DNA of 64,000 bases, taken from contig NZ_JAKRWF010000003.1 of the NCBI RefSeq assembly GCF_022352215.1, forward strand, positions 353,854 through 417,853. Reading direction: 5' to 3'. Below are positions 1 to 64,000 of the stretch, one piece after another (within the stretch, counting starts at the first letter, position 1; every line of letters starts with the position of its first letter). A model generated the notes under the pieces. That model ran no database searches, was not told where the DNA came from, and saw only the letters and a list, made by a program, of their open reading frames with translations. The DNA comes from Flavihumibacter cheonanensis (GTDB lineage: Bacteria; Bacteroidota; Bacteroidia; Chitinophagales; Chitinophagaceae). The translations under genes and the position numbers were made by a program.

Positions 1-900
1 TTCCTGGAGGTATTTTATGAAGTTGCCAAACAGTATCCGCATCTGAAAGCCGATGATGTAATTGTGGACGATCTCTGTATGAAACTGGTTAGTCGCCCAA
101 ATGAATTTGACGTGGTGGTATTGACCAACCTTCAGGGAGATATTGTAAGTGATTTGTGTGCCGGACTGGTAGGCGGACTTGGATTTGCCCCCTCTGCCAA
201 TATCGGTGATCACATCTGTATTTTCGAAGCAGTTCACGGAACCGCTCCTGATATCGCTGGTAAAAATATCGCCAACCCAACCGCCCTGTTATTGAGTGGC
301 ATTGCTATGCTTCGACACCTGGGACTTATGGAAAATGCAGCTGTAATCGAAAACGCATTGCTATACACGCTGGAATCAGGTGTGCATACGGGTGATTTCG
401 GCGACAAATCCAAACCTTCCGTTAATACCACAGAATTTGCAGACGCGATTATCGGCAATATCGGCAAAACCCCAGCACATGGTGCCCGCCCAATTCTGCC
501 GAATAAACCGATAACTCAAACCGTTTACAAGTTGGAAAAGAACCCGCTTATCATGTCTGAAGAGCTGGAAAATGAAATGATTGTTGGGGTCGATATGTTT
601 ATTGAAAGCTTTGAACAACCCCAGGAAGTTGCAGATAAATGCCTGAAGCATACCGGCGACCTTTTTAAACTGGTTACCATTAGTAACAGGGGCACCCAGG
701 TTTGGCCTAAAGGCTCTGTCTTCACCAATCTTATCAACCAATATCGATGCCGTTTCGAAAGTATTGGAGAGGCACCACTTACACAAACAGATGTGCTGGA
801 ATTATACAAGCGTCTCATGGTTGATTTTAAAATCTGTTCAACTGAATTACTGAACATGTGGGATGGCAAAAAGGCTTATAGTCTTGCGCAGGGACAATAG
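1..900 (+). CDS. icd: NADP-dependent isocitrate dehydrogenase, C-terminal part (5' end outside window)
   Basis: Oxidative decarboxylation of isocitrate to 2-oxoglutarate in the TCA cycle; cytoplasmic. The reading frame is open from base 1 (it begins FLEVFYEVAKQYP), so the gene is truncated only by the window edge. Visible family motifs are LTNLQGDIVSDLCAG, the GLGFAPSANIG segment, the FEAVHGTAPDIAGKNIANP cofactor-binding loop, and then NPTALLLSGIAMLRHLG. About 140 residues follow the usual end of the dehydrogenase core, as in the long Thermus/Bacteroidota type of enzyme. Isopropylmalate dehydrogenase shares the core motifs but lacks this extension, which argues for isocitrate dehydrogenase. 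A purine heptamer tract and a hairpin terminator follow the stop directly. Confidence 0.85.
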   Translation, partial: FLEVFYEVAKQYPHLKADDVIVDDLCMKLVSRPNEFDVVVLTNLQGDIVSDLCAGLVGGLGFAPSANIGDHICIFEAVHGTAPDIAGKNIANPTALLLSGIAMLRHLGLMENAAVIENALLYTLESGVHTGDFGDKSKPSVNTTEFADAIIGNIGKTPAHGARPILPNKPITQTVYKLEKNPLIMSEELENEMIVGVDMFIESFEQPQEVADKCLKHTGDLFKLVTISNRGTQVWPKGSVFTNLINQYRCRFESIGEAPLTQTDVLELYKRLMVDFKICSTELLNMWDGKKAYSLAQGQ

Positions 901-930
901 GAAGTGAAAGGTGAAAGGTGAAAAGTGAAA
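901..930 (+). repeat. purine-only heptamer tract after icd
   Basis: About four tandem 7-nt units (GAAGTGA, AAGGTGA, AAGGTGA, AAAGTGA), almost all purine on the + strand, starting at the base after the icd stop and running into the terminator hairpin. It belongs to the dispersed purine-tract family also found near 2.6, 16.4, 16.6, 23.8, 24.0 and 35.0 kb. Confidence 0.7.
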
Positions 931-960
931 ATGCCGGTTCTGATGGAGCCGGCATTTTTT
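928..960 (+). terminator. intrinsic terminator between convergent icd and the 79-aa gene
   Basis: The stem ATGCCGG (931-937) pairs with CCGGCAT (949-955). It can be extended by A/T pairs below and by a few pairs inside the loop, and six T follow. It serves icd on the + strand. It probably also ends the minus-strand transcript of the gene that stops at 972, since the stem is flanked by A on the other side. Confidence 0.8.
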
Positions 961-971
961 ATGAATAAAAG

Positions 972-1211
972 CTAGAAAGGTAATTTGCGGGTAATGGCGA
1001 AGGAGACAAAGGAAACCGCTACCATTGTGATAATTGCCAGAAGTAGCAACAAACGACCTCTTCGTTCAACTTCCGGATTTTTATCACGGCGGCCTTCATA
1101 CCAGGTATAACCACTATACAACGATAACAGTACGGCACAAACGAAGATCAGTTGATAAAGGCCCCAGGCCGCCCCTCCGGCGTCTAACAAGAATATATGT
1201 AATAAGCTCAT
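972..1211 (-). CDS. small two-helix membrane protein, unknown function
   Basis: A 79-residue protein with a first hydrophobic helix at about residues 16-36 (LYQLIFVCAVLLSLYSGYTW), a charged cytoplasmic-type loop (EGRRDKNPEVERRGR) and a second helix at about 54-73. I do not recognise a family. It is the last gene of an apparent operon nadC, SUI1, this gene (29 bp after the SUI1 stop). It ends convergently with icd across a shared hairpin. Hydrophobic pattern and operon position support a real gene. Confidence 0.6.
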   Translation of the reverse strand: MSLLHIFLLDAGGAAWGLYQLIFVCAVLLSLYSGYTWYEGRRDKNPEVERRGRLLLLLAIITMVAVSFVSFAITRKLPF

Positions 1212-1240
1212 GTAATTAATAGAATTGCTAAAGGCTATTA

Positions 1241-1603
1241 TCAGCCGCCCATTTTTTTGGTTTTGGCATATCCGTTTTTAAGCAACCAGGCCAGTACTTT
1301 CTCACGCTGGTCTCCCTGCACCAGGATTTCACCATCTTTAGCGGAGCCACCAGTCCCACAATAGTTTTTCAATTGTTTTCCCAGGCTTTCCAAATCCTCT
1401 TCCGTACCAATGAAACCCGTAACCACCGTTACAGCCTTTCCTCCCCGCTGTTTGGTTTCAAGCCGAACCCGCAATACCTGTTGCGAAGGAGCCAACGTTT
1501 CCTGGGAATGCTGCTCCTCCTCCATTCTGAAATTTGGATCTGTCGAATACACAAACCCGAACTTATCACCTTTATGTTTCTTACTCATAATTTTACTTTT
1601 CAT
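1241..1603 (-). CDS. SUI1-family translation initiation factor (YciH-like)
   Basis: A 120-residue protein whose C-terminal part (about 40-118) is an eIF1/SUI1 fold: RLETKQRGGKAVTVVTGF, then LGKQLKNYCGTGGSAKDGEI and the QGDQREKVLAWLLKNGY end typical of bacterial YciH. The family acts on start-codon selection at the 30S subunit; the bacterial role is poorly defined. The N-terminus carries a basic stretch. Two starts are possible: 1603 (MKSKIMSKK) or the in-frame ATG at 1588 (MSKKHKG), which resembles many relatives. It lies 10 bp downstream of nadC in the same direction. Confidence 0.85.
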   Translation of the reverse strand: MKSKIMSKKHKGDKFGFVYSTDPNFRMEEEQHSQETLAPSQQVLRVRLETKQRGGKAVTVVTGFIGTEEDLESLGKQLKNYCGTGGSAKDGEILVQGDQREKVLAWLLKNGYAKTKKMGG

Positions 1604-1613
1604 GTCTGACGTC

Positions 1614-2474
1614 TCACCTCTTCATCGCCTTCAAACTCAAATCCACACTTTTCGCCTGGTGTATCAGGGCGCCGACACTAACAAAATCCACCCCGGTTTT
1701 TGCATACTCAAGCAAGTTGGTAAGATTGATTCCTCCACTTGCCTCTGTTTCAAAATCCTTTCCGATCATAGGCAGTGCATCGGCTATCATATCCGGAGTA
1801 AAATTATCCAACATGATTCGAAATACTTTTCCTTTTCCGCAAGCCACCAATTCTTTCACATCCCCCAGGCTCCTTGTTTCCACTTCAATTAGTAGTCCGG
1901 GTGCCTTATCCTGAACATATTGCCAGGCCTTTTCAACCGCTTTGGTTATGCCTCCGCAATAATCGACATGATTATCTTTTAACATAATCATGTCGTATAG
2001 GGCAAACCGGTGATTCACTCCTCCTCCGATGGCAACCGCCCATTTTTCAAATAGCCTGAAATTAGGAGTTGTCTTTCGGGTATCCAGAACTTTTGTATGG
2101 TAGCCTTGCAGTTTTTCAGTGTATTGACGGGTTAATCCGGCAATCCCGCTCATCCGTTGCATACAGTTTAATACCAGTCGCTCGCATTGCAGAATCGTAT
2201 GTACATGCGCGTCCACTTCAAAGGCGATTTCACCATTTCGCATGATATCCCCATCTTTTTTAAAAAGCCTGAAGACAGCATCCGGCTCAACTAATTTAAA
2301 AATTCGCTCTGCAGCCTCAACACCAGCCAGTACTCCATCCTCCTTGATTTTGAGCACGGCAGTTCCCGTCTCTGTAGGAGGAATGCAACATAGCGTGGAA
2401 TGATCACCGGTACCAATATCTTCCTGCAAAGCATCTTTTACCAGCTTTTCAAACAAGGCATCAAAATTCTTCAT
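1614..2474 (-). CDS. nadC: nicotinate-nucleotide pyrophosphorylase (carboxylating), quinolinate phosphoribosyltransferase
   Basis: Converts quinolinate and PRPP to nicotinate mononucleotide in de novo NAD synthesis. The 286 residues match the usual length. Diagnostic motifs are EDIGTGDHST near the N-terminus, LDTRKTTPNFR, the AIGGGVNHRFALYDMIMLKDNH active-site block, the EVETRSL strand, and the C-terminal EASGGINLTNL with GVDFVSVGAL that closes the barrel. It is the first gene of nadC-SUI1-small membrane protein. A good -7 box lies at 2480-2487, only a few bases from the start codon, so the leader would be very short or absent. A long palindrome lies just upstream. Confidence 0.93.
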   Translation of the reverse strand: MKNFDALFEKLVKDALQEDIGTGDHSTLCCIPPTETGTAVLKIKEDGVLAGVEAAERIFKLVEPDAVFRLFKKDGDIMRNGEIAFEVDAHVHTILQCERLVLNCMQRMSGIAGLTRQYTEKLQGYHTKVLDTRKTTPNFRLFEKWAVAIGGGVNHRFALYDMIMLKDNHVDYCGGITKAVEKAWQYVQDKAPGLLIEVETRSLGDVKELVACGKGKVFRIMLDNFTPDMIADALPMIGKDFETEASGGINLTNLLEYAKTGVDFVSVGALIHQAKSVDLSLKAMKR

Positions 2475-2479
2475 ACCCC

Positions 2480-2487
2480 CAAAGATA
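2480..2487 (-). promoter_or_regulatory. -7 box of the nadC promoter
   Basis: The minus strand reads TATCTTTG, an exact match to the Bacteroidota -7 consensus TAnnTTTG. The nadC ATG begins 6 bases downstream, so transcription would start at or next to the start codon. No convincing -33 box is seen; the expected position falls in the palindrome at 2502-2530. Confidence 0.5.
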
Positions 2488-2501
2488 GGGACTTAGTTTC
2501 C

Positions 2502-2530
2502 TCACCCGTCCGGTGGCACCGGACGGGTGA
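2502..2530. promoter_or_regulatory. 29-bp perfect palindrome upstream of nadC
   Basis: The arms TCACCCGTCCGGTG (2502-2515) and CACCGGACGGGTGA (2517-2530) are exact reverse complements around one central base. It overlaps the expected -33 region of the nadC promoter. It could be an operator for a dimeric regulator, or a hairpin in read-through RNA from the upstream DUF4783 gene, whose own terminator is at 2548-2573. The symmetry is seen; the function is inferred. Confidence 0.5.
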
Positions 2531-2547
2531 ATGGAGGTAGCAGGCAT

Positions 2548-2573
2548 AAAAAAATCCCCGCACGAAGCGGGGA
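2548..2573 (-). terminator. intrinsic terminator of the DUF4783 gene
   Basis: On the minus strand TCCCCGC, loop TTCGT and GCGGGGA form a GC-rich stem followed by seven T (the A run at 2548-2554 on the + strand). It separates the DUF4783 gene from nadC. Confidence 0.85.
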
Positions 2574-2619
2574 TCACAGCTTTCAATCAGAATATTGTAT
2601 CTACTTATATATGGAGGTT

Positions 2620-2674
2620 TACTTCATACTTCATACTTCATACTTCTCACTTCATACTTCCATTCATTCTTCCA
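2620..2674 (-). repeat. heptamer tract overlapping the 3' end of the DUF4783 gene
   Basis: On the minus strand the tract runs ATGGAAGAATGA, then ATGGAAG, then repeated TATGAAG heptamers (four clean copies plus variants such as TGAAGTG). It is purine-rich on the coding strand of DUF4783, and the stop codon of that gene lies inside it. Same family as the tract at 901-930. Confidence 0.7.
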
Positions 2675-3053
2675 TAAACCGCATTTCCTGCAAATATGCC
2701 TTTTCTCCTTTCTGTTTTAGAAACAGGGTTGTGCGATAACTGCCGTTATTTGTCTGTAGCACACCGATCAGGAAATTGGAGCCATTGTTTTCTCCATGAT
2801 GCTTCAATTCAAAGGTTTTTACTCCTCCGGTAGAAATAAAAAAATCTTTAATGACCATCACCGCCTGACTTCTGCTATAATTATCACTTTTTTCAGGCAG
2901 CGTGATGTCTACCCTGGAATCAAAATACCGTGATAACTGTGTAGCATCACCCGTTTTCAATGCCCCAAGAACGGAATCCAGTTCTGCACCCGTTTTAAAA
3001 GCGGATACCAGAATCATGGTACTCAATAGGATAATTGTATAAAATGCTTTCAT
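2664..3053 (-). CDS. DUF4783 family exported protein
   Basis: A 129-residue protein with an N-terminal signal peptide (MKAFYTIILLSTMILVSAF). An NTF2-like body follows (LDSVLGALKTGDATQLSRYF, VDITLPEKSDNYSRSQA, FLIGVLQTNNGSYRTTLFLK). This pattern is typical of DUF4783, a Bacteroidota family usually found beside nadC, as here. Function unknown; probably periplasmic. The last residues (FMEE) and the stop are encoded inside the purine repeat tract, so the natural C-terminus may have been altered by the repeat. Confidence 0.8.
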   Translation of the reverse strand: MKAFYTIILLSTMILVSAFKTGAELDSVLGALKTGDATQLSRYFDSRVDITLPEKSDNYSRSQAVMVIKDFFISTGGVKTFELKHHGENNGSNFLIGVLQTNNGSYRTTLFLKQKGEKAYLQEMRFMEE

Positions 3054-3219
3054 ACCTGAACTTTTTACGGTCGCAGTATTTCAGAGGGGATCGGAATAAT
3101 GACGAATACCAAACTATTACCCAAAAGTGTGCCAACTTGTAAATTCGTATTACCTCTCCTCCAAATGCCTGATTTTTACCTAGTTTTACGAACCAGAAAC
3201 AAGCAGAATCGAATAAAAA

Positions 3220-4743
3220 ATGAAAAAAGCAATCCTTATAATCATGGATGGATGGGGCCTTGGTAAAGTAGCTTCCAGTGATGCCATCCAGCACGCTCAT
3301 GTACCATTTGTCTCCGGTTTATATAAAAAATACCCAAACACCACAGTGATTACCTGCGGAGAAGCGGTCGGACTTCCAGATGGCCAGATGGGCAATAGTG
3401 AAGTTGGCCACCTCAATCTGGGTGCAGGAAGAATCGTATACCAGGAGTTGCAACGAATTAATGTAGCCATCCGGGATGGGCAGTTTCAACAGAACCCTAC
3501 CCTGCATAATGCCATCCGGTATGCTAAGGAAAACAACAAACCACTGCACCTGCTGGGTCTGGTAAGTGATGGAGGCGTACATTCTCACACCAATCACCTC
3601 AAAGCAATTGTGAGTGTTTGCAAGCAGGAAGGACTTGAAAATGTTTTTATTCATGCTTTCACTGACGGGCGCGATACCGACCCCAAAAGTGGTCTTTCCT
3701 ACCTTACCGGTCTGCAGGCACACCTGGATCAGACTACAGGCAAAATTGCAACTGTTAGTGGAAGATACTATGCAATGGACCGCGATAAACGGTGGGAGCG
3801 GGTGAAACTAGCCTATGATGCACTGGTTAGAGGAATCGGGGAAACTGCAACAAATGCCCTTTCTGCTGTTCAGGCTTCCTATGACAATAATATTACCGAT
3901 GAATTTTTAAAGCCGACTATCATCACGAATGAAAAAGGTGCACCACTGGCAACCATTCATTCCGGTGATGCCGTAATCTGTTTCAATTTCCGGACCGATC
4001 GATGCCGCGAAATCACGGAAGCATTAACACAAAAGAACTTCCCGGATCATGGTATGCATACCCTGCAACTGCATTATACTACCATGACGGAATACGATAA
4101 AACCTTTCAAAATGTACAGGTTATTTTCGAAACGGATAATCTCAACAATACAATTGGCGAGGTACTGGCAGCACATGGTAAAAAGCAGATCCGTATCGCT
4201 GAAACAGAAAAATATCCACACGTTACTTTTTTCTTTAGTGGCGGTCGTGAACTTCCATTTGAAGGAGAGTCGCGCATCCTGAAACCGTCACCAAAAGTTG
4301 CTACATATGATTTGCAACCGGAAATGAGTGCATTTGACCTTACAGATGCCCTGCTCCCTGAGATTCAGGCAGAATCCCCTGATTTTATTTGTCTCAATTA
4401 TGCCAATGCGGATATGGTTGGTCATACCGGAATATTTCCGGCAGCCATCAAAGCTGTTGAAACGGTTGATAAATGTGTGGAGCGGGTTGTTACCGCAGGG
4501 CTGGAACATGGCTATACTATTTTCCTCACAGCCGACCATGGCAATGCTGATTATATGGTGAATGAAGATGGAAGTCCGAATACCGCCCATACCCTGAACC
4601 CAGTGCCACTTTTCATCATTGATAAGGAATGGAGAGGTGAAGTTAGTCCGGGCAAACTGGGTGATATCGCCCCCACCATACTGACCTTTATGGGGCTTCC
4701 TGTGCCTGCTGAAATGACTGGAAACTGCCTGGCAAAACCCTAA
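3220..4743 (+). CDS. gpmI: 2,3-bisphosphoglycerate-independent phosphoglycerate mutase
   Basis: Interconverts 3- and 2-phosphoglycerate in glycolysis and gluconeogenesis; cytoplasmic, Mn-dependent. The 507 residues are full length. Visible are the metal-binding DGWGLG at the N-terminus, the catalytic-serine motif GNSEVGHLNLGAGR, FTDGRDTDPKSG, CFNFRTDR, HVTFFFSGG, the second metal set ADMVGHTG and LTADHGNADYMV, and HTLNPVPLFI near the C-terminus. It is the first of four closely spaced + strand genes: the haem_bd gene starts 10 bp later, then a small gene and a TonB receptor. Co-transcription with these is likely, although the functions are not obviously linked. Confidence 0.95.
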   Translation: MKKAILIIMDGWGLGKVASSDAIQHAHVPFVSGLYKKYPNTTVITCGEAVGLPDGQMGNSEVGHLNLGAGRIVYQELQRINVAIRDGQFQQNPTLHNAIRYAKENNKPLHLLGLVSDGGVHSHTNHLKAIVSVCKQEGLENVFIHAFTDGRDTDPKSGLSYLTGLQAHLDQTTGKIATVSGRYYAMDRDKRWERVKLAYDALVRGIGETATNALSAVQASYDNNITDEFLKPTIITNEKGAPLATIHSGDAVICFNFRTDRCREITEALTQKNFPDHGMHTLQLHYTTMTEYDKTFQNVQVIFETDNLNNTIGEVLAAHGKKQIRIAETEKYPHVTFFFSGGRELPFEGESRILKPSPKVATYDLQPEMSAFDLTDALLPEIQAESPDFICLNYANADMVGHTGIFPAAIKAVETVDKCVERVVTAGLEHGYTIFLTADHGNADYMVNEDGSPNTAHTLNPVPLFIIDKEWRGEVSPGKLGDIAPTILTFMGLPVPAEMTGNCLAKP

Positions 4744-4753
4744 ATCTACCAAT

Positions 4754-5236
4754 ATGATACGAAAGGTCCTCTTAGTTTTATTAGCAGTATTTATTGTAAT
4801 GCAGGTGATACGGCCCAAATTGGATAACAAGAGCGGCGCTGTTACAAATTCCATAGCCACCATAACCAGTATTCCTGAAGAAACAGACCAGCTCCTTCGA
4901 AGCAGTTGTTACGATTGTCACAGCAATAGAACTGTTTACCCCTGGTATTCGCATATACAACCAGTTGGCTGGTGGCTGGACGACCATGTGAACGAAGGAA
5001 AGAAGGAACTCAATTTTGATGAATTCACTACGTATTCCCTCAGAAGGCAATACCATAAGCTGGAGGAAGTAGTTGAACAGGTTAAGGAAAAAGAAATGCC
5101 GCTTAATTCCTATACCTGGATTCATAAAAACGCCGACCTAACAGTTGAACAACGGCAGCAATTAACAAGCTGGGCTGACAAGTTAATGGCAGAAATGAAA
5201 AGCAAGTATCCCCTGGATAGTCTTATAAAAAAATAG
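4754..5236 (+). CDS. haem-binding domain protein (haem_bd), exported
   Basis: A 160-residue protein. A hydrophobic N-terminal segment (VLLVLLAVFIVMQVI) acts as signal or anchor. It is followed by one CxxCH haem site (SCYDCHSNRTVYPWYSHIQP), the WWLDDHVNEGKKELNFDEF block and the KEMPLNSYTWIHKNADLT motif. This arrangement is the haem_bd family common in Bacteroidota, a c-type haem protein on the periplasmic side. Its neighbours, a small anchored protein and a TonB receptor of the haem/siderophore type, fit a role in iron or haem handling, but that is inference from context. Confidence 0.85.
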   Translation: MIRKVLLVLLAVFIVMQVIRPKLDNKSGAVTNSIATITSIPEETDQLLRSSCYDCHSNRTVYPWYSHIQPVGWWLDDHVNEGKKELNFDEFTTYSLRRQYHKLEEVVEQVKEKEMPLNSYTWIHKNADLTVEQRQQLTSWADKLMAEMKSKYPLDSLIKK

Positions 5237-5240
5237 GAGG

Positions 5241-5771
5241 TTGAAAACAATTCCATCCATATCACGATGGATCGCAGCAGCCGGACTGATAACGCTTCTG
5301 CTGCCGCTTTTTTTGTCGGTATTTCATCAATTACAACAGCAATCGGTTAAGTATAAAATGAATGCCGAACTGCGGGGTACAGAACTGACTACTGTATTAT
5401 TGCAACCGGAAGAACTCAGGTGGCTTAAACCAGGAAAAGAAATCTGGCTGAACGAAAGTTTTTTTGATGTACTCAGCATTGATTCGAGCAGTTTACCCTG
5501 GAAAATACTGGGACTATACGACCCTGAGGACACCAAACTCCATATGAAGTTAATTCGACTACTTCATAAGGAAAAAAACCAGGAAGATCATTCCCTGCAG
5601 GCCATATCCGGCTTCTGGTTTATCTGTTTCCTGCTCCCATCGCAATGGACACCTGACTTACCTGGAATAATCGAAACAACTGCTCAATATTCACTTATCA
5701 GGATCAGGATTCCTAACTGCATGATTCCAACTGATTGTCCTCCCCCCCGGCCTGTCTTAAATCAGATGTAA
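5241..5771 (+). CDS. small membrane-anchored protein upstream of TonB receptor
   Basis: A 176-residue protein, not assigned to a named family. It has one N-terminal hydrophobic helix (about 11-28, IAAAGLITLLLPLFLSVF). Next comes a short exported region with EEWLKPGKEIWLNE-like spacing (LRWLKPGKEIWLNESFFDVLSI), a pattern I associate with small proteins encoded beside Bacteroidota receptors. A second hydrophobic stretch occurs near 123-133. No ATG is available between the upstream in-frame stop and residue 40, so translation probably begins at TTG 5241, which directly abuts AGGAGG. It begins 4 bp after the haem_bd stop. Confidence 0.6.
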   Translation: MKTIPSISRWIAAAGLITLLLPLFLSVFHQLQQQSVKYKMNAELRGTELTTVLLQPEELRWLKPGKEIWLNESFFDVLSIDSSSLPWKILGLYDPEDTKLHMKLIRLLHKEKNQEDHSLQAISGFWFICFLLPSQWTPDLPGIIETTAQYSLIRIRIPNCMIPTDCPPPRPVLNQM

Positions 5772-5798
5772 GCAAGGTTTTCACTTTAAATACGTTAC

Positions 5799-8078
5799 AT
5801 GAAAGATCACAGCACAAAAAAAGCTGGCAGAATCTTTCGGCTATTCCTATACGCTATAGTATCAGGAACAGTTCCGTTATTCTATCAGCCTGCAGTTGCT
5901 CAACAAAAAAAAGACAGCACTCAAAAAATACAGGAATTGGGAGAAGTAGTTATCTCATTTAACAAATGGGAACAACAACTGAATGAGGTACCCAACAAAA
6001 TCACAAAAATCAATCGGACCCAGATTCAGCTGCAGCAACCACAAACCGCAGCGGATATGCTGGCTCAAAGCGGATCTGTCTTCATCCAGAAAAGCCAGCT
6101 CGGAGGTGGAAGCCCAATGATCAGAGGATTTGCCACAAACCGGGTACTATTGGTTGTGGATGGAGTTCGCATGAACAATGCCATCTACAGAAGCGGAAAT
6201 CTGCAGAATGTTATAAGTATAGACCCGCTTGCATTGGAAGCGGCAGAAGTGGTGTTTGGCCCGGGCAGCCTGATTTACGGATCCGATGCCATAGGAGGTG
6301 TAATGGACTTTCATACACTGGAACCCAGATTCAGTGCGGATTCCAACTGGCTGGTGAGAGGTGCTGTGCAGGCACGTTACTCCAGCGCGAACAATGAGAA
6401 TACAATACATGCCGACTGGAATATAGCCGGAAAAAAACTTTCCTGGTTGTCATCCATCACCTACAGCAAATTCGACGATCTGAAAATGGGAAAACAGGGA
6501 GGACAGGATAGTTACCTGCGCCCGGAGTATGTCATCCGGCGAAATAACAGGGATACCATCCTTACCAACACTGACGCCCGTGTACAGCGGTTTTCCGGAT
6601 ATGAACAATGGAACCTGATGCAGAAACTCAACTACCGGATCACAGATAAAATGAAACTTCAATACAGTTTTATCTATGGAGGTACGGGTACTCATCCACG
6701 TTATGATCGATTGATACAGTATCGTTCCGGAAGGTTGCGATTTGCAGAATGGAATTATGGGCCCATGCTTTGGAGAATGCATACACTGCATTTCCTGAGC
6801 AATCAAAAAACAGCGCTTTACGATAACCTGCGAATAACCGCAGGGTACCAGAATTATGCAGAGAGCCGCCTGGATCGCACGTTTAACCGAAACATCCGGA
6901 ATCGGCAGGAAGAATTAGTAGATGCAGTCTCCGCCAACCTGGATGCGATAAAAACAGTTGGCAAAGGTCAATTGTATTGGGGAGCTGAATACGTACTTAA
7001 CAAAGTGGGATCAACCGGCAGTACAACGAATATTGAAACTGGAGAGTCTGCTTCTTCCGTCAGCCGCTATCCTGATAACAGTAACTGGTATACAGCAGGA
7101 TTGTATGGAAGTTATAAAATCAACTTAAGGGAAGACCTTACCTTAACTTCGGGTATCCGATACAGTTACAATGGTCTGAATGCACGATTCAACACGCAGT
7201 TCATCCCTTTCCCCTATGAAAAAGCGGTTATTCAAAAAGGGGCCTTCATTTTCAATCTGGGAACCGTTTACCGTCCAACCGCCAACTGGCAGTTGCATGC
7301 TCATGTATCAAGCGGGTACCGTATGCCCAATATTGACGATATCGGGAAACTGTTTGAATCTGCTCCCGGAAATCTGACAGTACCCAACCCCGGACTTGAA
7401 CCCGAATATGCCTGGAATATGGAAATGGGGGTTGCCTATGACATCCCGGCAATTCCGGAGCATCGGCCGGCAGGAAGACTGGAACTAACAGGTTTTTATA
7501 CAATTCTGGAAAACGCTATCGCATTAAGACCATTTCAGTTCAATGGCCGGGACTCTCTTGATTTTGATGGAGTGATAAGCCAGGTAAATGCGCTTCAGAA
7601 CCTGGCCAGGGCCACGGTATGGGGTGCTCAGGCTGCTGCAGTCCTTCCACTGCATCGTTGGTGGATCCTGCGACTGAATGCCAATTATACCTGGGGCAGG
7701 GAAACGGATGACGCCGTCGGATCCAATAAACAGGTTCCGTTGCGCCACGCACCGCCCTTTTTCGGCAACCTGGCCTTCCAGTACAACCGATCCGCATTTA
7801 CCCTGGAAGCCAACCTGGTTTACAACAGCTCAATCAGTGCTGAAAACCTGGCGCCATCAGAGCAAGCTAAAACCGATATCTATGCGACCGACAGAAATGG
7901 AAAGCCCTACAGTCCGGAATGGCACACCATCAATCTGAAGGGAAGTTATCGGGTTACGCCTGTGTTTGTACTTAGCCTGGGCTGGGAAAATATGACCAAC
8001 CAGCGATACCGCCCCTACTCCAGTGGAATAGTGGCTGCGGGTTCTAACCTGGTAGCCAGCCTGAGGGCGACTTTTTAA
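5799..8078 (+). CDS. TonB-dependent outer-membrane receptor, haem/haemoglobin-type
   Basis: A 759-residue receptor. Signal peptide to about residue 34 (QPAVAQQ). Plug domain about 45-170 with ELGEVVISFNKW, GGGSPMIRGFATNRVLLVVDG, VRMNNAIYRSGNLQN and VVFGPGSLIYGSDAIGGV; this NAIYRSGNLQ block is characteristic of haemoglobin/transferrin-type receptors. A 22-strand-type barrel follows, ending in SLRATF with terminal Phe. It would import haem or an iron complex with TonB/ExbBD energy. No CarboxypepD-like N-terminal domain, so it is not a SusC type. The haem_bd gene upstream supports a haem-related substrate; the actual ligand is unknown. A strong terminator follows. Confidence 0.88.
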   Translation: MKDHSTKKAGRIFRLFLYAIVSGTVPLFYQPAVAQQKKDSTQKIQELGEVVISFNKWEQQLNEVPNKITKINRTQIQLQQPQTAADMLAQSGSVFIQKSQLGGGSPMIRGFATNRVLLVVDGVRMNNAIYRSGNLQNVISIDPLALEAAEVVFGPGSLIYGSDAIGGVMDFHTLEPRFSADSNWLVRGAVQARYSSANNENTIHADWNIAGKKLSWLSSITYSKFDDLKMGKQGGQDSYLRPEYVIRRNNRDTILTNTDARVQRFSGYEQWNLMQKLNYRITDKMKLQYSFIYGGTGTHPRYDRLIQYRSGRLRFAEWNYGPMLWRMHTLHFLSNQKTALYDNLRITAGYQNYAESRLDRTFNRNIRNRQEELVDAVSANLDAIKTVGKGQLYWGAEYVLNKVGSTGSTTNIETGESASSVSRYPDNSNWYTAGLYGSYKINLREDLTLTSGIRYSYNGLNARFNTQFIPFPYEKAVIQKGAFIFNLGTVYRPTANWQLHAHVSSGYRMPNIDDIGKLFESAPGNLTVPNPGLEPEYAWNMEMGVAYDIPAIPEHRPAGRLELTGFYTILENAIALRPFQFNGRDSLDFDGVISQVNALQNLARATVWGAQAAAVLPLHRWWILRLNANYTWGRETDDAVGSNKQVPLRHAPPFFGNLAFQYNRSAFTLEANLVYNSSISAENLAPSEQAKTDIYATDRNGKPYSPEWHTINLKGSYRVTPVFVLSLGWENMTNQRYRPYSSGIVAAGSNLVASLRATF

Positions 8079-8102
8079 GGTATAATTGCACGGAAGCCTT
8101 GT

Positions 8103-8135
8103 AGAAGGCGGGATTCAGGTCCCGCCTTCTTTTTT
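8103..8135 (+). terminator. intrinsic terminator after the TonB receptor
   Basis: AGAAGGCGGGA (8103-8113) and TCCCGCCTTCT (8120-8130) form an 11-bp perfect stem with a 6-nt loop, followed by a T run. It ends the gpmI to receptor transcript. Confidence 0.9.
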
Positions 8136-8191
8136 GAACATAGTGTTGGAACAAGAAAAATTCCCTAAATTACGATAGTATAATCCCTCAT

Positions 8192-8770
8192 ATGACGGAA
8201 GAAGCACTCCTGCAAGCTTGTATTAATAATGAGCCGATGGCACAAAAAGAACTGTACCAGAAGTACAATTCTAAGATGCTGGCGGTATGTTACCGTTTCG
8301 CCCACAACCGGGAGGATGCGGAAGATATGTTGCAGGAAGGTTTTATCAAGGTATTCTCGCAGATCCATACTTTTCGCTCCCAGGGCGCATTAGAAGGATG
8401 GATTCGAAGAATCATGGTGCATACCTGTATCAACCACCTCAAGCGCAACAAGAAGTTCAATGAAAATGTAGATCTGATTCATGCCACCGGTTTGCAGGTT
8501 CGGGAGGAGTCTATACCATCCATAGTACAGGCCAAACAGGTTATTGAATGCATTCGGATGCTGCCCATCGGCTACCGGACCGTTCTCAACCTTTATGCCC
8601 TGGAAGGATATTCCCACAAAGAGATTGCGACCGTGCTGGACATTGAAGAAAGTACAAGTCGTTCTCAATATACCCGTGCCCGTCAGATGCTGGAAGAAAT
8701 CCTGGTTAAGCGAAAAATTATGGCAAAACCCCAGGAGAAAGTGTCCCTGCTAGCAGCGTTTGGGCGCTAA
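8192..8770 (+). CDS. RNA polymerase sigma-70 factor, ECF subfamily
   Basis: A 192-residue sigma factor. Region 2 covers about residues 15-85 (LYQKYNSKMLAVCYRFAHNR, EDAEDMLQEGFIKVF, GALEGWIRRIMVHTCINHLK). Region 4 covers about 120-175 (LPIGYRTVLNLYALEGYSHK, EIATVLDIEESTSRS). It would direct RNA polymerase to a dedicated promoter set. No FecR-type anti-sigma follows. Instead, 57 bp downstream is a protein with a short cytoplasmic N-terminus, one membrane helix and a large envelope part, which may take the sensing role. Confidence 0.93.
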   Translation: MTEEALLQACINNEPMAQKELYQKYNSKMLAVCYRFAHNREDAEDMLQEGFIKVFSQIHTFRSQGALEGWIRRIMVHTCINHLKRNKKFNENVDLIHATGLQVREESIPSIVQAKQVIECIRMLPIGYRTVLNLYALEGYSHKEIATVLDIEESTSRSQYTRARQMLEEILVKRKIMAKPQEKVSLLAAFGR

Positions 8771-8827
8771 TAGCACTCTTAGTATGGGGTAGGGTTTGAA
8801 AATTAGGAGTCCCTAACCGGAAGCGTA

Positions 8828-10306
8828 ATGGAGCAACATTTTTTTGAGGACGAATTTGAGCAGTTTCTTCGTGAAAATGCTGACCAGCACAGGATGTATC
8901 CTTCCGAAGCGGTGTGGACCAACGTATACCGTAAATTTCACCCCGGGAAACGCAGGCTGATGATAACCATATTGCTGTTACTTATTTTCTCCGGCATGTA
9001 TTGGCTGTTTTCCACTTCGGCATTACCGGTTTCCAAATCTAAAACCGCCGAGGTAACACCAGTCGAAGAGTCCACCTATCACGATCATTTTCCCTCTGTT
9101 ACAGTGGATGATATCATAGCTAAACTAAGGGCAAAATCCTTCATGCCGCCCCTTACTATTGAGGCACCAGTGGCCCTGAAACCCCTTGGTATTCGCAGAG
9201 AACTCAGACCATCGCTGGTTTCCATCCCGACCGTTTTCTCCGCTAATTTTGGATATGCAGAACAATTCTCTTTGTCGCATTGGGACCTGGTATTACCCCG
9301 GCTTAACTTACCTGTTTATGACCTGAGCAGCGTGCCGTTCAAAAAATTAGTCACACAAGTTGAAACCAGCATTTCTCCAACTTCAACTGAAGAAATTGAA
9401 CATACCGAATTGGTTTCATCCGGTGTGGCGGCTAGGGAAGTCGTTGCGAAAGAGGTCATTGCTATGCCGGATCAGCCCGCTTCCACGCACCCATCACTCC
9501 GGGAAGAGAGTTTATCCAAACCAACCAGCAGCACCACTTCCTTTGCAGGTCTTATTCCTGTTAAAGTAAAAACTGAACGGAAGACAAAATGGGAAAGTTC
9601 CATGCATTTTGCTCCCACTGTTGGTTACCGAAATTTGTTTGACAGCAAGAACTGGGTTACCTATGGAAACTCACCGCTGATGGTGAGCCGCCTGAATGTA
9701 AACCAGTTTGTAGATCATAAACCCGCCATCGGCTTTGAACTTGGAGGAGGAATTCGCTACCGGCTGAACAAAGCGTTGGTATTGAAAACCGGACTGCAAC
9801 TGAATCTTACCCGTTACAGTATTGGCGCATTCTCTCACGCCACAGAAAAAACTACGGTTGCACTTAATCCTGAATTAGGCTTCCGCCCGGATACCATGAT
9901 TGCCACTTCCAATCTCAGAAACCTGGCCGGCAATCGTCCTGAACGCGTACACAACGCCTACTTACAGATATCCATGCCCGTTGGAGCAGAATTGAAATTA
10001 TTTGGCGACGATCGTCTTCAGGTAAACCTGGGTGGTAGTTTACAACCCAGTTATCTGCTCAATACCAACCAGGTGCAGCTAAGCGCAGATTTCAGCAATT
10101 ATGTTAGTGAGCCATCCCTCTTGCGTCGCTGGAACATTGCCAGCAGCATGGAAGTTTTTGTTACTTATAATACCGGAAAAGTCAACTGGCAGATCGGTCC
10201 CCAGTTTCGTTATAACCTGCTTTCCACCTTCAAAAAAGCCTATCCCATCAAGGAAAACCTGATGGAGTACGGACTTAAAATCGGTATAACCCGGCCGATC
10301 CGTTAA
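8828..10306 (+). CDS. protein with inner-membrane anchor, Pro/Ser/Thr-rich linker and beta-barrel-like C-terminus
   Basis: A 492-residue protein of unknown function. Residues 1-40 form an acidic then basic cytoplasmic segment with EAVWTNVYRKFHPGKRR, a pattern seen N-terminal to the membrane helix in anti-sigma-like proteins of this group. One transmembrane helix spans about 44-64 (MITILLLLIFSGMYWLF). A long linker runs about 65-250 with many P, S, T, E and V. About 255-492 is rich in alternating beta strands (FELGGGIRYRLNKALVLKTG, NAYLQISMPVGAELKLFGDD), like the OMP beta-barrel families. It lies directly downstream of the ECF sigma gene. A membrane helix combined with a barrel-like domain in one chain is odd; see findings. 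Confidence 0.75.
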   Translation: MEQHFFEDEFEQFLRENADQHRMYPSEAVWTNVYRKFHPGKRRLMITILLLLIFSGMYWLFSTSALPVSKSKTAEVTPVEESTYHDHFPSVTVDDIIAKLRAKSFMPPLTIEAPVALKPLGIRRELRPSLVSIPTVFSANFGYAEQFSLSHWDLVLPRLNLPVYDLSSVPFKKLVTQVETSISPTSTEEIEHTELVSSGVAAREVVAKEVIAMPDQPASTHPSLREESLSKPTSSTTSFAGLIPVKVKTERKTKWESSMHFAPTVGYRNLFDSKNWVTYGNSPLMVSRLNVNQFVDHKPAIGFELGGGIRYRLNKALVLKTGLQLNLTRYSIGAFSHATEKTTVALNPELGFRPDTMIATSNLRNLAGNRPERVHNAYLQISMPVGAELKLFGDDRLQVNLGGSLQPSYLLNTNQVQLSADFSNYVSEPSLLRRWNIASSMEVFVTYNTGKVNWQIGPQFRYNLLSTFKKAYPIKENLMEYGLKIGITRPIR

Positions 10307-10314
10307 TTTTGCGT

Positions 10315-10902
10315 ATGCAATTTTCAACTTGTAAACAGCTGCTTGGCGGGTGGTTAATGATATCCTTATGGATTGGTTGTAAAGACACCGGTAAATCTCT
10401 TCCCTCTGAAGAAAAACAATATTTCCCGGTTGCCGATTATATTCGTTCCCAGCTTCATGTAATTGACTCTTTGCAATTGCCGGTTACCCTTTATCGTTCA
10501 GGTGAAAATGGATCCGACACATTGCTTCTTTCAACGAAGGAATGCCTGGAAATGGCAGCTCCCTTTCAGGAACCAGATATTACCGACCCGGCCGTTTCGA
10601 CTAAATTTACCGAAACCAGTTTCGCGGATCAATCCATTCCCAGTGTAACCTTCAATTATACCACCAAGGATGAAAAGCTGCCATTGAAGCGGGTAGATGT
10701 GGTGCTGCATCCTGATCCGGCACTCGCGGAGAAAGTCAGAACTATTTACATGGAAAAAATATATTCCAATGGCGATACCCTGATTGAAGAAAAACTATTC
10801 TGGAACAATGACCATTATTATCAGATTTTGAGAACCAGCAAAATCGGTTCCGCACCTCCCACACTTTCCCAGGTGAAGGTTGTATGGGATCCAACTGAAT
10901 AA
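10315..10902 (+). CDS. putative lipoprotein, unknown function
   Basis: About 195 residues. The start is taken at ATG 10315 (MQFSTCKQLLG) rather than the in-frame TTG at 10309. The N-terminus is a lipoprotein-like signal with Cys22 after LWIG, an imperfect lipobox. The body is polar, with no membrane helix and no family I recognise; it contains a KRVDVVLHPDPALAEKVR stretch and a YYQILRTSKIGS strand near the end. It begins 8 bp after the preceding gene and ends 3 bp before uvrC, so it is part of the sigma/uvrC transcription unit. Confidence 0.65.
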   Translation: MQFSTCKQLLGGWLMISLWIGCKDTGKSLPSEEKQYFPVADYIRSQLHVIDSLQLPVTLYRSGENGSDTLLLSTKECLEMAAPFQEPDITDPAVSTKFTETSFADQSIPSVTFNYTTKDEKLPLKRVDVVLHPDPALAEKVRTIYMEKIYSNGDTLIEEKLFWNNDHYYQILRTSKIGSAPPTLSQVKVVWDPTE

Positions 10903-10905
10903 GGA

Positions 10906-12729
10906 ATGACAGCTACTGAATTTCAACAGATCTCATCTACCATTCCTCTCTCGCCCGGCATTTATAAATATTATGATGACGGTAATACGCTTTTGTATGT
11001 GGGCAAAGCAAAAAGCCTGCGAAAGCGGATCAGTTCTTATTTTTCCAAAACATTCACCAGTTATAAAACACATGAACTTGTTCAGCGTATTGCTCGGATT
11101 GAGTTTACTATTGTAGACACAGAACAGGACGCTTTCCTACTGGAAAATGCGCTTATCAAGCAATTTCAACCCCGCTATAATATTGACCTGAAGGATGATA
11201 AAACCTATCCCTATCTGGTCATCAAAAAGGAACCCTTCCCCCGTGTTTTTCTAACCCGCCGCAAAATCAACGATGGATCTGAATACCTCGGCCCTTTTAC
11301 TTCCGTAGGAAAAGTGCGGGAACTATTGGATTTCATCAAACTAACCATTCCACTCCGTACTTGCAAGCTCAACCTTAGTGCTGCCAACATCCAAAAAGGG
11401 AAATATAAAGTTTGCCTTGAATACCATCTTGGTAACTGTAAAGGACCCTGTGAGGGATTGCAATCGGAAGAGGAATATCGGCAAGGGCTGCTTCAATTGC
11501 GGAATCTGATGAAAGGGAACCTGGGCCCGGTTATGCAACAATTCAAACAGGAAATGCAAGGCTACGCGGGGGCACTTCAGTTTGAAAAAGCGGAGATGAT
11601 GCGACGCAAACTGGATTATCTTGAACAATACCAGGCAAGATCCGTCATTGTTAGCAAACATCTTGGCAATCTGGATGTATTCTCTATATTAAAGGATGGT
11701 GATACAGCCTTTGTAAATTACCTGATGGTACAGCATGGCACTATCGTACAAACCCACACCATACAGTTGGAAACACACCTGGATGAAAACCAGGAGGAAG
11801 TACTGCTCTATGCGATAGGTCAACTTCGGGCATCATTTAATAGCCAGGCAACAGAAATAATTGTCCCTTTTGAATTACCAGGCTGGCAGGAGGAGACCTT
11901 AGACGAAAAAGAATTCCTGATTACCGTTCCTAAGGGTGGTGACAAAAAAAAGCTGCTGGAGCTATCTCTAAAAAATGTGAATTATTTCCAGGATGAAATT
12001 CGCCGTAAAAAAACACTCCACCTGGAAGGCAAGTCCGAAGAAGAAAAGAAACAGGTACTGTTTCAGTTGATGGAAGATTTACAACTTCCCGAACTACCCG
12101 TTCATATCGAATGTTTTGATAACTCGAATTTCCAGGGTGCATTTCCTGTAAGTGCGATGGTATGTTTCAAAGAGGGGGTAGCCAGCAAAAAAGATTACCG
12201 CCACTTCAACGTGAAAACGGTGGAAGGGATCAATGATTTTGCCACTATGAAGGAAGTAGTAACCAGGCGTTACAAACGATTGAAAGACGAAGAAAGCTCA
12301 CTTCCTCAACTGGTTATCATTGATGGAGGAAAAGGGCAATTGGGGGCAGCAATGGAAGCGATTCGGGAATTGGATCTGACTGGTAGTATGACCCTTGTGG
12401 GACTGGCAAAAAATGAAGAAGAACTATTTTTTCCTGGTGATTCGGAGTCCGTTCGATTACCCTACAACAGTGAATCGCTCAAACTGATTCGCCGCATCCG
12501 GGATGAGGTGCATCGGTTTGGAATCACATTCCACCGCAACCAACGCAGTAAAGGCACTTTTAAAAACGAATTGGAAGGAATTCCTGGTATTGGTAAGGCA
12601 ACTGCAACCCAGCTGCTGCGCAAATTCAGGAGCATTTCCAATATAAGAAATCTAAGTGAGGAAGAAATAAGCCAGGAAATAGGTGGCGCAAGGGCAAAAC
12701 TGGTTTGGGAATATTTCCATAAAGGCTGA
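10906..12729 (+). CDS. uvrC: excinuclease ABC subunit C
   Basis: Makes the dual incisions in nucleotide-excision repair after UvrAB recognition. The 607 residues are full length. The GIY-YIG nuclease is N-terminal (SPGIYKYYDDGNTLLYVGKA, LRKRISSYF). Next come YLGPFTSVGKVRELLDFI, the CLEYHLGNCKGPCEGL cluster and the UVR domain near 205-240 (LQFEKAEMMRRKLDYLEQYQ). The RNase H-like nuclease follows from about 375 (IECFDNSNFQGAFPVSAMVC, LVIIDGGKGQLGAA). Tandem HhH motifs end the protein (LEGIPGIGKATATQLLRKF). The ATG lies 3 bp after the lipoprotein stop. A histidine-kinase gene starts within 10 bp of its end, an unusual partner. Confidence 0.95.
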   Translation: MTATEFQQISSTIPLSPGIYKYYDDGNTLLYVGKAKSLRKRISSYFSKTFTSYKTHELVQRIARIEFTIVDTEQDAFLLENALIKQFQPRYNIDLKDDKTYPYLVIKKEPFPRVFLTRRKINDGSEYLGPFTSVGKVRELLDFIKLTIPLRTCKLNLSAANIQKGKYKVCLEYHLGNCKGPCEGLQSEEEYRQGLLQLRNLMKGNLGPVMQQFKQEMQGYAGALQFEKAEMMRRKLDYLEQYQARSVIVSKHLGNLDVFSILKDGDTAFVNYLMVQHGTIVQTHTIQLETHLDENQEEVLLYAIGQLRASFNSQATEIIVPFELPGWQEETLDEKEFLITVPKGGDKKKLLELSLKNVNYFQDEIRRKKTLHLEGKSEEEKKQVLFQLMEDLQLPELPVHIECFDNSNFQGAFPVSAMVCFKEGVASKKDYRHFNVKTVEGINDFATMKEVVTRRYKRLKDEESSLPQLVIIDGGKGQLGAAMEAIRELDLTGSMTLVGLAKNEEELFFPGDSESVRLPYNSESLKLIRRIRDEVHRFGITFHRNQRSKGTFKNELEGIPGIGKATATQLLRKFRSISNIRNLSEEEISQEIGGARAKLVWEYFHKG

Positions 12730-12736
12730 GAGCACT

Positions 12737-15700
12737 ATGTGCTTTAAAACTCAAATTGTACATTGCACTGTCATGTTCAAAACCATCCTTAATGAAATAC
12801 CAAAACCCGCCGTGGTATTGAATATCCCGGAGGAGGGAAAACTGTTCATCCTTTACAGTAACAAAGCATTTAACCAGCTTCTCTATAAAGACAGGATTTT
12901 TACTGATAATCCGGCCCTTGAAGGCTATTGTCTTCAGTTACTGGCTGCAACTCACCAGGTAAGTCCCGATAATCCCATAAAAGGCAATCAAACAATATTC
13001 TTAACAGGGAAACCAGAAGTTCAGGAACTGCAAATTGAATTTACCGTACTGAAAGAGTCTGCAGAACCATTCATCCTGGCTGTGCTGCAAAATACAAACC
13101 AGACAACCGGTCAATTTGAGAACAAACCGCTGATCGAAGAAGCAGGTGATATTTGTGTGATATTAAACAGGGACGGGAATTACCTGAGTGTTTCGAATCA
13201 GTTTTCGGAAATCATGGGGTACAGTACCGCGGATGTTATCGGCACCAATGTCTTTGAACTGGTCCATCCGGAAGACCGTAAAATGGTAAAAGAAAATTTT
13301 CAGCGGCTTCAACAGGAAGTCAGTGTTTTTGCACCACCTTTTCGTTTCCTTAAAAAAGATCAAAGCTGGTGCTGGTTGCAAAGCGTAGGCACCAATCTGC
13401 TTGAGACGGATCCCGGCAAAGCAATAATAGTAAACAGTATGGATATAACCCAACTGGTGCACACACAACAGGAATTGCAATTGAGCAATGAAAGATACCA
13501 GCTGATTTCCAAAGCCAGCAAGGATGCCTTGTACGACTGGGACATTCCAGAAGACATATTTTACTGGGGCGATGGCTTTAACCGTTTATTTGGCTACGCA
13601 GCAACAGGCGAACCATTCCGTTTATCGAACTGGATTGCCCTGACACACCACCAGGATGTGACAAAACATGAACAGCGATGGAATACATTTTGGGTCGATC
13701 CTCGCCAGAACAGCTGGACCAATGAATTCCGGTTCAAAAAAGCCGATGGAACTTACGCCTATGTAGAAGAAATTGCCTATCTGATACGTGATAAGGAAGG
13801 AAAGCCAATTCGCATGATCGGCTCTGTTAGAGATATATCGGATACCAAACTTGCACGGAATAGAAAACAACTGGAACAAAATATCACCCAATTATTCAGA
13901 TCCACAAGGCCACTGCATAAGATCCTTCAACAGGTAGTGGATTATTTGGCGCAATTAGGATATTTTGAGTTATCGGAGATTTGGCTTTGTTCGAGTCGCC
14001 AGGACAAAATGCGACTAATCGCTTATCACTGGAATTCTAAAACCGCCCCACATTTTTATCCGGAAAATAAAAGAGTAACAGAAATAAAAAAAGGAAAAGG
14101 GTTTATTGGAAAAATCTGGCAAACCAGGCAACCGGAGCATTGGGGCTCAGCACAGATAAGAAAAGAATTTGTACGTGCACAGAAAGCTGAAGCCGCGGGC
14201 ATTGAATCCATTTCCGGTATACCACTAACAGATAGCAATCAAGTAATTGGAGCTGTAGTATTCGGTCGCACCTGGAATACTGGAGAAGAGGCCTTTACCG
14301 TATCCATTATTGAAGCAGTTCAGTATTCATTAGGCGCTGAAATCAGGCGCAAACAACAGGAGGATGAGATGCGCCTTATGTTTGAGAGTTCACCGGATAT
14401 CCTCGCGATTATATCTCCCGATGGATATTTCACCCGTGTGAATCCGGCATTTTGTACAATCATGGGTTACTCTGCACAGGAATTGACCAGCAAACCCTTC
14501 CATTATTTTGTTCATCCTGACGACCTGGAATATTCGTTAAGGACGTTTAGTGAAACCCTGATCATTGATGAAAAGGCAACCAATTTTGTAAATCGCTATG
14601 TTACCAGGAGCGGTGAACACCGGTGGATTTCCTGGAGCTCCTCAGAAGTATTCGGAGATGAAAACCAGGCATTCGCCTATGGAAGGGACATTACTGAAAT
14701 GAAACAATTGGAGGAGCTGATTGACAATACCTCCAAGTTAGCCAGGATAGGCAGTTGGGAAATTAATATGGCGGATAAGAAAATCTTTTGCTCAAAAATC
14801 ACCCGTGATATACTGGAACTAAAACCCAATCAGCAATTACAACTCAATAGCCGGCTTGAGTATATTCGGGAAAATAGTAAGGAGAAAGTTCGAAGATTAT
14901 TACAGGCTGCCATTTTTGACCGCGAACCCTGGGATATAGAAATAGAAATAGAGACTGCAAAAGGATCCGCCCGCTGGGTACGTTTGATAGGTCAGGCCAG
15001 TTTCAAACAAGGCCGGTGTGACCGGATTTATGGAAGTATACAGGACATACATGAAAAGAAGCTGTATGAAGCCTCTCTTGAGAACCTAAACCTGGAACTG
15101 AAGCGGATCAACCAGGAACTAAAAAGCTCCAACGCGGAACTGGAACAGTTTGCCTTTGTAGCATCACATGATTTACAGGAACCGCTTCGAATGATTACCG
15201 GATTTCTTACCATGCTGGAGAAAAAATATGGCCCCCAACTCGATAGTAAAGCGAATCAGTATATCTATTACGCAGTTGATGGAGCAAAGCGGATGCGGGG
15301 AATCATACTGGATCTCCTTGAATATTCTAGAGTCGGCAGAATGAATACGACACTGGAACTCGTAAACCCGGAAATACTGATCAGGGAAGTGAAACAATTG
15401 TTACAAAATCAAATTGAGGAAAAATCCGCGACCATCAATCATGATCCATTACCAAGGATAGCAACCTATAAAATACCCCTGCAGCAGGTATTACAAAATC
15501 TGGTAAGCAATGCATTAAAATACAGCCACCCTGACCGAAAACCTGAGGTTTTGATTTCTGTTACCGATCAACAATCGTATTGGCAGTTTTCAGTACAGGA
15601 TAATGGAATTGGTATTGAAGCTGATGCCCATGATAAGATATTTGTTATTTTCCAACGACTGAATTACACACCGGAAATCCCTGGTAGCGGTATGGGACTT

Positions 15701-15826
15701 GCCATTGCAAAAAAAATTACTGAATGGCAAGGTGGTAAGATTTGGGTAGAATCTGAACCAGGACAGGGAAGTACCTTTTATTTTACATTACCGAAAACAG
15801 GGGCTGATCTATTTAAAGACCAATAA
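12737..15826 (+). CDS. multi-PAS/GAF sensor histidine kinase
   Basis: About 1029 residues, with the start placed at ATG 12737 (MCFKTQIVHC); ATG 12773 (MFKTILNEIP) is a good alternative. Domains in order: degenerate PAS-like (about 15-110), PAS (135-240, EDICVILNRDG-like with VHPEDRK), PAS (255-370), GAF (380-540), PAS (555-670, SPDILAIISPDGYF), PAS (675-785), HisKA with phospho-acceptor His811 in FVASHDLQEPLRM, and HATPase (NLVSNALKYS, DNGIGI, GSGMGLAIAKK). There is no transmembrane helix, so it is a cytoplasmic sensor. A single-domain receiver gene follows 6 bp later and is the obvious partner. Close paralogues are at 40938 and 51720. Confidence 0.92.
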   Translation: MCFKTQIVHCTVMFKTILNEIPKPAVVLNIPEEGKLFILYSNKAFNQLLYKDRIFTDNPALEGYCLQLLAATHQVSPDNPIKGNQTIFLTGKPEVQELQIEFTVLKESAEPFILAVLQNTNQTTGQFENKPLIEEAGDICVILNRDGNYLSVSNQFSEIMGYSTADVIGTNVFELVHPEDRKMVKENFQRLQQEVSVFAPPFRFLKKDQSWCWLQSVGTNLLETDPGKAIIVNSMDITQLVHTQQELQLSNERYQLISKASKDALYDWDIPEDIFYWGDGFNRLFGYAATGEPFRLSNWIALTHHQDVTKHEQRWNTFWVDPRQNSWTNEFRFKKADGTYAYVEEIAYLIRDKEGKPIRMIGSVRDISDTKLARNRKQLEQNITQLFRSTRPLHKILQQVVDYLAQLGYFELSEIWLCSSRQDKMRLIAYHWNSKTAPHFYPENKRVTEIKKGKGFIGKIWQTRQPEHWGSAQIRKEFVRAQKAEAAGIESISGIPLTDSNQVIGAVVFGRTWNTGEEAFTVSIIEAVQYSLGAEIRRKQQEDEMRLMFESSPDILAIISPDGYFTRVNPAFCTIMGYSAQELTSKPFHYFVHPDDLEYSLRTFSETLIIDEKATNFVNRYVTRSGEHRWISWSSSEVFGDENQAFAYGRDITEMKQLEELIDNTSKLARIGSWEINMADKKIFCSKITRDILELKPNQQLQLNSRLEYIRENSKEKVRRLLQAAIFDREPWDIEIEIETAKGSARWVRLIGQASFKQGRCDRIYGSIQDIHEKKLYEASLENLNLELKRINQELKSSNAELEQFAFVASHDLQEPLRMITGFLTMLEKKYGPQLDSKANQYIYYAVDGAKRMRGIILDLLEYSRVGRMNTTLELVNPEILIREVKQLLQNQIEEKSATINHDPLPRIATYKIPLQQVLQNLVSNALKYSHPDRKPEVLISVTDQQSYWQFSVQDNGIGIEADAHDKIFVIFQRLNYTPEIPGSGMGLAIAKKITEWQGGKIWVESEPGQGSTFYFTLPKTGADLFKDQ

Positions 15827-15832
15827 TGCTGC

Positions 15833-16252
15833 ATGAAAGAGTTCCACATTTTACTGGTAGAAGACAATGAAGGAGATATTCTGATGACTTCAGAATCAAT
15901 ACAGGAGTATGATCCGGATTGCCATATAGAAGTTGCCAGAAATGGGCAGGAAGCAATTGAGAAACTTCAATCCTTCAAGGAAGATCCGCTGCTTAAAAAG
16001 CCTGACCTTATTCTGCTTGATATTAATCTGCCCCGAAAGAACGGCCACGAAGTAGTTGCGTTCATCAAAAATCAGCTTTATCTGTCTTCTATTCCGGTGG
16101 TAATTTTAACTACTTCTTCCGCTCCATTGGATATCCAGAAAGCCTACGAGGCGCATGCCAATTCCTATCTTACCAAACCAACAGAAGCTGAAGAATTCAG
16201 CAAAATGGTAGCTGCACTGATTGAGTTCTGGAAAAGGAATGTTCACTTGTAG
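15833..16252 (+). CDS. single-domain response regulator (Rcp1/CheY-like)
   Basis: A 139-residue receiver with no output domain. LLVEDNEGDILMTSES holds the acidic pair; Asp63 in LLDINLPRKNGHEV is the phospho-acceptor. The conserved Thr/Ser region is VVILTTSSAP and the Lys is in SYLTKP. The EDNEGD signature and C-terminal FWKRNVHL helix resemble Rcp1-type regulators that pair with PAS or phytochrome kinases lacking a membrane anchor. It lies 6 bp after its kinase. Output is probably protein-protein signalling, not DNA binding. Confidence 0.92.
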   Translation: MKEFHILLVEDNEGDILMTSESIQEYDPDCHIEVARNGQEAIEKLQSFKEDPLLKKPDLILLDINLPRKNGHEVVAFIKNQLYLSSIPVVILTTSSAPLDIQKAYEAHANSYLTKPTEAEEFSKMVAALIEFWKRNVHL

Positions 16253-16263
16253 TAAAAAACAAA

Positions 16264-16294
16264 GGGGCCAGGATAGACATCCAGCCCCGTTTTT
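16264..16294 (+). terminator. terminator after the kinase/receiver pair
   Basis: GGGGC and GCCCC arms, extended inward by GGAT/ATCC with a small bulge, are followed by GTTTTT. It sits 11 bp beyond the receiver stop. It is the first of three hairpins in the 361-bp gap before gldN, which has no convincing gene. Confidence 0.7.
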
Positions 16295-16393
16295 AAAATC
16301 CAATATCCTATGAAAAACCGAGTTAAAGGTAGATGAATTTTTATTTCTTCCAATACCCGGATAGCGGTATTTTTTCCATTTTCGACGAATGGC

Positions 16394-16437
16394 ATGGAAG
16401 AGGAGACAAAGGAGACAGGGAACAAAGGAGGAAAGGG
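16394..16437 (+). repeat. purine tract in the receiver-gldN gap
   Basis: A run of almost pure A/G on the + strand. Its first 22 bases (16394-16415) are identical to 23803-23824, and both begin ATGGAAGAGGAGAC. It belongs to the dispersed tract family. It is mirrored by a pyrimidine tract at 16569-16612 on the other side of two hairpins. Confidence 0.7.
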
Positions 16438-16450
16438 AATCGCTGATAAA

Positions 16451-16492
16451 AAATAAAAGTGGGTACCAGAGGTTCGGTGCCCACTTTTATTT
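16451..16492. terminator. hairpin, bidirectional terminator candidate
   Basis: AAATAAAAGTGGG (16451-16463) pairs perfectly with CCCACTTTTATTT (16480-16492), and ACC/GGT can add inner pairs. A/T-rich outer arms give a T run on either strand, as expected between convergent genes. Confidence 0.75.
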
Positions 16493-16510
16493 GAAAAAGG
16501 CAGTAACAGC

Positions 16511-16556
16511 ATAAAATAGGAAAGGAGAACGTTGTCGTTCTCCTTTCCTATTTTAT
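16511..16556. terminator. 21-bp perfect hairpin downstream of gldN
   Basis: Arms 16511-16531 and 16536-16556 are exact reverse complements (outer ATAAAATAGG, inner GGAGAACG) with a 4-nt TTGT loop. T-rich ends occur on both strands. It is the most stable structure in the gap and the likely end point of the gldKLMN transcript. Confidence 0.85.
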
Positions 16557-16568
16557 ATTTTACAATTA

Positions 16569-16612
16569 CTCCTTCTTCCCTCTTCCATTCTCCCCTCTTC
16601 CTTTCCTCCAGT
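16569..16612 (-). repeat. purine tract directly after the gldN stop (minus strand)
   Basis: C/T-only on the + strand, hence purine-only on the gldN coding strand; it includes ATGGAAGAGGG. It starts right after the gldN stop codon. Together with 16394-16437 it flanks the two hairpins as an imperfect inverted pair. Confidence 0.7.
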
Positions 16613-16613
16613 C

Positions 16614-17648
16614 TTAGTATGACCAGAGATCCTGTTCGTAATTGAAAATCTTTTCTTTGATATTCTCACCCTCGAGCAAACGAAGGATGGGATCTTTGAT
16701 GAAAGCTTCAATGAACTGATCACCCGGGTTATCCAACGTGGATTTGATAATCCGACTGGCGAACATCCGGCTTTCGAACAATTCTTCCCAGCTCATCCGG
16801 GCACCGAAGTTTTTACCATTGTAAGCTTCATATCGGGCCAGCAATGGGCGCATATCAGGGTAGTAAACCCAGAATAGCGGAGTAACTGCACGGAAAGACC
16901 CATCGGAATTTTTAATGGTCTTGAGCGGAGCGATACCCAGAATACGAACATGCAAACGGGAAGACTCTTTATCAAATACCACTTCTTCCTTCACCCAGTA
17001 TTTTTCAACTTCTTCAGGATTGAATTCATTCACAATCACACTGTCCTTCAAAATACCAAGTGATCCGTCAGGGTCTTTGGACCAATCAGGAACCTGGATG
17101 GTTAAAGGTTCGCCAACCAATTGCTTGGTAATTTCTTTCAATGTGATAGGGGTAGTAAACCGATCATCTACCGGGTTGAAAGCAGTGATCTCACCACTTT
17201 TCAGGGAGCCCAGTAAAATATTGATGAAACGCTGGTTACCATTATCGTCATCCGCTTTATACATGAAGGGCAGGTTCATTTTTTCATGAACATCGATTTC
17301 CCTCCACAAACGCTGGCGATACACCGCATCATCTTCCCGGATATGTTCATATGACAGGGGAATACGCTCCTTCACAAGGTTACGCTCTATGGCGTTATCA
17401 TTCCTGAGTGATTTACGCGTTTCGCCTAGTTTCAATTCCGGTTCCACTGGTGCTGCCGGCGTAGTGTCAACGGCTGGTGCCTGCGTCAACGCGGCGGCAT
17501 TACCAGTATTGTTTTTGTTGGTGCTGGTTTTCTTGGTGCTGGTTCGCTTGGAGGAGGTCCGGCTCGGCTTACGCTGTGCCTGTACACCTTCTGCACTGAA
17601 GCCAATCACAGCTACCAGCAAACAAAATTGGATGATACGGTTTTTCAT
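16614..17648 (-). CDS. gldN: T9SS ring/secretion protein GldN
   Basis: A 344-residue periplasmic component of the type IX secretion and gliding machinery that works with GldK at the outer-membrane ring. Signal peptide about 1-24 (VGFSAEGVQAQ-like end AEGVQAQ). A low-complexity Ser/Thr/Lys/Pro segment spans about 25-70 (RTSSKRTSTKKTSTNKN). The conserved body has RIPLSYEHIREDDAVYRQRL, WREIDVHEKMNLPFMY, VWVYYPDMR-like FWVYYPDMRP and the WEELFESRMFASRIIKS end region. It is the last gene of gldK-L-M-N, 23 bp after gldM. The terminal hairpin and repeat follow. Confidence 0.93.
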   Translation of the reverse strand: MKNRIIQFCLLVAVIGFSAEGVQAQRKPSRTSSKRTSTKKTSTNKNNTGNAAALTQAPAVDTTPAAPVEPELKLGETRKSLRNDNAIERNLVKERIPLSYEHIREDDAVYRQRLWREIDVHEKMNLPFMYKADDDNGNQRFINILLGSLKSGEITAFNPVDDRFTTPITLKEITKQLVGEPLTIQVPDWSKDPDGSLGILKDSVIVNEFNPEEVEKYWVKEEVVFDKESSRLHVRILGIAPLKTIKNSDGSFRAVTPLFWVYYPDMRPLLARYEAYNGKNFGARMSWEELFESRMFASRIIKSTLDNPGDQFIEAFIKDPILRLLEGENIKEKIFNYEQDLWSY

Positions 17649-17671
17649 TTTATCCTGTTTTAGTCAATTGC

Positions 17672-19204
17672 TTATTTCAAGTTAAAGAAGATACCTGGAA
17701 GTTCACGTACGCGGCCATCCGGACCTTTTACACGAATCTGATCAAAAAACACGCTAGAACCTGGTGTAGCTTTGTTAATAATTGCAGCAGCGCCACCATT
17801 CCAACGGGGACCATCATTAGCAGATTGCTGATAGGTTTGGAATGCTCCACCATTAGCACCTACTACATAACTGATCACATCGTATTTAGCGTCAAATTCA
17901 GAATCCATGAGTTTAGCCAACAAACCACCCATAGCTTTGAACTGGGCTGCAGGCATTGCGCCACCTTTGCTGGCACCCACCATTGCAGTAGGATCAGGCA
18001 GCGACTTCACCCGCATTGGGAAAGAGCTGGTTTTACCTTCAACAGTGATTTTGATTTCAGCAGGCCCCATTTTGCTCGGCTTGATGATGTAACGGTCGCC
18101 ACCTGCAGGAGTAATTGCACCACCAGTGAAGCTTACGTTCATCTTTTCTTTACCGGCAGAACCAGCAGATACCATTACCGGGTTGTCAACTCCAATGTAA
18201 ACCACGTTCATTTTCTCCAGGAATACAGAGGCTCCGGAAGGAACACCCACTGTGTACTTGATAGTCTTATTCAGAACAGCATCCGTTCCATCTGGCTTCT
18301 TGAATTTAACTTCAACGTTTACGCTTCTCTCACCTGCTCCACTCACTGTGGTTTTGTACACTGCAGTTCCTTCAGCACCTAATGCAACAGGAGCACCATT
18401 GATTGATACAGAGGGTTTTGCTGCTTTTGAGAAGGCGCCAACACCGGCAGTGATTTCCAATTCCTGACCTGGCATCAGGTAGGTAGAGTTTGTTCCGGCA
18501 AAAGCCTGGAATTCGTCGAAGATAACTTCTACCTCACCGATTTCTTTATGACAGAAATCAACGATCTGGGCTTCAGAATTCTTCACATCATTCTGGAACT
18601 TACTTAGAATAGTAAGTGCTGCGATGGTTGGAGTCATGCGGAAATAGGCAGATTTCCAGTCGTTCTGTACAGTGCTTCCGGTCTGAGACTTAGGAATGCT
18701 CAGATCAAGCGGCAGCGACTTTTCGAAGTTCGCCTTCTGCTCTGGAACGATTTCCAGCATCTGCTTACGGAAATCGGTCAGTTTTTTCAGTAACTCATCG
18801 CCTTTGGCACCTTCTACCAGCATACGGGTAGAGGCATCGAGGTTATCGATAGAGAACTTTTCTTCAGGAGTACCGATGTTTTCTCCCTTGGATTCTTTTT
18901 TCAGTTCTGTCTTCAGATCATCGAGATACTTAGACATTTCTGCAGACAGCTTTTGTGCCTGTTGCGCCTTCGGATACCAGATGGCTGCTTTTTCAGCAGT
19001 TTCCGGCTTCTTCATTTTGGCTTCGAACGACTCGTAAGTCGTTTTATTTTTCTCATCCACTACCGAGTTGGCAGTACGGATGCTTTCGTCAACGGTTTTG
19101 AATGCGTTCAGGATTTCAGATGATACGTTCAATGCAAGTAGCGCGGTAAGCACCAAATACATCATGTTAATCATCTTCTGCCTGGGCTCTTTAGGTAAGG
19201 CCAT
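17672..19204 (-). CDS. gldM: T9SS motor/periplasmic shaft protein GldM
   Basis: A 510-residue protein. One N-terminal membrane helix (about 11-33, MINMMYLVLTALLALNVSSE) is preceded by PKEPRQKM, with Arg8 in the conserved position. A helical bundle (about 40-220) follows, then beta-rich periplasmic domains (about 225-510; PGQELEITAGVGAFSKA, VEVKFKKPDGTDAVL). In structural work on the family, a GldM dimer threads the GldL pentamer and transmits proton-driven rotation to the outer-membrane complex. The length and order after gldL are as expected. A 68-bp spacer separates it from gldL. Confidence 0.95.
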   Translation of the reverse strand: MALPKEPRQKMINMMYLVLTALLALNVSSEILNAFKTVDESIRTANSVVDEKNKTTYESFEAKMKKPETAEKAAIWYPKAQQAQKLSAEMSKYLDDLKTELKKESKGENIGTPEEKFSIDNLDASTRMLVEGAKGDELLKKLTDFRKQMLEIVPEQKANFEKSLPLDLSIPKSQTGSTVQNDWKSAYFRMTPTIAALTILSKFQNDVKNSEAQIVDFCHKEIGEVEVIFDEFQAFAGTNSTYLMPGQELEITAGVGAFSKAAKPSVSINGAPVALGAEGTAVYKTTVSGAGERSVNVEVKFKKPDGTDAVLNKTIKYTVGVPSGASVFLEKMNVVYIGVDNPVMVSAGSAGKEKMNVSFTGGAITPAGGDRYIIKPSKMGPAEIKITVEGKTSSFPMRVKSLPDPTAMVGASKGGAMPAAQFKAMGGLLAKLMDSEFDAKYDVISYVVGANGGAFQTYQQSANDGPRWNGGAAAIINKATPGSSVFFDQIRVKGPDGRVRELPGIFFNLK

Positions 19205-19272
19205 GGATCTGGGATTTAAATGTTGTCAATCTAGTTTTTCACAGTTTCAATAAAGGGTACGATCAACCTGGC

Positions 19273-20040
19273 TTACGCGCGACCTTGCATGGCGTTCAGC
19301 ATGTTACCATAAATCTGGTTGAGGTTGCTGAGGTTTTTCGCCAGTGCTGCGATTTGATCCTGTGTTTTCTTAGCATCATCCACACTTCCCTGCATAGCTT
19401 CGGAAGCCTGGGCCAGATTACCATAGAACTTATTCATCGCTTTCAGGTGGTTGTTCGTATCCTGGAGTTCCAGTTCATAGATTGTATTCAGAGATCCCAG
19501 GTTCTTGGTCAGGGTCTGTACCTGTGTATGGAACTGTTTGGTGCTTTCAGATGCTTCGTTGAAAACCGCCATGGTTGTGGCGCTCTTCTGGTAAGCTTCC
19601 TTCATTTGTCCGAGTGCACCTGCAGCTTCTTTAGTTTTAGATGCATAATCATTGGTAGCAGCTACCACATCAGATACATCTTTCATTTGATTAACGGTAG
19701 TTCCCAGTTTGTTGAAACCTTCGCTCAGTTTTTTCAGGTTGGTTGGAGTGATATCAGCTTCCTGCATCATTTTATCGAGGTTGTTCAGGGCAGGGTTGCC
19801 AGCCGGACTGGTAGACAGTTTCGGCAGAGCTTCAGCCAGCGCAGCCATTTCACCACCGGGAGGCGGTAAGAATGCGTATACGATAAAGATCAGGGCTTCC
19901 GTCAGAAGACCAACGGTCAACATAATGTCGGCAAAAGATAGGTGTAGGATTTTTGCCCATGCTCCGAAGATTACCACCGCAGCGCCCACGCATACGAAGA
20001 TATTCACGAGTTTGTCAGTAGATTTTGATGCACCAGCCAT
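19273..20040 (-). CDS. gldL: T9SS motor stator protein GldL
   Basis: A 255-residue protein. Two membrane helices (about 12-32 and 38-60) carry the conserved intramembrane Glu48 in VGLLTEALIF, the residue implicated in proton flow in characterised GldL. After LPPPGGE comes a long helical cytoplasmic region (about 70-255) with MKDVSDVVAATNDYASK and the C-terminal NLNQIYGNMLNAMQGR motif. It pairs with GldM. It lies 140 bp downstream of gldK; no independent TAnnTTTG box is evident in that spacer. Confidence 0.95.
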   Translation of the reverse strand: MAGASKSTDKLVNIFVCVGAAVVIFGAWAKILHLSFADIMLTVGLLTEALIFIVYAFLPPPGGEMAALAEALPKLSTSPAGNPALNNLDKMMQEADITPTNLKKLSEGFNKLGTTVNQMKDVSDVVAATNDYASKTKEAAGALGQMKEAYQKSATTMAVFNEASESTKQFHTQVQTLTKNLGSLNTIYELELQDTNNHLKAMNKFYGNLAQASEAMQGSVDDAKKTQDQIAALAKNLSNLNQIYGNMLNAMQGRA

Positions 20041-20180
20041 AGTTGTTAATTTTTGAGTTTGAATAAGGGTTTAGATACTTGTTTGATATAGATATTAGAT
20101 TTTAGATAAAAGAGTTCCAGTTCGATTTTTCAATCAAATAATAACTAGTAAGATGTTGTCTTTAGAAATTTGCTATACGC

Positions 20181-21476
20181 TTATTTTTTGCCTTTGCCCT
20201 GTGTAGGTGGAAGATCGATTACAGAGCGGAAACCGATATACGATTTAGCCGTATCCTGGTATTCGTAAGAGCGGGTTCCGGTTTGCAGGAAATAACCAAC
20301 GTCTTTCCAGCTACCACCACGTAATACCTTACGTTTCATGCGGGGAGGATCAGAATCCTTCGCATTATAACGGATATCCGGGTTCATATCATGCTGGAAA
20401 TTGTAACCACCTTCATAGTAAAGAGAAGAGGTCCATTCTGCTACGTTACCGGCCATATTATAAAGACCGAAATCGTTAGGCCAGTAAGCATCTGCGCGAA
20501 CAGTGTAGAAACCACCATCTTCCGGATAGTTACCACGGCCTGGCTTAAAGTTAGCCAGCAGACATCCTTTTTTATTTCTCAGATAGTAGTTACCCCAGGG
20601 GAACATTGATTGTGAGCGACCGCCACGGGCTGCATATTCCCATTCTGCTTCTGTAGGCAGGCGGAAATCAGACTCCTGAGCACGTTTTTTACTTTCCAGG
20701 AATGAGTTGAGATAATGCGTTCTCCACTCACAGAAAGCAGTAGCCTGTACCCAGCTTACACCCACCACCGGATAATTTCCAAATGCCGGATGAGAAAAAT
20801 AGCGCTTGGTCATTGGCTCATTATAGGAATAGGAGAAATCACGGATCCATACCAGCGTATCGGGATAGATGCGAACATCTTTTTTCACGATGAATTGAGA
20901 ACGGGGCTTACCAGCATTTTCACGCTTGGCAGCATCCTTATTATCGAATGTTTCAGAATGATATACCAATTTGGAAGCATCCAGTTCCTTTTTGCCGAAG
21001 ATTCGGTTTTCAGGAGAAAGAATCAACTGGTCGATCTTTTCAATGGTAGCTTTATCACCCCACTTGATGGTTTTTGCTTTTGCCCAGTCCACCTGGTCTA
21101 CCCCGTCAACATTCTTCACAAATCCCATCAGCTTGGCAGCTGTTGAATCCCGAACCCAGTTTACGAACTGGCGGTATTCGTTGTTGGTGATTTCAGTGGC
21201 ATCCATCCAGAAGCCATTAATGGATACCTGCTTATTACGGGCAGTGTATGCATAGTTGACATCTTCATCACTTGGACCCATGTGGAATGTCCCGGGTGGA
21301 ATGTACACCATTCCCGGAGGTTTTGGCATAGAGTACTTGTTGCCAGGCGCTACGCCGTGCAACTGACCATCGTTTGGTAATCCTCCCTTGTTGGAGTTTT
21401 TTCCAAACATTCCGCAGCTTGCCAACATAGATACGGCTGCAAGCGTGCACAACGTGGACAGGTTTTTCATTTTCAT
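20181..21476 (-). CDS. gldK: T9SS lipoprotein GldK (formylglycine-generating-enzyme fold)
   Basis: About 431 residues from the preferred start at 21476 (MKMKNLSTLC); an upstream in-frame ATG at 21518 adds 14 unconvincing residues. The lipoprotein signal ends at the Cys after SMLAS. The FGE-sulfatase (SUMF1-like) fold is marked by MVYIPPGTFHMGPSDED, ATEITNNEYRQFVNWV, VGVSWVQATAFCEWRT, RLPTEAEWEYAARGG, LYNMAGNVAEWTSS and VLRGGSWKD. GldK forms the outer-membrane-associated ring with GldN. It is not expected to be an enzyme. It is the first gene of the gldKLMN operon. A -7 box lies about 20 bp upstream. Confidence 0.93.
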   Translation of the reverse strand: MKMKNLSTLCTLAAVSMLASCGMFGKNSNKGGLPNDGQLHGVAPGNKYSMPKPPGMVYIPPGTFHMGPSDEDVNYAYTARNKQVSINGFWMDATEITNNEYRQFVNWVRDSTAAKLMGFVKNVDGVDQVDWAKAKTIKWGDKATIEKIDQLILSPENRIFGKKELDASKLVYHSETFDNKDAAKRENAGKPRSQFIVKKDVRIYPDTLVWIRDFSYSYNEPMTKRYFSHPAFGNYPVVGVSWVQATAFCEWRTHYLNSFLESKKRAQESDFRLPTEAEWEYAARGGRSQSMFPWGNYYLRNKKGCLLANFKPGRGNYPEDGGFYTVRADAYWPNDFGLYNMAGNVAEWTSSLYYEGGYNFQHDMNPDIRYNAKDSDPPRMKRKVLRGGSWKDVGYFLQTGTRSYEYQDTAKSYIGFRSVIDLPPTQGKGKK

Positions 21477-21495
21477 AATATTAAAGGGTAGTGGG

Positions 21496-21503
21496 CAAAT
21501 ATA
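21496..21503 (-). promoter_or_regulatory. -7 box of the gldK promoter
   Basis: The minus strand reads TATATTTG, an exact TAnnTTTG match, 19 bp upstream of the preferred gldK ATG. A TTGAC lies just upstream, but closer than the usual -33 spacing. The site supports 21476 over 21518 as the start, because the longer form would begin upstream of the promoter. Confidence 0.55.
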
Positions 21504-21659
21504 ATGTTTTGTCAACATCAGCTTCTTTTGTTTATAATTTACGTCAAGGAACTGATTTTGCTTGTTCCCGTGACAAATTTAACGGTCTATAAAAGGGGAT
21601 TATTGTTTTGCCCCCCAATAAAATCTTGCCAATTAACCTCGTTTTCAGTCCAAAATCAC

Positions 21660-23765
21660 CTACAATTGTTCCAAAAACCTGTCTACAGCGCTTTCTGGCC
21701 GAAGGCAGTTATAGCTTTGGCATAGATAGATTAGTGTATCAGGGGCGGAGGGCTTGTGACGCAAAAGCGGGTAAGCGGGATTTTCCCGGGTGGCGGATTG
21801 AAGTACTTTGTACGGAATAAAATTAGCCATAATTTCATTTCGTCGTACGTCTGCCTCCTCTCCCACTACCACTATTTCTGCACATCCATCTACCCAACCC
21901 ATTATTTCCATCGCCCAGCAACCAAATGAGCCCGGATATCGTACTGCTGAACCAGCCATCACACTTGTCATCGATGCCGACCTTCCAGACCAGTCAGACC
22001 GTTCAAAAATGATACCTAAGTACTTGATATTGAAGGCCATAACCGCATTCCCAGAGGGCTGGGCTCCGTCATACACTTCTCTTTTTCGCACGATTACATC
22101 TGTCTGTCGCTGGTTCGTATAGTAAAATAGCGGGCTGTCTTCCGAGCTAAAATCCCTGAATATAACTTCTGTTAATTTTTTTGCTTCTTCCAGTAATTCC
22201 GTTCTTCCCGTGATTTCCTGCAGATTTATCAAAGCCTGTACCAGATATGCATAATCATCCAAAAATCCGGGTATCTGTGCCTTCCCTAATTTATAGGTAT
22301 GCAGAATGTTGTTATCCGGTCCCGAAAAAACGCGTAACATCCAGGCCATATTTTTTTCCGCCAGCCAGCGATACCTTTCTTCTCCAGTGGCAGCAAACGC
22401 TTTTGAAAGAGCTGAATTCATCAGGGCATTCCAGCATACTAACTGCTTGTCATCCAATCCAGGACGGATTCTGCTTTTTCTTGCTTCCAGCAATCTCTGA
22501 CGGATTTCTTCCAGGCGCAGATTCAGCTTATCCTGATCCTGATCACAATATCCCATATCTAACAATTCCTGCCTCTTGCGCGATTTTGTTAAAATGTTAA
22601 TTCCTTCCCAATTCCCTTCATTAGTGATACCCAACCAGTCGCAGGCAAGGGCAGCATCCTTTCCCAGCAATTCCTCAACTTCCCCTTTCTCCCAAACATA
22701 AAATTTCCCTTCTTCTCCTTCCGAATCTGCATCCAAAGCGGAATAAAAACCAAACTCGGCAGACATTAGTTCCCGCTCCAGGAAATCAATTGTTTCCCGG
22801 ATGGTTTCAGCATATTCTGTTTTACCTGTTAACTGATATGCTTCTGACAATACCGAAACCAATAATGCCTGGTCATATAACATTTTCTCAAAATGCGGAA
22901 CAAGCCATTTATTATCTGTGGAATAGCGGGCAAAACCACCGCCTAGCTGGTCATAAATTCCCCCTTCAATCATTTTATCCAGGCTTAAAAGAGCCTGGCG
23001 TAAAGCGTCTTCGGCGGCTAATTCAAGGGCTCCCTCTTTCCAATGTATGCTTTCGTCCTTCCTCTTACTGGCAAAACGGGAAGATTTTTCCATAAAACGG
23101 GCAGCATACCGAAGAAGATAAGCAATAGAAAATGTCTGAGGGAATTTGGGGGCCCGACCAAATCCACCTTCGGTTTTATCAGCATTTTTTAAAAGTACCT
23201 GCGCCATCTGGGTGAGCTGTTCAGTATGAAAATCCGGACCCGAAGCGGCTCCCTGCCCGATCCTGTTAGCCTGCACCAAATGCTGGGTTAGATTTTCAGC
23301 CTGCTGCAAGAGTTCTCCTCGTCTCTCCTGCCAGGCTTTTGAAATAGCCAGAATCACGTCGGTCCAAGCAGGCATATTATGAAATGCTTGAGGAGGATAA
23401 TAAGTTCCTCCGTAAAACGGTCTGCCATCCGGTGTCAAAAAAACATTGAGAGGCCAACCACCCGAACCTGTCATGGAGGTCAGTGCATCCATATAAATAT
23501 GATCGATGTCCGGTCGTTCTTCACGGTCGACTTTGATGTTGATGAACCGGTCATTCATGAGAGCCGCCACTCCCGGATTTTCAAAACTTTCCCGCTCCAT
23601 TACATGGCACCAGTGACAGGCTGCGTAACCAATACTCACGAGGATAGGGCGGTCCAGTTTTTTGGCTGCCTCCAGCGCCTCTTCCCCCCATGGATACCAA
23701 TCCACCGGATTGTGAGCATGTTGTAATAGATACGGACTGCTTTCTTTTGCCAATCGATTTGCCAT
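21660..23765 (-). CDS. thioredoxin-domain protein of the YyaL/SPATA20 family (DUF255)
   Basis: A 701-residue protein. The N-terminal thioredoxin-like domain (about 1-165) has the family opening [20 protein letters not shown], a CxxC motif in [26 protein letters not shown] and [16 protein letters not shown]. An (alpha/alpha)6-barrel region like N-acylglucosamine 2-epimerases follows from about 200 ([47 protein letters not shown]). The family is widespread but its function is unsettled. It is a single minus-strand gene that begins 25 bp from a purine tract at 23790. Confidence 0.9.
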
Positions 23766-23789
23766 AAGTAACGGTTGAAGAACAAAGGT

Positions 23790-23861
23790 ATGGAAGAGGA
23801 GAATGGAAGAGGAGACAAAGGAGAAGGGAGAATGGAGGAATGGAAGATGGAGGAATGGGAG
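23790..23861 (+). repeat. purine tract upstream of the YyaL-family gene
   Basis: Tandem variants of ATGGAAGAGGAGA and ATGGAGGAATGGAAG, nearly all purine on the + strand. It contains the 22-nt block shared exactly with 16394-16415. With the opposite-polarity tract at 24001-24060 it flanks the terminator at 23947-23973. The 274-bp gap between the two genes holds only these elements. Confidence 0.75.
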
Positions 23862-23946
23862 ACCCCTGTACTTTACATCCCAATTCCTGGAAACTGAACC
23901 TTTTTTAACGGTAACAAATCATGAATACTGGCAGATCCATACCAAT

Positions 23947-23973
23947 AAAAAAAGGTACCGGACCTCCGGTACC
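23947..23973 (-). terminator. intrinsic terminator downstream of hemD
   Basis: On the minus strand, GGTACCGGA, a 2-nt centre and TCCGGTACC (23954-23973) are followed by seven T. The tight centre means the innermost pairs open to form the loop. It lies 67 bp past the hemD stop. Confidence 0.75.
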
Positions 23974-24000
23974 CACTTCTCTTATAATTTTTTAGTTGCC

Positions 24001-24060
24001 TTTCTTCCTTCCTCCCTCCTCCATTGCCCATCTTCCATATCACTTCCCCTCTCCCTTCAC
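24001..24060 (-). repeat. purine tract overlapping the 3' end of hemD
   Basis: Pyrimidine-rich on +, purine-rich on the hemD strand. It includes GGAAGAAAGG, ATGGAAGATGG and GGAGGAGGGAGG words. The last codons and the stop of hemD (24040) fall inside the tract, as at DUF4783. Confidence 0.7.
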
Positions 24061-24840
24061 TTTCTTCGCCAAAAACTGTTCCAGGGCCGCTACCATCGAA
24101 GGAGCCTGTGGCTGAGGTGCTTTAATATCCAGTGCCAAACCTGCCTCTTCTACCGCTTTTGAAGTGTTGCTACCAAACGCACCAATCAGCGTACCGTTCT
24201 GCTTAAAGCCTTCATAATTCAACAAGCTCTTTACACCACTTGGCGTAAAAAGACAAATGATATCATATTCATTAGACCCAAGAATAGGCTTCAGGTCATT
24301 GAAAATAGTGCGGTACATAAACGGAGTTGCAAATTCACATTTATGTGATTTCAGCCAGTTAACGATATCATTATCCTGCTGATTTTCAGAACAGGGATAT
24401 AAAAACTGCTCGTTTTCCTTATGCTTGTTTATAACATCAAACATGCTCTTGTTGGTACCATCTGCACCATAAAATACCTTCCGCTTGCGATAAAGAATAA
24501 ACTTTTGCAGATAAAGCGCTACCGCCTCTGTAATGCAGAAATACTTGGTATCCTGCGATACACTGACTTTCATTTCTTCGCAGATACGGAAGAAATGATC
24601 AATGGCATTTCGACTGGTGAAAATGACCGCTGAAAACTGTGCGATGTCAATTTTTTGTTTCCTGAAATCTTTAGCCGGAATTCCTTCCAGGCTGATAAAG
24701 GGATGAAAGTCTAAGGTCACGCCAAATTTCCTACCCAATTCAAAGTAAGGAGATTTGTCACTTTCAGGCCTCGGTTGGGTGATCAGGATTTTCTTGATTA
24801 CAGGAGCTCCAGCTCCCTTCTTAGCCTCGTTCTTTAGCAT
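24040..24840 (-). CDS. hemD: uroporphyrinogen-III synthase
   Basis: Cyclises and inverts ring D of hydroxymethylbilane to give uroporphyrinogen III in haem and corrin synthesis. The 266 residues show the two-lobe HemD pattern: KKILITQPRPESDKSPYFEL, IDIAQFSAVIFTSRNAIDHF, YFCITEAVALYLQKF, then the second lobe with YPCSENQQDND, YRTIFNDLKP, and DIICLFTPSGVKSLL with GAFGSNTSKAVEEAGL. Sequence conservation in this family is low, but these motifs and the DUF4271 neighbour are typical of Bacteroidota hemD. The C-terminal KVKGEGK comes from the purine tract. Confidence 0.85.
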   Translation of the reverse strand: MLKNEAKKGAGAPVIKKILITQPRPESDKSPYFELGRKFGVTLDFHPFISLEGIPAKDFRKQKIDIAQFSAVIFTSRNAIDHFFRICEEMKVSVSQDTKYFCITEAVALYLQKFILYRKRKVFYGADGTNKSMFDVINKHKENEQFLYPCSENQQDNDIVNWLKSHKCEFATPFMYRTIFNDLKPILGSNEYDIICLFTPSGVKSLLNYEGFKQNGTLIGAFGSNTSKAVEEAGLALDIKAPQPQAPSMVAALEQFLAKKVKGEGK

Positions 24841-24878
24841 TTGTTATTAAGCTAAACGTTCTTAAAGTTAATTAACAC

Positions 24879-25763
24879 CTACACTATTTTCGTTAACACC
24901 TTATAAATCAACAGTAAGGGTGCTACTTCGAAGGCACAAAGGTATAAAAAAAAGTGGAAACGGCTGGCTTTTAGTTCCCGGGTTATAAATCCATAGGCAC
25001 TTATATACCGGTAAAGGAAAATTGCCACCACCAACAAATAGGCTACTGTGGTAGCCACAGTTACCAGTGTCTCATTGGCAAAGGCAATCAGCATCAGTAC
25101 GGGTAACAGGAAGATTCCCAGGACCTTATTACACAGAAACACTATGAAAATGTAGGTATCTGTGGTATCCTTCATACGTAAACTCCATCCGAGAAATTGA
25201 AGAATAAAATTTTTACCGACATAAATCACTGAAATGGCAAGGATAGAGTAGCCGTAAAGTTTCCAAAAACCCGGATCAACCGGATCCTTTTGGTATTGGT
25301 GGAGCACCATGGCGGCCAGCAATCCGGCGGAAGCTACAAAATGAATATTCAACAGAAGACTGGCCAGCGGCGTTTGCAATAACTGCTCCCGGATCTGCTT
25401 AGCTTTCAGAGAGGCACGGAAAAACACTTTAAACATATTGTCCAGGTACCTACCAAAACTAAGTTTGACCAATGCCAGAACTAACAGTAAGCCAGCCAAC
25501 AAATAAAATAAACCATCCTTGCCTCTGGCTTTTTTGGGAATAATTGTACGATACACCCCCTTTTGAGTGAAATTATAATAGGGGTGGGATTGCAATACTT
25601 TCTGATAACCTGAACTGCTAAAATCAAGAGGCTCCTTAATTTGAGGCGCAACAGGAACCTGCTCAACACTATCCGGCTGAACTATAACAGAACTGTCTTG
25701 CGCCTGTAGCATACCTGCCAGCAGCATCCAGCAACAAATAAAAAGAGGGGAAAGGAATCGCAT
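24879..25763 (-). CDS. DUF4271 family integral membrane protein
   Basis: A 294-residue protein. A signal peptide (about 1-22, LLAGMLQAQ) is followed by a short exported region and about seven hydrophobic helices from residue 84 onward (LFYLLAGLLLVLALVKLSF, ATTVAYLLVVAIFLYRYI, YLCAFEVAPLLLIYKVL). DUF4271 is a Bacteroidota family generally encoded next to hemD, as here (38 bp upstream of it). Function unknown. It is co-directional with a BamA-like gene upstream, so bamA-like, DUF4271 and hemD probably form one transcript. Confidence 0.8.
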   Translation of the reverse strand: MRFLSPLFICCWMLLAGMLQAQDSSVIVQPDSVEQVPVAPQIKEPLDFSSSGYQKVLQSHPYYNFTQKGVYRTIIPKKARGKDGLFYLLAGLLLVLALVKLSFGRYLDNMFKVFFRASLKAKQIREQLLQTPLASLLLNIHFVASAGLLAAMVLHQYQKDPVDPGFWKLYGYSILAISVIYVGKNFILQFLGWSLRMKDTTDTYIFIVFLCNKVLGIFLLPVLMLIAFANETLVTVATTVAYLLVVAIFLYRYISAYGFITRELKASRFHFFLYLCAFEVAPLLLIYKVLTKIV

Positions 25764-25780
25764 GATGATCAGGCTGCAAT

Positions 25781-27643
25781 TTAGAAATAATTCACATAGC
25801 CAAGATGAATCTTGGTTTGACGAAGGTTAAACGGACTGTCATCCCGTTTTCCGGCCGCCAGCGAGAGATTAAAGAATCCGGCTGCTGTTTCAAATGCGAG
25901 TCCAAGTCCCGCTCCCAGAAGCCGGTTGTTGCTTTGCCCCAATGAACTTTTGTTGGAAGTGAAACCCAGATCCACAAAACCGAAAAAGTAAGAATTTACA
26001 CCAACCAAGTACCGGTATTCCAATGTATTCACCAAATAGCGGGAAGAAAATATACTTTCTTCATCGAAGCCTCTCATTAGCTTGTAGCCACCAATCTGGA
26101 AGAGTTCGTTGCGATACAAAGATGGACTCTGCACCCATCCTCCTGTACTCAACAATTGCAGGGTAGCCTGTCTTCCAAGAGGAATGAATTTTGCCAACCG
26201 GGCCCTGATCCGAAACTGATACGACTTCAAATCAATTGTATCATACAATGATGCGTAATTAAAGGACTGATCTTTGATGTCCAAAACAGCCGTACTGGGT
26301 TTTATGGTTCGGGTTCCTGCTGTAACAGACCCAAATACTTCCCATCCGCGCCTCGGATTCCTGCGGTAATTGGTTGTAAACAATTCATAATCCACACCCA
26401 GATTAACGATGCTCATATCGATATCGTTCGGCAGGCGTTTGGTTGCTTTAATCCGGTTGGTATCTACATTCACCAGGTTGGTCCGGAATAATTGTAAAAA
26501 AACTTTTCCTGTCTGACGCGAAGAGACCGCATATTGAACACCTAATTGAGCATTGATATTCAGAAAAGAGCTGTCTTTCTTGAATAGGTCAAACTGGGTA
26601 CTGATTCCAAAAGCGGATCCAAATAAATAAGGTTGCTGGTATAACAAGTTCAGTCGGGGCGATTGAATTTGTAATTGCTGCCAGTTCACACCAATCGTTT
26701 CACCATTTCCAAGCGCATTTTTGAGATTAAGATTTGCTTCTCCCGTTACCTGGAATTTATTCTGTCCCGCAGTATTAGTGGTGGGCAATAAACCAATAAG
26801 TACATTGATCTGGCTGCTTTTTTTAGGTTCCAGGAACAAATCCAGAATCGCACCATTTCCACCAAACCGGATGGCCCAGGGTTTTTGTTCCTGCAAAAAG
26901 GGTAATTCCCGAATTCGTACACTCACATTCTCAAATGACTGCTTTCGAAAGGGCATTCCTTTCGGAAGATCCAGGTACCGGTGAAGGAAGTTTTCCGATA
27001 TACTAGCTTTACCAAGCACGCGGATGCTATCGAGTTTATAGGGCAATCCTTTTTGAATAGTTAATATCCCGCCGATGTATGCTGTATCCGGTCCTGCAGC
27101 CTGCAACACCAGGCTATCCAATTGAACGGACGCAAAAGGATAGCCATTATTATAGAGATATGTCAGCAATTTTTGCTGTATAGTTTCAAGTTGACTCGTG
27201 GAAAAAACGGAGGTTTTTCCGGATGACCTGGCCGATCTGTTTCGCTGGATGGATAATTGCAATGTACGGGTCAGGGAATCCATCTCCAACCCCGCTGCAA
27301 GTATCTCGCCGGCAGTCATACCTTCTACCCGAATAGTCCCCCAGCGATACTGCTGACCAAGAAAATAATATACCGTGGTCAGGCTGTCAGATTCGCGGAT
27401 ACTGTCAACGGATGCGGTTGCAAATCCCTGTAGGGCCAGCAAAGAATCCAGCTTTAGAACATATTGCATACAGCTAACCCGATCCGGAAAACTGGTTTTT
27501 ATTGATCCCGGGATTGGTGTGGAATTGGAAGAGTCGATCCGTTTTAACTGCAACTGATGAGATACAGACTGGGCTACCACTGCAACGGCGAATAGCATCC
27601 AACCTGCTAAAAGCAGGATCTTTCTGTGGCATACGATCTTCAT
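25781..27643 (-). CDS. BamA/TamA-like outer-membrane protein with POTRA-type domain
   Basis: About 621 residues from the preferred ATG 27643 (MKIVCHRKIL), because only this start gives a clean signal peptide ending AVAVVAQS; a longer frame starts at 27709. The N-terminal half resembles POTRA domains (GTIRVEGMTAGEILAAGLEM, GLPYKLDSIRVLGKASISEN, FLHRYLDLPKGMPF). The C-terminal half is a 16-strand-type barrel with QIGGYKLMRGFDEESIFSSR, matching the conserved loop-6 region of the Omp85 superfamily (RGF). It ends in LGYVNYF with terminal Phe. It is likely an Omp85 member for outer-membrane assembly or secretion; the substrate is unknown. Confidence 0.8.
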   Translation of the reverse strand: MKIVCHRKILLLAGWMLFAVAVVAQSVSHQLQLKRIDSSNSTPIPGSIKTSFPDRVSCMQYVLKLDSLLALQGFATASVDSIRESDSLTTVYYFLGQQYRWGTIRVEGMTAGEILAAGLEMDSLTRTLQLSIQRNRSARSSGKTSVFSTSQLETIQQKLLTYLYNNGYPFASVQLDSLVLQAAGPDTAYIGGILTIQKGLPYKLDSIRVLGKASISENFLHRYLDLPKGMPFRKQSFENVSVRIRELPFLQEQKPWAIRFGGNGAILDLFLEPKKSSQINVLIGLLPTTNTAGQNKFQVTGEANLNLKNALGNGETIGVNWQQLQIQSPRLNLLYQQPYLFGSAFGISTQFDLFKKDSSFLNINAQLGVQYAVSSRQTGKVFLQLFRTNLVNVDTNRIKATKRLPNDIDMSIVNLGVDYELFTTNYRRNPRRGWEVFGSVTAGTRTIKPSTAVLDIKDQSFNYASLYDTIDLKSYQFRIRARLAKFIPLGRQATLQLLSTGGWVQSPSLYRNELFQIGGYKLMRGFDEESIFSSRYLVNTLEYRYLVGVNSYFFGFVDLGFTSNKSSLGQSNNRLLGAGLGLAFETAAGFFNLSLAAGKRDDSPFNLRQTKIHLGYVNYF

Positions 27644-27705
27644 CAATGGTAATCCCCTCATCTCGGCAGTAAAATAACGTTTTAGCAGGAATCTGAATTG
27701 CCCCG

Positions 27706-27721
27706 GCAAAGTTAACTTTGC
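27706..27721. promoter_or_regulatory. palindromic divergent -7 element between the BamA-like gene and hemW
   Basis: The 16-bp palindrome GCAAAGTTAACTTTGC places TAACTTTG, an exact TAnnTTTG match, on both strands, overlapping at the central TA. It sits 16 bp before the hemW TTG and 62 bp before the BamA-like ATG, so it could drive both directions. Confidence 0.5.
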
Positions 27722-27736
27722 GGGTTACTATCAACA

Positions 27737-28876
27737 TTGGCTGGAATTTATATACATATCCCTTTTTGCCGCAAGGCCTGCCACTATTGCAATTTTCATT
27801 TTTCCACCCAACTGGAGAATAAACTGCAGATGGTGAATGCTATTGCCAGGGAGTTAACAGAACGTGCTCCAATCTGGCAGGTTGATCCGATTGAAACCCT
27901 GTATTTTGGTGGAGGGACCCCTTCCCTTTTGAGCCAGGAAGAATTAAATTATTTACTGAACGTGGTTCGAGATCAGTACAATCTATCTCCAACAGCTGAA
28001 ATTACACTTGAAGCGAATCCGGATGACCTTAGTTCTTCTTCACTCGAATCCTGGCAGGCGGCTGGAATCAACCGCCTGAGTATTGGCATTCAATCCTTTC
28101 ATGAAATGGATTTGCGCTGGATGAACCGGGCTCATACGGCCGTGGAAGCACGGGAAGGTTTAAAACGGGTACAGGCAGCCGGTTTTGAAAATTTCAGTAT
28201 CGATTTGATATATGGCACGCCGGGGTTAACAGATGAAGCCTGGATGGAAAACATGGAGATCGCCATTGGTAGCCGGGTTCCGCATCTTTCCTGTTATGCT
28301 TTAACCGTAGAGGAGAAAACAGCCCTGGCACACCTGGTCAAATCAGGACGCATGCCAGATACCGACCCGGAACAACAGAGCCGGCAGTTTCTGCTCTTGA
28401 TGGAAACGCTTCGCAAAGCAGGTTATGAGCATTATGAAATCTCCAATTTTGCCCTCTCAGGATACCACAGTCGCCACAACAGCTCCTACTGGAGCGGCAA
28501 ACTTTATCTGGGTGCCGGCCCGGGTGCACATTCCTTTGACGGCCACTGCAGAAGATGGAATATTTCCAATAATGCACTCTATATTAAAGCGATAGAAACA
28601 GGGGAAATATTTCATGAAGAGGAAGAACTGACCAAAGAAAACCGTCGCCATGAATATATTATGACGGCTCTCCGAACAGCTGAGGGACTAGATCTGGACC
28701 ATTACACCCGCCAATATGGTTTACAGGAAACAAAAGCGCTGATGGATAGGCTCAATCAATACCAGGAATTAACCAGAAAAGAAGGGCCGGAACGCCTTGT
28801 AGTAAACCGCGACAGGATACAACTCACAAATGAGGGAAAACTTTTTGCTGACGGAATTGCCAGTTTCTTCTTCTAG
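27737..28876 (+). CDS. hemW: radical SAM haem chaperone HemW
   Basis: A 379-residue radical SAM protein related to HemN. The family delivers haem to respiratory proteins and is often misannotated as coproporphyrinogen oxidase. IYIHIPFCRKACHYCNFHF carries the CxxxCxxC cluster site. LYFGGGTPSLL, EITLEANPDD, RLSIGIQSF, FSIDLIYGTPG, HLSCYALTVEE, YEISNFAL and LGAGPGAHSF complete the HemW pattern. The start is TTG 27737: no ATG exists between it and the upstream in-frame stop, and MAGIYIHIPFC is the expected N-terminus. Confidence 0.92.
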   Translation: MAGIYIHIPFCRKACHYCNFHFSTQLENKLQMVNAIARELTERAPIWQVDPIETLYFGGGTPSLLSQEELNYLLNVVRDQYNLSPTAEITLEANPDDLSSSSLESWQAAGINRLSIGIQSFHEMDLRWMNRAHTAVEAREGLKRVQAAGFENFSIDLIYGTPGLTDEAWMENMEIAIGSRVPHLSCYALTVEEKTALAHLVKSGRMPDTDPEQQSRQFLLLMETLRKAGYEHYEISNFALSGYHSRHNSSYWSGKLYLGAGPGAHSFDGHCRRWNISNNALYIKAIETGEIFHEEEELTKENRRHEYIMTALRTAEGLDLDHYTRQYGLQETKALMDRLNQYQELTRKEGPERLVVNRDRIQLTNEGKLFADGIASFFF

Positions 28877-28888
28877 GAACTACCGTAG

Positions 28889-28996
28889 TTAAGAATTTGT
28901 TTTTTCTCTGGTAAAATGTGCTAAAGCCTGTTTTATCAGCACAATTACCAGGAGCACCAGCATGGCAGAACCGTATATGGAGAAACTAACAGGCAT
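28889..28996 (-). CDS. possible 35-aa single-helix membrane protein
   Basis: A short frame reads MPVSFSIYGSAMLVLLVIVL, then IKQALAHFTREKTNS. One hydrophobic helix (about 10-22) is followed by a basic/polar tail, the usual layout of a small inner-membrane protein. It lies alone between hemW (convergent, 12 bp away) and gpsA (upstream, same strand, 69 bp away). No family is known to me. Chance cannot be excluded at this length; the clean helix plus charged tail is the only support. Confidence 0.35.
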   Translation of the reverse strand: MPVSFSIYGSAMLVLLVIVLIKQALAHFTREKTNS

Positions 28997-29065
28997 TTCA
29001 TTAAAGATAACTTTTTCAAGTGATACGTTGCACAGGCCTGAGATTTAGTAACAGTTGTTTGACAA

Positions 29066-30103
29066 CTATATGAGTACTTCTTCAATAAGTTTAAAGCCTG
29101 CTGCCGGGGCCAACTGTTGCCACAGGATTCGATAGATGGCCGAAGCAATGGGCATATCGGCTCCAACCTGCTGATTGAGCAGGAAAATACTTCTGCTGGC
29201 ATTATAACCCTCCGCCACCATATTCATTTCAAGTTGCGCACTAATTACGGAATATCCTTTACCAATCATATTACCGAAGGTTCGGTTTCTGCTATAAAGA
29301 GAATAACAGGTTACCAGCAAATCACCCAGGTAAACGGATGCAGCATAATTTGCATCTTTTTTATGTGTAATCGGATCTTCCCCCTGGTGAGAGCCAACTT
29401 CCATTCGCTGAACCCCTACTTTTTTTAAAAATCCAGCCATTTCATCCGCACAATTCGCAATGAATACACTCTGAAAATTGTCGCCATATTCCAGTCCGTG
29501 TGCAATACCGGCTCCCAGCGCATAAATGTTTTTAAGAATAGCTGCATATTGCACTCCGATTACATCTGTGTTCACAAGGGTATTGATATACCAGGTCTTG
29601 AAATTCGAAGCAACCTCATGTGCCTTTTCTTCCGAAATGCCGGAAAAGGTCAAATAGGACAAACGTTCTCTTGCTACTTCTTCTGCATGGCAGGGACCCA
29701 TAACCGTATAGTAGGAAGACAATGGCAATTGAAAGCGCTCCTGCAACCACTCATTAATCAGAATATTTCGCTCCGGCATCATGCCTTTTACAGCTGAAAC
29801 CAAGATCTTTTCCTCCAGGTCGGCAGCTGTTAATCCGGTCAGGGTTTCTTCAATATAGGCAGAAGGAACAGCCAGTACCAGGCAATCACAGGCTTTCACC
29901 ATTTCGGTTATGGATAGGTGTAAGTGAAGCTTTGTGATATCAAAACTGGCAGCTGATAAATAATTCGGATTGTGTTTGCGGTGAATCAAATGCTGACGAA
30001 TGGATTCACTGCGAACCAGCCAGTGAATCGGATTGCCATTATCGGTAACGATTTTGGCTAAAGCAGTTGCCCAGCTACCGCTCCCTATGATTCCGAGCCG
30101 CAT
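29066..30103 (-). CDS. gpsA: NAD(P)-dependent glycerol-3-phosphate dehydrogenase
   Basis: Reduces dihydroxyacetone phosphate to sn-glycerol-3-phosphate for phospholipid synthesis. The 345 residues are full length. Motifs: the N-terminal Rossmann GIIGSGSWATALAKI, AVPSAYI, VSAVKGM, the VMGPCHAEEVARE active-site segment, GVQYAAILKNIYALGAGIAH with the catalytic Lys, and DLLVTCYSLYSRNRTFG. It begins 5 bp after the adaptor-protein stop, so it appears to be the last gene of tolC-adaptor-gpsA. Confidence 0.94.
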   Translation of the reverse strand: MRLGIIGSGSWATALAKIVTDNGNPIHWLVRSESIRQHLIHRKHNPNYLSAASFDITKLHLHLSITEMVKACDCLVLAVPSAYIEETLTGLTAADLEEKILVSAVKGMMPERNILINEWLQERFQLPLSSYYTVMGPCHAEEVARERLSYLTFSGISEEKAHEVASNFKTWYINTLVNTDVIGVQYAAILKNIYALGAGIAHGLEYGDNFQSVFIANCADEMAGFLKKVGVQRMEVGSHQGEDPITHKKDANYAASVYLGDLLVTCYSLYSRNRTFGNMIGKGYSVISAQLEMNMVAEGYNASRSIFLLNQQVGADMPIASAIYRILWQQLAPAAGFKLIEEVLI

Positions 30104-30108
30104 GGATT

Positions 30109-31497
30109 TTATTTTTTCTTTTCGAAGAGCTCTTCCTTCTTAACTACTTTAACTTTATCGTTGTTTTTGAGTGTCTTGGAAACCAGCGAGTAGGGTCCAG
30201 TAACCACTTCATCTCCTTCTTTTAACCCACTGAGAATTTCTATGTAGGTAATATCCTGGATATCTGTTCGCACTTTCACCCGCTTCACGGTAGTTTTATC
30301 AGCCTGAAGCACAAACACTACTTCATCCAGTTCCGTACTGATTGACCTGCGATTTTCCTGCTGTTCATTGTTATTTTCACCGCTTTCGGCAGTAGAAGTG
30401 CGGGTTTCATTCACTGCTTTGTCAGAATCTTTTTCACGGGTAGTAACCGCATTGATTGGCACAGCCAATACATCTATTTTACGTTTGGTCTGGATATCAG
30501 CGCTGGCACTCATACCCGGACGAAATGGAAAGTTCTTCGGGCGTGTTGGATCAATCAGATCCTGGTAAGATTCTTTCAGCAGGCGGATCCGCACTTCGTA
30601 ATTGGTAACATCATTGGTTACAGCAGTGGCGGTAGCAGAAGACAATGCTTTACTACTGCTGGCGATCTGCGTTACAATACCTTTGAATTTGCGGTCATTG
30701 TACGCATCAATTTCCACAAGGGCGGAATCTCCCAGGTGAACTTTAGGAATATCATTCTCGCCCACTTCTACCCGAACTTCAATCTTATCCATATCAGCAA
30801 TCCGCATCATTTCGGTACCGGTCATTTGGGCTGTACCAACCACTCTTTCACCTTTCTTAACTGCCAGAAGAGATACCACACCATTCATGGGCGCCAATAT
30901 CGTTGTTCGGCCCAAATTCTTATTGGCACTCTCCAGGTTGGCACGGGTACTGGCTACTGAAGCCTGGTTAGCGCGAATGGTTTGTAAACCTGCGTTATAA
31001 TTGGCCTTTGCGGTGTTGTAAGCATTTTCCGCCTGCTCAAATTCTGCACGGGAAATCACTTTCTCCTTCATGAGTTGCTCCTGCCGGCGAAATTGCGCTT
31101 CAGCCTGGGATAACGCACTTTGAAGTGCTTCCAGTTGTGCCTGGCTGTTATCTACCAATGCCTGCTGCTGACGAACGCTGGCGGCTACCTGGTCGCGTTG
31201 GGTCAGGTAGATATCAGCAAAAATCTTGGCAAGCACCTGTCCCTTGCGAACACTATCACCCTCTTCAACCATTAATTCCACAATTTCCCCTGAGATATCA
31301 GAGCTTACTTTTACTTCCACCTCCGGATATACTTTTCCGCTGGCGTTAACAGTTTCAATGATTGTACGCTTTGCGACTTTTTCCGTAGTTACTTTGATGC
31401 CCTCCTCACCTCCAATTACACCTGCCTGTTTCAAACCGAATAAGGCAATAATCAGTATTACCACGGCTACCAGTATCCAAACTAATTTCTTGTTCAT
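30109..31497 (-). CDS. periplasmic adaptor (membrane-fusion protein) of a tripartite efflux system
   Basis: A 462-residue HlyD/MacA-type adaptor. It has one N-terminal anchor helix (about 6-23, WILVAVVILIIALFGL), a barrel-sandwich half (VKVSSDISGEIVELMVEEGD, SVRKGQVLAKI), and a long coiled-coil hairpin (about 85-195, Gln/Ala-rich). The second lipoyl half is TILAPMNGVVSLLAVKKGE, and a beta-barrel and membrane-proximal domain follow, with a Glu/Asn/Gln-rich insert near 360-385 (ESGENNNEQQENR). It is encoded 29 bp after tolC. No ABC or RND inner-membrane pump is nearby, although MacA-like adaptors normally have one. Confidence 0.88.
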   Translation of the reverse strand: MNKKLVWILVAVVILIIALFGLKQAGVIGGEEGIKVTTEKVAKRTIIETVNASGKVYPEVEVKVSSDISGEIVELMVEEGDSVRKGQVLAKIFADIYLTQRDQVAASVRQQQALVDNSQAQLEALQSALSQAEAQFRRQEQLMKEKVISRAEFEQAENAYNTAKANYNAGLQTIRANQASVASTRANLESANKNLGRTTILAPMNGVVSLLAVKKGERVVGTAQMTGTEMMRIADMDKIEVRVEVGENDIPKVHLGDSALVEIDAYNDRKFKGIVTQIASSSKALSSATATAVTNDVTNYEVRIRLLKESYQDLIDPTRPKNFPFRPGMSASADIQTKRKIDVLAVPINAVTTREKDSDKAVNETRTSTAESGENNNEQQENRRSISTELDEVVFVLQADKTTVKRVKVRTDIQDITYIEILSGLKEGDEVVTGPYSLVSKTLKNNDKVKVVKKEELFEKKK

Positions 31498-31526
31498 ATA
31501 GATCGTATGTGCTTGTGCTTGATTGA

Positions 31527-32996
31527 TTATAATTTTATACCCTGGCCCTTGTAGAACTCAAGTACTTTCATCCGGAATACATAATCGAATTGGGCATTGA
31601 CCATATCGATTTTGGATCTCGTCAGATTGGTTTGTGAAGTGATCAGTTCCAGTGTAGAGAGCAACCCCAGTTCATAACGCCGAAGGGTAAAGTTATAAGA
31701 GCGTTCCGCCGCGCTGACACTGCTACGTGCGGCATTGTATTTTTGCATGGCGGCTACAGCGCTGGTATATGCGTTGTAAATATTGTTTTTCAACTGTAGA
31801 TTCCCCTGGTCAATTACCAATTCAGCATTTGCCAGATTGAGTTTCGCTCGTTCGTAATTGGTTCTGGACTGCCAGCCACCCAAAATCGGAATACTTATCC
31901 CTACCCCGATATTTTGACGAAAGTTATTCGACATCTGTGTTCCCCAGCCGGTCCATAATTCACCGAAATTTTTATTGCCCTGTGTTATCTGAACATTGGG
32001 CGATTGTATAGGCACGAGGGTGCCGTTTACATTCACAGCACCATTTGCAGGGTTGGGGGCATTATAACCCAGGAAATTAGCTCCTGTAATTTTTCGGTTG
32101 GAACTGGCAAAGTTGGAAGCCAATCCGCCAAAGGCAAAAAAGCTGGGATATAAACCTGCTTTGGCAGATTTAATATTGTATTCAAGCGATTTTTTACGCA
32201 GGTCATTTGCCTTGATCACCGGTTGGTTTTGCAAGGCCATCTGGTAAACCATTTCCGGTTCCAGTTCTGCAATCGGATCAACGGGAATTCTATCCACCGG
32301 TGGTACAGATATAGCAAAAGGAGCTCCGGCATCCAGCGCCAGTAAAGCTTTTAAAGACAACAGATTCAATTCATAGGTCGACTGAGCTGTAATCAGGGAA
32401 GAACTATCCCTGGCCAATTGGGCTTCCAGATCCACCGCGTTCAATTCAGGTACGGTTCCGGCCTCCACTCTTTTCCGGGTATCATTCAACTGGCTCTGGC
32501 TTTGCTTTACCTGAACTTCTACAATATCCACCTGCACTTTAGATAAAAGCGCCGTCAGATAAGCGGTAGCCACATTCAGGGCCAGGTCATTTTTGTTGCT
32601 TTCCACATCCGCCAGGGCAGCTTCCGCCTCGTATTTGGAAGCCAGCATGGTATTGGTAATCCTGTTCCAGTTAAAAATAGTCACATTGGTATTAAACTGG
32701 AATCCCTGGAAAAGCAGTTGCTGATTGGTAAATAAGTTGGTGGTAGGATCAATAGAACGACCAAACTGATAACCTGTATTGGTATTGAAATCAGCTGTGG
32801 GTATCCAGGCTTTCTTACCTTGTTTGAATAAAAGGTCACTGATCCGCCGCTGAACATCTGCCTGTTTGGTTGATATATTATTGGCGATGGCATATTCAAC
32901 ACATCGCCTCAAATCCCACTCTTCCTGTGCCTGGCTTTCAAGCCCTAGCCCCATTCCCAAAACTAAACAATAGGATAACCGTTTAAAAAATCGCAT
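31527..32996 (-). CDS. TolC-family outer-membrane efflux protein
   Basis: A 489-residue protein. Signal peptide about 1-23 (GLGLESQAQ). Two OEP repeats: the first has EEWDLRRCVEYAIANNISTK and the TRKRVEAGTVPELNAVDLEA turn; the second has AAERSYNFTLRRYELGLLST with LELITSQTNLTRSKIDMVNA. The coiled-coil and strand pattern is that of TolC trimers. It is the first gene of the tolC-adaptor-gpsA unit. Substrate unknown. Confidence 0.9.
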   Translation of the reverse strand: MRFFKRLSYCLVLGMGLGLESQAQEEWDLRRCVEYAIANNISTKQADVQRRISDLLFKQGKKAWIPTADFNTNTGYQFGRSIDPTTNLFTNQQLLFQGFQFNTNVTIFNWNRITNTMLASKYEAEAALADVESNKNDLALNVATAYLTALLSKVQVDIVEVQVKQSQSQLNDTRKRVEAGTVPELNAVDLEAQLARDSSSLITAQSTYELNLLSLKALLALDAGAPFAISVPPVDRIPVDPIAELEPEMVYQMALQNQPVIKANDLRKKSLEYNIKSAKAGLYPSFFAFGGLASNFASSNRKITGANFLGYNAPNPANGAVNVNGTLVPIQSPNVQITQGNKNFGELWTGWGTQMSNNFRQNIGVGISIPILGGWQSRTNYERAKLNLANAELVIDQGNLQLKNNIYNAYTSAVAAMQKYNAARSSVSAAERSYNFTLRRYELGLLSTLELITSQTNLTRSKIDMVNAQFDYVFRMKVLEFYKGQGIKL

Positions 32997-33079
32997 GCAA
33001 ATTGGTTAAGGGGTTAAAAATAAAGAATTCAGCGGCATCCTGCCGACCGGTCATATAATTATCGTGAAAAAACTCCCCA

Positions 33080-34249
33080 TCAACCACCAGAAGCGGATAA
33101 AAAAGCCTGATCTAAATCTGCAATCAGGTAATCGGCTGATTCCTGGCCAACGTATAACCGAAGCATCCGGTGGTCTTTTTTCTCCTGTCGAAAATGCTCA
33201 GGCTTGATTCCCGCACATTTGGGAATGATCAAGCTTTCATGACCTCCCCAGCTTACAGCCATAAATATGTGCCTGAGCGCCTCGCAAAACCGAATAATTT
33301 CCTCCCGCTGGTCGGTCCTGTATATAAAAGTGAGCAATCCGCAGGCACCACTCATCTGTTTCTTTGCCAGTTCATAATCAGGAAACCCAGGATCCAGCGG
33401 GAACAGACAGGACTCCACTTTCGGGTGTTGCTTTAGGTAAGCAAGCACCAGCCGGGTTGTTTCACTCACCTGTTTTAACCGCATCGGCAGGGTTCTCAAG
33501 CCCCGGATCAGCAGCCATGCATTGAAAGGCTGGATCCCACTACCGATGGTCAGGTATTCTGAATCAAATATTTTTCGGATCATGGCTGCAGAACCGCTTA
33601 TCACTCCTGCAACGGTATCGGAATGGCCTCCTATGTATTTGGTGGCTGATTGAATAGACAAATCGATCCCTAATTCAATTGGACGCTGATACAAGGGCGT
33701 ACAATAACTGTTGTCCACTATAGTGATGATTCCCCTGGACTTTGCCAGTTTTGCTATACCTGCAAGGTCCTGGATCGCATAATTCCAACTATTGGGAGAT
33801 TCCAGGTAAATCAGCCGGGTGTCAGGACGAATTGCCTCTGCATATTCTTCCACTGAGCCACCATCTACATAGGTAGTTTCCACATTGAAACGGGGAAGTA
33901 CAACCGAAAACAGCCGCTCTGCCCAGGTATAAGGTTTACGCACCGAAACAATATGATCTCCTGCCATTACATTGGCAAATACAGCTGCAAAGATCGCGGC
34001 GGCACCACTGTTGAGCACCAGGCAGTCCTCAGCTCCATCCAGAGCTGCCAGTTTTTTTCGAAGTATATCAACCGTTGGATTAAGCCCCCTGCTGTAGAGA
34101 TACCCTCCCATTTCATCAGCAAAAGCAGCCGTCAAGTCATCCACTTTCCGAAATGCAAAATTGCTGGTTTGCATAATGGGCGGGGACATGGCATTGAAAT
34201 ACTGCTCTCTTTCCTCTCCCAATTCGTTTATAATGTAGGACAGATCCAT
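33080..34249 (-). CDS. PLP-dependent trans-sulfuration family enzyme (Cys/Met metabolism)
   Basis: About 389 residues from ATG 34249 (MDLSYIINEL), one base after the permease stop; the longer frame to 34315 would overlap the permease by 65 bp. The cystathionine gamma-synthase/lyase fold shows SPPIMQTSNFAF, YLYSRGLNPTVDILRKKLAA, GAEDCLVLNSGAAAIFA, YLESPNSWNY, TIVDNSYCTPLYQRPIELG and the PLP lysine in SIQSATKYIGGHSD. The exact reaction (gamma-synthase, gamma-lyase or O-acetylhomoserine sulfhydrylase) cannot be settled from sequence alone. Co-directional with the amino-acid permease upstream, which suggests amino-acid use. Confidence 0.88.
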   Translation of the reverse strand: MDLSYIINELGEEREQYFNAMSPPIMQTSNFAFRKVDDLTAAFADEMGGYLYSRGLNPTVDILRKKLAALDGAEDCLVLNSGAAAIFAAVFANVMAGDHIVSVRKPYTWAERLFSVVLPRFNVETTYVDGGSVEEYAEAIRPDTRLIYLESPNSWNYAIQDLAGIAKLAKSRGIITIVDNSYCTPLYQRPIELGIDLSIQSATKYIGGHSDTVAGVISGSAAMIRKIFDSEYLTIGSGIQPFNAWLLIRGLRTLPMRLKQVSETTRLVLAYLKQHPKVESCLFPLDPGFPDYELAKKQMSGACGLLTFIYRTDQREEIIRFCEALRHIFMAVSWGGHESLIIPKCAGIKPEHFRQEKKDHRMLRLYVGQESADYLIADLDQAFLSASGG

Positions 34250-34250
34250 C

Positions 34251-35612
34251 TTAACTATGTTTTGCGCCCTTGCTGTTCCGAACCACCAGGAAATAAATTC
34301 CCAGGAAGACAGCAAATACCGCCAGTCCGGTTAATGCAAGAACAGGTGTGTTGATCGCAATACTGATTCCTACAAAGGTATAGGCAATCATAAAAACAAG
34401 AGGCAAAACCGGATACCATTTCATGGTATAAATACCGGTTCCATCCAGGTGTTTGGTTCGTTTGCGAAGAATAAAAATGGTTGCTGCAGATGTTGCCATC
34501 CCAATTGAATCCAGGAAAATCGTAAAGCCCAGAATTTTCTCAAAAGTGTTGGCAAAAAACAGGACGATGATACAAATAGCAGCAAACACAGTTAGGCTAA
34601 CGGTTAGTACCCCACGCTTTTCATCGGCTTTGGCAAACATACCGGGGAGGATACCATCTTTACTCATGGCATACATCACCCTGGGATTACTCAATAGCAA
34701 CACATTTACATAAGCCAGTACAGCCAGGAAAAGCAGGAGCGTGAAAATGGTTTTACCAGTTGGACCAAACATTTTTTCCGCCACTACTGCTGCAATACCC
34801 CTGGTGGATTTTAATGCTTCAAAACCGATACTGTGTACATAAGCCATCTGCACCAGCAAATACAGTCCGATGATCATGAGAATACCGATCACAATTCCTC
34901 TCGGCAGGTTTTTGCGCGCATCTTTTACTTCTTCTCCAAAATTGATGGTTTGCTGGTACCCACCGTAGGTGAAAGAAACCGCAATAAGAGCTACGCCAAA
35001 GGAGTAGATGAGGGACATGGAAGAGGGAGGAAGGGAAGAGGGGGGAAGGGAAGATGGAGGAAGGGAAGATGGGTCAGCCCCGGGAAAAAAGAGGGCACCA
35101 ATCAGGACAAGCACCATTAGAATTTTGATGAGCATGAGAATATTCTGCGTTTGTGAACTCATGCGAAGTCCGGCCAGGTTGACAAAATAAAATACCAGGA
35201 TGGCCGACATAGCAATCAGGGATTTCACCAGGTCGGAAGCGGGTTCATCAAAAATTAACTGCGACAGGTATTCACTGCCTATTAAAGCCACTCCGGATAA
35301 AGAAGCTGCATTAGAAATAAGAATAATACAATTGATTGCAAAAGCAACAGAGGGATGATAACAGGCCGCAAAGATTTTGTAATACCCACCTGTAACAGGA
35401 TACCTTGAGCCAATCTCCGCATAAGTGAGTGCACCGCAAAGCGCGATAATGCCTCCGGCGATCCAGGCCGAAAAATAAATCGTGGGCGTAAGCGAGGCGC
35501 TGGCAGCATCGGTTGCAGTTCTGAATATACCCATACCGATAACAAGACCAACTACAATCATAGTAAGATCAAACAATCTTAACTGATTGTTTTTGCCTGT
35601 ATTGTTTTGCAT
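34251..35612 (-). CDS. APC-family amino-acid permease with in-frame SSLPP repeat
   Basis: About 453 residues from ATG 35612 (MQNNTGKNNQ); the frame extends to 35696 but would run past the divergent receptor start. It has twelve membrane helices of the APC superfamily: FDLTMIVVGLVIGMGIFR as helix 1 with the GxG-type unwound region, ALCGALTYAEIGSRYPVTGG, SFTYGGYQQTINFGEEVKDA and KNLPRGIVIGILMIIGLYLL. Between helices 5 and 6, about residues 178-200, an insert reads three SSLPP units and then SSM. It is encoded by the purine/pyrimidine tract at 35011-35077 in frame. The reading frame is otherwise intact. Substrate unknown. Confidence 0.88.
   Translation of the reverse strand: MQNNTGKNNQLRLFDLTMIVVGLVIGMGIFRTATDAASASLTPTIYFSAWIAGGIIALCGALTYAEIGSRYPVTGGYYKIFAACYHPSVAFAINCIILISNAASLSGVALIGSEYLSQLIFDEPASDLVKSLIAMSAILVFYFVNLAGLRMSSQTQNILMLIKILMVLVLIGALFFPGADPSSLPPSSLPPSSLPPSSMSLIYSFGVALIAVSFTYGGYQQTINFGEEVKDARKNLPRGIVIGILMIIGLYLLVQMAYVHSIGFEALKSTRGIAAVVAEKMFGPTGKTIFTLLLFLAVLAYVNVLLLSNPRVMYAMSKDGILPGMFAKADEKRGVLTVSLTVFAAICIIVLFFANTFEKILGFTIFLDSIGMATSAATIFILRKRTKHLDGTGIYTMKWYPVLPLVFMIAYTFVGISIAINTPVLALTGLAVFAVFLGIYFLVVRNSKGAKHS
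35011..35077 (+). repeat. 15-nt tandem purine repeat inside the permease gene
   Basis: Four imperfect 15-nt units such as AGGGAAGATGGAGGA, purine-only on +, pyrimidine-only on the coding strand. Because the unit is a multiple of three, it adds SSLPP pentapeptides without breaking the frame. It shares ATGGAAGAGG and GGAAGATGG words with the intergenic tracts near 16.4 and 23.8 kb. Confidence 0.8.
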
Positions 35613-35667
35613 GTTAGTTCCGATCTTTACCCAATATAATTCCAAAAGCCAAGCCCACAAATAAAAA

Positions 35668-37695
35668 ATGAACCTCTTATTTGTTTTCGTTGCCACCGGA
35701 TTTCAGCTTCCTCTGTCCCCTTCTACAGATACCCTGCCCAACAGACAACTGGATTCGGTTATCGTGCAGGGCTTTGTACAAAGAAGTCCGCTTGCTGCAA
35801 CACCTGCCGCAGTATCCATTGCCGGAGCTGCTGAATGGAACCGTTTTTCTCCGGCAAGTTCAGTAGCTGCCCTGAATACGCTTCCCGGTGTAAGAATGGA
35901 AGAGCGTTCACCGGGCAGTTATCGTATAGCCATCCGCGGTAGTTCACTTCGCTCTCCGTTTGGTGTAAGAAATGTGCGTTTTTATTATGAACAGTTTCCT
36001 ATAACAGATCCGGGCGGAAACACCTATCTGAACCTGTTTGCGCCAACTGCTATTGAGCAGATGGAAATACTAAGGGGACCGGTAGCTTCTGTTTATGGAT
36101 CCGGATCAGGGGGCGCCCTGTTGGCAACTGGCTCCAGACCATCCGATAGCAAATCACCAGTTCGACTAAGTGTTATGGGAGGTAGTTATGGTCTCTTCCA
36201 GCTAGATGGTCAGCTACTCACCGGAAATGAACAACATTTCAACCGGGTACAAGTGCATCACCAGCAATCACAGGGATACCGCAATCAAAGTGCACTTCGC
36301 AGAAATTTTCTGAGCTGGCATAACAAAAGACAGGTATCGGATAAATACACCATCGGCTCACTGGTACTTTATAGTGATCTGCAGTATGAAACACCGGGCG
36401 GACTCACATTGGCACAATACAATGCCAACCCCAAACAAGCGCGGCCTGCAGGTGGCCCCTTCCCTTCGGCAGAAACTGCAAAAGCTGCTTTTTATCAACA
36501 ATCTTTTTATGGCGGACTGTATCAGCAATACATGCCCACTACCAGGCTCAGCATGGAAGCTACTGTATATGGAATGTATAACCGGATTACCAATCCTGCC
36601 ATACGGAACTTTGAAAGAAGAACTGAACCCTCTTTTGGAACCCGAGCATTAATCGCTTATACTGCACCGTTATCCAACGGAACTATCACATTCACAGCAG
36701 GCGGGGAGTGGCAGAAAGGATATTACCAGATCAATGTTTTCGGCAATCGTGGCGGAGAACAGGATACCCTGCAAACTTCTGATGCACTCACACCAGGTAA
36801 TGCCCTGGTCTTTGGTCAGGCGCAATGGAAACCGGATGCCAACTGGGAAATCAATGCCGGGTTAAGCTGGAATAACAATACGATCCGCATCATACGTGAA
36901 TCAGTAGTACCCAATTATCGGTTCAACACCGGCCAGCAGGCAGAATGGGCGCCGCGTATTTCTATCTCAAGAAAACTAGGATCCGTTCTGGTTTATGGGC
37001 TGGCAGCCAGAGGTTTTTCTCCTCCCACCAGTTCCGAACTGCTGCCTTCCACCAGTGTAATCAATACCTCTTTAAAGGCCGAAGGCGGATGGAATTTTGA
37101 ACTGGGTATGCGTGGCAGATTTGCAAAACAACGGTTATGGTTAGATGCTAATATTTTCCACTTCCAGTTAAATGATGCCATCGTGCAGAGAAGAGATGCA
37201 AGCGGGGCGGACTTTTTCACCAATGCTGGCAGTACCAGGCAATGGGGAATTGAAATTGCTTCCCGGTACCAGGCACTCAGGCATCCATTTGGTTTAAGGT
37301 GGCAGCCCTGGATCAGTTATACCTTCCATCCTTTTACCTATAAGGAATTTCGTCAAGTGGAACAGGATTTCAGCGGCAAACGTATTCCGGGTATCGCAAG
37401 GCAAACAGTGGCAGCCGGGTTGGATCTGTACCTGCTGATGCTGCAACTTCATCTTACCTACCAGTATGTGGATCCGATATGGCTGAATGATGCCAATACC
37501 GCTAAGGCAAATGCCTACCAATTAGTTGGCTCCAGGCTGGAATCCCGCATTTTTAAGCGCCTCAGCATATTTGCCGGGGCAGATAATTTGCTAAATCAAC
37601 GGTACAGCCTGGGTAATGATATCAATGCAATTGGTGGCCGTTATTTCAATGCTGCTGCTGGCCGAAACTATTTTGCGGGCATTCGGCTCCAGTAA
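35668..37695 (+). CDS. TonB-dependent outer-membrane receptor, substrate unknown
   Basis: A 675-residue receptor. It has a short signal-like N-terminus (MNLLFVFVATGFQLPLS) and a TonB-box-like region (RQLDSVIVQGFVQRSPL). The plug spans about 45-150 (NTLPGVRMEERSPGSYRIAI, RGSSLRSPFGVRNVRFYYEQ, ILRGPVASVYGSGSGG) and the barrel continues to residue 675 (FAGIRLQ). There is no N-terminal signalling or SusC-type extension. It is divergent from the permease across 55 bp. It precedes the cobalamin riboswitch, so it is not controlled by it. Plug features resemble iron-complex receptors, but the ligand cannot be deduced. Confidence 0.85.
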   Translation: MNLLFVFVATGFQLPLSPSTDTLPNRQLDSVIVQGFVQRSPLAATPAAVSIAGAAEWNRFSPASSVAALNTLPGVRMEERSPGSYRIAIRGSSLRSPFGVRNVRFYYEQFPITDPGGNTYLNLFAPTAIEQMEILRGPVASVYGSGSGGALLATGSRPSDSKSPVRLSVMGGSYGLFQLDGQLLTGNEQHFNRVQVHHQQSQGYRNQSALRRNFLSWHNKRQVSDKYTIGSLVLYSDLQYETPGGLTLAQYNANPKQARPAGGPFPSAETAKAAFYQQSFYGGLYQQYMPTTRLSMEATVYGMYNRITNPAIRNFERRTEPSFGTRALIAYTAPLSNGTITFTAGGEWQKGYYQINVFGNRGGEQDTLQTSDALTPGNALVFGQAQWKPDANWEINAGLSWNNNTIRIIRESVVPNYRFNTGQQAEWAPRISISRKLGSVLVYGLAARGFSPPTSSELLPSTSVINTSLKAEGGWNFELGMRGRFAKQRLWLDANIFHFQLNDAIVQRRDASGADFFTNAGSTRQWGIEIASRYQALRHPFGLRWQPWISYTFHPFTYKEFRQVEQDFSGKRIPGIARQTVAAGLDLYLLMLQLHLTYQYVDPIWLNDANTAKANAYQLVGSRLESRIFKRLSIFAGADNLLNQRYSLGNDINAIGGRYFNAAAGRNYFAGIRLQ

Positions 37696-37721
37696 TGAAA
37701 ATGCCTATATTCGCGCCGTAA

Positions 37722-37923
37722 TCGGTTCCTGTTAACAAATCAACTGTTAACAGGATTAAAAGGGAAGTCCGGTTGATCCCGGCGCTATCCCCGTAGCTGT
37801 AATGTTATCAGGATACTTGTATCCTGCTGTCAATCCATAACCACTGTCCGCCTGCACGTAAGGGTGAACGGGAAGGGGGTTTACAGAAAACGAGCCAGAA
37901 GACCTGCCGCTTACAGGAAACCA
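37722..37923 (+). promoter_or_regulatory. cobalamin (AdoCbl-type) riboswitch
   Basis: Conserved core elements are AAAAGGGAA, then CCGGCGCTATCCCCGTAGCT, a variable stem (ATACTTGTAT) and the B12 box in GAGCCAGAAGACCTGCC (37892-37908). P1 pairs GGTTCCTGTTAA near 37724 with TTACAGGAAACC near 37911-37922. A TATATTCG (one mismatch to TAnnTTTG) lies at 37706-37713, suitably placed as -7 box. The leader continues about 107 bases to the receptor ATG at 38031. It would repress the receptor when cobalamin is plentiful. The stretch 37696-38030 holds no other gene. Confidence 0.92.
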
Positions 37924-38030
37924 TATTCCGCTTTCGGGAGAAAAGCAGGGATATAAAAGGCCGGGTACCAGGTCGTTTATATTTCTACCATCCTTTTCCG
38001 GAAGCAGTCACGTTAATCTTTTTCACCAAC

Positions 38031-39995
38031 ATGAAAAGAACCCTGATTGTCGTGACTGCTGCAGTATTCAGCAGTCCGCTCTGGAGCCAGCAAAACCCAA
38101 CAGACAGCAGCTCCTCTCCACTTGAAGAAGTCATTGTTACTGCCAACAAAATCTCGCAGAAACAAAACAGCACAGCAAAAATTGTACAGGTAATCAATCG
38201 GGCAACCCTGGAGCAAAATGCCGGTCGTTCCCTTGCACAGGTATTAAATGAACAAAGCGGATTATTCCTGTCCGGCTCTCAAAACAACCCTGGCACCGTT
38301 CCCAATCTGTACCTGAGAGGTGCAGGAAGTGCCAATACGCTGATTCTGATTGATGGTATGCCTGTAACAGATGCATCCGGTATTTCCATCGAGTTTGACA
38401 TCAACCATTTTGCAGTTGATCAGATTGAACGGATTGAAATTCTGAAAGGTGCGCAATCCACGTTGTATGGATCAGACGCGGTTGCGGGAGTAATCAATAT
38501 CATCACCCGAAAGAATGTGAGTAACCGGAAACTTGGAGTTAATGGTCAATTTTCAGCAGGCAGTTTTAATACCTACAAAGCTAACCTTGGAGTAAGCGGC
38601 CAATCCGGTAAAGTCAACTACAGCGCCCAGTATAACCGATTTCAGTCAAAGGGATTCTCCTCAGCTACGGATGCTTCAGGAGCCGACAATTTTGACAAAG
38701 ACGGTCAAAGGCAGAACATGATCAATCTGGCGGCTGGTTTACAGGCAACTGCCAATTGGAAACTACAGGGCTATTATCAGTACAGCGATTACAAAACCGA
38801 TCTGGATGATGCTGCATTCAGTGATGATAAAAACAGAACAGCTTACAATCGTCAACAGGTAATTGGTATCAAATCCATCCTGCAGTTACCAAAGGGACAG
38901 TTTGTTGTTCACAGTAATTATAACCGGATTAATCGTGATTACAGGGATCCGGTAAATGTTCCGGCGGGCCCTTCTGATTTCGATCCCAGCAGTGGCAATT
39001 ACAAAGGCAATTCTTTTTTTGCAGAAGCCTATCTCAATAGTACGATTCAGCCCTGGTTCAGTTTACTGGGTGGGGTTGATTACCGGCGCAACCAGGCTGA
39101 TATCGTTACCGACTTTGGTGGTTTCGGAAGCAGTTTGAGTAAGGATTCACTGGAAGCCAGCATGATGAGCGCCTATATTTCGGGTCACCTCCATAAAAAC
39201 AACCGGTTTGGAATTGAACTGGGCGGTCGTTTTACCCAGCACCAGGATTTTGGGGATGCGTTTACTTATTCTGTCAACCCGTATTATTCCCCTATCGCAC
39301 AATTAAAAATATTCGCCTCGGCAGGATCTGCGTTCAGAGCTCCCTCTGTATACAACCTGGCGAGTGAATATGGTAATACTGCACTGGCACCGGAACGATC
39401 CACTCAGCAGGAATTAGGAGTTCAATACAACGCAAGCTCCAATCGGTTTTTTGCCCGTGCGACATACTTCAATAGAAACATAAAAGATATCATTCTTTTT
39501 GCTCCGCTCTCTGTTCCTCCTTTTGGGCAGTATCAGAATGGAGACAAGCAATCAGACCATGGCATCGAACTTGAACTAAGGTGGAAACCAGTTGAGAAAA
39601 TCAGCCTAAGTGCCAATTACACCTTTGTAGATGGTAAGTTATCCACCTCCACTTCAAATGGGAAAGACACCAGTTATTTCAATCTTTATCGTCGCCCCAA
39701 ACACAGCTTCAACATCAATGGTGGTTATCAGCTAACCAGTTCACTGTTTATTGGCATTCATTACCGATGGGTAGATAAAAGACAGGATCTTTTTTATAAC
39801 AGCAACACCTTCAGTACAGAACTGGCCGATCTGAAACATTACTATAACCTGGATCTATATGCGAAATACCAGTTGTTGCCGCAGCTAACATTGTATACAG
39901 ACTTACGGAACATTACCGATCAGGAGTATTTTGATGTGGTGGGTTACAACGCGCGAAAATTCAATATAATGGCAGGAGTAATTTGGAAATGGTAA
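38031..39995 (+). CDS. btuB: TonB-dependent receptor, BtuB-like (cobalamin uptake)
   Basis: A 654-residue receptor. Signal peptide about 1-20 (SSPLWSQQ). TonB-box region LEEVIVTANKISQKQNS. The plug spans about 45-150 with LNEQSGLFLSGSQNNPGTVP, YLRGAGSANTLILIDGMPVT, EILKGAQSTLYGSDAVAGVI and NIITRKN. The barrel ends in KFNIMAGVIWKW. The plug is close to BtuB, and the gene sits directly behind a cobalamin riboswitch, which together make B12 or corrinoid uptake the best call. No BtuCDF or cobalamin-synthesis gene is adjacent. Confidence 0.9.
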   Translation: MKRTLIVVTAAVFSSPLWSQQNPTDSSSSPLEEVIVTANKISQKQNSTAKIVQVINRATLEQNAGRSLAQVLNEQSGLFLSGSQNNPGTVPNLYLRGAGSANTLILIDGMPVTDASGISIEFDINHFAVDQIERIEILKGAQSTLYGSDAVAGVINIITRKNVSNRKLGVNGQFSAGSFNTYKANLGVSGQSGKVNYSAQYNRFQSKGFSSATDASGADNFDKDGQRQNMINLAAGLQATANWKLQGYYQYSDYKTDLDDAAFSDDKNRTAYNRQQVIGIKSILQLPKGQFVVHSNYNRINRDYRDPVNVPAGPSDFDPSSGNYKGNSFFAEAYLNSTIQPWFSLLGGVDYRRNQADIVTDFGGFGSSLSKDSLEASMMSAYISGHLHKNNRFGIELGGRFTQHQDFGDAFTYSVNPYYSPIAQLKIFASAGSAFRAPSVYNLASEYGNTALAPERSTQQELGVQYNASSNRFFARATYFNRNIKDIILFAPLSVPPFGQYQNGDKQSDHGIELELRWKPVEKISLSANYTFVDGKLSTSTSNGKDTSYFNLYRRPKHSFNINGGYQLTSSLFIGIHYRWVDKRQDLFYNSNTFSTELADLKHYYNLDLYAKYQLLPQLTLYTDLRNITDQEYFDVVGYNARKFNIMAGVIWKW

Positions 39996-39999
39996 AAAA

Positions 40000-40641
40000 T
40001 CAGTGTCTTTTGCTACTGATCTCGTAGGCTTTACCAAGTTCAACCAGATCCAGTAGGTTATTACAGTTCAGCTTTTTAAACAACCTTGATTTATGGGTAC
40101 CCACCGTTGAGGTGCTGGTACCCAAAATCAGGGAGATTTCGGTAAGGGATTTACCTTCCATCATCAGGGAGGCAATTTCAAATTCCTTGCTGCTCAGTTT
40201 ATCAAACGGATTGGAAGGTTCTTCCTGCTGTAAACCACTTGCGAGTTGAAGCGCCAGTTCCGAGCTTATATACATCTTATTGTTCAACAGTGTTTCTACG
40301 GCTTTTTTCAGGTCCTGAATTCCCGTGTTTTTGGATAAAAATCCTTTTGCCCCGGCCCTGATCAGTCGGGGTGCATAGATGTTTTCCGCACTCATGGAAA
40401 AAATCAGTACCCTGGCTTCCGGAAACCGGACTTTTATAAATTCCATTATACCGAAGGTATCTGAGCCCGGCATGTAAACGTCCATTATGATAAGATCAAA
40501 GGTTCTTTCCTTTAATTTTTCAAGTGCAGAGGCTTCATTGCTGGCCTCATGAATAGTGCAGGGACGAAACAACTCAGCCAGTACGTGACCGATACCGGTT
40601 CTCACAACTTCATGATCGTCAATGAGAAGAAAGTGCTTCAT
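40000..40641 (-). CDS. NarL/LuxR-type response regulator
   Basis: A 213-residue regulator. The receiver (about 1-120) has FLLIDDHEVVRTGI with its acidic pair, Asp54 in LIIMDVYMPGSD, and the GAKGFLSKN lysine. The LuxR-type HTH (about 148-205) has LSSKEFEIASLMMEGKSLTE and TSTSTVGTHKSRLFKKLN. It lies convergent to btuB (4 bp) and divergent to the PAS kinase at 40938. NarL-type regulators normally pair with HisKA_3 kinases, and such a kinase is at 43675, so the two are plausible partners across this cluster. Confidence 0.92.
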   Translation of the reverse strand: MKHFLLIDDHEVVRTGIGHVLAELFRPCTIHEASNEASALEKLKERTFDLIIMDVYMPGSDTFGIMEFIKVRFPEARVLIFSMSAENIYAPRLIRAGAKGFLSKNTGIQDLKKAVETLLNNKMYISSELALQLASGLQQEEPSNPFDKLSSKEFEIASLMMEGKSLTEISLILGTSTSTVGTHKSRLFKKLNCNNLLDLVELGKAYEISSKRH

Positions 40642-40851
40642 ATATACAAATTAATGAAAATACCGGATGAATGTAGGTTTTTTTCTACAAGAATTGCCAA
40701 GTTTGTCTATTGTCTGCAGGCCTTTTTTGTATGCATCTTTGTGTTGTTAATGGTCCGTTTTTATTCTGTATCCAATATCCTAAGTATCCAAACCGTCCAA
40801 ACGCCAGGAACTGGTTAGTAGTGGAATTTTTATCTAAGGTTAATGAGCCAG

Positions 40852-40889
40852 GGGTGCGAAAACTTCTCACGTGAGAAAATTTTGTACCC
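40852..40889. promoter_or_regulatory. interrupted palindrome between the NarL regulator and the PAS kinase
   Basis: The core TTCTCACGTGAGAA (40864-40877) is a perfect 14-bp palindrome centred on CACGTG. It extends to 38 bp (GGGT at the left end, ACCC at the right) with 15 of 19 positions symmetric. It lies 49 bp before the kinase ATG and no + strand gene ends upstream, so an operator is likelier than a terminator, although a T-rich stretch follows. The 296-bp gap holds no gene I can support. Confidence 0.5.
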
Positions 40890-40937
40890 TTTTGGTTTTT
40901 TCCTTTTTTTCACTGACCTTATCAGAACCTTATAACT

Positions 40938-43184
40938 ATGAACAAGCTCGAATCAGGCATATTGGAAGAATATGAGCGGATCATGGACGCATCCCTGGAT
41001 ATTATTTGTACCATGAACAGGGATGGCATGTTTACCCGCATCAGTGCTGCAGCTACACGAATACTTGGATATAACACAGAAGAATTGATTGGTAAACCAT
41101 ACCTGAGTTTCATTGAGGAGCACGATCAGCAGGCAACTGTTGCGATGTTAGCCAAAGCCATCAGTGGTCAGCCGGTCAGCTTTTTTGATAACAAAGTGAT
41201 TTCTAAAGACGGACAATCCTTCACGATCCGGTGGTCGATGAATTGGAATAAATCAGTACATGCGCTGTTCTGCATAGGAAGGGATGTAACCGAACGGGTT
41301 AAATATGAGCAACGACTTGAACAATCGGAACGTTGGTACCGAAATCTGTTTCATCACAATCCGCTTCCCATGTGGATCATTGATCCGGATACCAAACAAT
41401 TCCTGGAAGTGAACGAAAAGGCAATTAATCATTATGGTTACAGTCGGGAAGAATTTCTGCAGATGACTGCGCATGATATCCGTCCGGAAGCAGATCGAGA
41501 ACGTTTAAAAAAAGTTCAGCGAATCAGGGAGGGCAAAAACCTGGTTCATAAAGGAAGATGGAAACACATCAAAAAAAATGGCGATATCATTGACATTGAA
41601 ATCACTTCTCACCAGATAGAATTCAATGGAAAGCTGGCTTCCCTGGTACTTTCCAACGATATTACGGATCGCCTGAAACTGGAACTTCAAAAAAAGGAAG
41701 AGGAACGAAATAAAATTGCACTGATCAATACTACAAGCGATATGATTTGGAGTATTGATGCAAGGTATAACTTGCTTGCAGCCAACCGAAGTTTTATACA
41801 AACCACCGAGCGAACCTCTAATATTTCCATACAAATTGGAGATAATATGTTACTTGAAACAATCTATCCGAAAGAACATATACAATATTGGAAATCACTA
41901 TACGACCGGGCACTAACAGGCGAATCCTTTCACATGCAAAGTCTTGATATTTATACGGAGCCGGGTGAAGAGATCTGGTGGGAAACCAGCTTCAATCCAA
42001 TTCGGGAAGATCAGAAAATTGTTGGAGTTGCCTGTCATTCCAGAAATATCACTCAAAACAGAAAGTACCAATCCGAATTATGGCAATTGAATCAGAAACT
42101 AGAAACTGCACAGAAGCTGGCCAAACTGGGCTATTGGGAACTGAACATGCAAAGCAACGAACTCTTCTGGACCCATGAAGTGTATACAATCTGGGGCAGG
42201 CACCCTTCCAATTTTCAGCCAAGTTTTGAAGTTTTTCTGGAAACCCTTCATCCGGATGATAGAGAAACTTTCCTCAAAAAAAGAGCACAAGTATTCAACG
42301 GAAACGACTCACTGGATTTTGAACACCGGATTCTTTTACCCGATGGTGCTATCCGGTATGTACATGAAAAGGGCAACTTGTTTAAAGACGAGCATGGCAA
42401 ACCCATGCGATATAGTGGTACCGTGCAGGATATCACGCAGCGAAAACTTTACGAACAGGCCCTTGAAAAAGCAAACCAGGAATTGTCAGAGAGAGCAGAA
42501 CAACTATCCAGATCCAATGCCGAATTGGAGCGGTTTGCTTTCATAGCTTCACACGATTTGCAGGAACCACTTCGAATGGTAAGTAGTTTTCTCCAACTGG
42601 TGGAAAAAAGATACAAGGACAAACTAGATGAAGCAGGCAAACAATATATTCAATATGCTGTTTCCGGGGCAGAGCGAATGAAAAAATTAATTAATGATCT
42701 GCTGGCCTATTCGAGGTTGGAAAACATGGCAGTGGAATTAACAGAAGTGGACATGAATCAGGTACTTAAAGAGGTTGTCCATAATTTGCAGGAAAGCATC
42801 GCCGAAACTAATGCTATTGTCGAAATTGACACTCTGCCAGTGGTGCTTAAAGGCAATTTTTCAGGGCTGGTACAACTATTTCAGAACCTCATCGGAAATG
42901 CCATTAAATACCGAAGTGACTTACAGCCTGAGATACGGATTAGCGCAAAAGAAGAAAACAATTATTGGCAGTTCGCTGTAAAAGATAATGGCATCGGAAT
43001 AGAGCCGGATTATTTTGAAAAGATCTTTGTCATTTTCCAGCGATTACACAATATGACTGAATATTCCGGAACAGGAATTGGTCTGGCTATCTGTAAGAAA
43101 ATTGTAGAACAGCATAAAGGTAAAATATGGGTTTATTCCAAAGAAAAAGAAGGTTCCACCTTCTATTTTACCATCAAAAAATAA
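40938..43184 (+). CDS. multi-PAS sensor histidine kinase
   Basis: A 748-residue cytoplasmic kinase. Four PAS domains at about 10-125 (SLDIICTMNRDGMFTRISAA), 135-245 (NPLPMWIIDPDTKQFLEVNE), 255-375 and 380-500 (LAKLGYWELNMQSNELFWT). HisKA follows with His539 in FIASHDLQEPLRM, then HATPase with NLIGNAIKYRS, KDNGIGIEPDYFEKIF and GTGIGLAICKK. No membrane helix. A Rcp1-like receiver gene follows 50 bp later. The catalytic part is closely similar to the kinases at 12737 and 51720. Confidence 0.93.
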   Translation: MNKLESGILEEYERIMDASLDIICTMNRDGMFTRISAAATRILGYNTEELIGKPYLSFIEEHDQQATVAMLAKAISGQPVSFFDNKVISKDGQSFTIRWSMNWNKSVHALFCIGRDVTERVKYEQRLEQSERWYRNLFHHNPLPMWIIDPDTKQFLEVNEKAINHYGYSREEFLQMTAHDIRPEADRERLKKVQRIREGKNLVHKGRWKHIKKNGDIIDIEITSHQIEFNGKLASLVLSNDITDRLKLELQKKEEERNKIALINTTSDMIWSIDARYNLLAANRSFIQTTERTSNISIQIGDNMLLETIYPKEHIQYWKSLYDRALTGESFHMQSLDIYTEPGEEIWWETSFNPIREDQKIVGVACHSRNITQNRKYQSELWQLNQKLETAQKLAKLGYWELNMQSNELFWTHEVYTIWGRHPSNFQPSFEVFLETLHPDDRETFLKKRAQVFNGNDSLDFEHRILLPDGAIRYVHEKGNLFKDEHGKPMRYSGTVQDITQRKLYEQALEKANQELSERAEQLSRSNAELERFAFIASHDLQEPLRMVSSFLQLVEKRYKDKLDEAGKQYIQYAVSGAERMKKLINDLLAYSRLENMAVELTEVDMNQVLKEVVHNLQESIAETNAIVEIDTLPVVLKGNFSGLVQLFQNLIGNAIKYRSDLQPEIRISAKEENNYWQFAVKDNGIGIEPDYFEKIFVIFQRLHNMTEYSGTGIGLAICKKIVEQHKGKIWVYSKEKEGSTFYFTIKK

Positions 43185-43234
43185 ATCTTTATATTCATTA
43201 AGAATCCAGAACCTATCGAAACTACCCAAAACGT

Positions 43235-43663
43235 ATGAAAGACTTACACATTTTATTGGTGGAAGACAATGAAGGCGACATCATTCTTACACGAGAAGCA
43301 CTTCGCGAAGTAACTGCAGTAAAAGATATTTCGGTTGTAAGAGACGGCAGGGAAGCGATCCATTTTCTTTTTAAGACAGGGACCCATGAGAATGCCCAGG
43401 TTCCTGATCTGGTTTTGCTGGACATCAATCTTCCAAAAGTTGATGGAAAGGAGGTGTTGAAAACAATTAAGCAGGATCCGGCACTACGCAGCCTTCCGGT
43501 AATTGTGTTAACTACTTCTGCTTCTGAAAAAGATATCCTCGAGGCCTATACCCACTATGCCAACTGTTATATAACCAAACCCGTTGATTATTCCAGTTTT
43601 ATGAAAGTGATCCAGTCTATGGAATCATTTTGGATGAAGACAGCACAACTCCCTAATAGCTAA
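43235..43663 (+). CDS. single-domain response regulator (Rcp1/CheY-like)
   Basis: A 142-residue stand-alone receiver: HILLVEDNEGDIILTREAL, Asp63 in LVLLDINLPKVDGKEV, VIVLTTSASEKD, and the CYITKPVDYSSF lysine region, ending in a FWMKTAQLPN helix. The same Asp63 position and EDNEGD signature occur in the regulators at 15833 and 53270. It is placed between its likely kinase (40938) and the REC-PAS kinase (43675, 11 bp downstream), so it could relay between them. Confidence 0.93.
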   Translation: MKDLHILLVEDNEGDIILTREALREVTAVKDISVVRDGREAIHFLFKTGTHENAQVPDLVLLDINLPKVDGKEVLKTIKQDPALRSLPVIVLTTSASEKDILEAYTHYANCYITKPVDYSSFMKVIQSMESFWMKTAQLPNS

Positions 43664-43674
43664 ACCGGTACTTC

Positions 43675-45525
43675 ATGATACATTCAACTGAACTGACGAT
43701 CCTGATGGTGGAGGATAATCCCGGAGATCAGTTTCTGCTGGAGGAACTCTTACTCAGTTCCGGAATAAAAATCCGGGAACTCTTTACTGCAGAGTCGATC
43801 AAACAGGCGCATGAAGTACTGAAGTCGGAGCCTGTTGATATCATACTGCTTGACCTCTCACTACCCGACAGCTTTGGTATCAACTCTTTTACATCGATCC
43901 GGGAAAATGCAGGGTATACCCCGATTGTAATTCTTTCTGGCGTTTCGGATATGAATACTGCCCTGGATGCGATTACACTCGGGGCACAGGATTACCTGAT
44001 CAAAGGCGATTTTGATGAAAAACTGCTATCAAAAACCATCCTCTATTCCATCGAACGTATGAACAACCTGCAGGCATTGCAGGAAAGTAATGAGCGATAC
44101 GACCTGGTAAGCAAGGCTACCAATGACATGGTTTGGGATCTTAACCTGCTGACGGGTGAAGTTTACCGGAATCCGGAAGGCTGGAAGAAAATTTTTAAAA
44201 CCGATTATGATGCTGCTCAATTCGGATCAGAGGGAAAATGGGTAACACAGATTCATCCATCAGAGAGAGAAGAAGTAGTAAAGAAAATCAATATATACAA
44301 AGAGAACCCATCCTTCCAGCAATTTGAATTGGAATACCGCTTTCTGAGAGCGGATGGAAGGTATGCATACCTTCAGGACCGCGGATATATCATCCGAAAT
44401 GAGCAGGGCAAAGCAGTTCGTTTTATAGGTGCCACACAGGATATAACGCCCCGAAAGGAAGCCGAAAGGATATTAAAAGAGTCCGAAGAGCAATACCGCT
44501 ATCTCTTTGAAAACAATCCAGCTGCCATCATCATCTGGAGCCTGAAAGATTTTACGATCCTGGAAATCAATGAATCAACCGAAAATCATTCAGGTTATAA
44601 AAGGGAAGATCTGAAAGGAAAATCCATTCTTGCAGTGGGACTGGCAGAGAGGGCTGAGCTTGTATATGTACTAGCCGAAAAAGCATTAAAAGATAAAAGT
44701 TTCAGAGAGACCCATGTTACCCGGATTATCAGCAAATGGGGCGATAAGATCTATATTGAGTTTGTATCTCACCGTATCGATTATATGGGAATGCCATGTA
44801 TTATGGCCCTGGGTAATAATGTTACCGAAAGAGTGATGCTTGAAAGACAACTGGAAGAAGAGCGCAACAAGGCACAGAAAGAAATGACCAATGCAGTAAT
44901 CTCAGCACAAGAATCAGAGCGCCAGGAAATTGGCAGGGAATTACATGACAATATCAACCAGATACTGGCCAGTGCCCGCTTATACCTGGGTCTTGGTAAA
45001 ACAGCCGGAGATACACAATCTCTTTACCTGGGCAAATCGGATGAACTGATCCAGTCGGCCATTGATGAAATCAGGACCCTCTCCCACTCGCTGATTCCCC
45101 CCACATTAAGTGAAGGACACCTGAAAGACAACCTCCTTCAATTATTTGAAAATGTAGCAAACGGCATCGGAACTACCATTTACCACAACATGACAGAATT
45201 CGGGGAGCAGCATATGGAAGACAATTTCAAACTTTCCATTTACCGCATCTGCCAGGAGCAGTTTAATAATATCACGAAATACGCAAAAGCAACTACGATC
45301 AATTTCTACCTTGGCAACCGGAACGGAATCCTGGAATTACGAATCAAAGATGATGGTGTTGGTTTTGACAAGGCCAGGAAAAGCAATGGAGTGGGACTTA
45401 TGAATATGAAGACCCGCGCTGCACTCTTTAATGGCACGATAGAAATAAATACCGCGCCTGGAAAAGGATGTGAATTGGTGGTACAGTTTAAACTACCTGT
45501 TTTGGAGCAAATACCCGCGAAATAA
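43675..45525 (+). CDS. REC-PAS-PAS-HisKA_3 hybrid sensor kinase
   Basis: A 616-residue protein. The N-terminal receiver (about 6-125) has TILMVEDNPGDQFLLEELL and Asp60 in IILLDLSLPDSFG. Two PAS domains follow (about 140-262 and 270-395). The HisKA_3 dimerisation helix carries His424 in SERQEIGRELHDNINQILAS. A NarL-sensor-type ATPase (DDGVGF, GVGLMNMKTRA) completes it. The order, receiver first and kinase last, suggests that an upstream phospho-signal gates this kinase. The natural output partner is a NarL-type regulator such as 40000-40641. The 3' end overlaps the convergent Rrf2 gene by 38 bp. Confidence 0.9.
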   Translation: MIHSTELTILMVEDNPGDQFLLEELLLSSGIKIRELFTAESIKQAHEVLKSEPVDIILLDLSLPDSFGINSFTSIRENAGYTPIVILSGVSDMNTALDAITLGAQDYLIKGDFDEKLLSKTILYSIERMNNLQALQESNERYDLVSKATNDMVWDLNLLTGEVYRNPEGWKKIFKTDYDAAQFGSEGKWVTQIHPSEREEVVKKINIYKENPSFQQFELEYRFLRADGRYAYLQDRGYIIRNEQGKAVRFIGATQDITPRKEAERILKESEEQYRYLFENNPAAIIIWSLKDFTILEINESTENHSGYKREDLKGKSILAVGLAERAELVYVLAEKALKDKSFRETHVTRIISKWGDKIYIEFVSHRIDYMGMPCIMALGNNVTERVMLERQLEEERNKAQKEMTNAVISAQESERQEIGRELHDNINQILASARLYLGLGKTAGDTQSLYLGKSDELIQSAIDEIRTLSHSLIPPTLSEGHLKDNLLQLFENVANGIGTTIYHNMTEFGEQHMEDNFKLSIYRICQEQFNNITKYAKATTINFYLGNRNGILELRIKDDGVGFDKARKSNGVGLMNMKTRAALFNGTIEINTAPGKGCELVVQFKLPVLEQIPAK

Positions 45526-45955
45526 TTCGCTGGGCCTCTAATTCGGAATTGGAGAGATCGCTGAGCGTCAACTGCTGCAATAGTTCATCCAGCACCAGTT
45601 GCATCATCTTCCAGAGAGAACGAACCGAACAATCCACAGAGTTGGTACAGAGTTTCATACCTCCACTATGGAGGTTACAAAAACTCGTATCGAAAAGTGC
45701 GCCCCCTAAGACCTTCAGCAGATCATTTACAATAATCTCATTGGCAGGTCTGGCCAGCACATAACCACCTTTATTGCCAGGTGTACTGTTGAGAAATCCC
45801 TGCTGACGCAACAAGCGTGTAAGCTTTGCAACATAGGGAATACTGATTCCTTCCGCCTCACTGAGCTGGGGAATGCTGAGTCCGCTTTCATTGCCGCAAT
45901 TGGCAACGCGTAACATAATTCTCAGACCGATTTCTTCCTGTGCCGTAATCTTCAT
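45488..45955 (-). CDS. Rrf2-family transcriptional regulator, IscR-like
   Basis: A 155-residue protein. The winged HTH occupies about 1-75 (AQEEIGLRIMLRVANCGNES, LSIPQLSEAEGISIPYVAKL, TPGNKGGYVLARP). Then Cys93, Cys103 and Cys109 fall in the loop that holds the Fe-S cluster cysteines of IscR (92/98/104 in E. coli), with wider spacing. As the last gene of the suf operon it is well placed to sense Fe-S status and regulate sufB to itself. The candidate operator is the inverted repeat at 51540-51565. Cluster binding is inferred, not shown. Its 3' end overlaps the kinase gene on the other strand. Confidence 0.9.
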   Translation of the reverse strand: MKITAQEEIGLRIMLRVANCGNESGLSIPQLSEAEGISIPYVAKLTRLLRQQGFLNSTPGNKGGYVLARPANEIIVNDLLKVLGGALFDTSFCNLHSGGMKLCTNSVDCSVRSLWKMMQLVLDELLQQLTLSDLSNSELEAQRIISRVFAPKQVV

Positions 45956-45964
45956 AGATAGCTT

Positions 45965-46276
45965 TTAAAACATACCTAATTCCAATTGTGCAGCTTCCGA
46001 CATCATGGATTTATTCCAGGACGGATTCCAGGTTACACTCACATGAACATCATTCACGCCTTCAATCTGTCGCACTTTCTGATCCACTTCAATGGGCAGT
46101 GATTGCGCAGCAGGACATCCGGGTGCTGTCAGCGTCATTACAATCTGGACATTGTTCAGCGGCAGAATATCCACCTCGTAAATAAGTCCCAGTTCGTAAA
46201 TATTCACCGGTAATTCAGGATCGTATATTGTTTTGATACAATCAATCACTTTTTCTTTCAAAGCTTCTGTTTCCAT
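45965..46276 (-). CDS. MIP18/DUF59 family Fe-S assembly protein (SufT-like)
   Basis: About 104 residues from ATG 46276 (METEALKEKV), chosen because the longer frame to 46324 would overlap sufE. The DUF59 fold has IKTIYDPELPVNIYELGLIY, VQIVMTLTAPGCPAAQSLPI with the conserved Cys, and VNDVHVSVTWNPSWNKSMMS. Family members help cluster transfer or maturation in SUF systems. It starts 4 bp after the sufE stop and lies 9 bp before the Rrf2 gene. Confidence 0.9.
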   Translation of the reverse strand: METEALKEKVIDCIKTIYDPELPVNIYELGLIYEVDILPLNNVQIVMTLTAPGCPAAQSLPIEVDQKVRQIEGVNDVHVSVTWNPSWNKSMMSEAAQLELGMF

Positions 46277-46280
46277 GTTC

Positions 46281-46727
46281 TTAGTGCTTTGCAGATTCAT
46301 TCTGTAATTTAAAAGCCAATGCAAAATTTTTCATTTGCTTTACCATCGCCGCCAGTCCGTTTGATCTTGTCTGAGCCAGATGTGTTGTCATGCCTATCCG
46401 ATCAATAAATCCAAGTTTAGCCTGAATAATTTCATCCGGAGTATGCCCGGACAATACCTGGATCAGCATACTGATCAGTCCCTTTACAATCACCGCATCA
46501 CTATCTGCCTTAAACTCAACCAGCCCATCTTTATAGGCCGCAACCAGCCATACGGTGGATTGGCAACCTCTTACCTTATTGTCGTCCTTTTTATGTTCAT
46601 CTTCTAGCGCCGGCAGTTTTTTTCCCAGATCAATAATGTACTCGTACTTCTCATCCCAGGAATCAAACAGCGAAAAATTCTCAACAATTTCTTCTTCGAG
46701 TTCTTCTATACTTGGCCTTGCTGTCAT
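46281..46727 (-). CDS. sufE: cysteine desulfurase sulfur acceptor SufE
   Basis: A 148-residue protein. It takes persulfide from SufS and passes it to SufBCD. Motifs: EEEIVENFSLFDSWDEKYEY, the active-site Cys in VRGCQSTVWL, VVKGLISMLIQVLSGHTPDE, and LAQTRSNGLAAMVKQMKNFA. Lies 2 bp downstream of sufS. Confidence 0.95.
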   Translation of the reverse strand: MTARPSIEELEEEIVENFSLFDSWDEKYEYIIDLGKKLPALEDEHKKDDNKVRGCQSTVWLVAAYKDGLVEFKADSDAVIVKGLISMLIQVLSGHTPDEIIQAKLGFIDRIGMTTHLAQTRSNGLAAMVKQMKNFALAFKLQNESAKH

Positions 46728-46729
46728 TT

Positions 46730-47974
46730 CTATAATAAAGTTTTAATGGAACGCTCCAGGCCTGCTACCAATGCATCAATTTCTGCATAGGTTGTATACA
46801 ATGCAAAAGAGGCACGGGTTGTACCCGGAATTCCAAATCTGTCCATCAGGGGTTGTGTACAATGATGACCCGTCCGAACCGCAATACCCTTATTATCCAG
46901 CAGAATACCTAAATCCTGCGGATGTACTCCTTCTACCACAAATGAAATCACACTTGTTTTTTCAGGTGCTTTTCCGATTATGCGCAAACCTTTGATCTGT
47001 TCTAATGCATCCGTAGCATATGCAAGCAAGCCCTGCTCATACTGATGGATTTTTTCCTTGCCGATCCCGTTCACAAAATCAAGGGCAAATTTCAATGCTA
47101 CCGTATCAGCTATGTTTGGTGTTCCAGCTTCGTACTTGTACGGTAATTCGTTGTAGGTTGTTCTGTCGAAGGACACTTCTTTGATCATCTCTCCTCCCCC
47201 ATGAAATACCGGCATGGCTTCCAGCAGGGCTTTTTTTCCATAAAGCGCACCGGAACCGGTTGGGCCATACACTTTATGTCCGGAGAATACAAAGAAATCA
47301 CAATCGATATCCTGCACATCAATCGGCAGGTGAACAGCCGACTGGGATCCATCTACCAAAACTTTAGCGCCGATTACATGCGCCTGCTCCACGATATATT
47401 TCACCGGATTGATGGTTCCCAATGAATTGGAAGCATGCACAATGGCCACCAGTTTTGTTTTCTCCGTGAGTAAACGCTGGAAGGCTTCCATATCCAGGGT
47501 TCCATCTTCCAATACCGGGATCGGAATCACCTTTGCACCCTTCTCTTCCGCAATGATCTGCCAGGGAACAATATTGCTGTGGTGCTCCATGCCCGAAACC
47601 AGGATTTCATCACCGGCACCAACAAACTTACGTGCCCAGGTATATGCAACCAGGTTGATCGCTTCGGTTGCACCTCTCGTGAAGATGATCTCTTCCCGAT
47701 GAGCAGCACCTATGAATTCTTTCACTGCATCCCGGCTTGCTTCAAAAGCAGCTGTAGCTTCCTCTGCAAGGCTGTGAATACCTCTGTGGATATTCGCATT
47801 GTATTCTGAATAGTAACGCGTTAACCCATCTATCACTGCAAGCGGTTTTTGGGTGGTAGCCGCATTATCCAGGTAGACCAATGGTTTTCCTTTTACCATT
47901 CGTTTCAGAATTGGAAATTCCTCTCGAATGGAGTCCACATCAAATAACAGTTCAGATCGGGTAAGCGTTTCCAT
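46730..47974 (-). CDS. sufS: cysteine desulfurase SufS
   Basis: A 414-residue group II cysteine desulfurase that mobilises sulfur from cysteine with PLP. Motifs: YLDNAATTQKPLAVID, FTRGATEAINLVAYTW, GMEHHSNIVPWQ, the PLP lysine in FFVFSGHKVYGPTGSG, HGGGEMIKEV, YEAGTPNIADTV, and the catalytic Cys in VRTGHHCTQPLMDRFG. The presence of SufE downstream fits this group. Spacing to sufD is 1 bp. Confidence 0.96.
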   Translation of the reverse strand: METLTRSELLFDVDSIREEFPILKRMVKGKPLVYLDNAATTQKPLAVIDGLTRYYSEYNANIHRGIHSLAEEATAAFEASRDAVKEFIGAAHREEIIFTRGATEAINLVAYTWARKFVGAGDEILVSGMEHHSNIVPWQIIAEEKGAKVIPIPVLEDGTLDMEAFQRLLTEKTKLVAIVHASNSLGTINPVKYIVEQAHVIGAKVLVDGSQSAVHLPIDVQDIDCDFFVFSGHKVYGPTGSGALYGKKALLEAMPVFHGGGEMIKEVSFDRTTYNELPYKYEAGTPNIADTVALKFALDFVNGIGKEKIHQYEQGLLAYATDALEQIKGLRIIGKAPEKTSVISFVVEGVHPQDLGILLDNKGIAVRTGHHCTQPLMDRFGIPGTTRASFALYTTYAEIDALVAGLERSIKTLL

Positions 47975-47975
47975 A

Positions 47976-49265
47976 TTATGCTCCTAAACGTTCAGAAATA
48001 AGTTGGTCTACATAAGCACGGAGGGCATCATGACGGATCTGGTCAAGAATATCAACCGCAAAAGCATGGAGGAGCAGTGATTTCGCACTTGCTTCTGTTA
48101 CCCCACGGGAGCGGAGATAAAAAAGTCCTTCTTCATCGAGTCTTCCAACCGTACAACCATGCGAACATTTCACATCATCTGCAAAAATCTCCAGTTGAGG
48201 TTTGGTATAAACATTCGCACTGTCAGATAAGAGAATGTTTTTGTTAGACTGGAAGGCATTGATTTTCTGCGCATCCTGCTGAACAAATATCTTACCATTG
48301 AATACGCCGGTAGAGGAACCATCGAGAATGCCCTTGTAGTATTCATTACTCAGGCAATGTGGTTTGGCATTGTCTACGATGGTATGGTTATCAACATGAC
48401 AGGAATCGGAAGTAAAATACAAACCAAACATGTTGGAATCACAATGTTCTGCTTCCATCACCATATTCAGGTTATTCCGCACCATCACCCCATTCAGTGA
48501 AATGGTAACGGCATGCACATAACTCTTACCTACCTGGCGGAAATGCGTGGTACTTACCAGGCTGGAGCGATTGCTATCATTCTGAATCTTGTAATATTCT
48601 ACGCGGGCATCCTGCTCCACCACTACTTCCATTACCTGGTTGGTGAAATGATCCGCTACCCCAATGCTTCCATAGGTTTCAACCAATACCACACCTGCAT
48701 TGGCAGCAACATGTACCAGTGTTCTCGGTTGTGCAAAAACGTTACCAGCGCGACCGTCGGTGATATTATAAATATATACTGGATGCTCAATTTCAGTGGA
48801 ACGATTCACACCAATGAATACAGCTCCCACCAGGAAAGATGCATTCAGTGCATTGATCCCATCCTTCATGTACTTTCCACTATGCCCCAGGTTTTTATTG
48901 ACAACCTGCGCATACTCACCCTTCGCCGCTTCTTCCAGGGGCAACACAATCAATCCGGCTGACCGAACTGTAGATGCTGCAGCATTGTATACTCCATTGA
49001 TGAATACCAGTTCGTTTGCTGTTTCATATTCGGGCAAACGAAATGCCTGCCAGGCCGCATCCGTATTGGTATGATCAACGCCTAACTGGTAAGGTTGATT
49101 AAACAGCTGACTGATCCGGGTATATTTCCATTCTTCGTGTTTCACTGCAGGTACACCCAACTGGTTAAAAGCTGCCAATGCAGCGGCGCGCACGGGCTGC
49201 AGAGCATCCTGTGTAGCAGCTCCCAGTTGTTGTGCTTTATCTTTAATCGTAGTTATCGTACTCAT
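47976..49265 (-). CDS. sufD: Fe-S cluster scaffold subunit SufD
   Basis: A 429-residue SufBD-family beta-helix protein that forms SufBC2D with SufB and SufC. Motifs: WKYTRISQLF near the N-terminus, and the C-terminal set NKNILLSDSANVYTKPQLEI, FADDVKCSHGCTVGRLDEEG and LFYLRSRGVTEASAKSLLLH. The start ATG overlaps the sufC stop by four bases (ATGA), implying translational coupling. Confidence 0.95.
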   Translation of the reverse strand: MSTITTIKDKAQQLGAATQDALQPVRAAALAAFNQLGVPAVKHEEWKYTRISQLFNQPYQLGVDHTNTDAAWQAFRLPEYETANELVFINGVYNAAASTVRSAGLIVLPLEEAAKGEYAQVVNKNLGHSGKYMKDGINALNASFLVGAVFIGVNRSTEIEHPVYIYNITDGRAGNVFAQPRTLVHVAANAGVVLVETYGSIGVADHFTNQVMEVVVEQDARVEYYKIQNDSNRSSLVSTTHFRQVGKSYVHAVTISLNGVMVRNNLNMVMEAEHCDSNMFGLYFTSDSCHVDNHTIVDNAKPHCLSNEYYKGILDGSSTGVFNGKIFVQQDAQKINAFQSNKNILLSDSANVYTKPQLEIFADDVKCSHGCTVGRLDEEGLFYLRSRGVTEASAKSLLLHAFAVDILDQIRHDALRAYVDQLISERLGA

Positions 49266-50017
49266 GCAATATTCATCTCGTTTTTAAGAAAACTATAGCC
49301 TGTCTCTTCCAGTTCCAGTGCAAGTTCTTTACCACCGGATTTTACAATACGTCCATTGTACAATACATGCACAAAATCAGGCACGATATAATCCAGCAGT
49401 CGCTGGTAGTGTGTAATTACCAAGGTTGCATTCTCCTTGCTGCGGATGGCATTTACTCCGGCTGCTGCAATGCGGATGGCATCAATATCCAGACCTGAAT
49501 CTGTTTCATCCAGGATTGCCAGTTTGGGTTCAAGCATCGCCATCTGGAATACTTCGTTGCGCTTTTTCTCACCACCGGAGAACCCTTCATTCAGGGAACG
49601 GGTGAGCAGGTTTTTATCAATATTTACCAGGCTCATTTTTTCCTTCATGAGTTTCAGGAATTCTGCAGCATCCAGGGCTTCCTGACCACGGTATTTACGA
49701 ACTTCATTCACCGCTGTTTTCATGAAGTTGATGGTGCTTAATCCGGGTATTTCTACCGGGTACTGAAAAGCAAGGAACAATCCTTCTCCAGCTCTGGCTT
49801 CCGGAGCAAGCTCCAGCAGATCCTTACCCAGGAATTCCACTGAACCACCGGTTACTTCATAATCTTCTCTTCCTGCAAGCACAGATGCCAGGGTACTTTT
49901 ACCGGAACCATTGGGTCCCATGATGGCATGTACTTCACCCGGACGAATGGTAAGATTAATACCCTTAAGAATTTCTTTTCCTTCAATACCTGCGTGTAGA
50001 TCCTTTATTTGTAACAT
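49262..50017 (-). CDS. sufC: SUF system ATPase SufC
   Basis: A 251-residue ABC-type ATPase of the Fe-S scaffold. Walker A is in MGPNGSGKSTLASVL; the Q-loop is in FLAFQYPVEIPG; the signature is EGFSGGEKKRNEVFQM; Walker B is in LAILDETDSGLD; the H-loop is in LVITHYQRLLDYI. Full length. It lies 30 bp after sufB. Confidence 0.97.
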   Translation of the reverse strand: MLQIKDLHAGIEGKEILKGINLTIRPGEVHAIMGPNGSGKSTLASVLAGREDYEVTGGSVEFLGKDLLELAPEARAGEGLFLAFQYPVEIPGLSTINFMKTAVNEVRKYRGQEALDAAEFLKLMKEKMSLVNIDKNLLTRSLNEGFSGGEKKRNEVFQMAMLEPKLAILDETDSGLDIDAIRIAAAGVNAIRSKENATLVITHYQRLLDYIVPDFVHVLYNGRIVKSGGKELALELEETGYSFLKNEMNIA

Positions 50018-50047
50018 ATTGTGTTATTTCAAATTTGATGATTAGGT

Positions 50048-51493
50048 TTAACCAACACTTCCTTCGAGGGTGATGGCCAGTAATTTTTGTGCTTCCACTG
50101 CAAACTCCATCGGCAACTGGTTCATAACTTCTTTCGCGAAGCCATTTACAATCAGGGCCACAGCAGTTTCTGTGTCAATACCCCGCTGGTTACAATAGAA
50201 GATCTGGTCTTCCCCGATTTTGGAAGTAGTAGCTTCATGTTCCACCTGGGCCGTATTGTTTTTTACCTCTATGTAAGGGAAGGTATGTGCCCCACAACGA
50301 TCTCCCAACAAGAGGGAATCACACTGCGAAAAGTTCCTGGCATTGGTAGCATTTTTTGCCACGCTTACCAATCCGCGGTAACTATTATGGCTAACCCCTG
50401 CAGATATGCCTTTGGATACAATCCGGCTACGGGTATTTTTTCCCAGGTGGATCATCTTGGTTCCGGTATCGGCCTGCTGATGGTGGTTGGTTACTGCCAC
50501 ACTGTAAAACTCACCCACGGAGTGGTCACCCTTCAAAATACAGCTGGGATATTTCCAGGTAACTGCAGATCCGGTCTCTACCTGGGTCCAGGAGATTTTG
50601 GAATGAACACCTGCACAGATACCGCGTTTGGTTACAAAATTGTAAATCCCGCCTTTCCCTTCTTTATCACCGGGATACCAGTTTTGTACAGTTGAATATT
50701 TAATCTCGGCATGATCCATTGCGATTAATTCCACCACCGCCGCGTGCAACTGGTTTTCATCGCGCATGGGAGCTGTACAACCTTCCAGGTAGGAAACATA
50801 ACTGCCTTCTTCCGCAACAATCAGGGTGCGTTCAAACTGGCCGGTATTCTGGGCGTTGATCCGGAAATAGGTAGAGAGTTCCATCGGGCAACGCACACCT
50901 TTGGGTATATAACAGAAAGAACCATCCGTAAATACTGCTGAGTTCAGGGCAGAATAGAAGTTATCCGTCATGGGCACTACCGAGCCGATGTATTTTTTAA
51001 CCAGTTCAGGGTGTTCCTGGATGGCTTCACTCATGGAACAGAAAATGATACCCAATTCACCCAACTGCTCCCGGAATGTGGTAGCAACCGAAACGGAGTC
51101 AATCACCGCATCCACAGCAACTCCACTGAGGCGCTTCTGCTCATCCAGGGAGATGCCCAGTTTTTCGAAGGTCCGGCGTAATTCCGGGTCAATCTCATCC
51201 AGGCTGTTTAACTTTTTGGTTTGTTTGGGGGCAGAATAATAGATAATATCCTGGAAATCAATTGCTGGATACTTGATATTCGCCCACTCCGGCACTTCCA
51301 TTTTTAACCAGTGCCTATAGGCTTTCAAGCGCCATTCCAGCATCCACTCGGGCTCATTTTTCTTTCCGGATATAAACCGGATGATGTCTTCATTCAGCCC
51401 TTTCGGTGCCTGGTCGGCTTCCAGATCGCTGGTGAATCCATATTTGTAATCACTGGTAATCTGTTGTTCAATAGTGCTTAATCCGTCGTTCAT
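50048..51493 (-). CDS. sufB: Fe-S cluster scaffold subunit SufB
   Basis: A 481-residue core scaffold protein on which the cluster is built. Motifs: [100 protein letters not shown] and [20 protein letters not shown]. It is the first gene of sufB-C-D-S-E-DUF59-Rrf2. A -7 box at 51528-51535 and the inverted repeat at 51540-51565 lie upstream, shared with the divergent kinase region. Confidence 0.97.
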
Positions 51494-51527
51494 ACTGCAA
51501 AATCTATTCAGTTGCTAAAATTGGCCA

Positions 51528-51535
51528 CAAAGGTA
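51528..51535 (-). promoter_or_regulatory. -7 box of the suf operon promoter
   Basis: The minus strand reads TACCTTTG, an exact TAnnTTTG match, 34 bp upstream of the sufB ATG, which gives a leader of roughly 25-30 nt. Confidence 0.6.
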
Positions 51536-51539
51536 AGAT

Positions 51540-51565
51540 CTATTTATACAAAAGAGTATAAATAG
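51540..51565. promoter_or_regulatory. 10+6+10 inverted repeat, candidate operator of the suf operon
   Basis: CTATTTATAC (51540-51549), spacer AAAAGA and GTATAAATAG (51556-51565) are perfectly symmetric. The element begins 4 bp upstream of the suf -7 box, so it covers the -33 region. The expected regulator is the Rrf2/IscR-like protein encoded at the end of the same operon. The symmetry and position are seen; the regulator is inferred. Confidence 0.65.
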
Positions 51566-51719
51566 TCCGAAAAACTATAACAGCGGTGGATTTGAAATGT
51601 TTACAGGTACCTGAAAACCCTTAGGGAATAGATCGTAAAAAATGGAAAATGCATTAAAATCTGGGTGTTCACACCATACGGAGGCGTGCCGGCGTTAATT
51701 TGTGTACCTCCTACACAAA

Positions 51720-53264
51720 ATGAAACGTTACCCGGTTACCTTGCCAGTTTTAATTGGGTCCATTATAATAATGGCAGCCGGACTCTTTTTTTTCCTCCGG
51801 AATTACTACCGCCACCAGCAGGTAAATATGGAAATAGGCCTCATAAGAGCTAAAAACAAGGAACTGCGTAGTGAAAATCTGGCTCACTTACTGATGCTGT
51901 CTCCAAAGGGTGATACGGCCAAACAAATACCTATTGCTGCACTACGGATCATTCAGAACAGGGCTTCCAACCAATTGGAAAATGACCAAAGACTGAGCAA
52001 CCTCGAAAAAATTAACCAGACCTATATCTTAATCAACCGGTTGGGCGTGGCGATGTTAGTCTGCTCCGTACTCTTTCTGATTGGCTTTAATATCCTGCAG
52101 TTCAAAAGGCGGTATAAACTAAGTAAGTTGCAGGAGCGGGATCGGCAAACCATGCACTTGCTGAGGGAAACCATCCGGGAAAAAAGCCTGGTACAGGAAG
52201 ACCTGATCCGGGAAAAAGACCGGCTGAATTTTGTGTTGGAAGGCACCAATGCCGCCACCTGGGAATGGAATATTCAAACCGGACAACTTTCCTATAATGA
52301 AACCTGGGCAACCCTGATTGGATATACGCTGGAAGAGATCCAGCCCATTGATCAGTCCACGCTTGCCCGCTTTGCTCATCCGGAAGACCTGGAAGAGACC
52401 AATAAAAAAGTAAGTGAATGCCTGCGGGATCATACCCAGTTTTATGAAGCCACTTACCGGATGAGGCATAAAGATGGCCATTGGGTCTGGATCCTGGACC
52501 GGGGTAAAGTTGTAAAGTCGTCTGAAGAAGGGGAGCCATTATTGATGTTTGGTACCCATGTAGACATTACTCATCTGAAGGAAACCAACGAAGAACTGAC
52601 CCGTTTTGCATCTGTAGCTTCTCATGAAATGCGGGAGCCACTCCGAATGATCAGCAGCTTCATGCGCCTGTTGGATAAAAACTACAGCGAGCAACTGGAT
52701 AAAAAAGCCCGACAATACATTCACTATGCAATGGATGGTGCAGAGCGTATGTCTGCAATGATCCAGGAGTTGCTGGCCTTTGCACATGCGGGCGGGGTTA
52801 AGGGTGGAGAAACAGAATGGATTGATTGCAACAACTTACTGCAAGATATAAAAGTGCTGATGCATGGCCAACTGGAAGAACAGGAGGCTAAGTTGAACAT
52901 AGGCTTGCTTCCAACCATCCAGGCAAGAAGAACACCACTGAAACTTGTTTTTCAAAATCTGATCGGAAATGCGCTGAAATACCAAGCTCCTGGTAGCCGC
53001 CCCAGTATCGAAATAAATGCATCAGATGCACATACGCACTGGCAGTTTTCGGTTAAGGATAACGGTATTGGGATTGCCCCGGAAAACAGGGAGGTAGTAT
53101 TCCAATTATTTAAACGACTTCATACCAAACATGAATACAGTGGTTCAGGAATGGGCCTTGCTACCTGTAAACGTATCATCGAACAACACGGAGGAAAAAT
53201 CTGGATAGACAGCAATGAAGGAAATGGAACAATCCTTACATTTACTATTCGCAAAACCGCCTGA
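51720..53264 (+). CDS. membrane-anchored PAS sensor histidine kinase
   Basis: About 514 residues from ATG 51720 (MKRYPVTLPV); a GTG at 51702 would add six residues. Two membrane helices, about 8-27 and 109-128, enclose an 80-residue region on the periplasmic side. One PAS domain spans about 170-285 (NAATWEWNIQTGQLSYNETW, RMRHKDGHWVWILDRG). HisKA has His302 in SVASHEMREPLRM and HATPase has NLIGNALKYQA, KDNGIGIAPENREVVF and GSGMGLATCKR. It is the only one of the three paralogous kinases with a membrane anchor. The receiver gene follows 5 bp later. It is divergent from the suf operon. Confidence 0.92.
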   Translation: MKRYPVTLPVLIGSIIIMAAGLFFFLRNYYRHQQVNMEIGLIRAKNKELRSENLAHLLMLSPKGDTAKQIPIAALRIIQNRASNQLENDQRLSNLEKINQTYILINRLGVAMLVCSVLFLIGFNILQFKRRYKLSKLQERDRQTMHLLRETIREKSLVQEDLIREKDRLNFVLEGTNAATWEWNIQTGQLSYNETWATLIGYTLEEIQPIDQSTLARFAHPEDLEETNKKVSECLRDHTQFYEATYRMRHKDGHWVWILDRGKVVKSSEEGEPLLMFGTHVDITHLKETNEELTRFASVASHEMREPLRMISSFMRLLDKNYSEQLDKKARQYIHYAMDGAERMSAMIQELLAFAHAGGVKGGETEWIDCNNLLQDIKVLMHGQLEEQEAKLNIGLLPTIQARRTPLKLVFQNLIGNALKYQAPGSRPSIEINASDAHTHWQFSVKDNGIGIAPENREVVFQLFKRLHTKHEYSGSGMGLATCKRIIEQHGGKIWIDSNEGNGTILTFTIRKTA

Positions 53265-53269
53265 TTCCG

Positions 53270-53695
53270 ATGAAATCAATTCATGTATTGCTCGTTGAAG
53301 ACAACGAAGGGGATATACTATTAACAAGAGAAGCACTCGAAGAAGGAAAACTGGTCAACCAGATCAGTATTGCAAGAGATGGGAAAGAAGCCATTGATTT
53401 CCTGGAAAAAAAAGCCCCGTTTCAAGCCTCTATGCTCCCCGACCTGATCCTGCTGGATGTCAACCTGCCGAAAAAAAATGGACATGAAGTGTTGCATTTT
53501 ATCAAAACCACGGATGCTTACAAGCATATTCCGGTTATCATGCTGACCACTTCCTCCTCTTTTAAAGACATCAACAATTCCTACCTGAATCACGCCAATT
53601 GTTATATTACCAAGCCGGTGGAAGTAGAGGAGTTTTTCAGAGTTGTACTCCAGCTTGAAAATTTCTGGGTCAACATTGTAAAACTCCCCTCCTGA
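53270..53695 (+). CDS. single-domain response regulator (Rcp1/CheY-like)
   Basis: A 141-residue receiver: HVLLVEDNEGDILLTREAL, Asp63 in LILLDVNLPKKNGHEV, VIMLTTSSSFKD, CYITKPVEVEEFF, and a C-terminal FWVNIVKLP helix. No output domain. It is the partner of the kinase 5 bp upstream by position. Very similar to the regulators at 15833 and 43235. Convergent with the DUF3857 gene 9 bp away. Confidence 0.93.
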   Translation: MKSIHVLLVEDNEGDILLTREALEEGKLVNQISIARDGKEAIDFLEKKAPFQASMLPDLILLDVNLPKKNGHEVLHFIKTTDAYKHIPVIMLTTSSSFKDINNSYLNHANCYITKPVEVEEFFRVVLQLENFWVNIVKLPS

Positions 53696-53704
53696 TGTTC
53701 CGGA

Positions 53705-56017
53705 TCAAGGCTTGGCAAGAATAAGCCTGGTTTCAGACAACGCATAACTCGCATCCAATAATTCCAGCAAATGTGACCATTGCGTTGGTTTCAAATGCCG
53801 CAGGTTATACTTTTTCGTAATGTTCAGATGCACCTGGTTATTTTCAATCGTCCCGGTAGTAACCAGACTACCCGCCTCATTTTCTACCACTGTGGAAAGA
53901 TTCTCTAATCCCTTAACCACATATCCTTCCGGAATCGCCATCACTATTTTCCAATGGTATTTTGCCGGATAACCGATATCAACCGGCAACTGACGATTGC
54001 GCTCTTTTTTCTCCACTTTTTCCTGCTGTCCCATTAATGCCGGGAGTGAAATAACAAGATCTTCTCCTGCATGTGCAGTCATTTCTGAAAGTTCAAACTC
54101 CTCCACATATCGAATACCCGGCTTTTTCAAATTACGGCCATCGTTGACAATCCGGAAAGATTTATAATTATTCACTTTATGACCATATAAACTTTCCGCC
54201 AATTCCTTCATGAAATCCGGCTTCTCTTTTTTCCATTTGGTTTTTGCCTCCTGGAATTTTTCAATCATTTTTTCCTGTTCGGTTGCACTGAGTACATCCC
54301 AGGGACCATCACCACCATAGTTGCGATAGTCCTGTTCCATATAAGGCGTAAGTGCCAGCAACTCATCAATAGCACGCAATTTTACAAGTCCCGCAGCTTC
54401 TGCTTCTTTTTTAATCACGAAACCAGATTTGTCTTCGTTCAAAGCAACTGCCAGTAAAATTTTATAGGTATTTACAGAAGTATCCGCAATAGGCAGATCG
54501 ATATTATCCATTTTCTGATCGGACTCCTTGCTGCTGAACAGTACAGCCCGATTACCTGCCAGGTAAGCCGGCATTTCATCCGGATTAAGGTGGTCATCCG
54601 GATTTACATAATAGGTATCCTTGTATTTTACTACCCAGGCCAGTTCCTGGTTGAAAGATATTTTATCAATAGCTGTTCTGCTGTTAACGGTGGTTGCAAT
54701 AAGCTGGTGATCAATACCCCGCCGGGTCAATAAAGAAGAAAATACTTTGGCAAACCCATAGTCGTTCCAACTATTATACATGGTAAGGGAACGGATGGAA
54801 TAATACGCTTTATTCACATAATCCTTTTCAGATCCATCATAGGCGCCTCGCTTGCGCAGCAACCGGTACAGCTCATCCACGGTTGATTTAAGAGGTGCCG
54901 GCAATCCGCGCGTATACTCACCCGATTCCTGAATTTTTGCTGGAGCAAACCACATCTGCCTGGCTTTTTCTGCAAAATCTTCCTGCGTTATATCCGTTTT
55001 GGATGAAGCATCATCCGGAATCCAGATAAAATTCTTACCTGTATTGCGGGCGTAAATCACCTGGAATTTAAGGGAAGGCATTTCCAGGTATTCATTGACG
55101 AATCGGGTATCTGTTCTTTTATCACGCGACTGATCCACCCATTTATATACTTTTCTTCCTGATTCCTGGCTTACGGAAAAGTCCGGAGCACCTTTCAGGT
55201 TCTTATAACCGAGGTAATAATTCTGATCCTGCGTGATGATTTCCAATGCCTGCCTGGCAACCGGCAATTCCCTGTTACAGAGATAATAAACCGGATCAAA
55301 CTCTTTGTAGTTAGGATTATGACTGAACGACCGGGTATTCAAATGGCGGAATGCATATTCAATGATATCTCCTTCCTGCAGATCAGGAACAGCTATCTTA
55401 TAATAATCAGGACGATAGGTTGAACTAAATCGTGCATCTGTATAACCCCTGAATATGCCTGGCGTACTGGTTGGGTCTGCCAATTCAATGGCTTCTGATA
55501 AATCAAGGGGCTGAACTGTTCCGTCGCTTTTGATTACTCTCGCTTCAAATGCATCCGAATCCATAAACAACCTGAAATACAGAACGGCATATTGTTCTAC
55601 AGCAAACTTATCGCGTAGCAGAATTTTACGTCGCTCTGTTTCCTCTACCAGCATGCGGGTATCATTTCTTGCATTAGCCCAATAGATCGAAGATCCCATA
55701 GTTGGAACAGCAAGCAGGGCTCCCCAGAGATTCCTGCCAATTCGCTTACCCACGCTCAACCCTTTTTTATCAAAATCAAAGCTGGTTTTCTGGCATAAAA
55801 TCACACCACTTTCATCCGGCCACTGACTGGACGAATTATCTTTAAAATCAGCATCGGTATCAATAAGCAATGGACTTGCTTTTGCATTTTTCTTTAACAG
55901 CTCAATCTCCTTAGTCCCGATTCGTTGTTGTGCAAAAGCGCTGCCGGCAGTTCCTGTTACTAAAAGTAAGGCTGCCATCAAGATGGTTATTCTCATGAAA
56001 GGTTTCTTAAAAATCAT
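53705..56017 (-). CDS. DUF3857 protein with degenerate transglutaminase-like domain
   Basis: A 770-residue exported protein. Signal peptide about 1-29 (GTAGSAFAQQ). The DUF3857 beta-domain (about 110-320) has DAFEARVIKSDGTVQPLDLS, GIFRGYTDARFSSTYRPDYY and DLQEGDIIEYAFRHLN. A transglutaminase-like region (about 370-530) has SLTMYNSWNDYGFAKVFSSL. The Cys, His and Asp expected from the neighbouring paralogue align with Tyr, Gln and Asn, so it is probably not catalytic. The C-terminal domain is beta-rich. Its ATG overlaps the upstream stop by one base (TAATG), so the two genes are coupled. Function unknown. Confidence 0.82.
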   Translation of the reverse strand: MIFKKPFMRITILMAALLLVTGTAGSAFAQQRIGTKEIELLKKNAKASPLLIDTDADFKDNSSSQWPDESGVILCQKTSFDFDKKGLSVGKRIGRNLWGALLAVPTMGSSIYWANARNDTRMLVEETERRKILLRDKFAVEQYAVLYFRLFMDSDAFEARVIKSDGTVQPLDLSEAIELADPTSTPGIFRGYTDARFSSTYRPDYYKIAVPDLQEGDIIEYAFRHLNTRSFSHNPNYKEFDPVYYLCNRELPVARQALEIITQDQNYYLGYKNLKGAPDFSVSQESGRKVYKWVDQSRDKRTDTRFVNEYLEMPSLKFQVIYARNTGKNFIWIPDDASSKTDITQEDFAEKARQMWFAPAKIQESGEYTRGLPAPLKSTVDELYRLLRKRGAYDGSEKDYVNKAYYSIRSLTMYNSWNDYGFAKVFSSLLTRRGIDHQLIATTVNSRTAIDKISFNQELAWVVKYKDTYYVNPDDHLNPDEMPAYLAGNRAVLFSSKESDQKMDNIDLPIADTSVNTYKILLAVALNEDKSGFVIKKEAEAAGLVKLRAIDELLALTPYMEQDYRNYGGDGPWDVLSATEQEKMIEKFQEAKTKWKKEKPDFMKELAESLYGHKVNNYKSFRIVNDGRNLKKPGIRYVEEFELSEMTAHAGEDLVISLPALMGQQEKVEKKERNRQLPVDIGYPAKYHWKIVMAIPEGYVVKGLENLSTVVENEAGSLVTTGTIENNQVHLNITKKYNLRHLKPTQWSHLLELLDASYALSETRLILAKP

Positions 56018-57954
56018 TAAAGCTGGAGACTAATTGTAGTACGGTTAAAATCACGAATCTTCTGAAGGAAGGCTTTCCATTCAGTAAACTGTGCAGGTTG
56101 AATAACCGGTGCCTCTAATTTCATTTGTTTTGTGAGTATGAGTTGATTTTTTTCCTGCTGGTAAACTGCTTTCATGCTGTTTCCTGCAAAACTGCTTTCG
56201 AAAACAGGCGGCAGGGATTTCACCTTGGCCGTTGCAGGCAGTTCCAGTCGGATGGTATCTGTCGCATACAATACGTGATCCAGGTCAATAGGTGTTTTTC
56301 TTTTTTCATCAGGCGAAAAACTGGCAAAGCTGGCCGGGTAAAAGTCAATACTTGTATAACAGTCTTTATCTACTATGGTAACCCGATTGGTGATTTCTAC
56401 ATCTCCCTCCAGTACCAATGGGATATCCCGATTGTTGAAATCTGATGTCTTCACATTGGTCACATCTGCACCACTGTTATTGAGTTCGATCAGTGTAGCT
56501 ATAAACTCTTTTCTTTTGTTGGAAGGAATGGCATTGTAGATATAGTGAAAGAAGTTTTTTGCCTCGCCGGTAAATGTCAGCTTAACATGGCCTGTGATTT
56601 TGTTGCCATTTAGTTTCAGGCTGGCAGCGGTTGCCATTGTATTATCCTCCGGTTTTGCCTGTGGAACCATTTCAATTTTATACTGATCTCCATGCTCAAC
56701 CAGTACCGATTTGCCCTGGATGCGATACGCATTTACACCCAGCGGCGCATACTTTTCCGTACCATCCAGAAAATAGGTCTTGCCGCCATGATACAATACA
56801 GAAATCGCATGATTATCTACGCAAAGTGAAAGTACTTCCTTTCGGTCGTAAGGGATCTCACGAGTACCAATCCACGCAAAATGAGCATCAAAACCGGCGA
56901 GCTTCAGCATTTCAGTCAGCAGGTTGGCCATGCCTTTACAATCGCCATACTTGTTTTTGAAAACATCCTGAACCGTATGGGGAATAAATCCTGAATAACC
57001 TTCTTCAAATGCGATGTATTTAATATTATCCTGCACCCAGTAATACAGGGCTCTGATTTTTTCTTCGTCTGTTTTTTTACCCTGTACTTCTTTATCTACG
57101 ATTGCTTTAATTGAAGCTGTTTCATTTTTTGCTTTTTTATACAGCAGGTTATACCATCCATACATGTCGTCCATCGTATTAAAAACAGTATGTGTTTTAT
57201 TATCCGATTTAAAGGTTTTGATCGATACGATCACATGGGGCAGGTAAAATGGCCGGGCCAGTGCAGCCGGCTCCTGTTTAACCGGACCAAGATTCTGTGC
57301 TGTATAGGTATAAATAGTCAGGTCTCCTTCTTTACGTTTGGATTTTTTGATCTTATACACCGGATCAAAATTTTTCTCAATGAGTTCGAGCTGCAGCCAG
57401 GAGGGTACTGCCAGTTCAATACTATGTTCCTTCACCGGTTGGGAACTATGGAAGAAAAGTCGGGTCAGGTATCTTGCATCCGCGTATTGATAGTTGTAGA
57501 GGAACCGGCAACGCTGTCCGGATTCAGTTGCCTCCATACCATAGAAGAGTCCATAATTATCATCAAAGAAGATGGCATCATCAGTCAGGGAAACTTTTCT
57601 TGGCGGATATTTCTGACTGCGAAATTTGTTTTTATAAAACACTTCGAAATCATAGTCGCGCAATTGCACAAAATAGTTGTACGGAAGCAAATGCCCCATA
57701 AATACATTGGAGCCGATGGAGACCATATCAATCGAGCCTTTTTCATTGGCTACCACTACAGGCATTCCATCCAGTCCTTTCCCAGTACTGAAACTGATTT
57801 GTTTTACCGCGAGGTGGGTGCCATATTCAGCGTCCTTGTCAATTTTTTTGAGGGCAGTGGCCTGGCTGTTTCCTTCGCCATCGGCAGACTGATTTTGGGC
57901 AAAGAGTAGAGTCGATAGGAAAAGGTGCACTAATACGAGCGCCGTTTTTTTCAT
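56017..57954 (-). CDS. DUF3857-type protein with intact transglutaminase-like triad
   Basis: A 645-residue exported protein. Signal peptide about 1-19 (STLLFAQ). An N-terminal beta-rich DUF3857-like part is followed by a transglutaminase-like domain (about 290-410) with Cys339 in KYGDCKGMANLLTEMLK, His382 in CVDNHAISVLYHG and Asp397 in KTYFLDGTEKY, an apparently complete Cys-His-Asp triad. A beta-rich C-terminal region ends near TTISLQL. Family members are periplasmic; substrates are unknown. Translationally coupled to the degenerate paralogue downstream. It lies 47 bp downstream of the DMT transporter gene. Confidence 0.85.
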   Translation of the reverse strand: MKKTALVLVHLFLSTLLFAQNQSADGEGNSQATALKKIDKDAEYGTHLAVKQISFSTGKGLDGMPVVVANEKGSIDMVSIGSNVFMGHLLPYNYFVQLRDYDFEVFYKNKFRSQKYPPRKVSLTDDAIFFDDNYGLFYGMEATESGQRCRFLYNYQYADARYLTRLFFHSSQPVKEHSIELAVPSWLQLELIEKNFDPVYKIKKSKRKEGDLTIYTYTAQNLGPVKQEPAALARPFYLPHVIVSIKTFKSDNKTHTVFNTMDDMYGWYNLLYKKAKNETASIKAIVDKEVQGKKTDEEKIRALYYWVQDNIKYIAFEEGYSGFIPHTVQDVFKNKYGDCKGMANLLTEMLKLAGFDAHFAWIGTREIPYDRKEVLSLCVDNHAISVLYHGGKTYFLDGTEKYAPLGVNAYRIQGKSVLVEHGDQYKIEMVPQAKPEDNTMATAASLKLNGNKITGHVKLTFTGEAKNFFHYIYNAIPSNKRKEFIATLIELNNSGADVTNVKTSDFNNRDIPLVLEGDVEITNRVTIVDKDCYTSIDFYPASFASFSPDEKRKTPIDLDHVLYATDTIRLELPATAKVKSLPPVFESSFAGNSMKAVYQQEKNQLILTKQMKLEAPVIQPAQFTEWKAFLQKIRDFNRTTISLQL

Positions 57955-58001
57955 GAAGACGGTTTAGGTTCAGGCGCCAAGATAATAGGAAAATCGGGAA
58001 T

Positions 58002-58448
58002 TCAAAATTTGCGGATGATCAATACGCCTGCAATTAATAAAACCACCCCCAATGATCGCATCCAGCTGATGGGATGAACAGGGGTTCCAAGTAGCCCGAA
58101 ATGATCAAAAAGAATGCTGACGAACATTTGTCCGGCAATTACCAACCCAAAAGTCAGCGCCACTCCCAGCCGGGGCACCAGCAATATGATAGCGGTTACA
58201 TAAAAGGCGCCCAGCAAACCGGCAATCCAAACCAATCCGGGTGCTGATTTCGCCTGGAAGAGATTGGTAAGCGGAACCCGGCTCATCAGGATATAAACCA
58301 GCAATCCGAGGGTTCCAACCAGAAAGGAGATCAGGCTACCCAGCAGAGGATTCTGGACCACCGCCCCCATTTTGGCATTCAGGGAGGCCTGAAGTGGAAG
58401 GAACATACCGGCCAGAATGGCCACCAGAATCAGCAGGACTTGTTGCAT
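58002..58448 (-). CDS. DMT-family small transporter (YdcZ/DUF606)
   Basis: A 148-residue integral membrane protein with about five helices: LLILVAILAGMFLPLQASLN, LGSLISFLVGTLGLLVYILM, GLVWIAGLLGAFYVTAIILL, LTFGLVIAGQMFVSILFDHF and SLGVVLLIAGVLIIRKF. The half-size EamA-like unit LQASLNAKMG and the GQMFVSILFDHFG motif are typical of DUF606 proteins. Substrate unknown. The 217-bp gap between it and the cargo gene at 58666 holds no gene I can support. Confidence 0.88.
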   Translation of the reverse strand: MQQVLLILVAILAGMFLPLQASLNAKMGAVVQNPLLGSLISFLVGTLGLLVYILMSRVPLTNLFQAKSAPGLVWIAGLLGAFYVTAIILLVPRLGVALTFGLVIAGQMFVSILFDHFGLLGTPVHPISWMRSLGVVLLIAGVLIIRKF

Positions 58449-58665
58449 GAATTTTTGTTTGCAAGTTAAAATAGTGTTGACTTATGTCAAGTTTTAAAAA
58501 AATCTGCCAGAGGCTAAAATTTCCATTAAACGTATAACAGTGGCCGGTTATCGATGGTTTTGAGGGAATTATCGGCATACAATAAACTACTTATAAACTA
58601 ACCCTTAGAAAACCCTACATAATAATACTTAGATAGCTCCGTTAATTGGACAGAAAGGCTGATTT

Positions 58666-60180
58666 ATGATTAGATATTTACAATTAATTATTGCTTTTTT
58701 ACTGGTCTCAAAACTGACCATGGCTCAACCCTCTTGTACGCCTCTGGGTGACCAAAACAGTTTTGGAACAGGAAATGTCTGGATTGGATATGTCTATGAC
58801 AATCTGAATTTCACCAATTACAGGGGTTTCATCAACCAGGGAACAGCCGGCAGTCCCAATTTTGACTACAATTTTGGAAGTGCTAACGGCAATCTGAATA
58901 CCAATGGTTGTAATGTGGACCGTACTACTTTCAGTGTTCGGTTTAAACTGCGCAGGACTTTTACAAATGGCGGTTACCGGATTGTAGTGGGTGGTGATGA
59001 TGGCTACCGGTTCAGCCTGGATGGCGGGGCAACCTGGGTAATCAATAATTTCACAGATCATGCTTATCAAACCACTACCTATGACGTAGTATTAAATGGC
59101 AGTTATGACCTGGTGATTGAGTACTATGAAAACGGCGGTGATAACAGGGTATCCTTCAACGTTAGTTCTATCTGTATGGGCACAGAAAATACTTCTGTAT
59201 ATGGAACCGGAAATGTGTGGAATGGATATGTGTATGATGGTACTAACTTCAGCAGCTATGTAGGTATGATACAGAATGGCAATGCATCCAGCCCCAATTT
59301 TGATGAGAGCTTTGGCGGCAGCAATGTAACCCTGAATACCAGCAGTTGTGCTACTACCACTGAAACCTTCAGTGTTCGGTACCGGCTGCGCAGAAATTTC
59401 CAGGCAGGTACTTACCAGTTCACAGTTGGTGGAGATGATGGGTACCGGTTAAGTTTGGATGGTGGTGCTACCTGGATCATTAACCGCTGGAGCGACCAGT
59501 CCTACAATACCACTATCTCAACACCCATTAATATGGATGGAGATTATGATATGGTGCTGGAATATTACGAAAACGGAGGATTTAACAGGATAAGTTTCAA
59601 TATGAGTGTAATCACCCTTTTGCCGATCCACCTGGTTGATTTCAAAGCCGTGGTAAAAAACTCCCAACCGGTATTAAACTGGGTAATCACTGCGAACAGT
59701 ACTCCTGATTATTTCATAGTAGAAAGAAGTACGGATAATCGGCAGTTCAGTTCCATAGGCACCATTGAACCGGAAATGGGAGAAGGCAAAACCAGGTTTA
59801 GTTTTACAGATAAAACAGCTAAAGGAGAACTTTTTTACTACCGTTTGAAAATGGTGGATATTGACAGAACAGTTACCTATTCCAAAACCCTTACTGTACG
59901 TCTGAATAAAGGTGCAAGCACTGATGAGCTACAGGTTTATCCTACCGTTATTACCAGCAACCAGGTAATGGTGAAAGCAGGTTCGAGTCACAAAAATGTT
60001 GACATCAACCTGGTTGATTTATCGGGCCGAGTACTGATACGTCAGCATGTTTCGCAACTTAATTCCAGTCAGCCTCAATCCATTGACCTGAGTCGGGTTC
60101 GTTTGGGCAAGGGTGTATATGTGTTGAAAATTATCAGTGCCGATGGAATGGATCAATCCAGGAAAATCATTATACCATAA
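58666..60180 (+). CDS. secreted protein with two PA14-like repeats and T9SS type A sorting domain
   Basis: A 504-residue protein. Signal peptide about 1-20 (LTMAQPSC). Two tandem domains of about 140 residues (about 30-170 and 178-315) share GTGNVWxGYVYD, SPNFDxxFG, VGGDDGYR, SLDGGATW, IEYYENGG or LEYYENGG, and end RVSFN or RISFN, a PA14-like carbohydrate-binding pattern. A fibronectin-like linker (about 320-415, HLVDFKAVVKNSQPVLNWVI) follows. The C-terminal sorting domain (about 425-504) has LQVYPTVITSNQVMVKAGSS and RLGKGVYVLKIISADG. It is expected to be exported by the T9SS whose GldKLMN are encoded at 16.6-21.5 kb. Confidence 0.9.
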   Translation: MIRYLQLIIAFLLVSKLTMAQPSCTPLGDQNSFGTGNVWIGYVYDNLNFTNYRGFINQGTAGSPNFDYNFGSANGNLNTNGCNVDRTTFSVRFKLRRTFTNGGYRIVVGGDDGYRFSLDGGATWVINNFTDHAYQTTTYDVVLNGSYDLVIEYYENGGDNRVSFNVSSICMGTENTSVYGTGNVWNGYVYDGTNFSSYVGMIQNGNASSPNFDESFGGSNVTLNTSSCATTTETFSVRYRLRRNFQAGTYQFTVGGDDGYRLSLDGGATWIINRWSDQSYNTTISTPINMDGDYDMVLEYYENGGFNRISFNMSVITLLPIHLVDFKAVVKNSQPVLNWVITANSTPDYFIVERSTDNRQFSSIGTIEPEMGEGKTRFSFTDKTAKGELFYYRLKMVDIDRTVTYSKTLTVRLNKGASTDELQVYPTVITSNQVMVKAGSSHKNVDINLVDLSGRVLIRQHVSQLNSSQPQSIDLSRVRLGKGVYVLKIISADGMDQSRKIIIP

Positions 60181-60191
60181 AACTACCTGTC

Positions 60192-60232
60192 AGAACAGAA
60201 ACTTATTCGACCCGCTCGAAGGTTTCTGTTCT
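60192..60232. terminator. hairpin shared by convergent 3' ends
   Basis: AGAACAGAAAC (60192-60202) pairs perfectly with GTTTCTGTTCT (60222-60232), and TTCGA/TCGAA adds an inner stem. It spans the stop codon of the DUF2147 gene and lies 11 bp past the cargo-gene stop. No T run, so termination is likely but not certain. Confidence 0.5.
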
Positions 60233-60613
60233 CCCAAACAGGGAAACGCCAACATAGCCTCTTACTTTCAGTTTCATTCCTTCCAGCCACATGGTGCAAT
60301 CATAGGTTTTACCACTATCCGGATCATAAATCTGACCATCTGCATATTTCCCTTCCTTAAAGAGGAAGTTTTTCAGAATTACCATTCCAAGTAATTCTTT
60401 TTTACGTTCTGCGGGATTTGGATTTTTCTCATCCAGCCGACTGTTTTTGCCCCATACCAGTTTTCCGAAATAGCGCTCCCCGCTTTTAAAGATTTGCATT
60501 TTACCATCTTTCCGTGGGGTCCAGTAAATGCCCAAAATCTGATCAGCGGCGGACTGTGCCTGGATACTTGTAGATGTCATGACGAACAAAATTAGACCAG
60601 CAAGCAATTTCAT
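60203..60613 (-). CDS. DUF2147 family exported protein
   Basis: About 136 residues from ATG 60613 (MKLLAGLILF); the longer frame to 60727 has no signal-like start. Signal peptide ends MTSTSIQAQS. The DUF2147 body has ILGIYWTPRKDGKMQIFKSG, ERYFGKLVWG, ILKNFLFKEGKYADGQIYDP, DSGKTYDCTMWLEG and KLKVRGYVGVSLFGRTETFE. Family function unknown; periplasmic. It is divergent from the SRPBCC gene and convergent with the cargo gene. Confidence 0.85.
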   Translation of the reverse strand: MKLLAGLILFVMTSTSIQAQSAADQILGIYWTPRKDGKMQIFKSGERYFGKLVWGKNSRLDEKNPNPAERKKELLGMVILKNFLFKEGKYADGQIYDPDSGKTYDCTMWLEGMKLKVRGYVGVSLFGRTETFERVE

Positions 60614-60690
60614 AGTACCAATTATTTGGTTGACGCATTCACCCCCTGAAATTGACCAGAGCACACTGTTTCTTAGCCATAAAAAGGGTA

Positions 60691-60698
60691 TAAGTTTG
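60691..60698 (+). promoter_or_regulatory. -7 box upstream of the SRPBCC gene
   Basis: TAAGTTTG, an exact TAnnTTTG match, 29 bp before the ATG at 60728, gives a short leader. No clear -33 box. Confidence 0.5.
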
Positions 60699-60727
60699 TC
60701 CAACAAATTAACGTAAAACTTATCCAA

Positions 60728-61162
60728 ATGAAAAAGAATGAACAGTCCAATACTGTTGTATTGAAAGTAAGCGCAGAAGTGGAAGTACCTGTAGAAAAAG
60801 CCTGGGAGTTATTTAATACACCCGAACATATTGTAAACTGGAATGCTGCTTCCCCCGACTGGCACACACCAAAGGCCAGCAATGACCTGCGAACTGGCGG
60901 CAACTTTTCTTATCGGATGGAAGCCCGTGATGGAAGTTTTGGATTTGATTTTGCAGGAGAATATACAGAAGTTGTACCGATGACTTCTTTTGCCTATAAA
61001 ATGGAAGATGGCCGAACTGCGCGGGTAGAGTTTCATCCTATTGAAACCGGCACCCTGGTTATCACCCAGTTTGATGCTGAAAACAGCAACCCACTGGAAA
61101 TGCAGCAAAACGGTTGGCAGGCTATACTTGATAACTTTAAAAGATATGCGGAAAATCTGTAA
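60728..61162 (+). CDS. SRPBCC/AHSA1-like protein
   Basis: A 144-residue protein of the START-like fold: VSAEVEVPVEKAWELFNTPE at the first strand and helix, HIVNWNAASPDWHTPKASND, GGNFSYRMEARDGSFGFDFA, GEYTEVVPMTSFAYKMEDGR, and a C-terminal long helix NGWQAILDNFKRYAENL. AHSA1-type proteins bind small hydrophobic ligands; many are stress-linked, but no ligand can be named. It is probably co-transcribed with the GNAT gene 20 bp downstream. Confidence 0.9.
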   Translation: MKKNEQSNTVVLKVSAEVEVPVEKAWELFNTPEHIVNWNAASPDWHTPKASNDLRTGGNFSYRMEARDGSFGFDFAGEYTEVVPMTSFAYKMEDGRTARVEFHPIETGTLVITQFDAENSNPLEMQQNGWQAILDNFKRYAENL

Positions 61163-61182
61163 GATAACCGGACATTCGCAGT

Positions 61183-61707
61183 ATGTCCTGGATACAAAAT
61201 AGCTTAGGTTCCGAAAGAATATTGTTACAACCTTTGCAGGCTGAAGATTTCAGCGTAGTCTATGCTCTTGCATCAGATCCCCTGGTTTGGGAGCAGCATC
61301 CCAACAAGAACAGGTATCAGCAGCAGGAATTCAATAATTATTTTGAAGGCGCTCTGAAAAGCGGAGGTGCCTATCGCATCCTTGAAAAGAACCTGGGACT
61401 TACCATGGGATGCACCAGGTATTACGATTATGATGAATCTGATAAAAGTGTATTGATAGGTTACACCTTTATAGGCAGATCCTTTTGGGGCAAGGGATAC
61501 AATCAGGAATTAAAGCAACTGATGGTAGAACATGCTTTTCAATTTGTCAACATCATTCGCTTTCACATAGGCGCTACCAATTTCAGATCGCAACGATCCA
61601 TTGAAAGGTTTGGCGCGATTAAAACAGGAGAACTGGAGGTTGCTTACTATGGCGAACCTGCCAAAAAAAATTTTATTTACGAATTAAGAAATCCGATACA
61701 ACGGTAA
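61183..61707 (+). CDS. GNAT-family N-acetyltransferase (RimJ/RimL-like)
   Basis: A 174-residue protein: ERILLQPLQAEDFSVVYALA, the WEQHPNKNRYQ segment, then the acetyl-CoA site IGYTFIGRSFWGKGYNQELK, followed by FHIGATNFRSQRSIERFGAI. The pattern is that of RimJ/RimL-type acetyltransferases acting on proteins or small amines. Substrate unknown. Confidence 0.9.
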   Translation: MSWIQNSLGSERILLQPLQAEDFSVVYALASDPLVWEQHPNKNRYQQQEFNNYFEGALKSGGAYRILEKNLGLTMGCTRYYDYDESDKSVLIGYTFIGRSFWGKGYNQELKQLMVEHAFQFVNIIRFHIGATNFRSQRSIERFGAIKTGELEVAYYGEPAKKNFIYELRNPIQR

Positions 61708-61752
61708 GTAATAACCATCTGTCAAGTGCATACGGCCAAATTGCCGGCGTGT

Positions 61753-62808
61753 ATGAAATCAGTGTTATTAATCCAAACTGCCTTCATTGGTGACCTTATC
61801 CTTTCCACCGTTCTGATTGAAAACCTGCACCTGCAGTATCCGAATGCCCGTATTGATTTCCTGGTGAGGAAGGGCAATGAAGAAGTGCTGCAATCCCATC
61901 CTCATGTGCGAAAAGTTTTAACATGGGATAAAAAAAAGGGCAAGTATCGTAGTCTGTTATCGCTGCTAAAACAGATACGTGCAGAACAATATGATATCGT
62001 TATTAATGTACAGCGATATGCCGCAACCGGATTCTTAACAGGATTGTCGCGCGGAAAGATTACCATTGGTTATGATAAAAACCCGCTGTCTTTTTTGTTT
62101 ACCAAAAAAGTACAGCATGTAGCGGGAACTGCAGTACAACCGGTTCATGAAACAACAAGATGCAATCAGTTGTTGCAGACTATCATAAGCACACCGGTAA
62201 CAAAACCTGTTTTGTATCCTTCAGCAGCAGACTATGCAGCTATCCGGAAATATCAACAGGAGCCTTACCTTGTTCTGGCGCCTGGCTCTGTTTGGTTTAC
62301 CAAACAGGTACCGGTTTCCAAGTGGACAGCCATACTGAAACAGCTACCCATACGTCAGAAGATTTACATAATAGGAACGAAAAAAGAGCAGGCGGTAGCA
62401 ACTGCCATTATGAATGAATTACCAGCCTATACCAATATAGAATCGCTGGCAGGATCACTTAGTATATTACAATCGGCTGCGCTTATGCAGGGCGCCCTTT
62501 TTAACCTCGTAAATGACTCTGCACCGCTTCATATTGCCTCTGCAGTGAATGCACCCGTGATTGCATTGTTCTGTTCTACCATACCCGGATTTGGCTTCAC
62601 TCCTCTATCGGATGAATCCTATATCGTTCAGGCGGAAGCACAATTATCCTGCAGGCCCTGTGGCAGTCACGGTAAAGCAGCCTGTCCGAAGCGCCACTTC
62701 GATTGTGCTAACCTGATCAATGATGAAAGAGTAGCTTCCATTATTCTACGTAAAATAATGCAGCAACATGCAGCGCGCACTCTGAAAGAACATCTTGTTA
62801 TCAATTAA
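61753..62808 (+). CDS. glycosyltransferase family 9 (heptosyltransferase-like)
   Basis: About 351 residues. The start is taken at ATG 61753 (MKSVLLIQTA); the GTG at 61726 would add nine residues. GT9 features: LLIQTAFIGDLILSTVLIEN, IDFLVRKGNEEVLQSHPHVR, VINVQRYAATGFLTGL, LAPGSVWFTKQVPVSKWTA, LFNLVNDSAPLHIASAVNAP and VIALFCSTIPGFGFTP. It transfers heptose-like sugars from nucleotide donors during LPS core synthesis. First of at least three glycosyltransferase genes running off the right edge. Confidence 0.9.
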   Translation: MKSVLLIQTAFIGDLILSTVLIENLHLQYPNARIDFLVRKGNEEVLQSHPHVRKVLTWDKKKGKYRSLLSLLKQIRAEQYDIVINVQRYAATGFLTGLSRGKITIGYDKNPLSFLFTKKVQHVAGTAVQPVHETTRCNQLLQTIISTPVTKPVLYPSAADYAAIRKYQQEPYLVLAPGSVWFTKQVPVSKWTAILKQLPIRQKIYIIGTKKEQAVATAIMNELPAYTNIESLAGSLSILQSAALMQGALFNLVNDSAPLHIASAVNAPVIALFCSTIPGFGFTPLSDESYIVQAEAQLSCRPCGSHGKAACPKRHFDCANLINDERVASIILRKIMQQHAARTLKEHLVIN

Positions 62809-62822
62809 AATTGACTCAAACA

Positions 62823-63623
62823 ATGAAACCAATTATTAAACAGGTAGCCCTGGTGATCTCCACCTTCAACTGGCCATCCGCATTGGAACTGGTTTTAGGG
62901 TCTGTTGTTCGTCAAACAAAAATGCCGGATGAAATACTGGTAGCGGATGATGGCTCTTATGATGCCACACGCCAGGTAGTAGAGTACTACCAGCTTGTGC
63001 ATCGTTTACCCATTAAACATGTATGGCAGCCGGATAAGGGATTCAGAAAAAGCCTGATTATCAACAAAGCCATCCGGCAAACCAGTTGCGATTATATTAT
63101 ACAGATCGATGGGGATATGATCTTACATCGCAGTTTTATTGCCGATCACCTGAGAGCAGCAAGAAGAGATTGTTTTGTTCAGGGATCAAGGGTGTTGATG
63201 GATGCCTCCTTAACAAAGCAACTCATTCAAACGGGATTCGTTCCGCTGCATCCCTGGAGCCAGGGTATCCGCAATCGTATCAATGCGATTCACCTACCGC
63301 TGCTGGCATTTTTATTTGGGAAAAAAACAAGCAGCAATCAAAATATCAAAGCCTGTAATCTGGCCTTCTGGCGGGCGGATTATGTACTGGTAAATGGTTA
63401 CAACAATGAGTTTTCAGGATGGGGATGGGAGGATGTAGAATTCGCTACTCGTTTGTTGCAGGCGGGCTGTAAGAAAAAAAGATTAAAGATGGCGGGAGTG
63501 GCCTATCATCTGCATCATGCCAGTTCAAGCCGGGAGCACCTGCAGGACAATGAAATCTTATTTATAGAAACAACTAAAAATCCGCACTGGGTTTGTCCGA
63601 ATGGATATTACCAGGCATCCTGA
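62823..63623 (+). CDS. glycosyltransferase family 2
   Basis: About 266 residues from ATG 62823 (MKPIIKQVAL); a TTG at 62811 is an alternative. The GT-A fold shows VALVISTFNWPSALELVLGS, EILVADDGSYDATRQVV, the acidic motif YIIQIDGDMILHRSF, and the acceptor-side ACNLAFWRADYVLVNGYNNE, FSGWGWEDVEFATRLLQAG. The GWGWEDVEF motif is frequent in chain-elongating or galactosyl-type GT2 enzymes. Lies 14 bp after the GT9 gene. Confidence 0.9.
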   Translation: MKPIIKQVALVISTFNWPSALELVLGSVVRQTKMPDEILVADDGSYDATRQVVEYYQLVHRLPIKHVWQPDKGFRKSLIINKAIRQTSCDYIIQIDGDMILHRSFIADHLRAARRDCFVQGSRVLMDASLTKQLIQTGFVPLHPWSQGIRNRINAIHLPLLAFLFGKKTSSNQNIKACNLAFWRADYVLVNGYNNEFSGWGWEDVEFATRLLQAGCKKKRLKMAGVAYHLHHASSSREHLQDNEILFIETTKNPHWVCPNGYYQAS

Positions 63624-63633
63624 TACACGCGTT

Positions 63634-64000
63634 ATGCTGACATTAGATGTGATCATACCCAGCTTCCGAATGAACGAAGCAATTCTGTTGCCTATACTGA
63701 ATCTGAAGCAGCCGGAAAATGCAATCGTGCAATTTTTTCTGATGTGCGATAATCCGAAAGCTGAATTGAGTGAGGCACTGAAAGAAGCCTGTTCCAAACC
63801 GGGCGTTCAGTTTATCAAAAATGAAATCAATCTCGGTGTTTCGGCTACCCGTAACCGTGGAATTGATCTGAGTCTGGCGGATTGGATTTTATTCCTCGAC
63901 GATGATATCATTCCAGCTGAAGACATACTGGTACGTTATGCTGAAGGTATTCGCAACCATCCGGAGGAAATTGGATTTATTGGTCCGATTGATTTACCTG
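63634..64000 (+). CDS. glycosyltransferase family 2, N-terminal part (3' end outside window)
   Basis: The frame opens at ATG 63634 and stays open to the end of the window (122 codons). It reads MLTLDVIIPSFRMNEAILLP at the N-terminus, then NEINLGVSATRNRGIDLS and the DxD-type motif WILFLDDDIIPAEDIL, then GFIGPIDLP. This is a GT2 enzyme, 10 bp downstream of the previous GT2 gene and in the same operon. Confidence 0.88.
   Translation, partial: MLTLDVIIPSFRMNEAILLPILNLKQPENAIVQFFLMCDNPKAELSEALKEACSKPGVQFIKNEINLGVSATRNRGIDLSLADWILFLDDDIIPAEDILVRYAEGIRNHPEEIGFIGPIDLP

Follow-up and report, generated by a model that had tools for sequence, protein, structure and literature searches.

The purine-rich tracts of this DNA belong to a family of tandem arrays with short units that is dispersed over the genome; most of its arrays lie at gene 3′ ends, where they adjoin or include the stop codon. 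In a 1.524-Mb sample of the genome of Flavihumibacter cheonanensis, a freshwater bacterium close to F. fluminis, there are 88 such arrays in 69 intergenic spaces, with units of 7, 9 or about 15 nucleotides (GTGAGAC, GTGAAAG, TGAAGTA and GGAAGAGGGAGGAAT). Of these arrays, 53 form a heptamer class and 35 a 15-mer class, and TRF reports many arrays with periods of 7 and 14. Tract calling yielded 154 tracts, 101 of them not mostly coding, and the 88 were obtained by removing 53 mostly coding tracts, 12 intergenic tracts with too few family words and one at the end of a stretch; at least three of the 12 look family-like by eye, and two of the tracts kept (L047 10863 and L241 3179) do not have the appearance of the family. 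Because genes were called with our own hexamer-based open reading frame caller, gene start positions are uncertain.

Seven tracts in the window, which is the whole stretch of 64,000 nucleotides analyzed here, had been singled out in an earlier note, and all are present where it placed them. Its description of them as nearly pure A/G holds for the tracts at 16394, 16569, 23790, 24001 and 35011, which lie in segments with purine/pyrimidine run scores of 32 to 52 (60 simulations of the window with an order-3 Markov model reach at most 27), but not for those at 901 and 2620, which are heptamer arrays whose richer strands are 87% and 76% purine. The 22-nt block common to 16394-16415 and 23803-23824 is an exact match, and the order of purine tract, hairpin and pyrimidine tract at 16.4 and 23.8 kb was read correctly. 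Five of the seven (901, 2620, 16394, 16569 and 24001) do sit at or after gene 3′ ends and have their purines on the strand that matches the mRNA; the exceptions are the tract at 23777-23862, located before a gene start, and that at 35011, located inside a permease gene. A search of 724 kb of the same genome (the window plus 33 evenly spaced 20-kb stretches) recovered 30 A/G tracts scoring at least 28, compared with none in each of five order-4 simulations. The features of the window are as follows.

904 to 930, plus strand: heptamer array of GTGAAAG units (tract 901), directly 3′ of the isocitrate dehydrogenase gene, which ends in TAG, with a terminator-like hairpin downstream of the array.
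2620 to 2675, minus strand: heptamer array that overlaps the TGA stop of a DUF4783 gene (2664-3053) and reads TGAAGTA on the mRNA strand.
16396 to 16439, plus strand: purine tract with 15-mer as well as GGAGACAAA words, lying between two convergent genes, a response regulator gene and gldN.
16452 to 16492, no strand assigned: hairpin flanked by the 16.4-kb tracts, read by eye.
16513 to 16554, no strand assigned: perfect hairpin, purine then pyrimidine, read by eye rather than with a pair-counting tool.
16569 to 16612, minus strand: mirrored tract with minus-strand purines, adjoining the gldN stop (16614-16616).
23777 to 23862, plus strand: purine tract upstream of a minus-strand DUF255/thioredoxin-like gene (21660-23765), 11 nt before its start, with the purine strand directed away from the gene.
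23954 to 23973, no strand assigned: terminator-like hairpin GGTACCGGACCTCCGGTACC flanked by the 23.8-kb tracts, read by eye and identical in genome G004.
23999 to 24067, minus strand: mirrored tract over the 3′ end and TGA stop of a hemD-like gene (24040-24840).
34998 to 35077, plus strand: coding tract within an amino-acid permease gene (34251-35696, minus strand), whose pyrimidine strand is sense and encodes, in frame, the Ser/Pro-rich loop PSSLPPSSLPPSSLPPSSM.

The permease loop varies across the genus, and we therefore reject insertion of the tract into an otherwise constant loop.

Placement at gene ends is evident from the genome-wide counts. Among the 82 arrays in non-divergent spaces, 62 fall in the interval from −45 to +12 nt around a stop codon, compared with a mean of 40 and a maximum of 53 in 2000 trials of random placement in the same spaces. 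Occupied spaces are convergent in 24 cases, co-directional in 39 and divergent in 6, the spaces of at least 20 nt in the sample numbering 77, 464 and 180, respectively. Where an array is beside one gene 3′ end only (25-nt limits), its purine strand matches the mRNA in 45 of 48 cases and is the opposite one in 3 (p = 1.3e-10), with 15 to 1 for the 15-mer class and 30 to 2 for heptamers; other distance limits give 48 to 3, 41 to 3 and 32 to 5. Arrays beside start codons lean weakly outward (8 versus 4, p = 0.39), and seven more tracts that resemble the family, all located in the first tenth of predicted genes, are antisense in five cases and sense in two. Mirrored pairs run purine then pyrimidine in 19 of 19 cases, with none reversed. 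These counts support the earlier proposal of a dispersed family tied to gene 3′ ends, with mRNA-strand purines and mirrored pairs. The tracts are neither random with respect to gene ends nor absent elsewhere in the genome, although with respect to hairpins in general their placement is in part random.

The heptamer arrays are also related to the stop codons themselves. TGA is the stop of 25 of the 37 genes ending at heptamer arrays, versus 314 of 1204 other genes (p = 2.5e-7), and 19 of these 25 stops are in register with the units, with TGA or TCA exactly 7 nt away (61 of 350 for TGA genes when array genes are included). Stops occur in all three frames on the purine strand of 42 of the 53 heptamer arrays, and none on the other strand of 27 of the 53. 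However, the 15-mer arrays are mostly without all-frame stops and have a polarity equal to that of the heptamers, so the stop-codon argument alone is insufficient, and stop codons are ruled out as the sole cause of polarity. In two of the three genes followed, array units spell both the last codons and the stop, and array-written protein ends include KKVRRQT, KGMERKSIK and RKVKGER, each followed by the stop. Since the C-terminus of the L290 gene is variable also in array-free species, such rewriting is clearest on the DNA level.

Terminator-like sites follow tracts no more often than they follow other gene ends (12 of 59, versus 89 of 303 tract-free gene ends, p = 0.20). Folding of mirrored pairs gave long stems in 9 of 13 (dG −35 to −77) and weak ones in 4, with no shuffled control and with T-runs unscored. 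Pairs with a gap of at most 40 nt lack a conventional terminator in all 5 of their convergent spaces and in 7 of the 8 co-directional ones, compared with array-free spaces, which carry one in 26 of 42 and 74 of 307 cases, respectively. The suggestion that tracts extend terminator stems is thus strengthened in part, in that most of these short-gap pairs form long hairpins with few other terminators nearby. At 16.4 and 23.8 kb, however, duplexes as stable as the observed one form with 31% and 9.5% of 200 shuffled partners; pairing of these arms is generic, and specific complementarity across the two terminators is not supported. Six of the 19 pairs have arms with unlike units that pair weakly, so pairing is not required everywhere, and a matched-arm permutation test is weak (681 of 20000). 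Bidirectional intrinsic terminators have a purine-rich first arm and a U/C-rich second arm and are favored between convergent genes. The arrays share this arm polarity and convergent preference, but their stems consist of tandem repeats, with units that vary from one species to another.

Related species retain most of the array sites compared, with changes of unit. Sites were found again in 10 of 11 array-bearing spaces with G004 (F. fluminis; the single miss is a degraded array by eye), 6 of 6 with G008 and 2 of 3 with G014, a comparison that includes wrongly called gene ends at L065:9565 in G004 and window:23765 in G008. One space, window 1603-1613, carries a flag in G004 and G008 and none in G000. 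At 904 to 930, G000 has GTGAAAG units and G004 has GTGAGAC; at 2620 to 2675, both have the TGAAGTA type, while G008 has GAATTAG units and G014 is without an array. The hairpin at 16452 to 16492 has a relative in G004, with none seen in G008 at the locus, and that at 16513 to 16554 shows, by eye, two-sided stem-pair changes among G000, G004, G005 and G008. Both arms differ jointly between species at three loci (L065:12022, the L318 gene and the L290 gene), and at the first of these the spacer is still partly recognizable by eye. A comparison of own arms with the orthologue's arms at ten loci gave 6 of 10 (p = 0.19), with G000 cut wrong at one locus. This turnover fits slippage and copying, the route of spread that had been suggested (slippage and gene conversion).

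Several known repeats resemble these arrays. The STRR heptamers of cyanobacteria are short tandem heptamers dispersed between genes, and the comparison covers this arrangement, in which they are similar. Open-licence PubMed Central literature yielded no report of Flavihumibacter tandem repeats, no occurrence of six repeat words of these arrays, nothing on short tandemly repeated heptamers in cyanobacteria, and only unrelated work on polypurine, stop codon and terminator in combination. The closest counterparts are the GGGAATC and GGGGA(C/T)T heptamers of Xanthomonas and Nostoc, described by Rehm et al. 2015 (PMC4692102) as dispersed and mostly intergenic. According to that study, the G-rich strand is the coding strand where an array overlaps a stop or lies no more than 50 nt away from it, and the non-coding strand close upstream of ORFs; convergent inverted pairs number 70 and 75 in two Xanthomonas, arrays are rarer between divergent ORFs, and they lie mostly between the same genes in two species while varying in length and sequence (PMC4692102). 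Our arrays likewise have units of about 7 nt, are dispersed and mostly intergenic, place the rich strand on the coding strand at the stop (45/48) and form convergent inverted pairs (19/19). In contrast, the quadruplex capacity of four G3 runs is without counterpart here (0/88 intergenic arrays), one genome contains several dialects side by side, TGA stops are in unit register, both arms can change together between species, and the host is a member of the Bacteroidota. The TAACTGA heptamers of Beggiatoaceae, found also in some Bacteroidetes, are, according to MacGregor 2015 (PMC4679880), mostly intergenic, with all-frame stops in one orientation, as here; those of the Guaymas genome are mainly just before start codons, however, rather than at stop codons. 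Borg tandem repeats share fast turnover, a gene-strand A bias and some starts inside an ORF end, but according to that work (PMC9879509) their units are virtually all unique per Borg, whereas units here are common to many sites.

From sequence comparisons, we judge the chances about even that these are dispersed heptamer-type repeats whose orientation is selected at gene ends, the paired form probably acting as a terminator or 3′-end stem. Slippage during replication, together with copying from array to array and from one arm of a pair to the other (by template switching or gene conversion), would account for the growth and change of the arrays. Selection would maintain their orientation. Because stop codons have the form T-purine-purine, a purine strand with scattered T would restore a stop when an array runs into a gene, and a hairpin that is purine then U/C-rich would supply, for either strand, the polarity required by an intrinsic terminator. 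Short-loop pairs would then probably be bidirectional terminators or 3′-end stems, and single arrays are probably tolerated spacer DNA 3′ of the stop.

It is also possible, if rather less than probable, that the arrays are neutral simple-sequence repeats, produced by slippage and template switching and surviving where sequence is unimportant, with hairpins as a functionless by-product of template switching and with orientation reflecting only the removal of arrays that cause read-through, false starts or C-rich, Rho-loading RNA. Constant sites at which units and lengths change freely between species would be expected, as would the variable C-termini, the unlike arms in 6 of 19 pairs, the lack of overall terminator enrichment and the single intergenic array found in 140 kb of each of G006 and G012. 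More difficult to accommodate are the joint two-arm differences at three loci, the coincidence of short-gap pairs with absent terminators and the recurrence of arrays in G004 at 10 of 11 spaces. A directed process, in which arrays are written genome-wide at gene 3′ ends in a specific dialect, rooted at TGA, overwriting the last codons, laid down as purine-sense repeats, mirrored into a hairpin and rewritten in both arms when the dialect changes, seems to us unlikely.

We consider it quite improbable that a palindromic mobile unit, BIME- or MITE-like, moves whole as a purine-loop-pyrimidine structure. The GTGAATAAG dialect of G008 is present at ten further places in that genome and at no fewer than about twenty in G014 (E ≤ 1e-4, our own count; best 40 of 47 candidates scored in G014), often matching over both arms, while a genome search found none in G000 or G002; match numbers from other genome searches are lower bounds (best 40 of 114 and best 40 of 85 candidates). 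However, loops are unlike between sites, none shared being seen by eye among the ten in G008, arrays are mostly single (44 of 63 non-divergent occupied spaces), and at L065:12022 the arms changed around a partly recognizable spacer. A 9-mer at the G008 L290 gene had appeared private, with one match per strand in 118 kb, but given the ten further genome places this argument was dropped.

There is a slim chance that breaks in intergenic DNA were extended with purine-rich repeats at both 3′ ends, telomere-like, and then joined. Such templated addition would give purine-strand arrays outward from both sides, hence the order seen in 19 of 19 pairs, and would be compatible with units that differ by species and with pairs separated by −2 to 4 nt, including two whose units are unlike, but it leaves unexplained the in-register TGA stops and the strong 3′-end bias next to 8 to 4 at 5′ ends. 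Selection for G-quadruplex or triplex structure is hardly credible and is rejected as a common cause: a loose G2 motif occurs in 33 of 35 15-mer-class arrays, the coding permease tract at 35011 (outside the 88) has a G3 motif and related Xanthomonas repeats form G4 in vitro (PMC4692102), yet one rule governs both classes with the G3 motif in 0 of 88 intergenic arrays and the G2 motif in 3 of 53 heptamer arrays, and for the triplex or H-DNA raised earlier, which is not supported, mirror symmetry is clearly above shuffles in only one of the seven window tracts (the heptamer array at 2620).

Published heptamers of the same geometry are discussed as G-quadruplexes, with no role assigned (PMC4692102). 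The arrays described here follow the same rule without a G3 motif, and the rule hence needs another cause, which the in-register stops, joint arm change and array-written ends make testable; candidates are orientation selected at gene ends, terminator hairpins and directed copying. If directed writing were true, sets of gene ends would bear a species-specific signature, and the matching layout of the Xanthomonas and Nostoc repeats would stem from a general, directed process and not from G-quadruplex function. For annotation there is a warning, in that C-terminal tails such as ...KVKGER before a stop can be repeat DNA. Taken by their sequence, the arrays fit repeated DNA that may help to end genes.

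The purine tracts of the window belong to a family of short-unit tandem arrays, purine-rich on one strand, that is dispersed through the genome. All seven positions given in the earlier note (901-930, 2620-2674, 16394-16437, 16569-16612, 23790-23861, 24001-24060 and 35011-35077) were confirmed in the sequence. Its description of them as near-pure purine tracts fits five, which are far beyond chance as purine runs; two are instead heptamer arrays. The genome around the window (G000:C175:353854-417853) comprises 4.84 Mb in 241 contigs. That similar tracts occur elsewhere in it was borne out by an evenly spaced sample of 724 kb, with 30 purine/pyrimidine tracts scoring at least 28 and none in five simulations. 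Searches of the same genome with the 23777-23862 tract gave at least 54 matches at E <= 10, at least 44 of them at E <= 1e-4, and a GTGAGAC array gave at least 47 at E <= 1. In a larger sample (74 stretches, 1.524 Mb) 154 arrays or tracts were called, and exclusion of those that were mostly coding (53), lacked family words (12) or lay at a stretch end (one) left 88 arrays across 69 intergenic spaces. Their heptamer units include GTGAGAC, GTGAAAG, TGAAGTA and GAATTAT; 15-mer units have a 7+8 composition (GGAAGAGGGAGGAAT), and GGAGACAAA is a further word.

The arrays are tied to gene ends, as the earlier note had proposed: 62 of 82 lie on or beside a stop codon, compared with a mean of 40 and a maximum of 53 in 2000 random placements. 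Occupied spaces are convergent in 24 cases, co-directional in 39 and divergent in 6, while sample spaces of at least 20 nt number 77, 464 and 180, respectively. Within 25 nt, 48 of the 88 arrays adjoin one 3' end only, 12 one start only, 16 both and 12 neither. The purine strand is the mRNA strand in 45 of the 48; of the 12 arrays at starts, 8 have their purines directed outward from the gene, a non-significant excess. In the direction of transcription, co-directional spaces contain purine alone (24), purine then pyrimidine (12) or pyrimidine alone (3), and all 19 mirrored pairs, in which two arms face each other in one space, have the purine-then-pyrimidine order. Selection may act on array orientation. 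The array with the greatest regularity, at 3970-4055 of sampled stretch L063 with about 12 GACGTGA copies, is not at a stop codon but immediately precedes a tRNA-Leu gene (plus strand, 4059-4141).

Many stop codons at heptamer arrays are part of the arrays. TGA ends 25 of 37 genes at heptamer arrays and 11 of 22 at 15-mer-class arrays, versus 314 of 1204 other genes. In 19 of the 25, a further TGA or TCA is found at a distance of exactly 7 nt from the stop (61 of 350 across all TGA genes, array genes included), and this spacing indicates that the stop belongs to the array's own units. The purine strand carries stops in all three frames in 42 of 53 heptamer arrays, and the opposite strand has none in 27 of 53. 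TAACTGA repeats likewise carry stops in all frames, according to MacGregor 2015 (PMC4679880).

Arms at the same site resemble each other slightly more than those of different sites (a mean as high as the observed one arises in 681 of 20000 permutations), and 6 of 19 mirrored pairs have unlike units in their two arms. Across ten loci, arms matched their own partner no better overall than the orthologue's arms (6/10, p = 0.19); at the dialect-changed loci L290, L318 and L065:12022, where the unit type differs between species, arms mostly match best within one dialect. Copying from arm to arm may occur, as may slippage within arrays. Folding of 13 pairs, without a shuffled control, gave stem energies of -35 to -77 kcal/mol for nine and weak stems, of -8 to -23, for the other four. 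At the hairpin at 16513-16554, by-eye reading finds that both stem sides change among four species. Among spaces with pair gaps of at most 40 nt, a crude terminator finder detected conventional terminators in none of the 5 that are convergent and in 1 of the 8 that are co-directional. It detected them in 5 of 6 spaces with longer-gap pairs, in 8 of 17 (convergent) and 3 of 27 (co-directional) spaces with single arrays, and in 26 of 42 (convergent) and 74 of 307 (co-directional) array-free spaces. Downstream of the tracts taken together there is no terminator enrichment. Paired arrays may themselves act as terminators.

Nucleotide identity across the window region is 91% for G004 (probably Flavihumibacter fluminis RY-1), 84% for G008 and 76% for G014 and G002, among the relatives measured. 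Where array-bearing spaces of G000, the organism's own genome, could be matched, arrays were also present in 10 of 11 in G004, 6 of 6 in G008 and 2 of 3 in G014. Their units differ: the site after isocitrate dehydrogenase has GTGAAAG in G000 and GTGAGAC in G004, and that after a DUF4783 gene has the TGAAGTA type in both, GAATTAG in G008 and no array in G014. A 15-mer query, blind to other dialects, found relatives at E <= 0.001 in 5 of 15 genomes of the genus (G000, G004, G005, G008 and G014). Further units are GTGAATG (G011), AAGATTT and ATGGAGGG (G001), and GAAGTTA and AAAAAGT (G014); G006 and G012 each have a single intergenic array within 140 kb.

Three genes, L290, L303 and L318, were traced across the genus. 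The final codons and stops of L290 and L303 are made of array units in array-bearing species; the L290 C-terminus is variable among array-free species too, with a form like IPLLSKFV in 5 of 9. At L318 the array begins past a conserved residue, both arms being GTGAGAC-type in G000 and GTGAAAG in G004 and G008; G014 has a short single array, and G002, which lacks an array, ends the gene with TAA. At L290 in G008 an exact 26-nt inverted repeat is common to both arms and represents a third dialect, which at E <= 1e-4 recurs at ten further places in G008, at least about twenty in G014 and two in G004, with none in G000 or G002. Read individually, the ten G008 sites comprise six purine-then-pyrimidine pairs, three purine-sense arrays and one directed outward from a gene start, with no case of the reversed order.

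Other elements of the window are as follows.
2503-2529: second repeat family, palindromic (CACCCGTCCGGTG...CACCGGACGGGTG), also at L049 15803-15834, L052 5252-5283 and L086
16262-16333, minus strand: short element (reverse strand CGGTTTTTCATAGGATATTGGATTTTAAAAACGGGGCTGGAT...ATCCTGGCCCC)
34998-35077, purine-antisense: permease tract, the last of the seven positions above, filling a loop that varies in length and sequence among the species compared
37706-37925: cobalamin riboswitch, the sole Rfam family exceeding its gathering score in the window
40852-40889: palindrome followed by a T-rich run, ahead of the start of gene 40938-43184

The permease loop is composed of SSLPP or SSIPP units in G000, G004, G005 and G008, and the tract contains a G3 quadruplex motif. 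In G011 (L086) a palindrome similar to that of the second repeat family sits in frame within the same loop. The permease gene of G002 matches as two separate pieces (L094 and L095), the second with one internal stop, and is possibly broken or misassembled. The 16262-16333 element is near-identical at the gldN 3' region in all nine species compared, array-free ones included, and appears to be a conserved gene for a small RNA, with a terminator of its own; Rfam returned just a MicC match far under cut-off. The 40852-40889 hairpin, maintained in all five species compared, looks like a putative leader attenuator.

Purine-biased short repeats are found in other genomes, as the Borg repeats (PMC9879509) and a survey that names a GATAGRA heptamer in Chloroflexus (PMC6749651) illustrate. 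The GGGAATC heptamers of Xanthomonas, whose role could not be identified according to Rehm et al. 2015 (PMC4692102), have, as described there, the same geometry as the arrays here. Quadruplexes fail to explain this common geometry, because none of the 88 intergenic arrays has a G3 motif. Our analyses establish the anatomy of the arrays and their differences between species, and the arrays fall within the already known dispersed heptamer repeats, in a new form.
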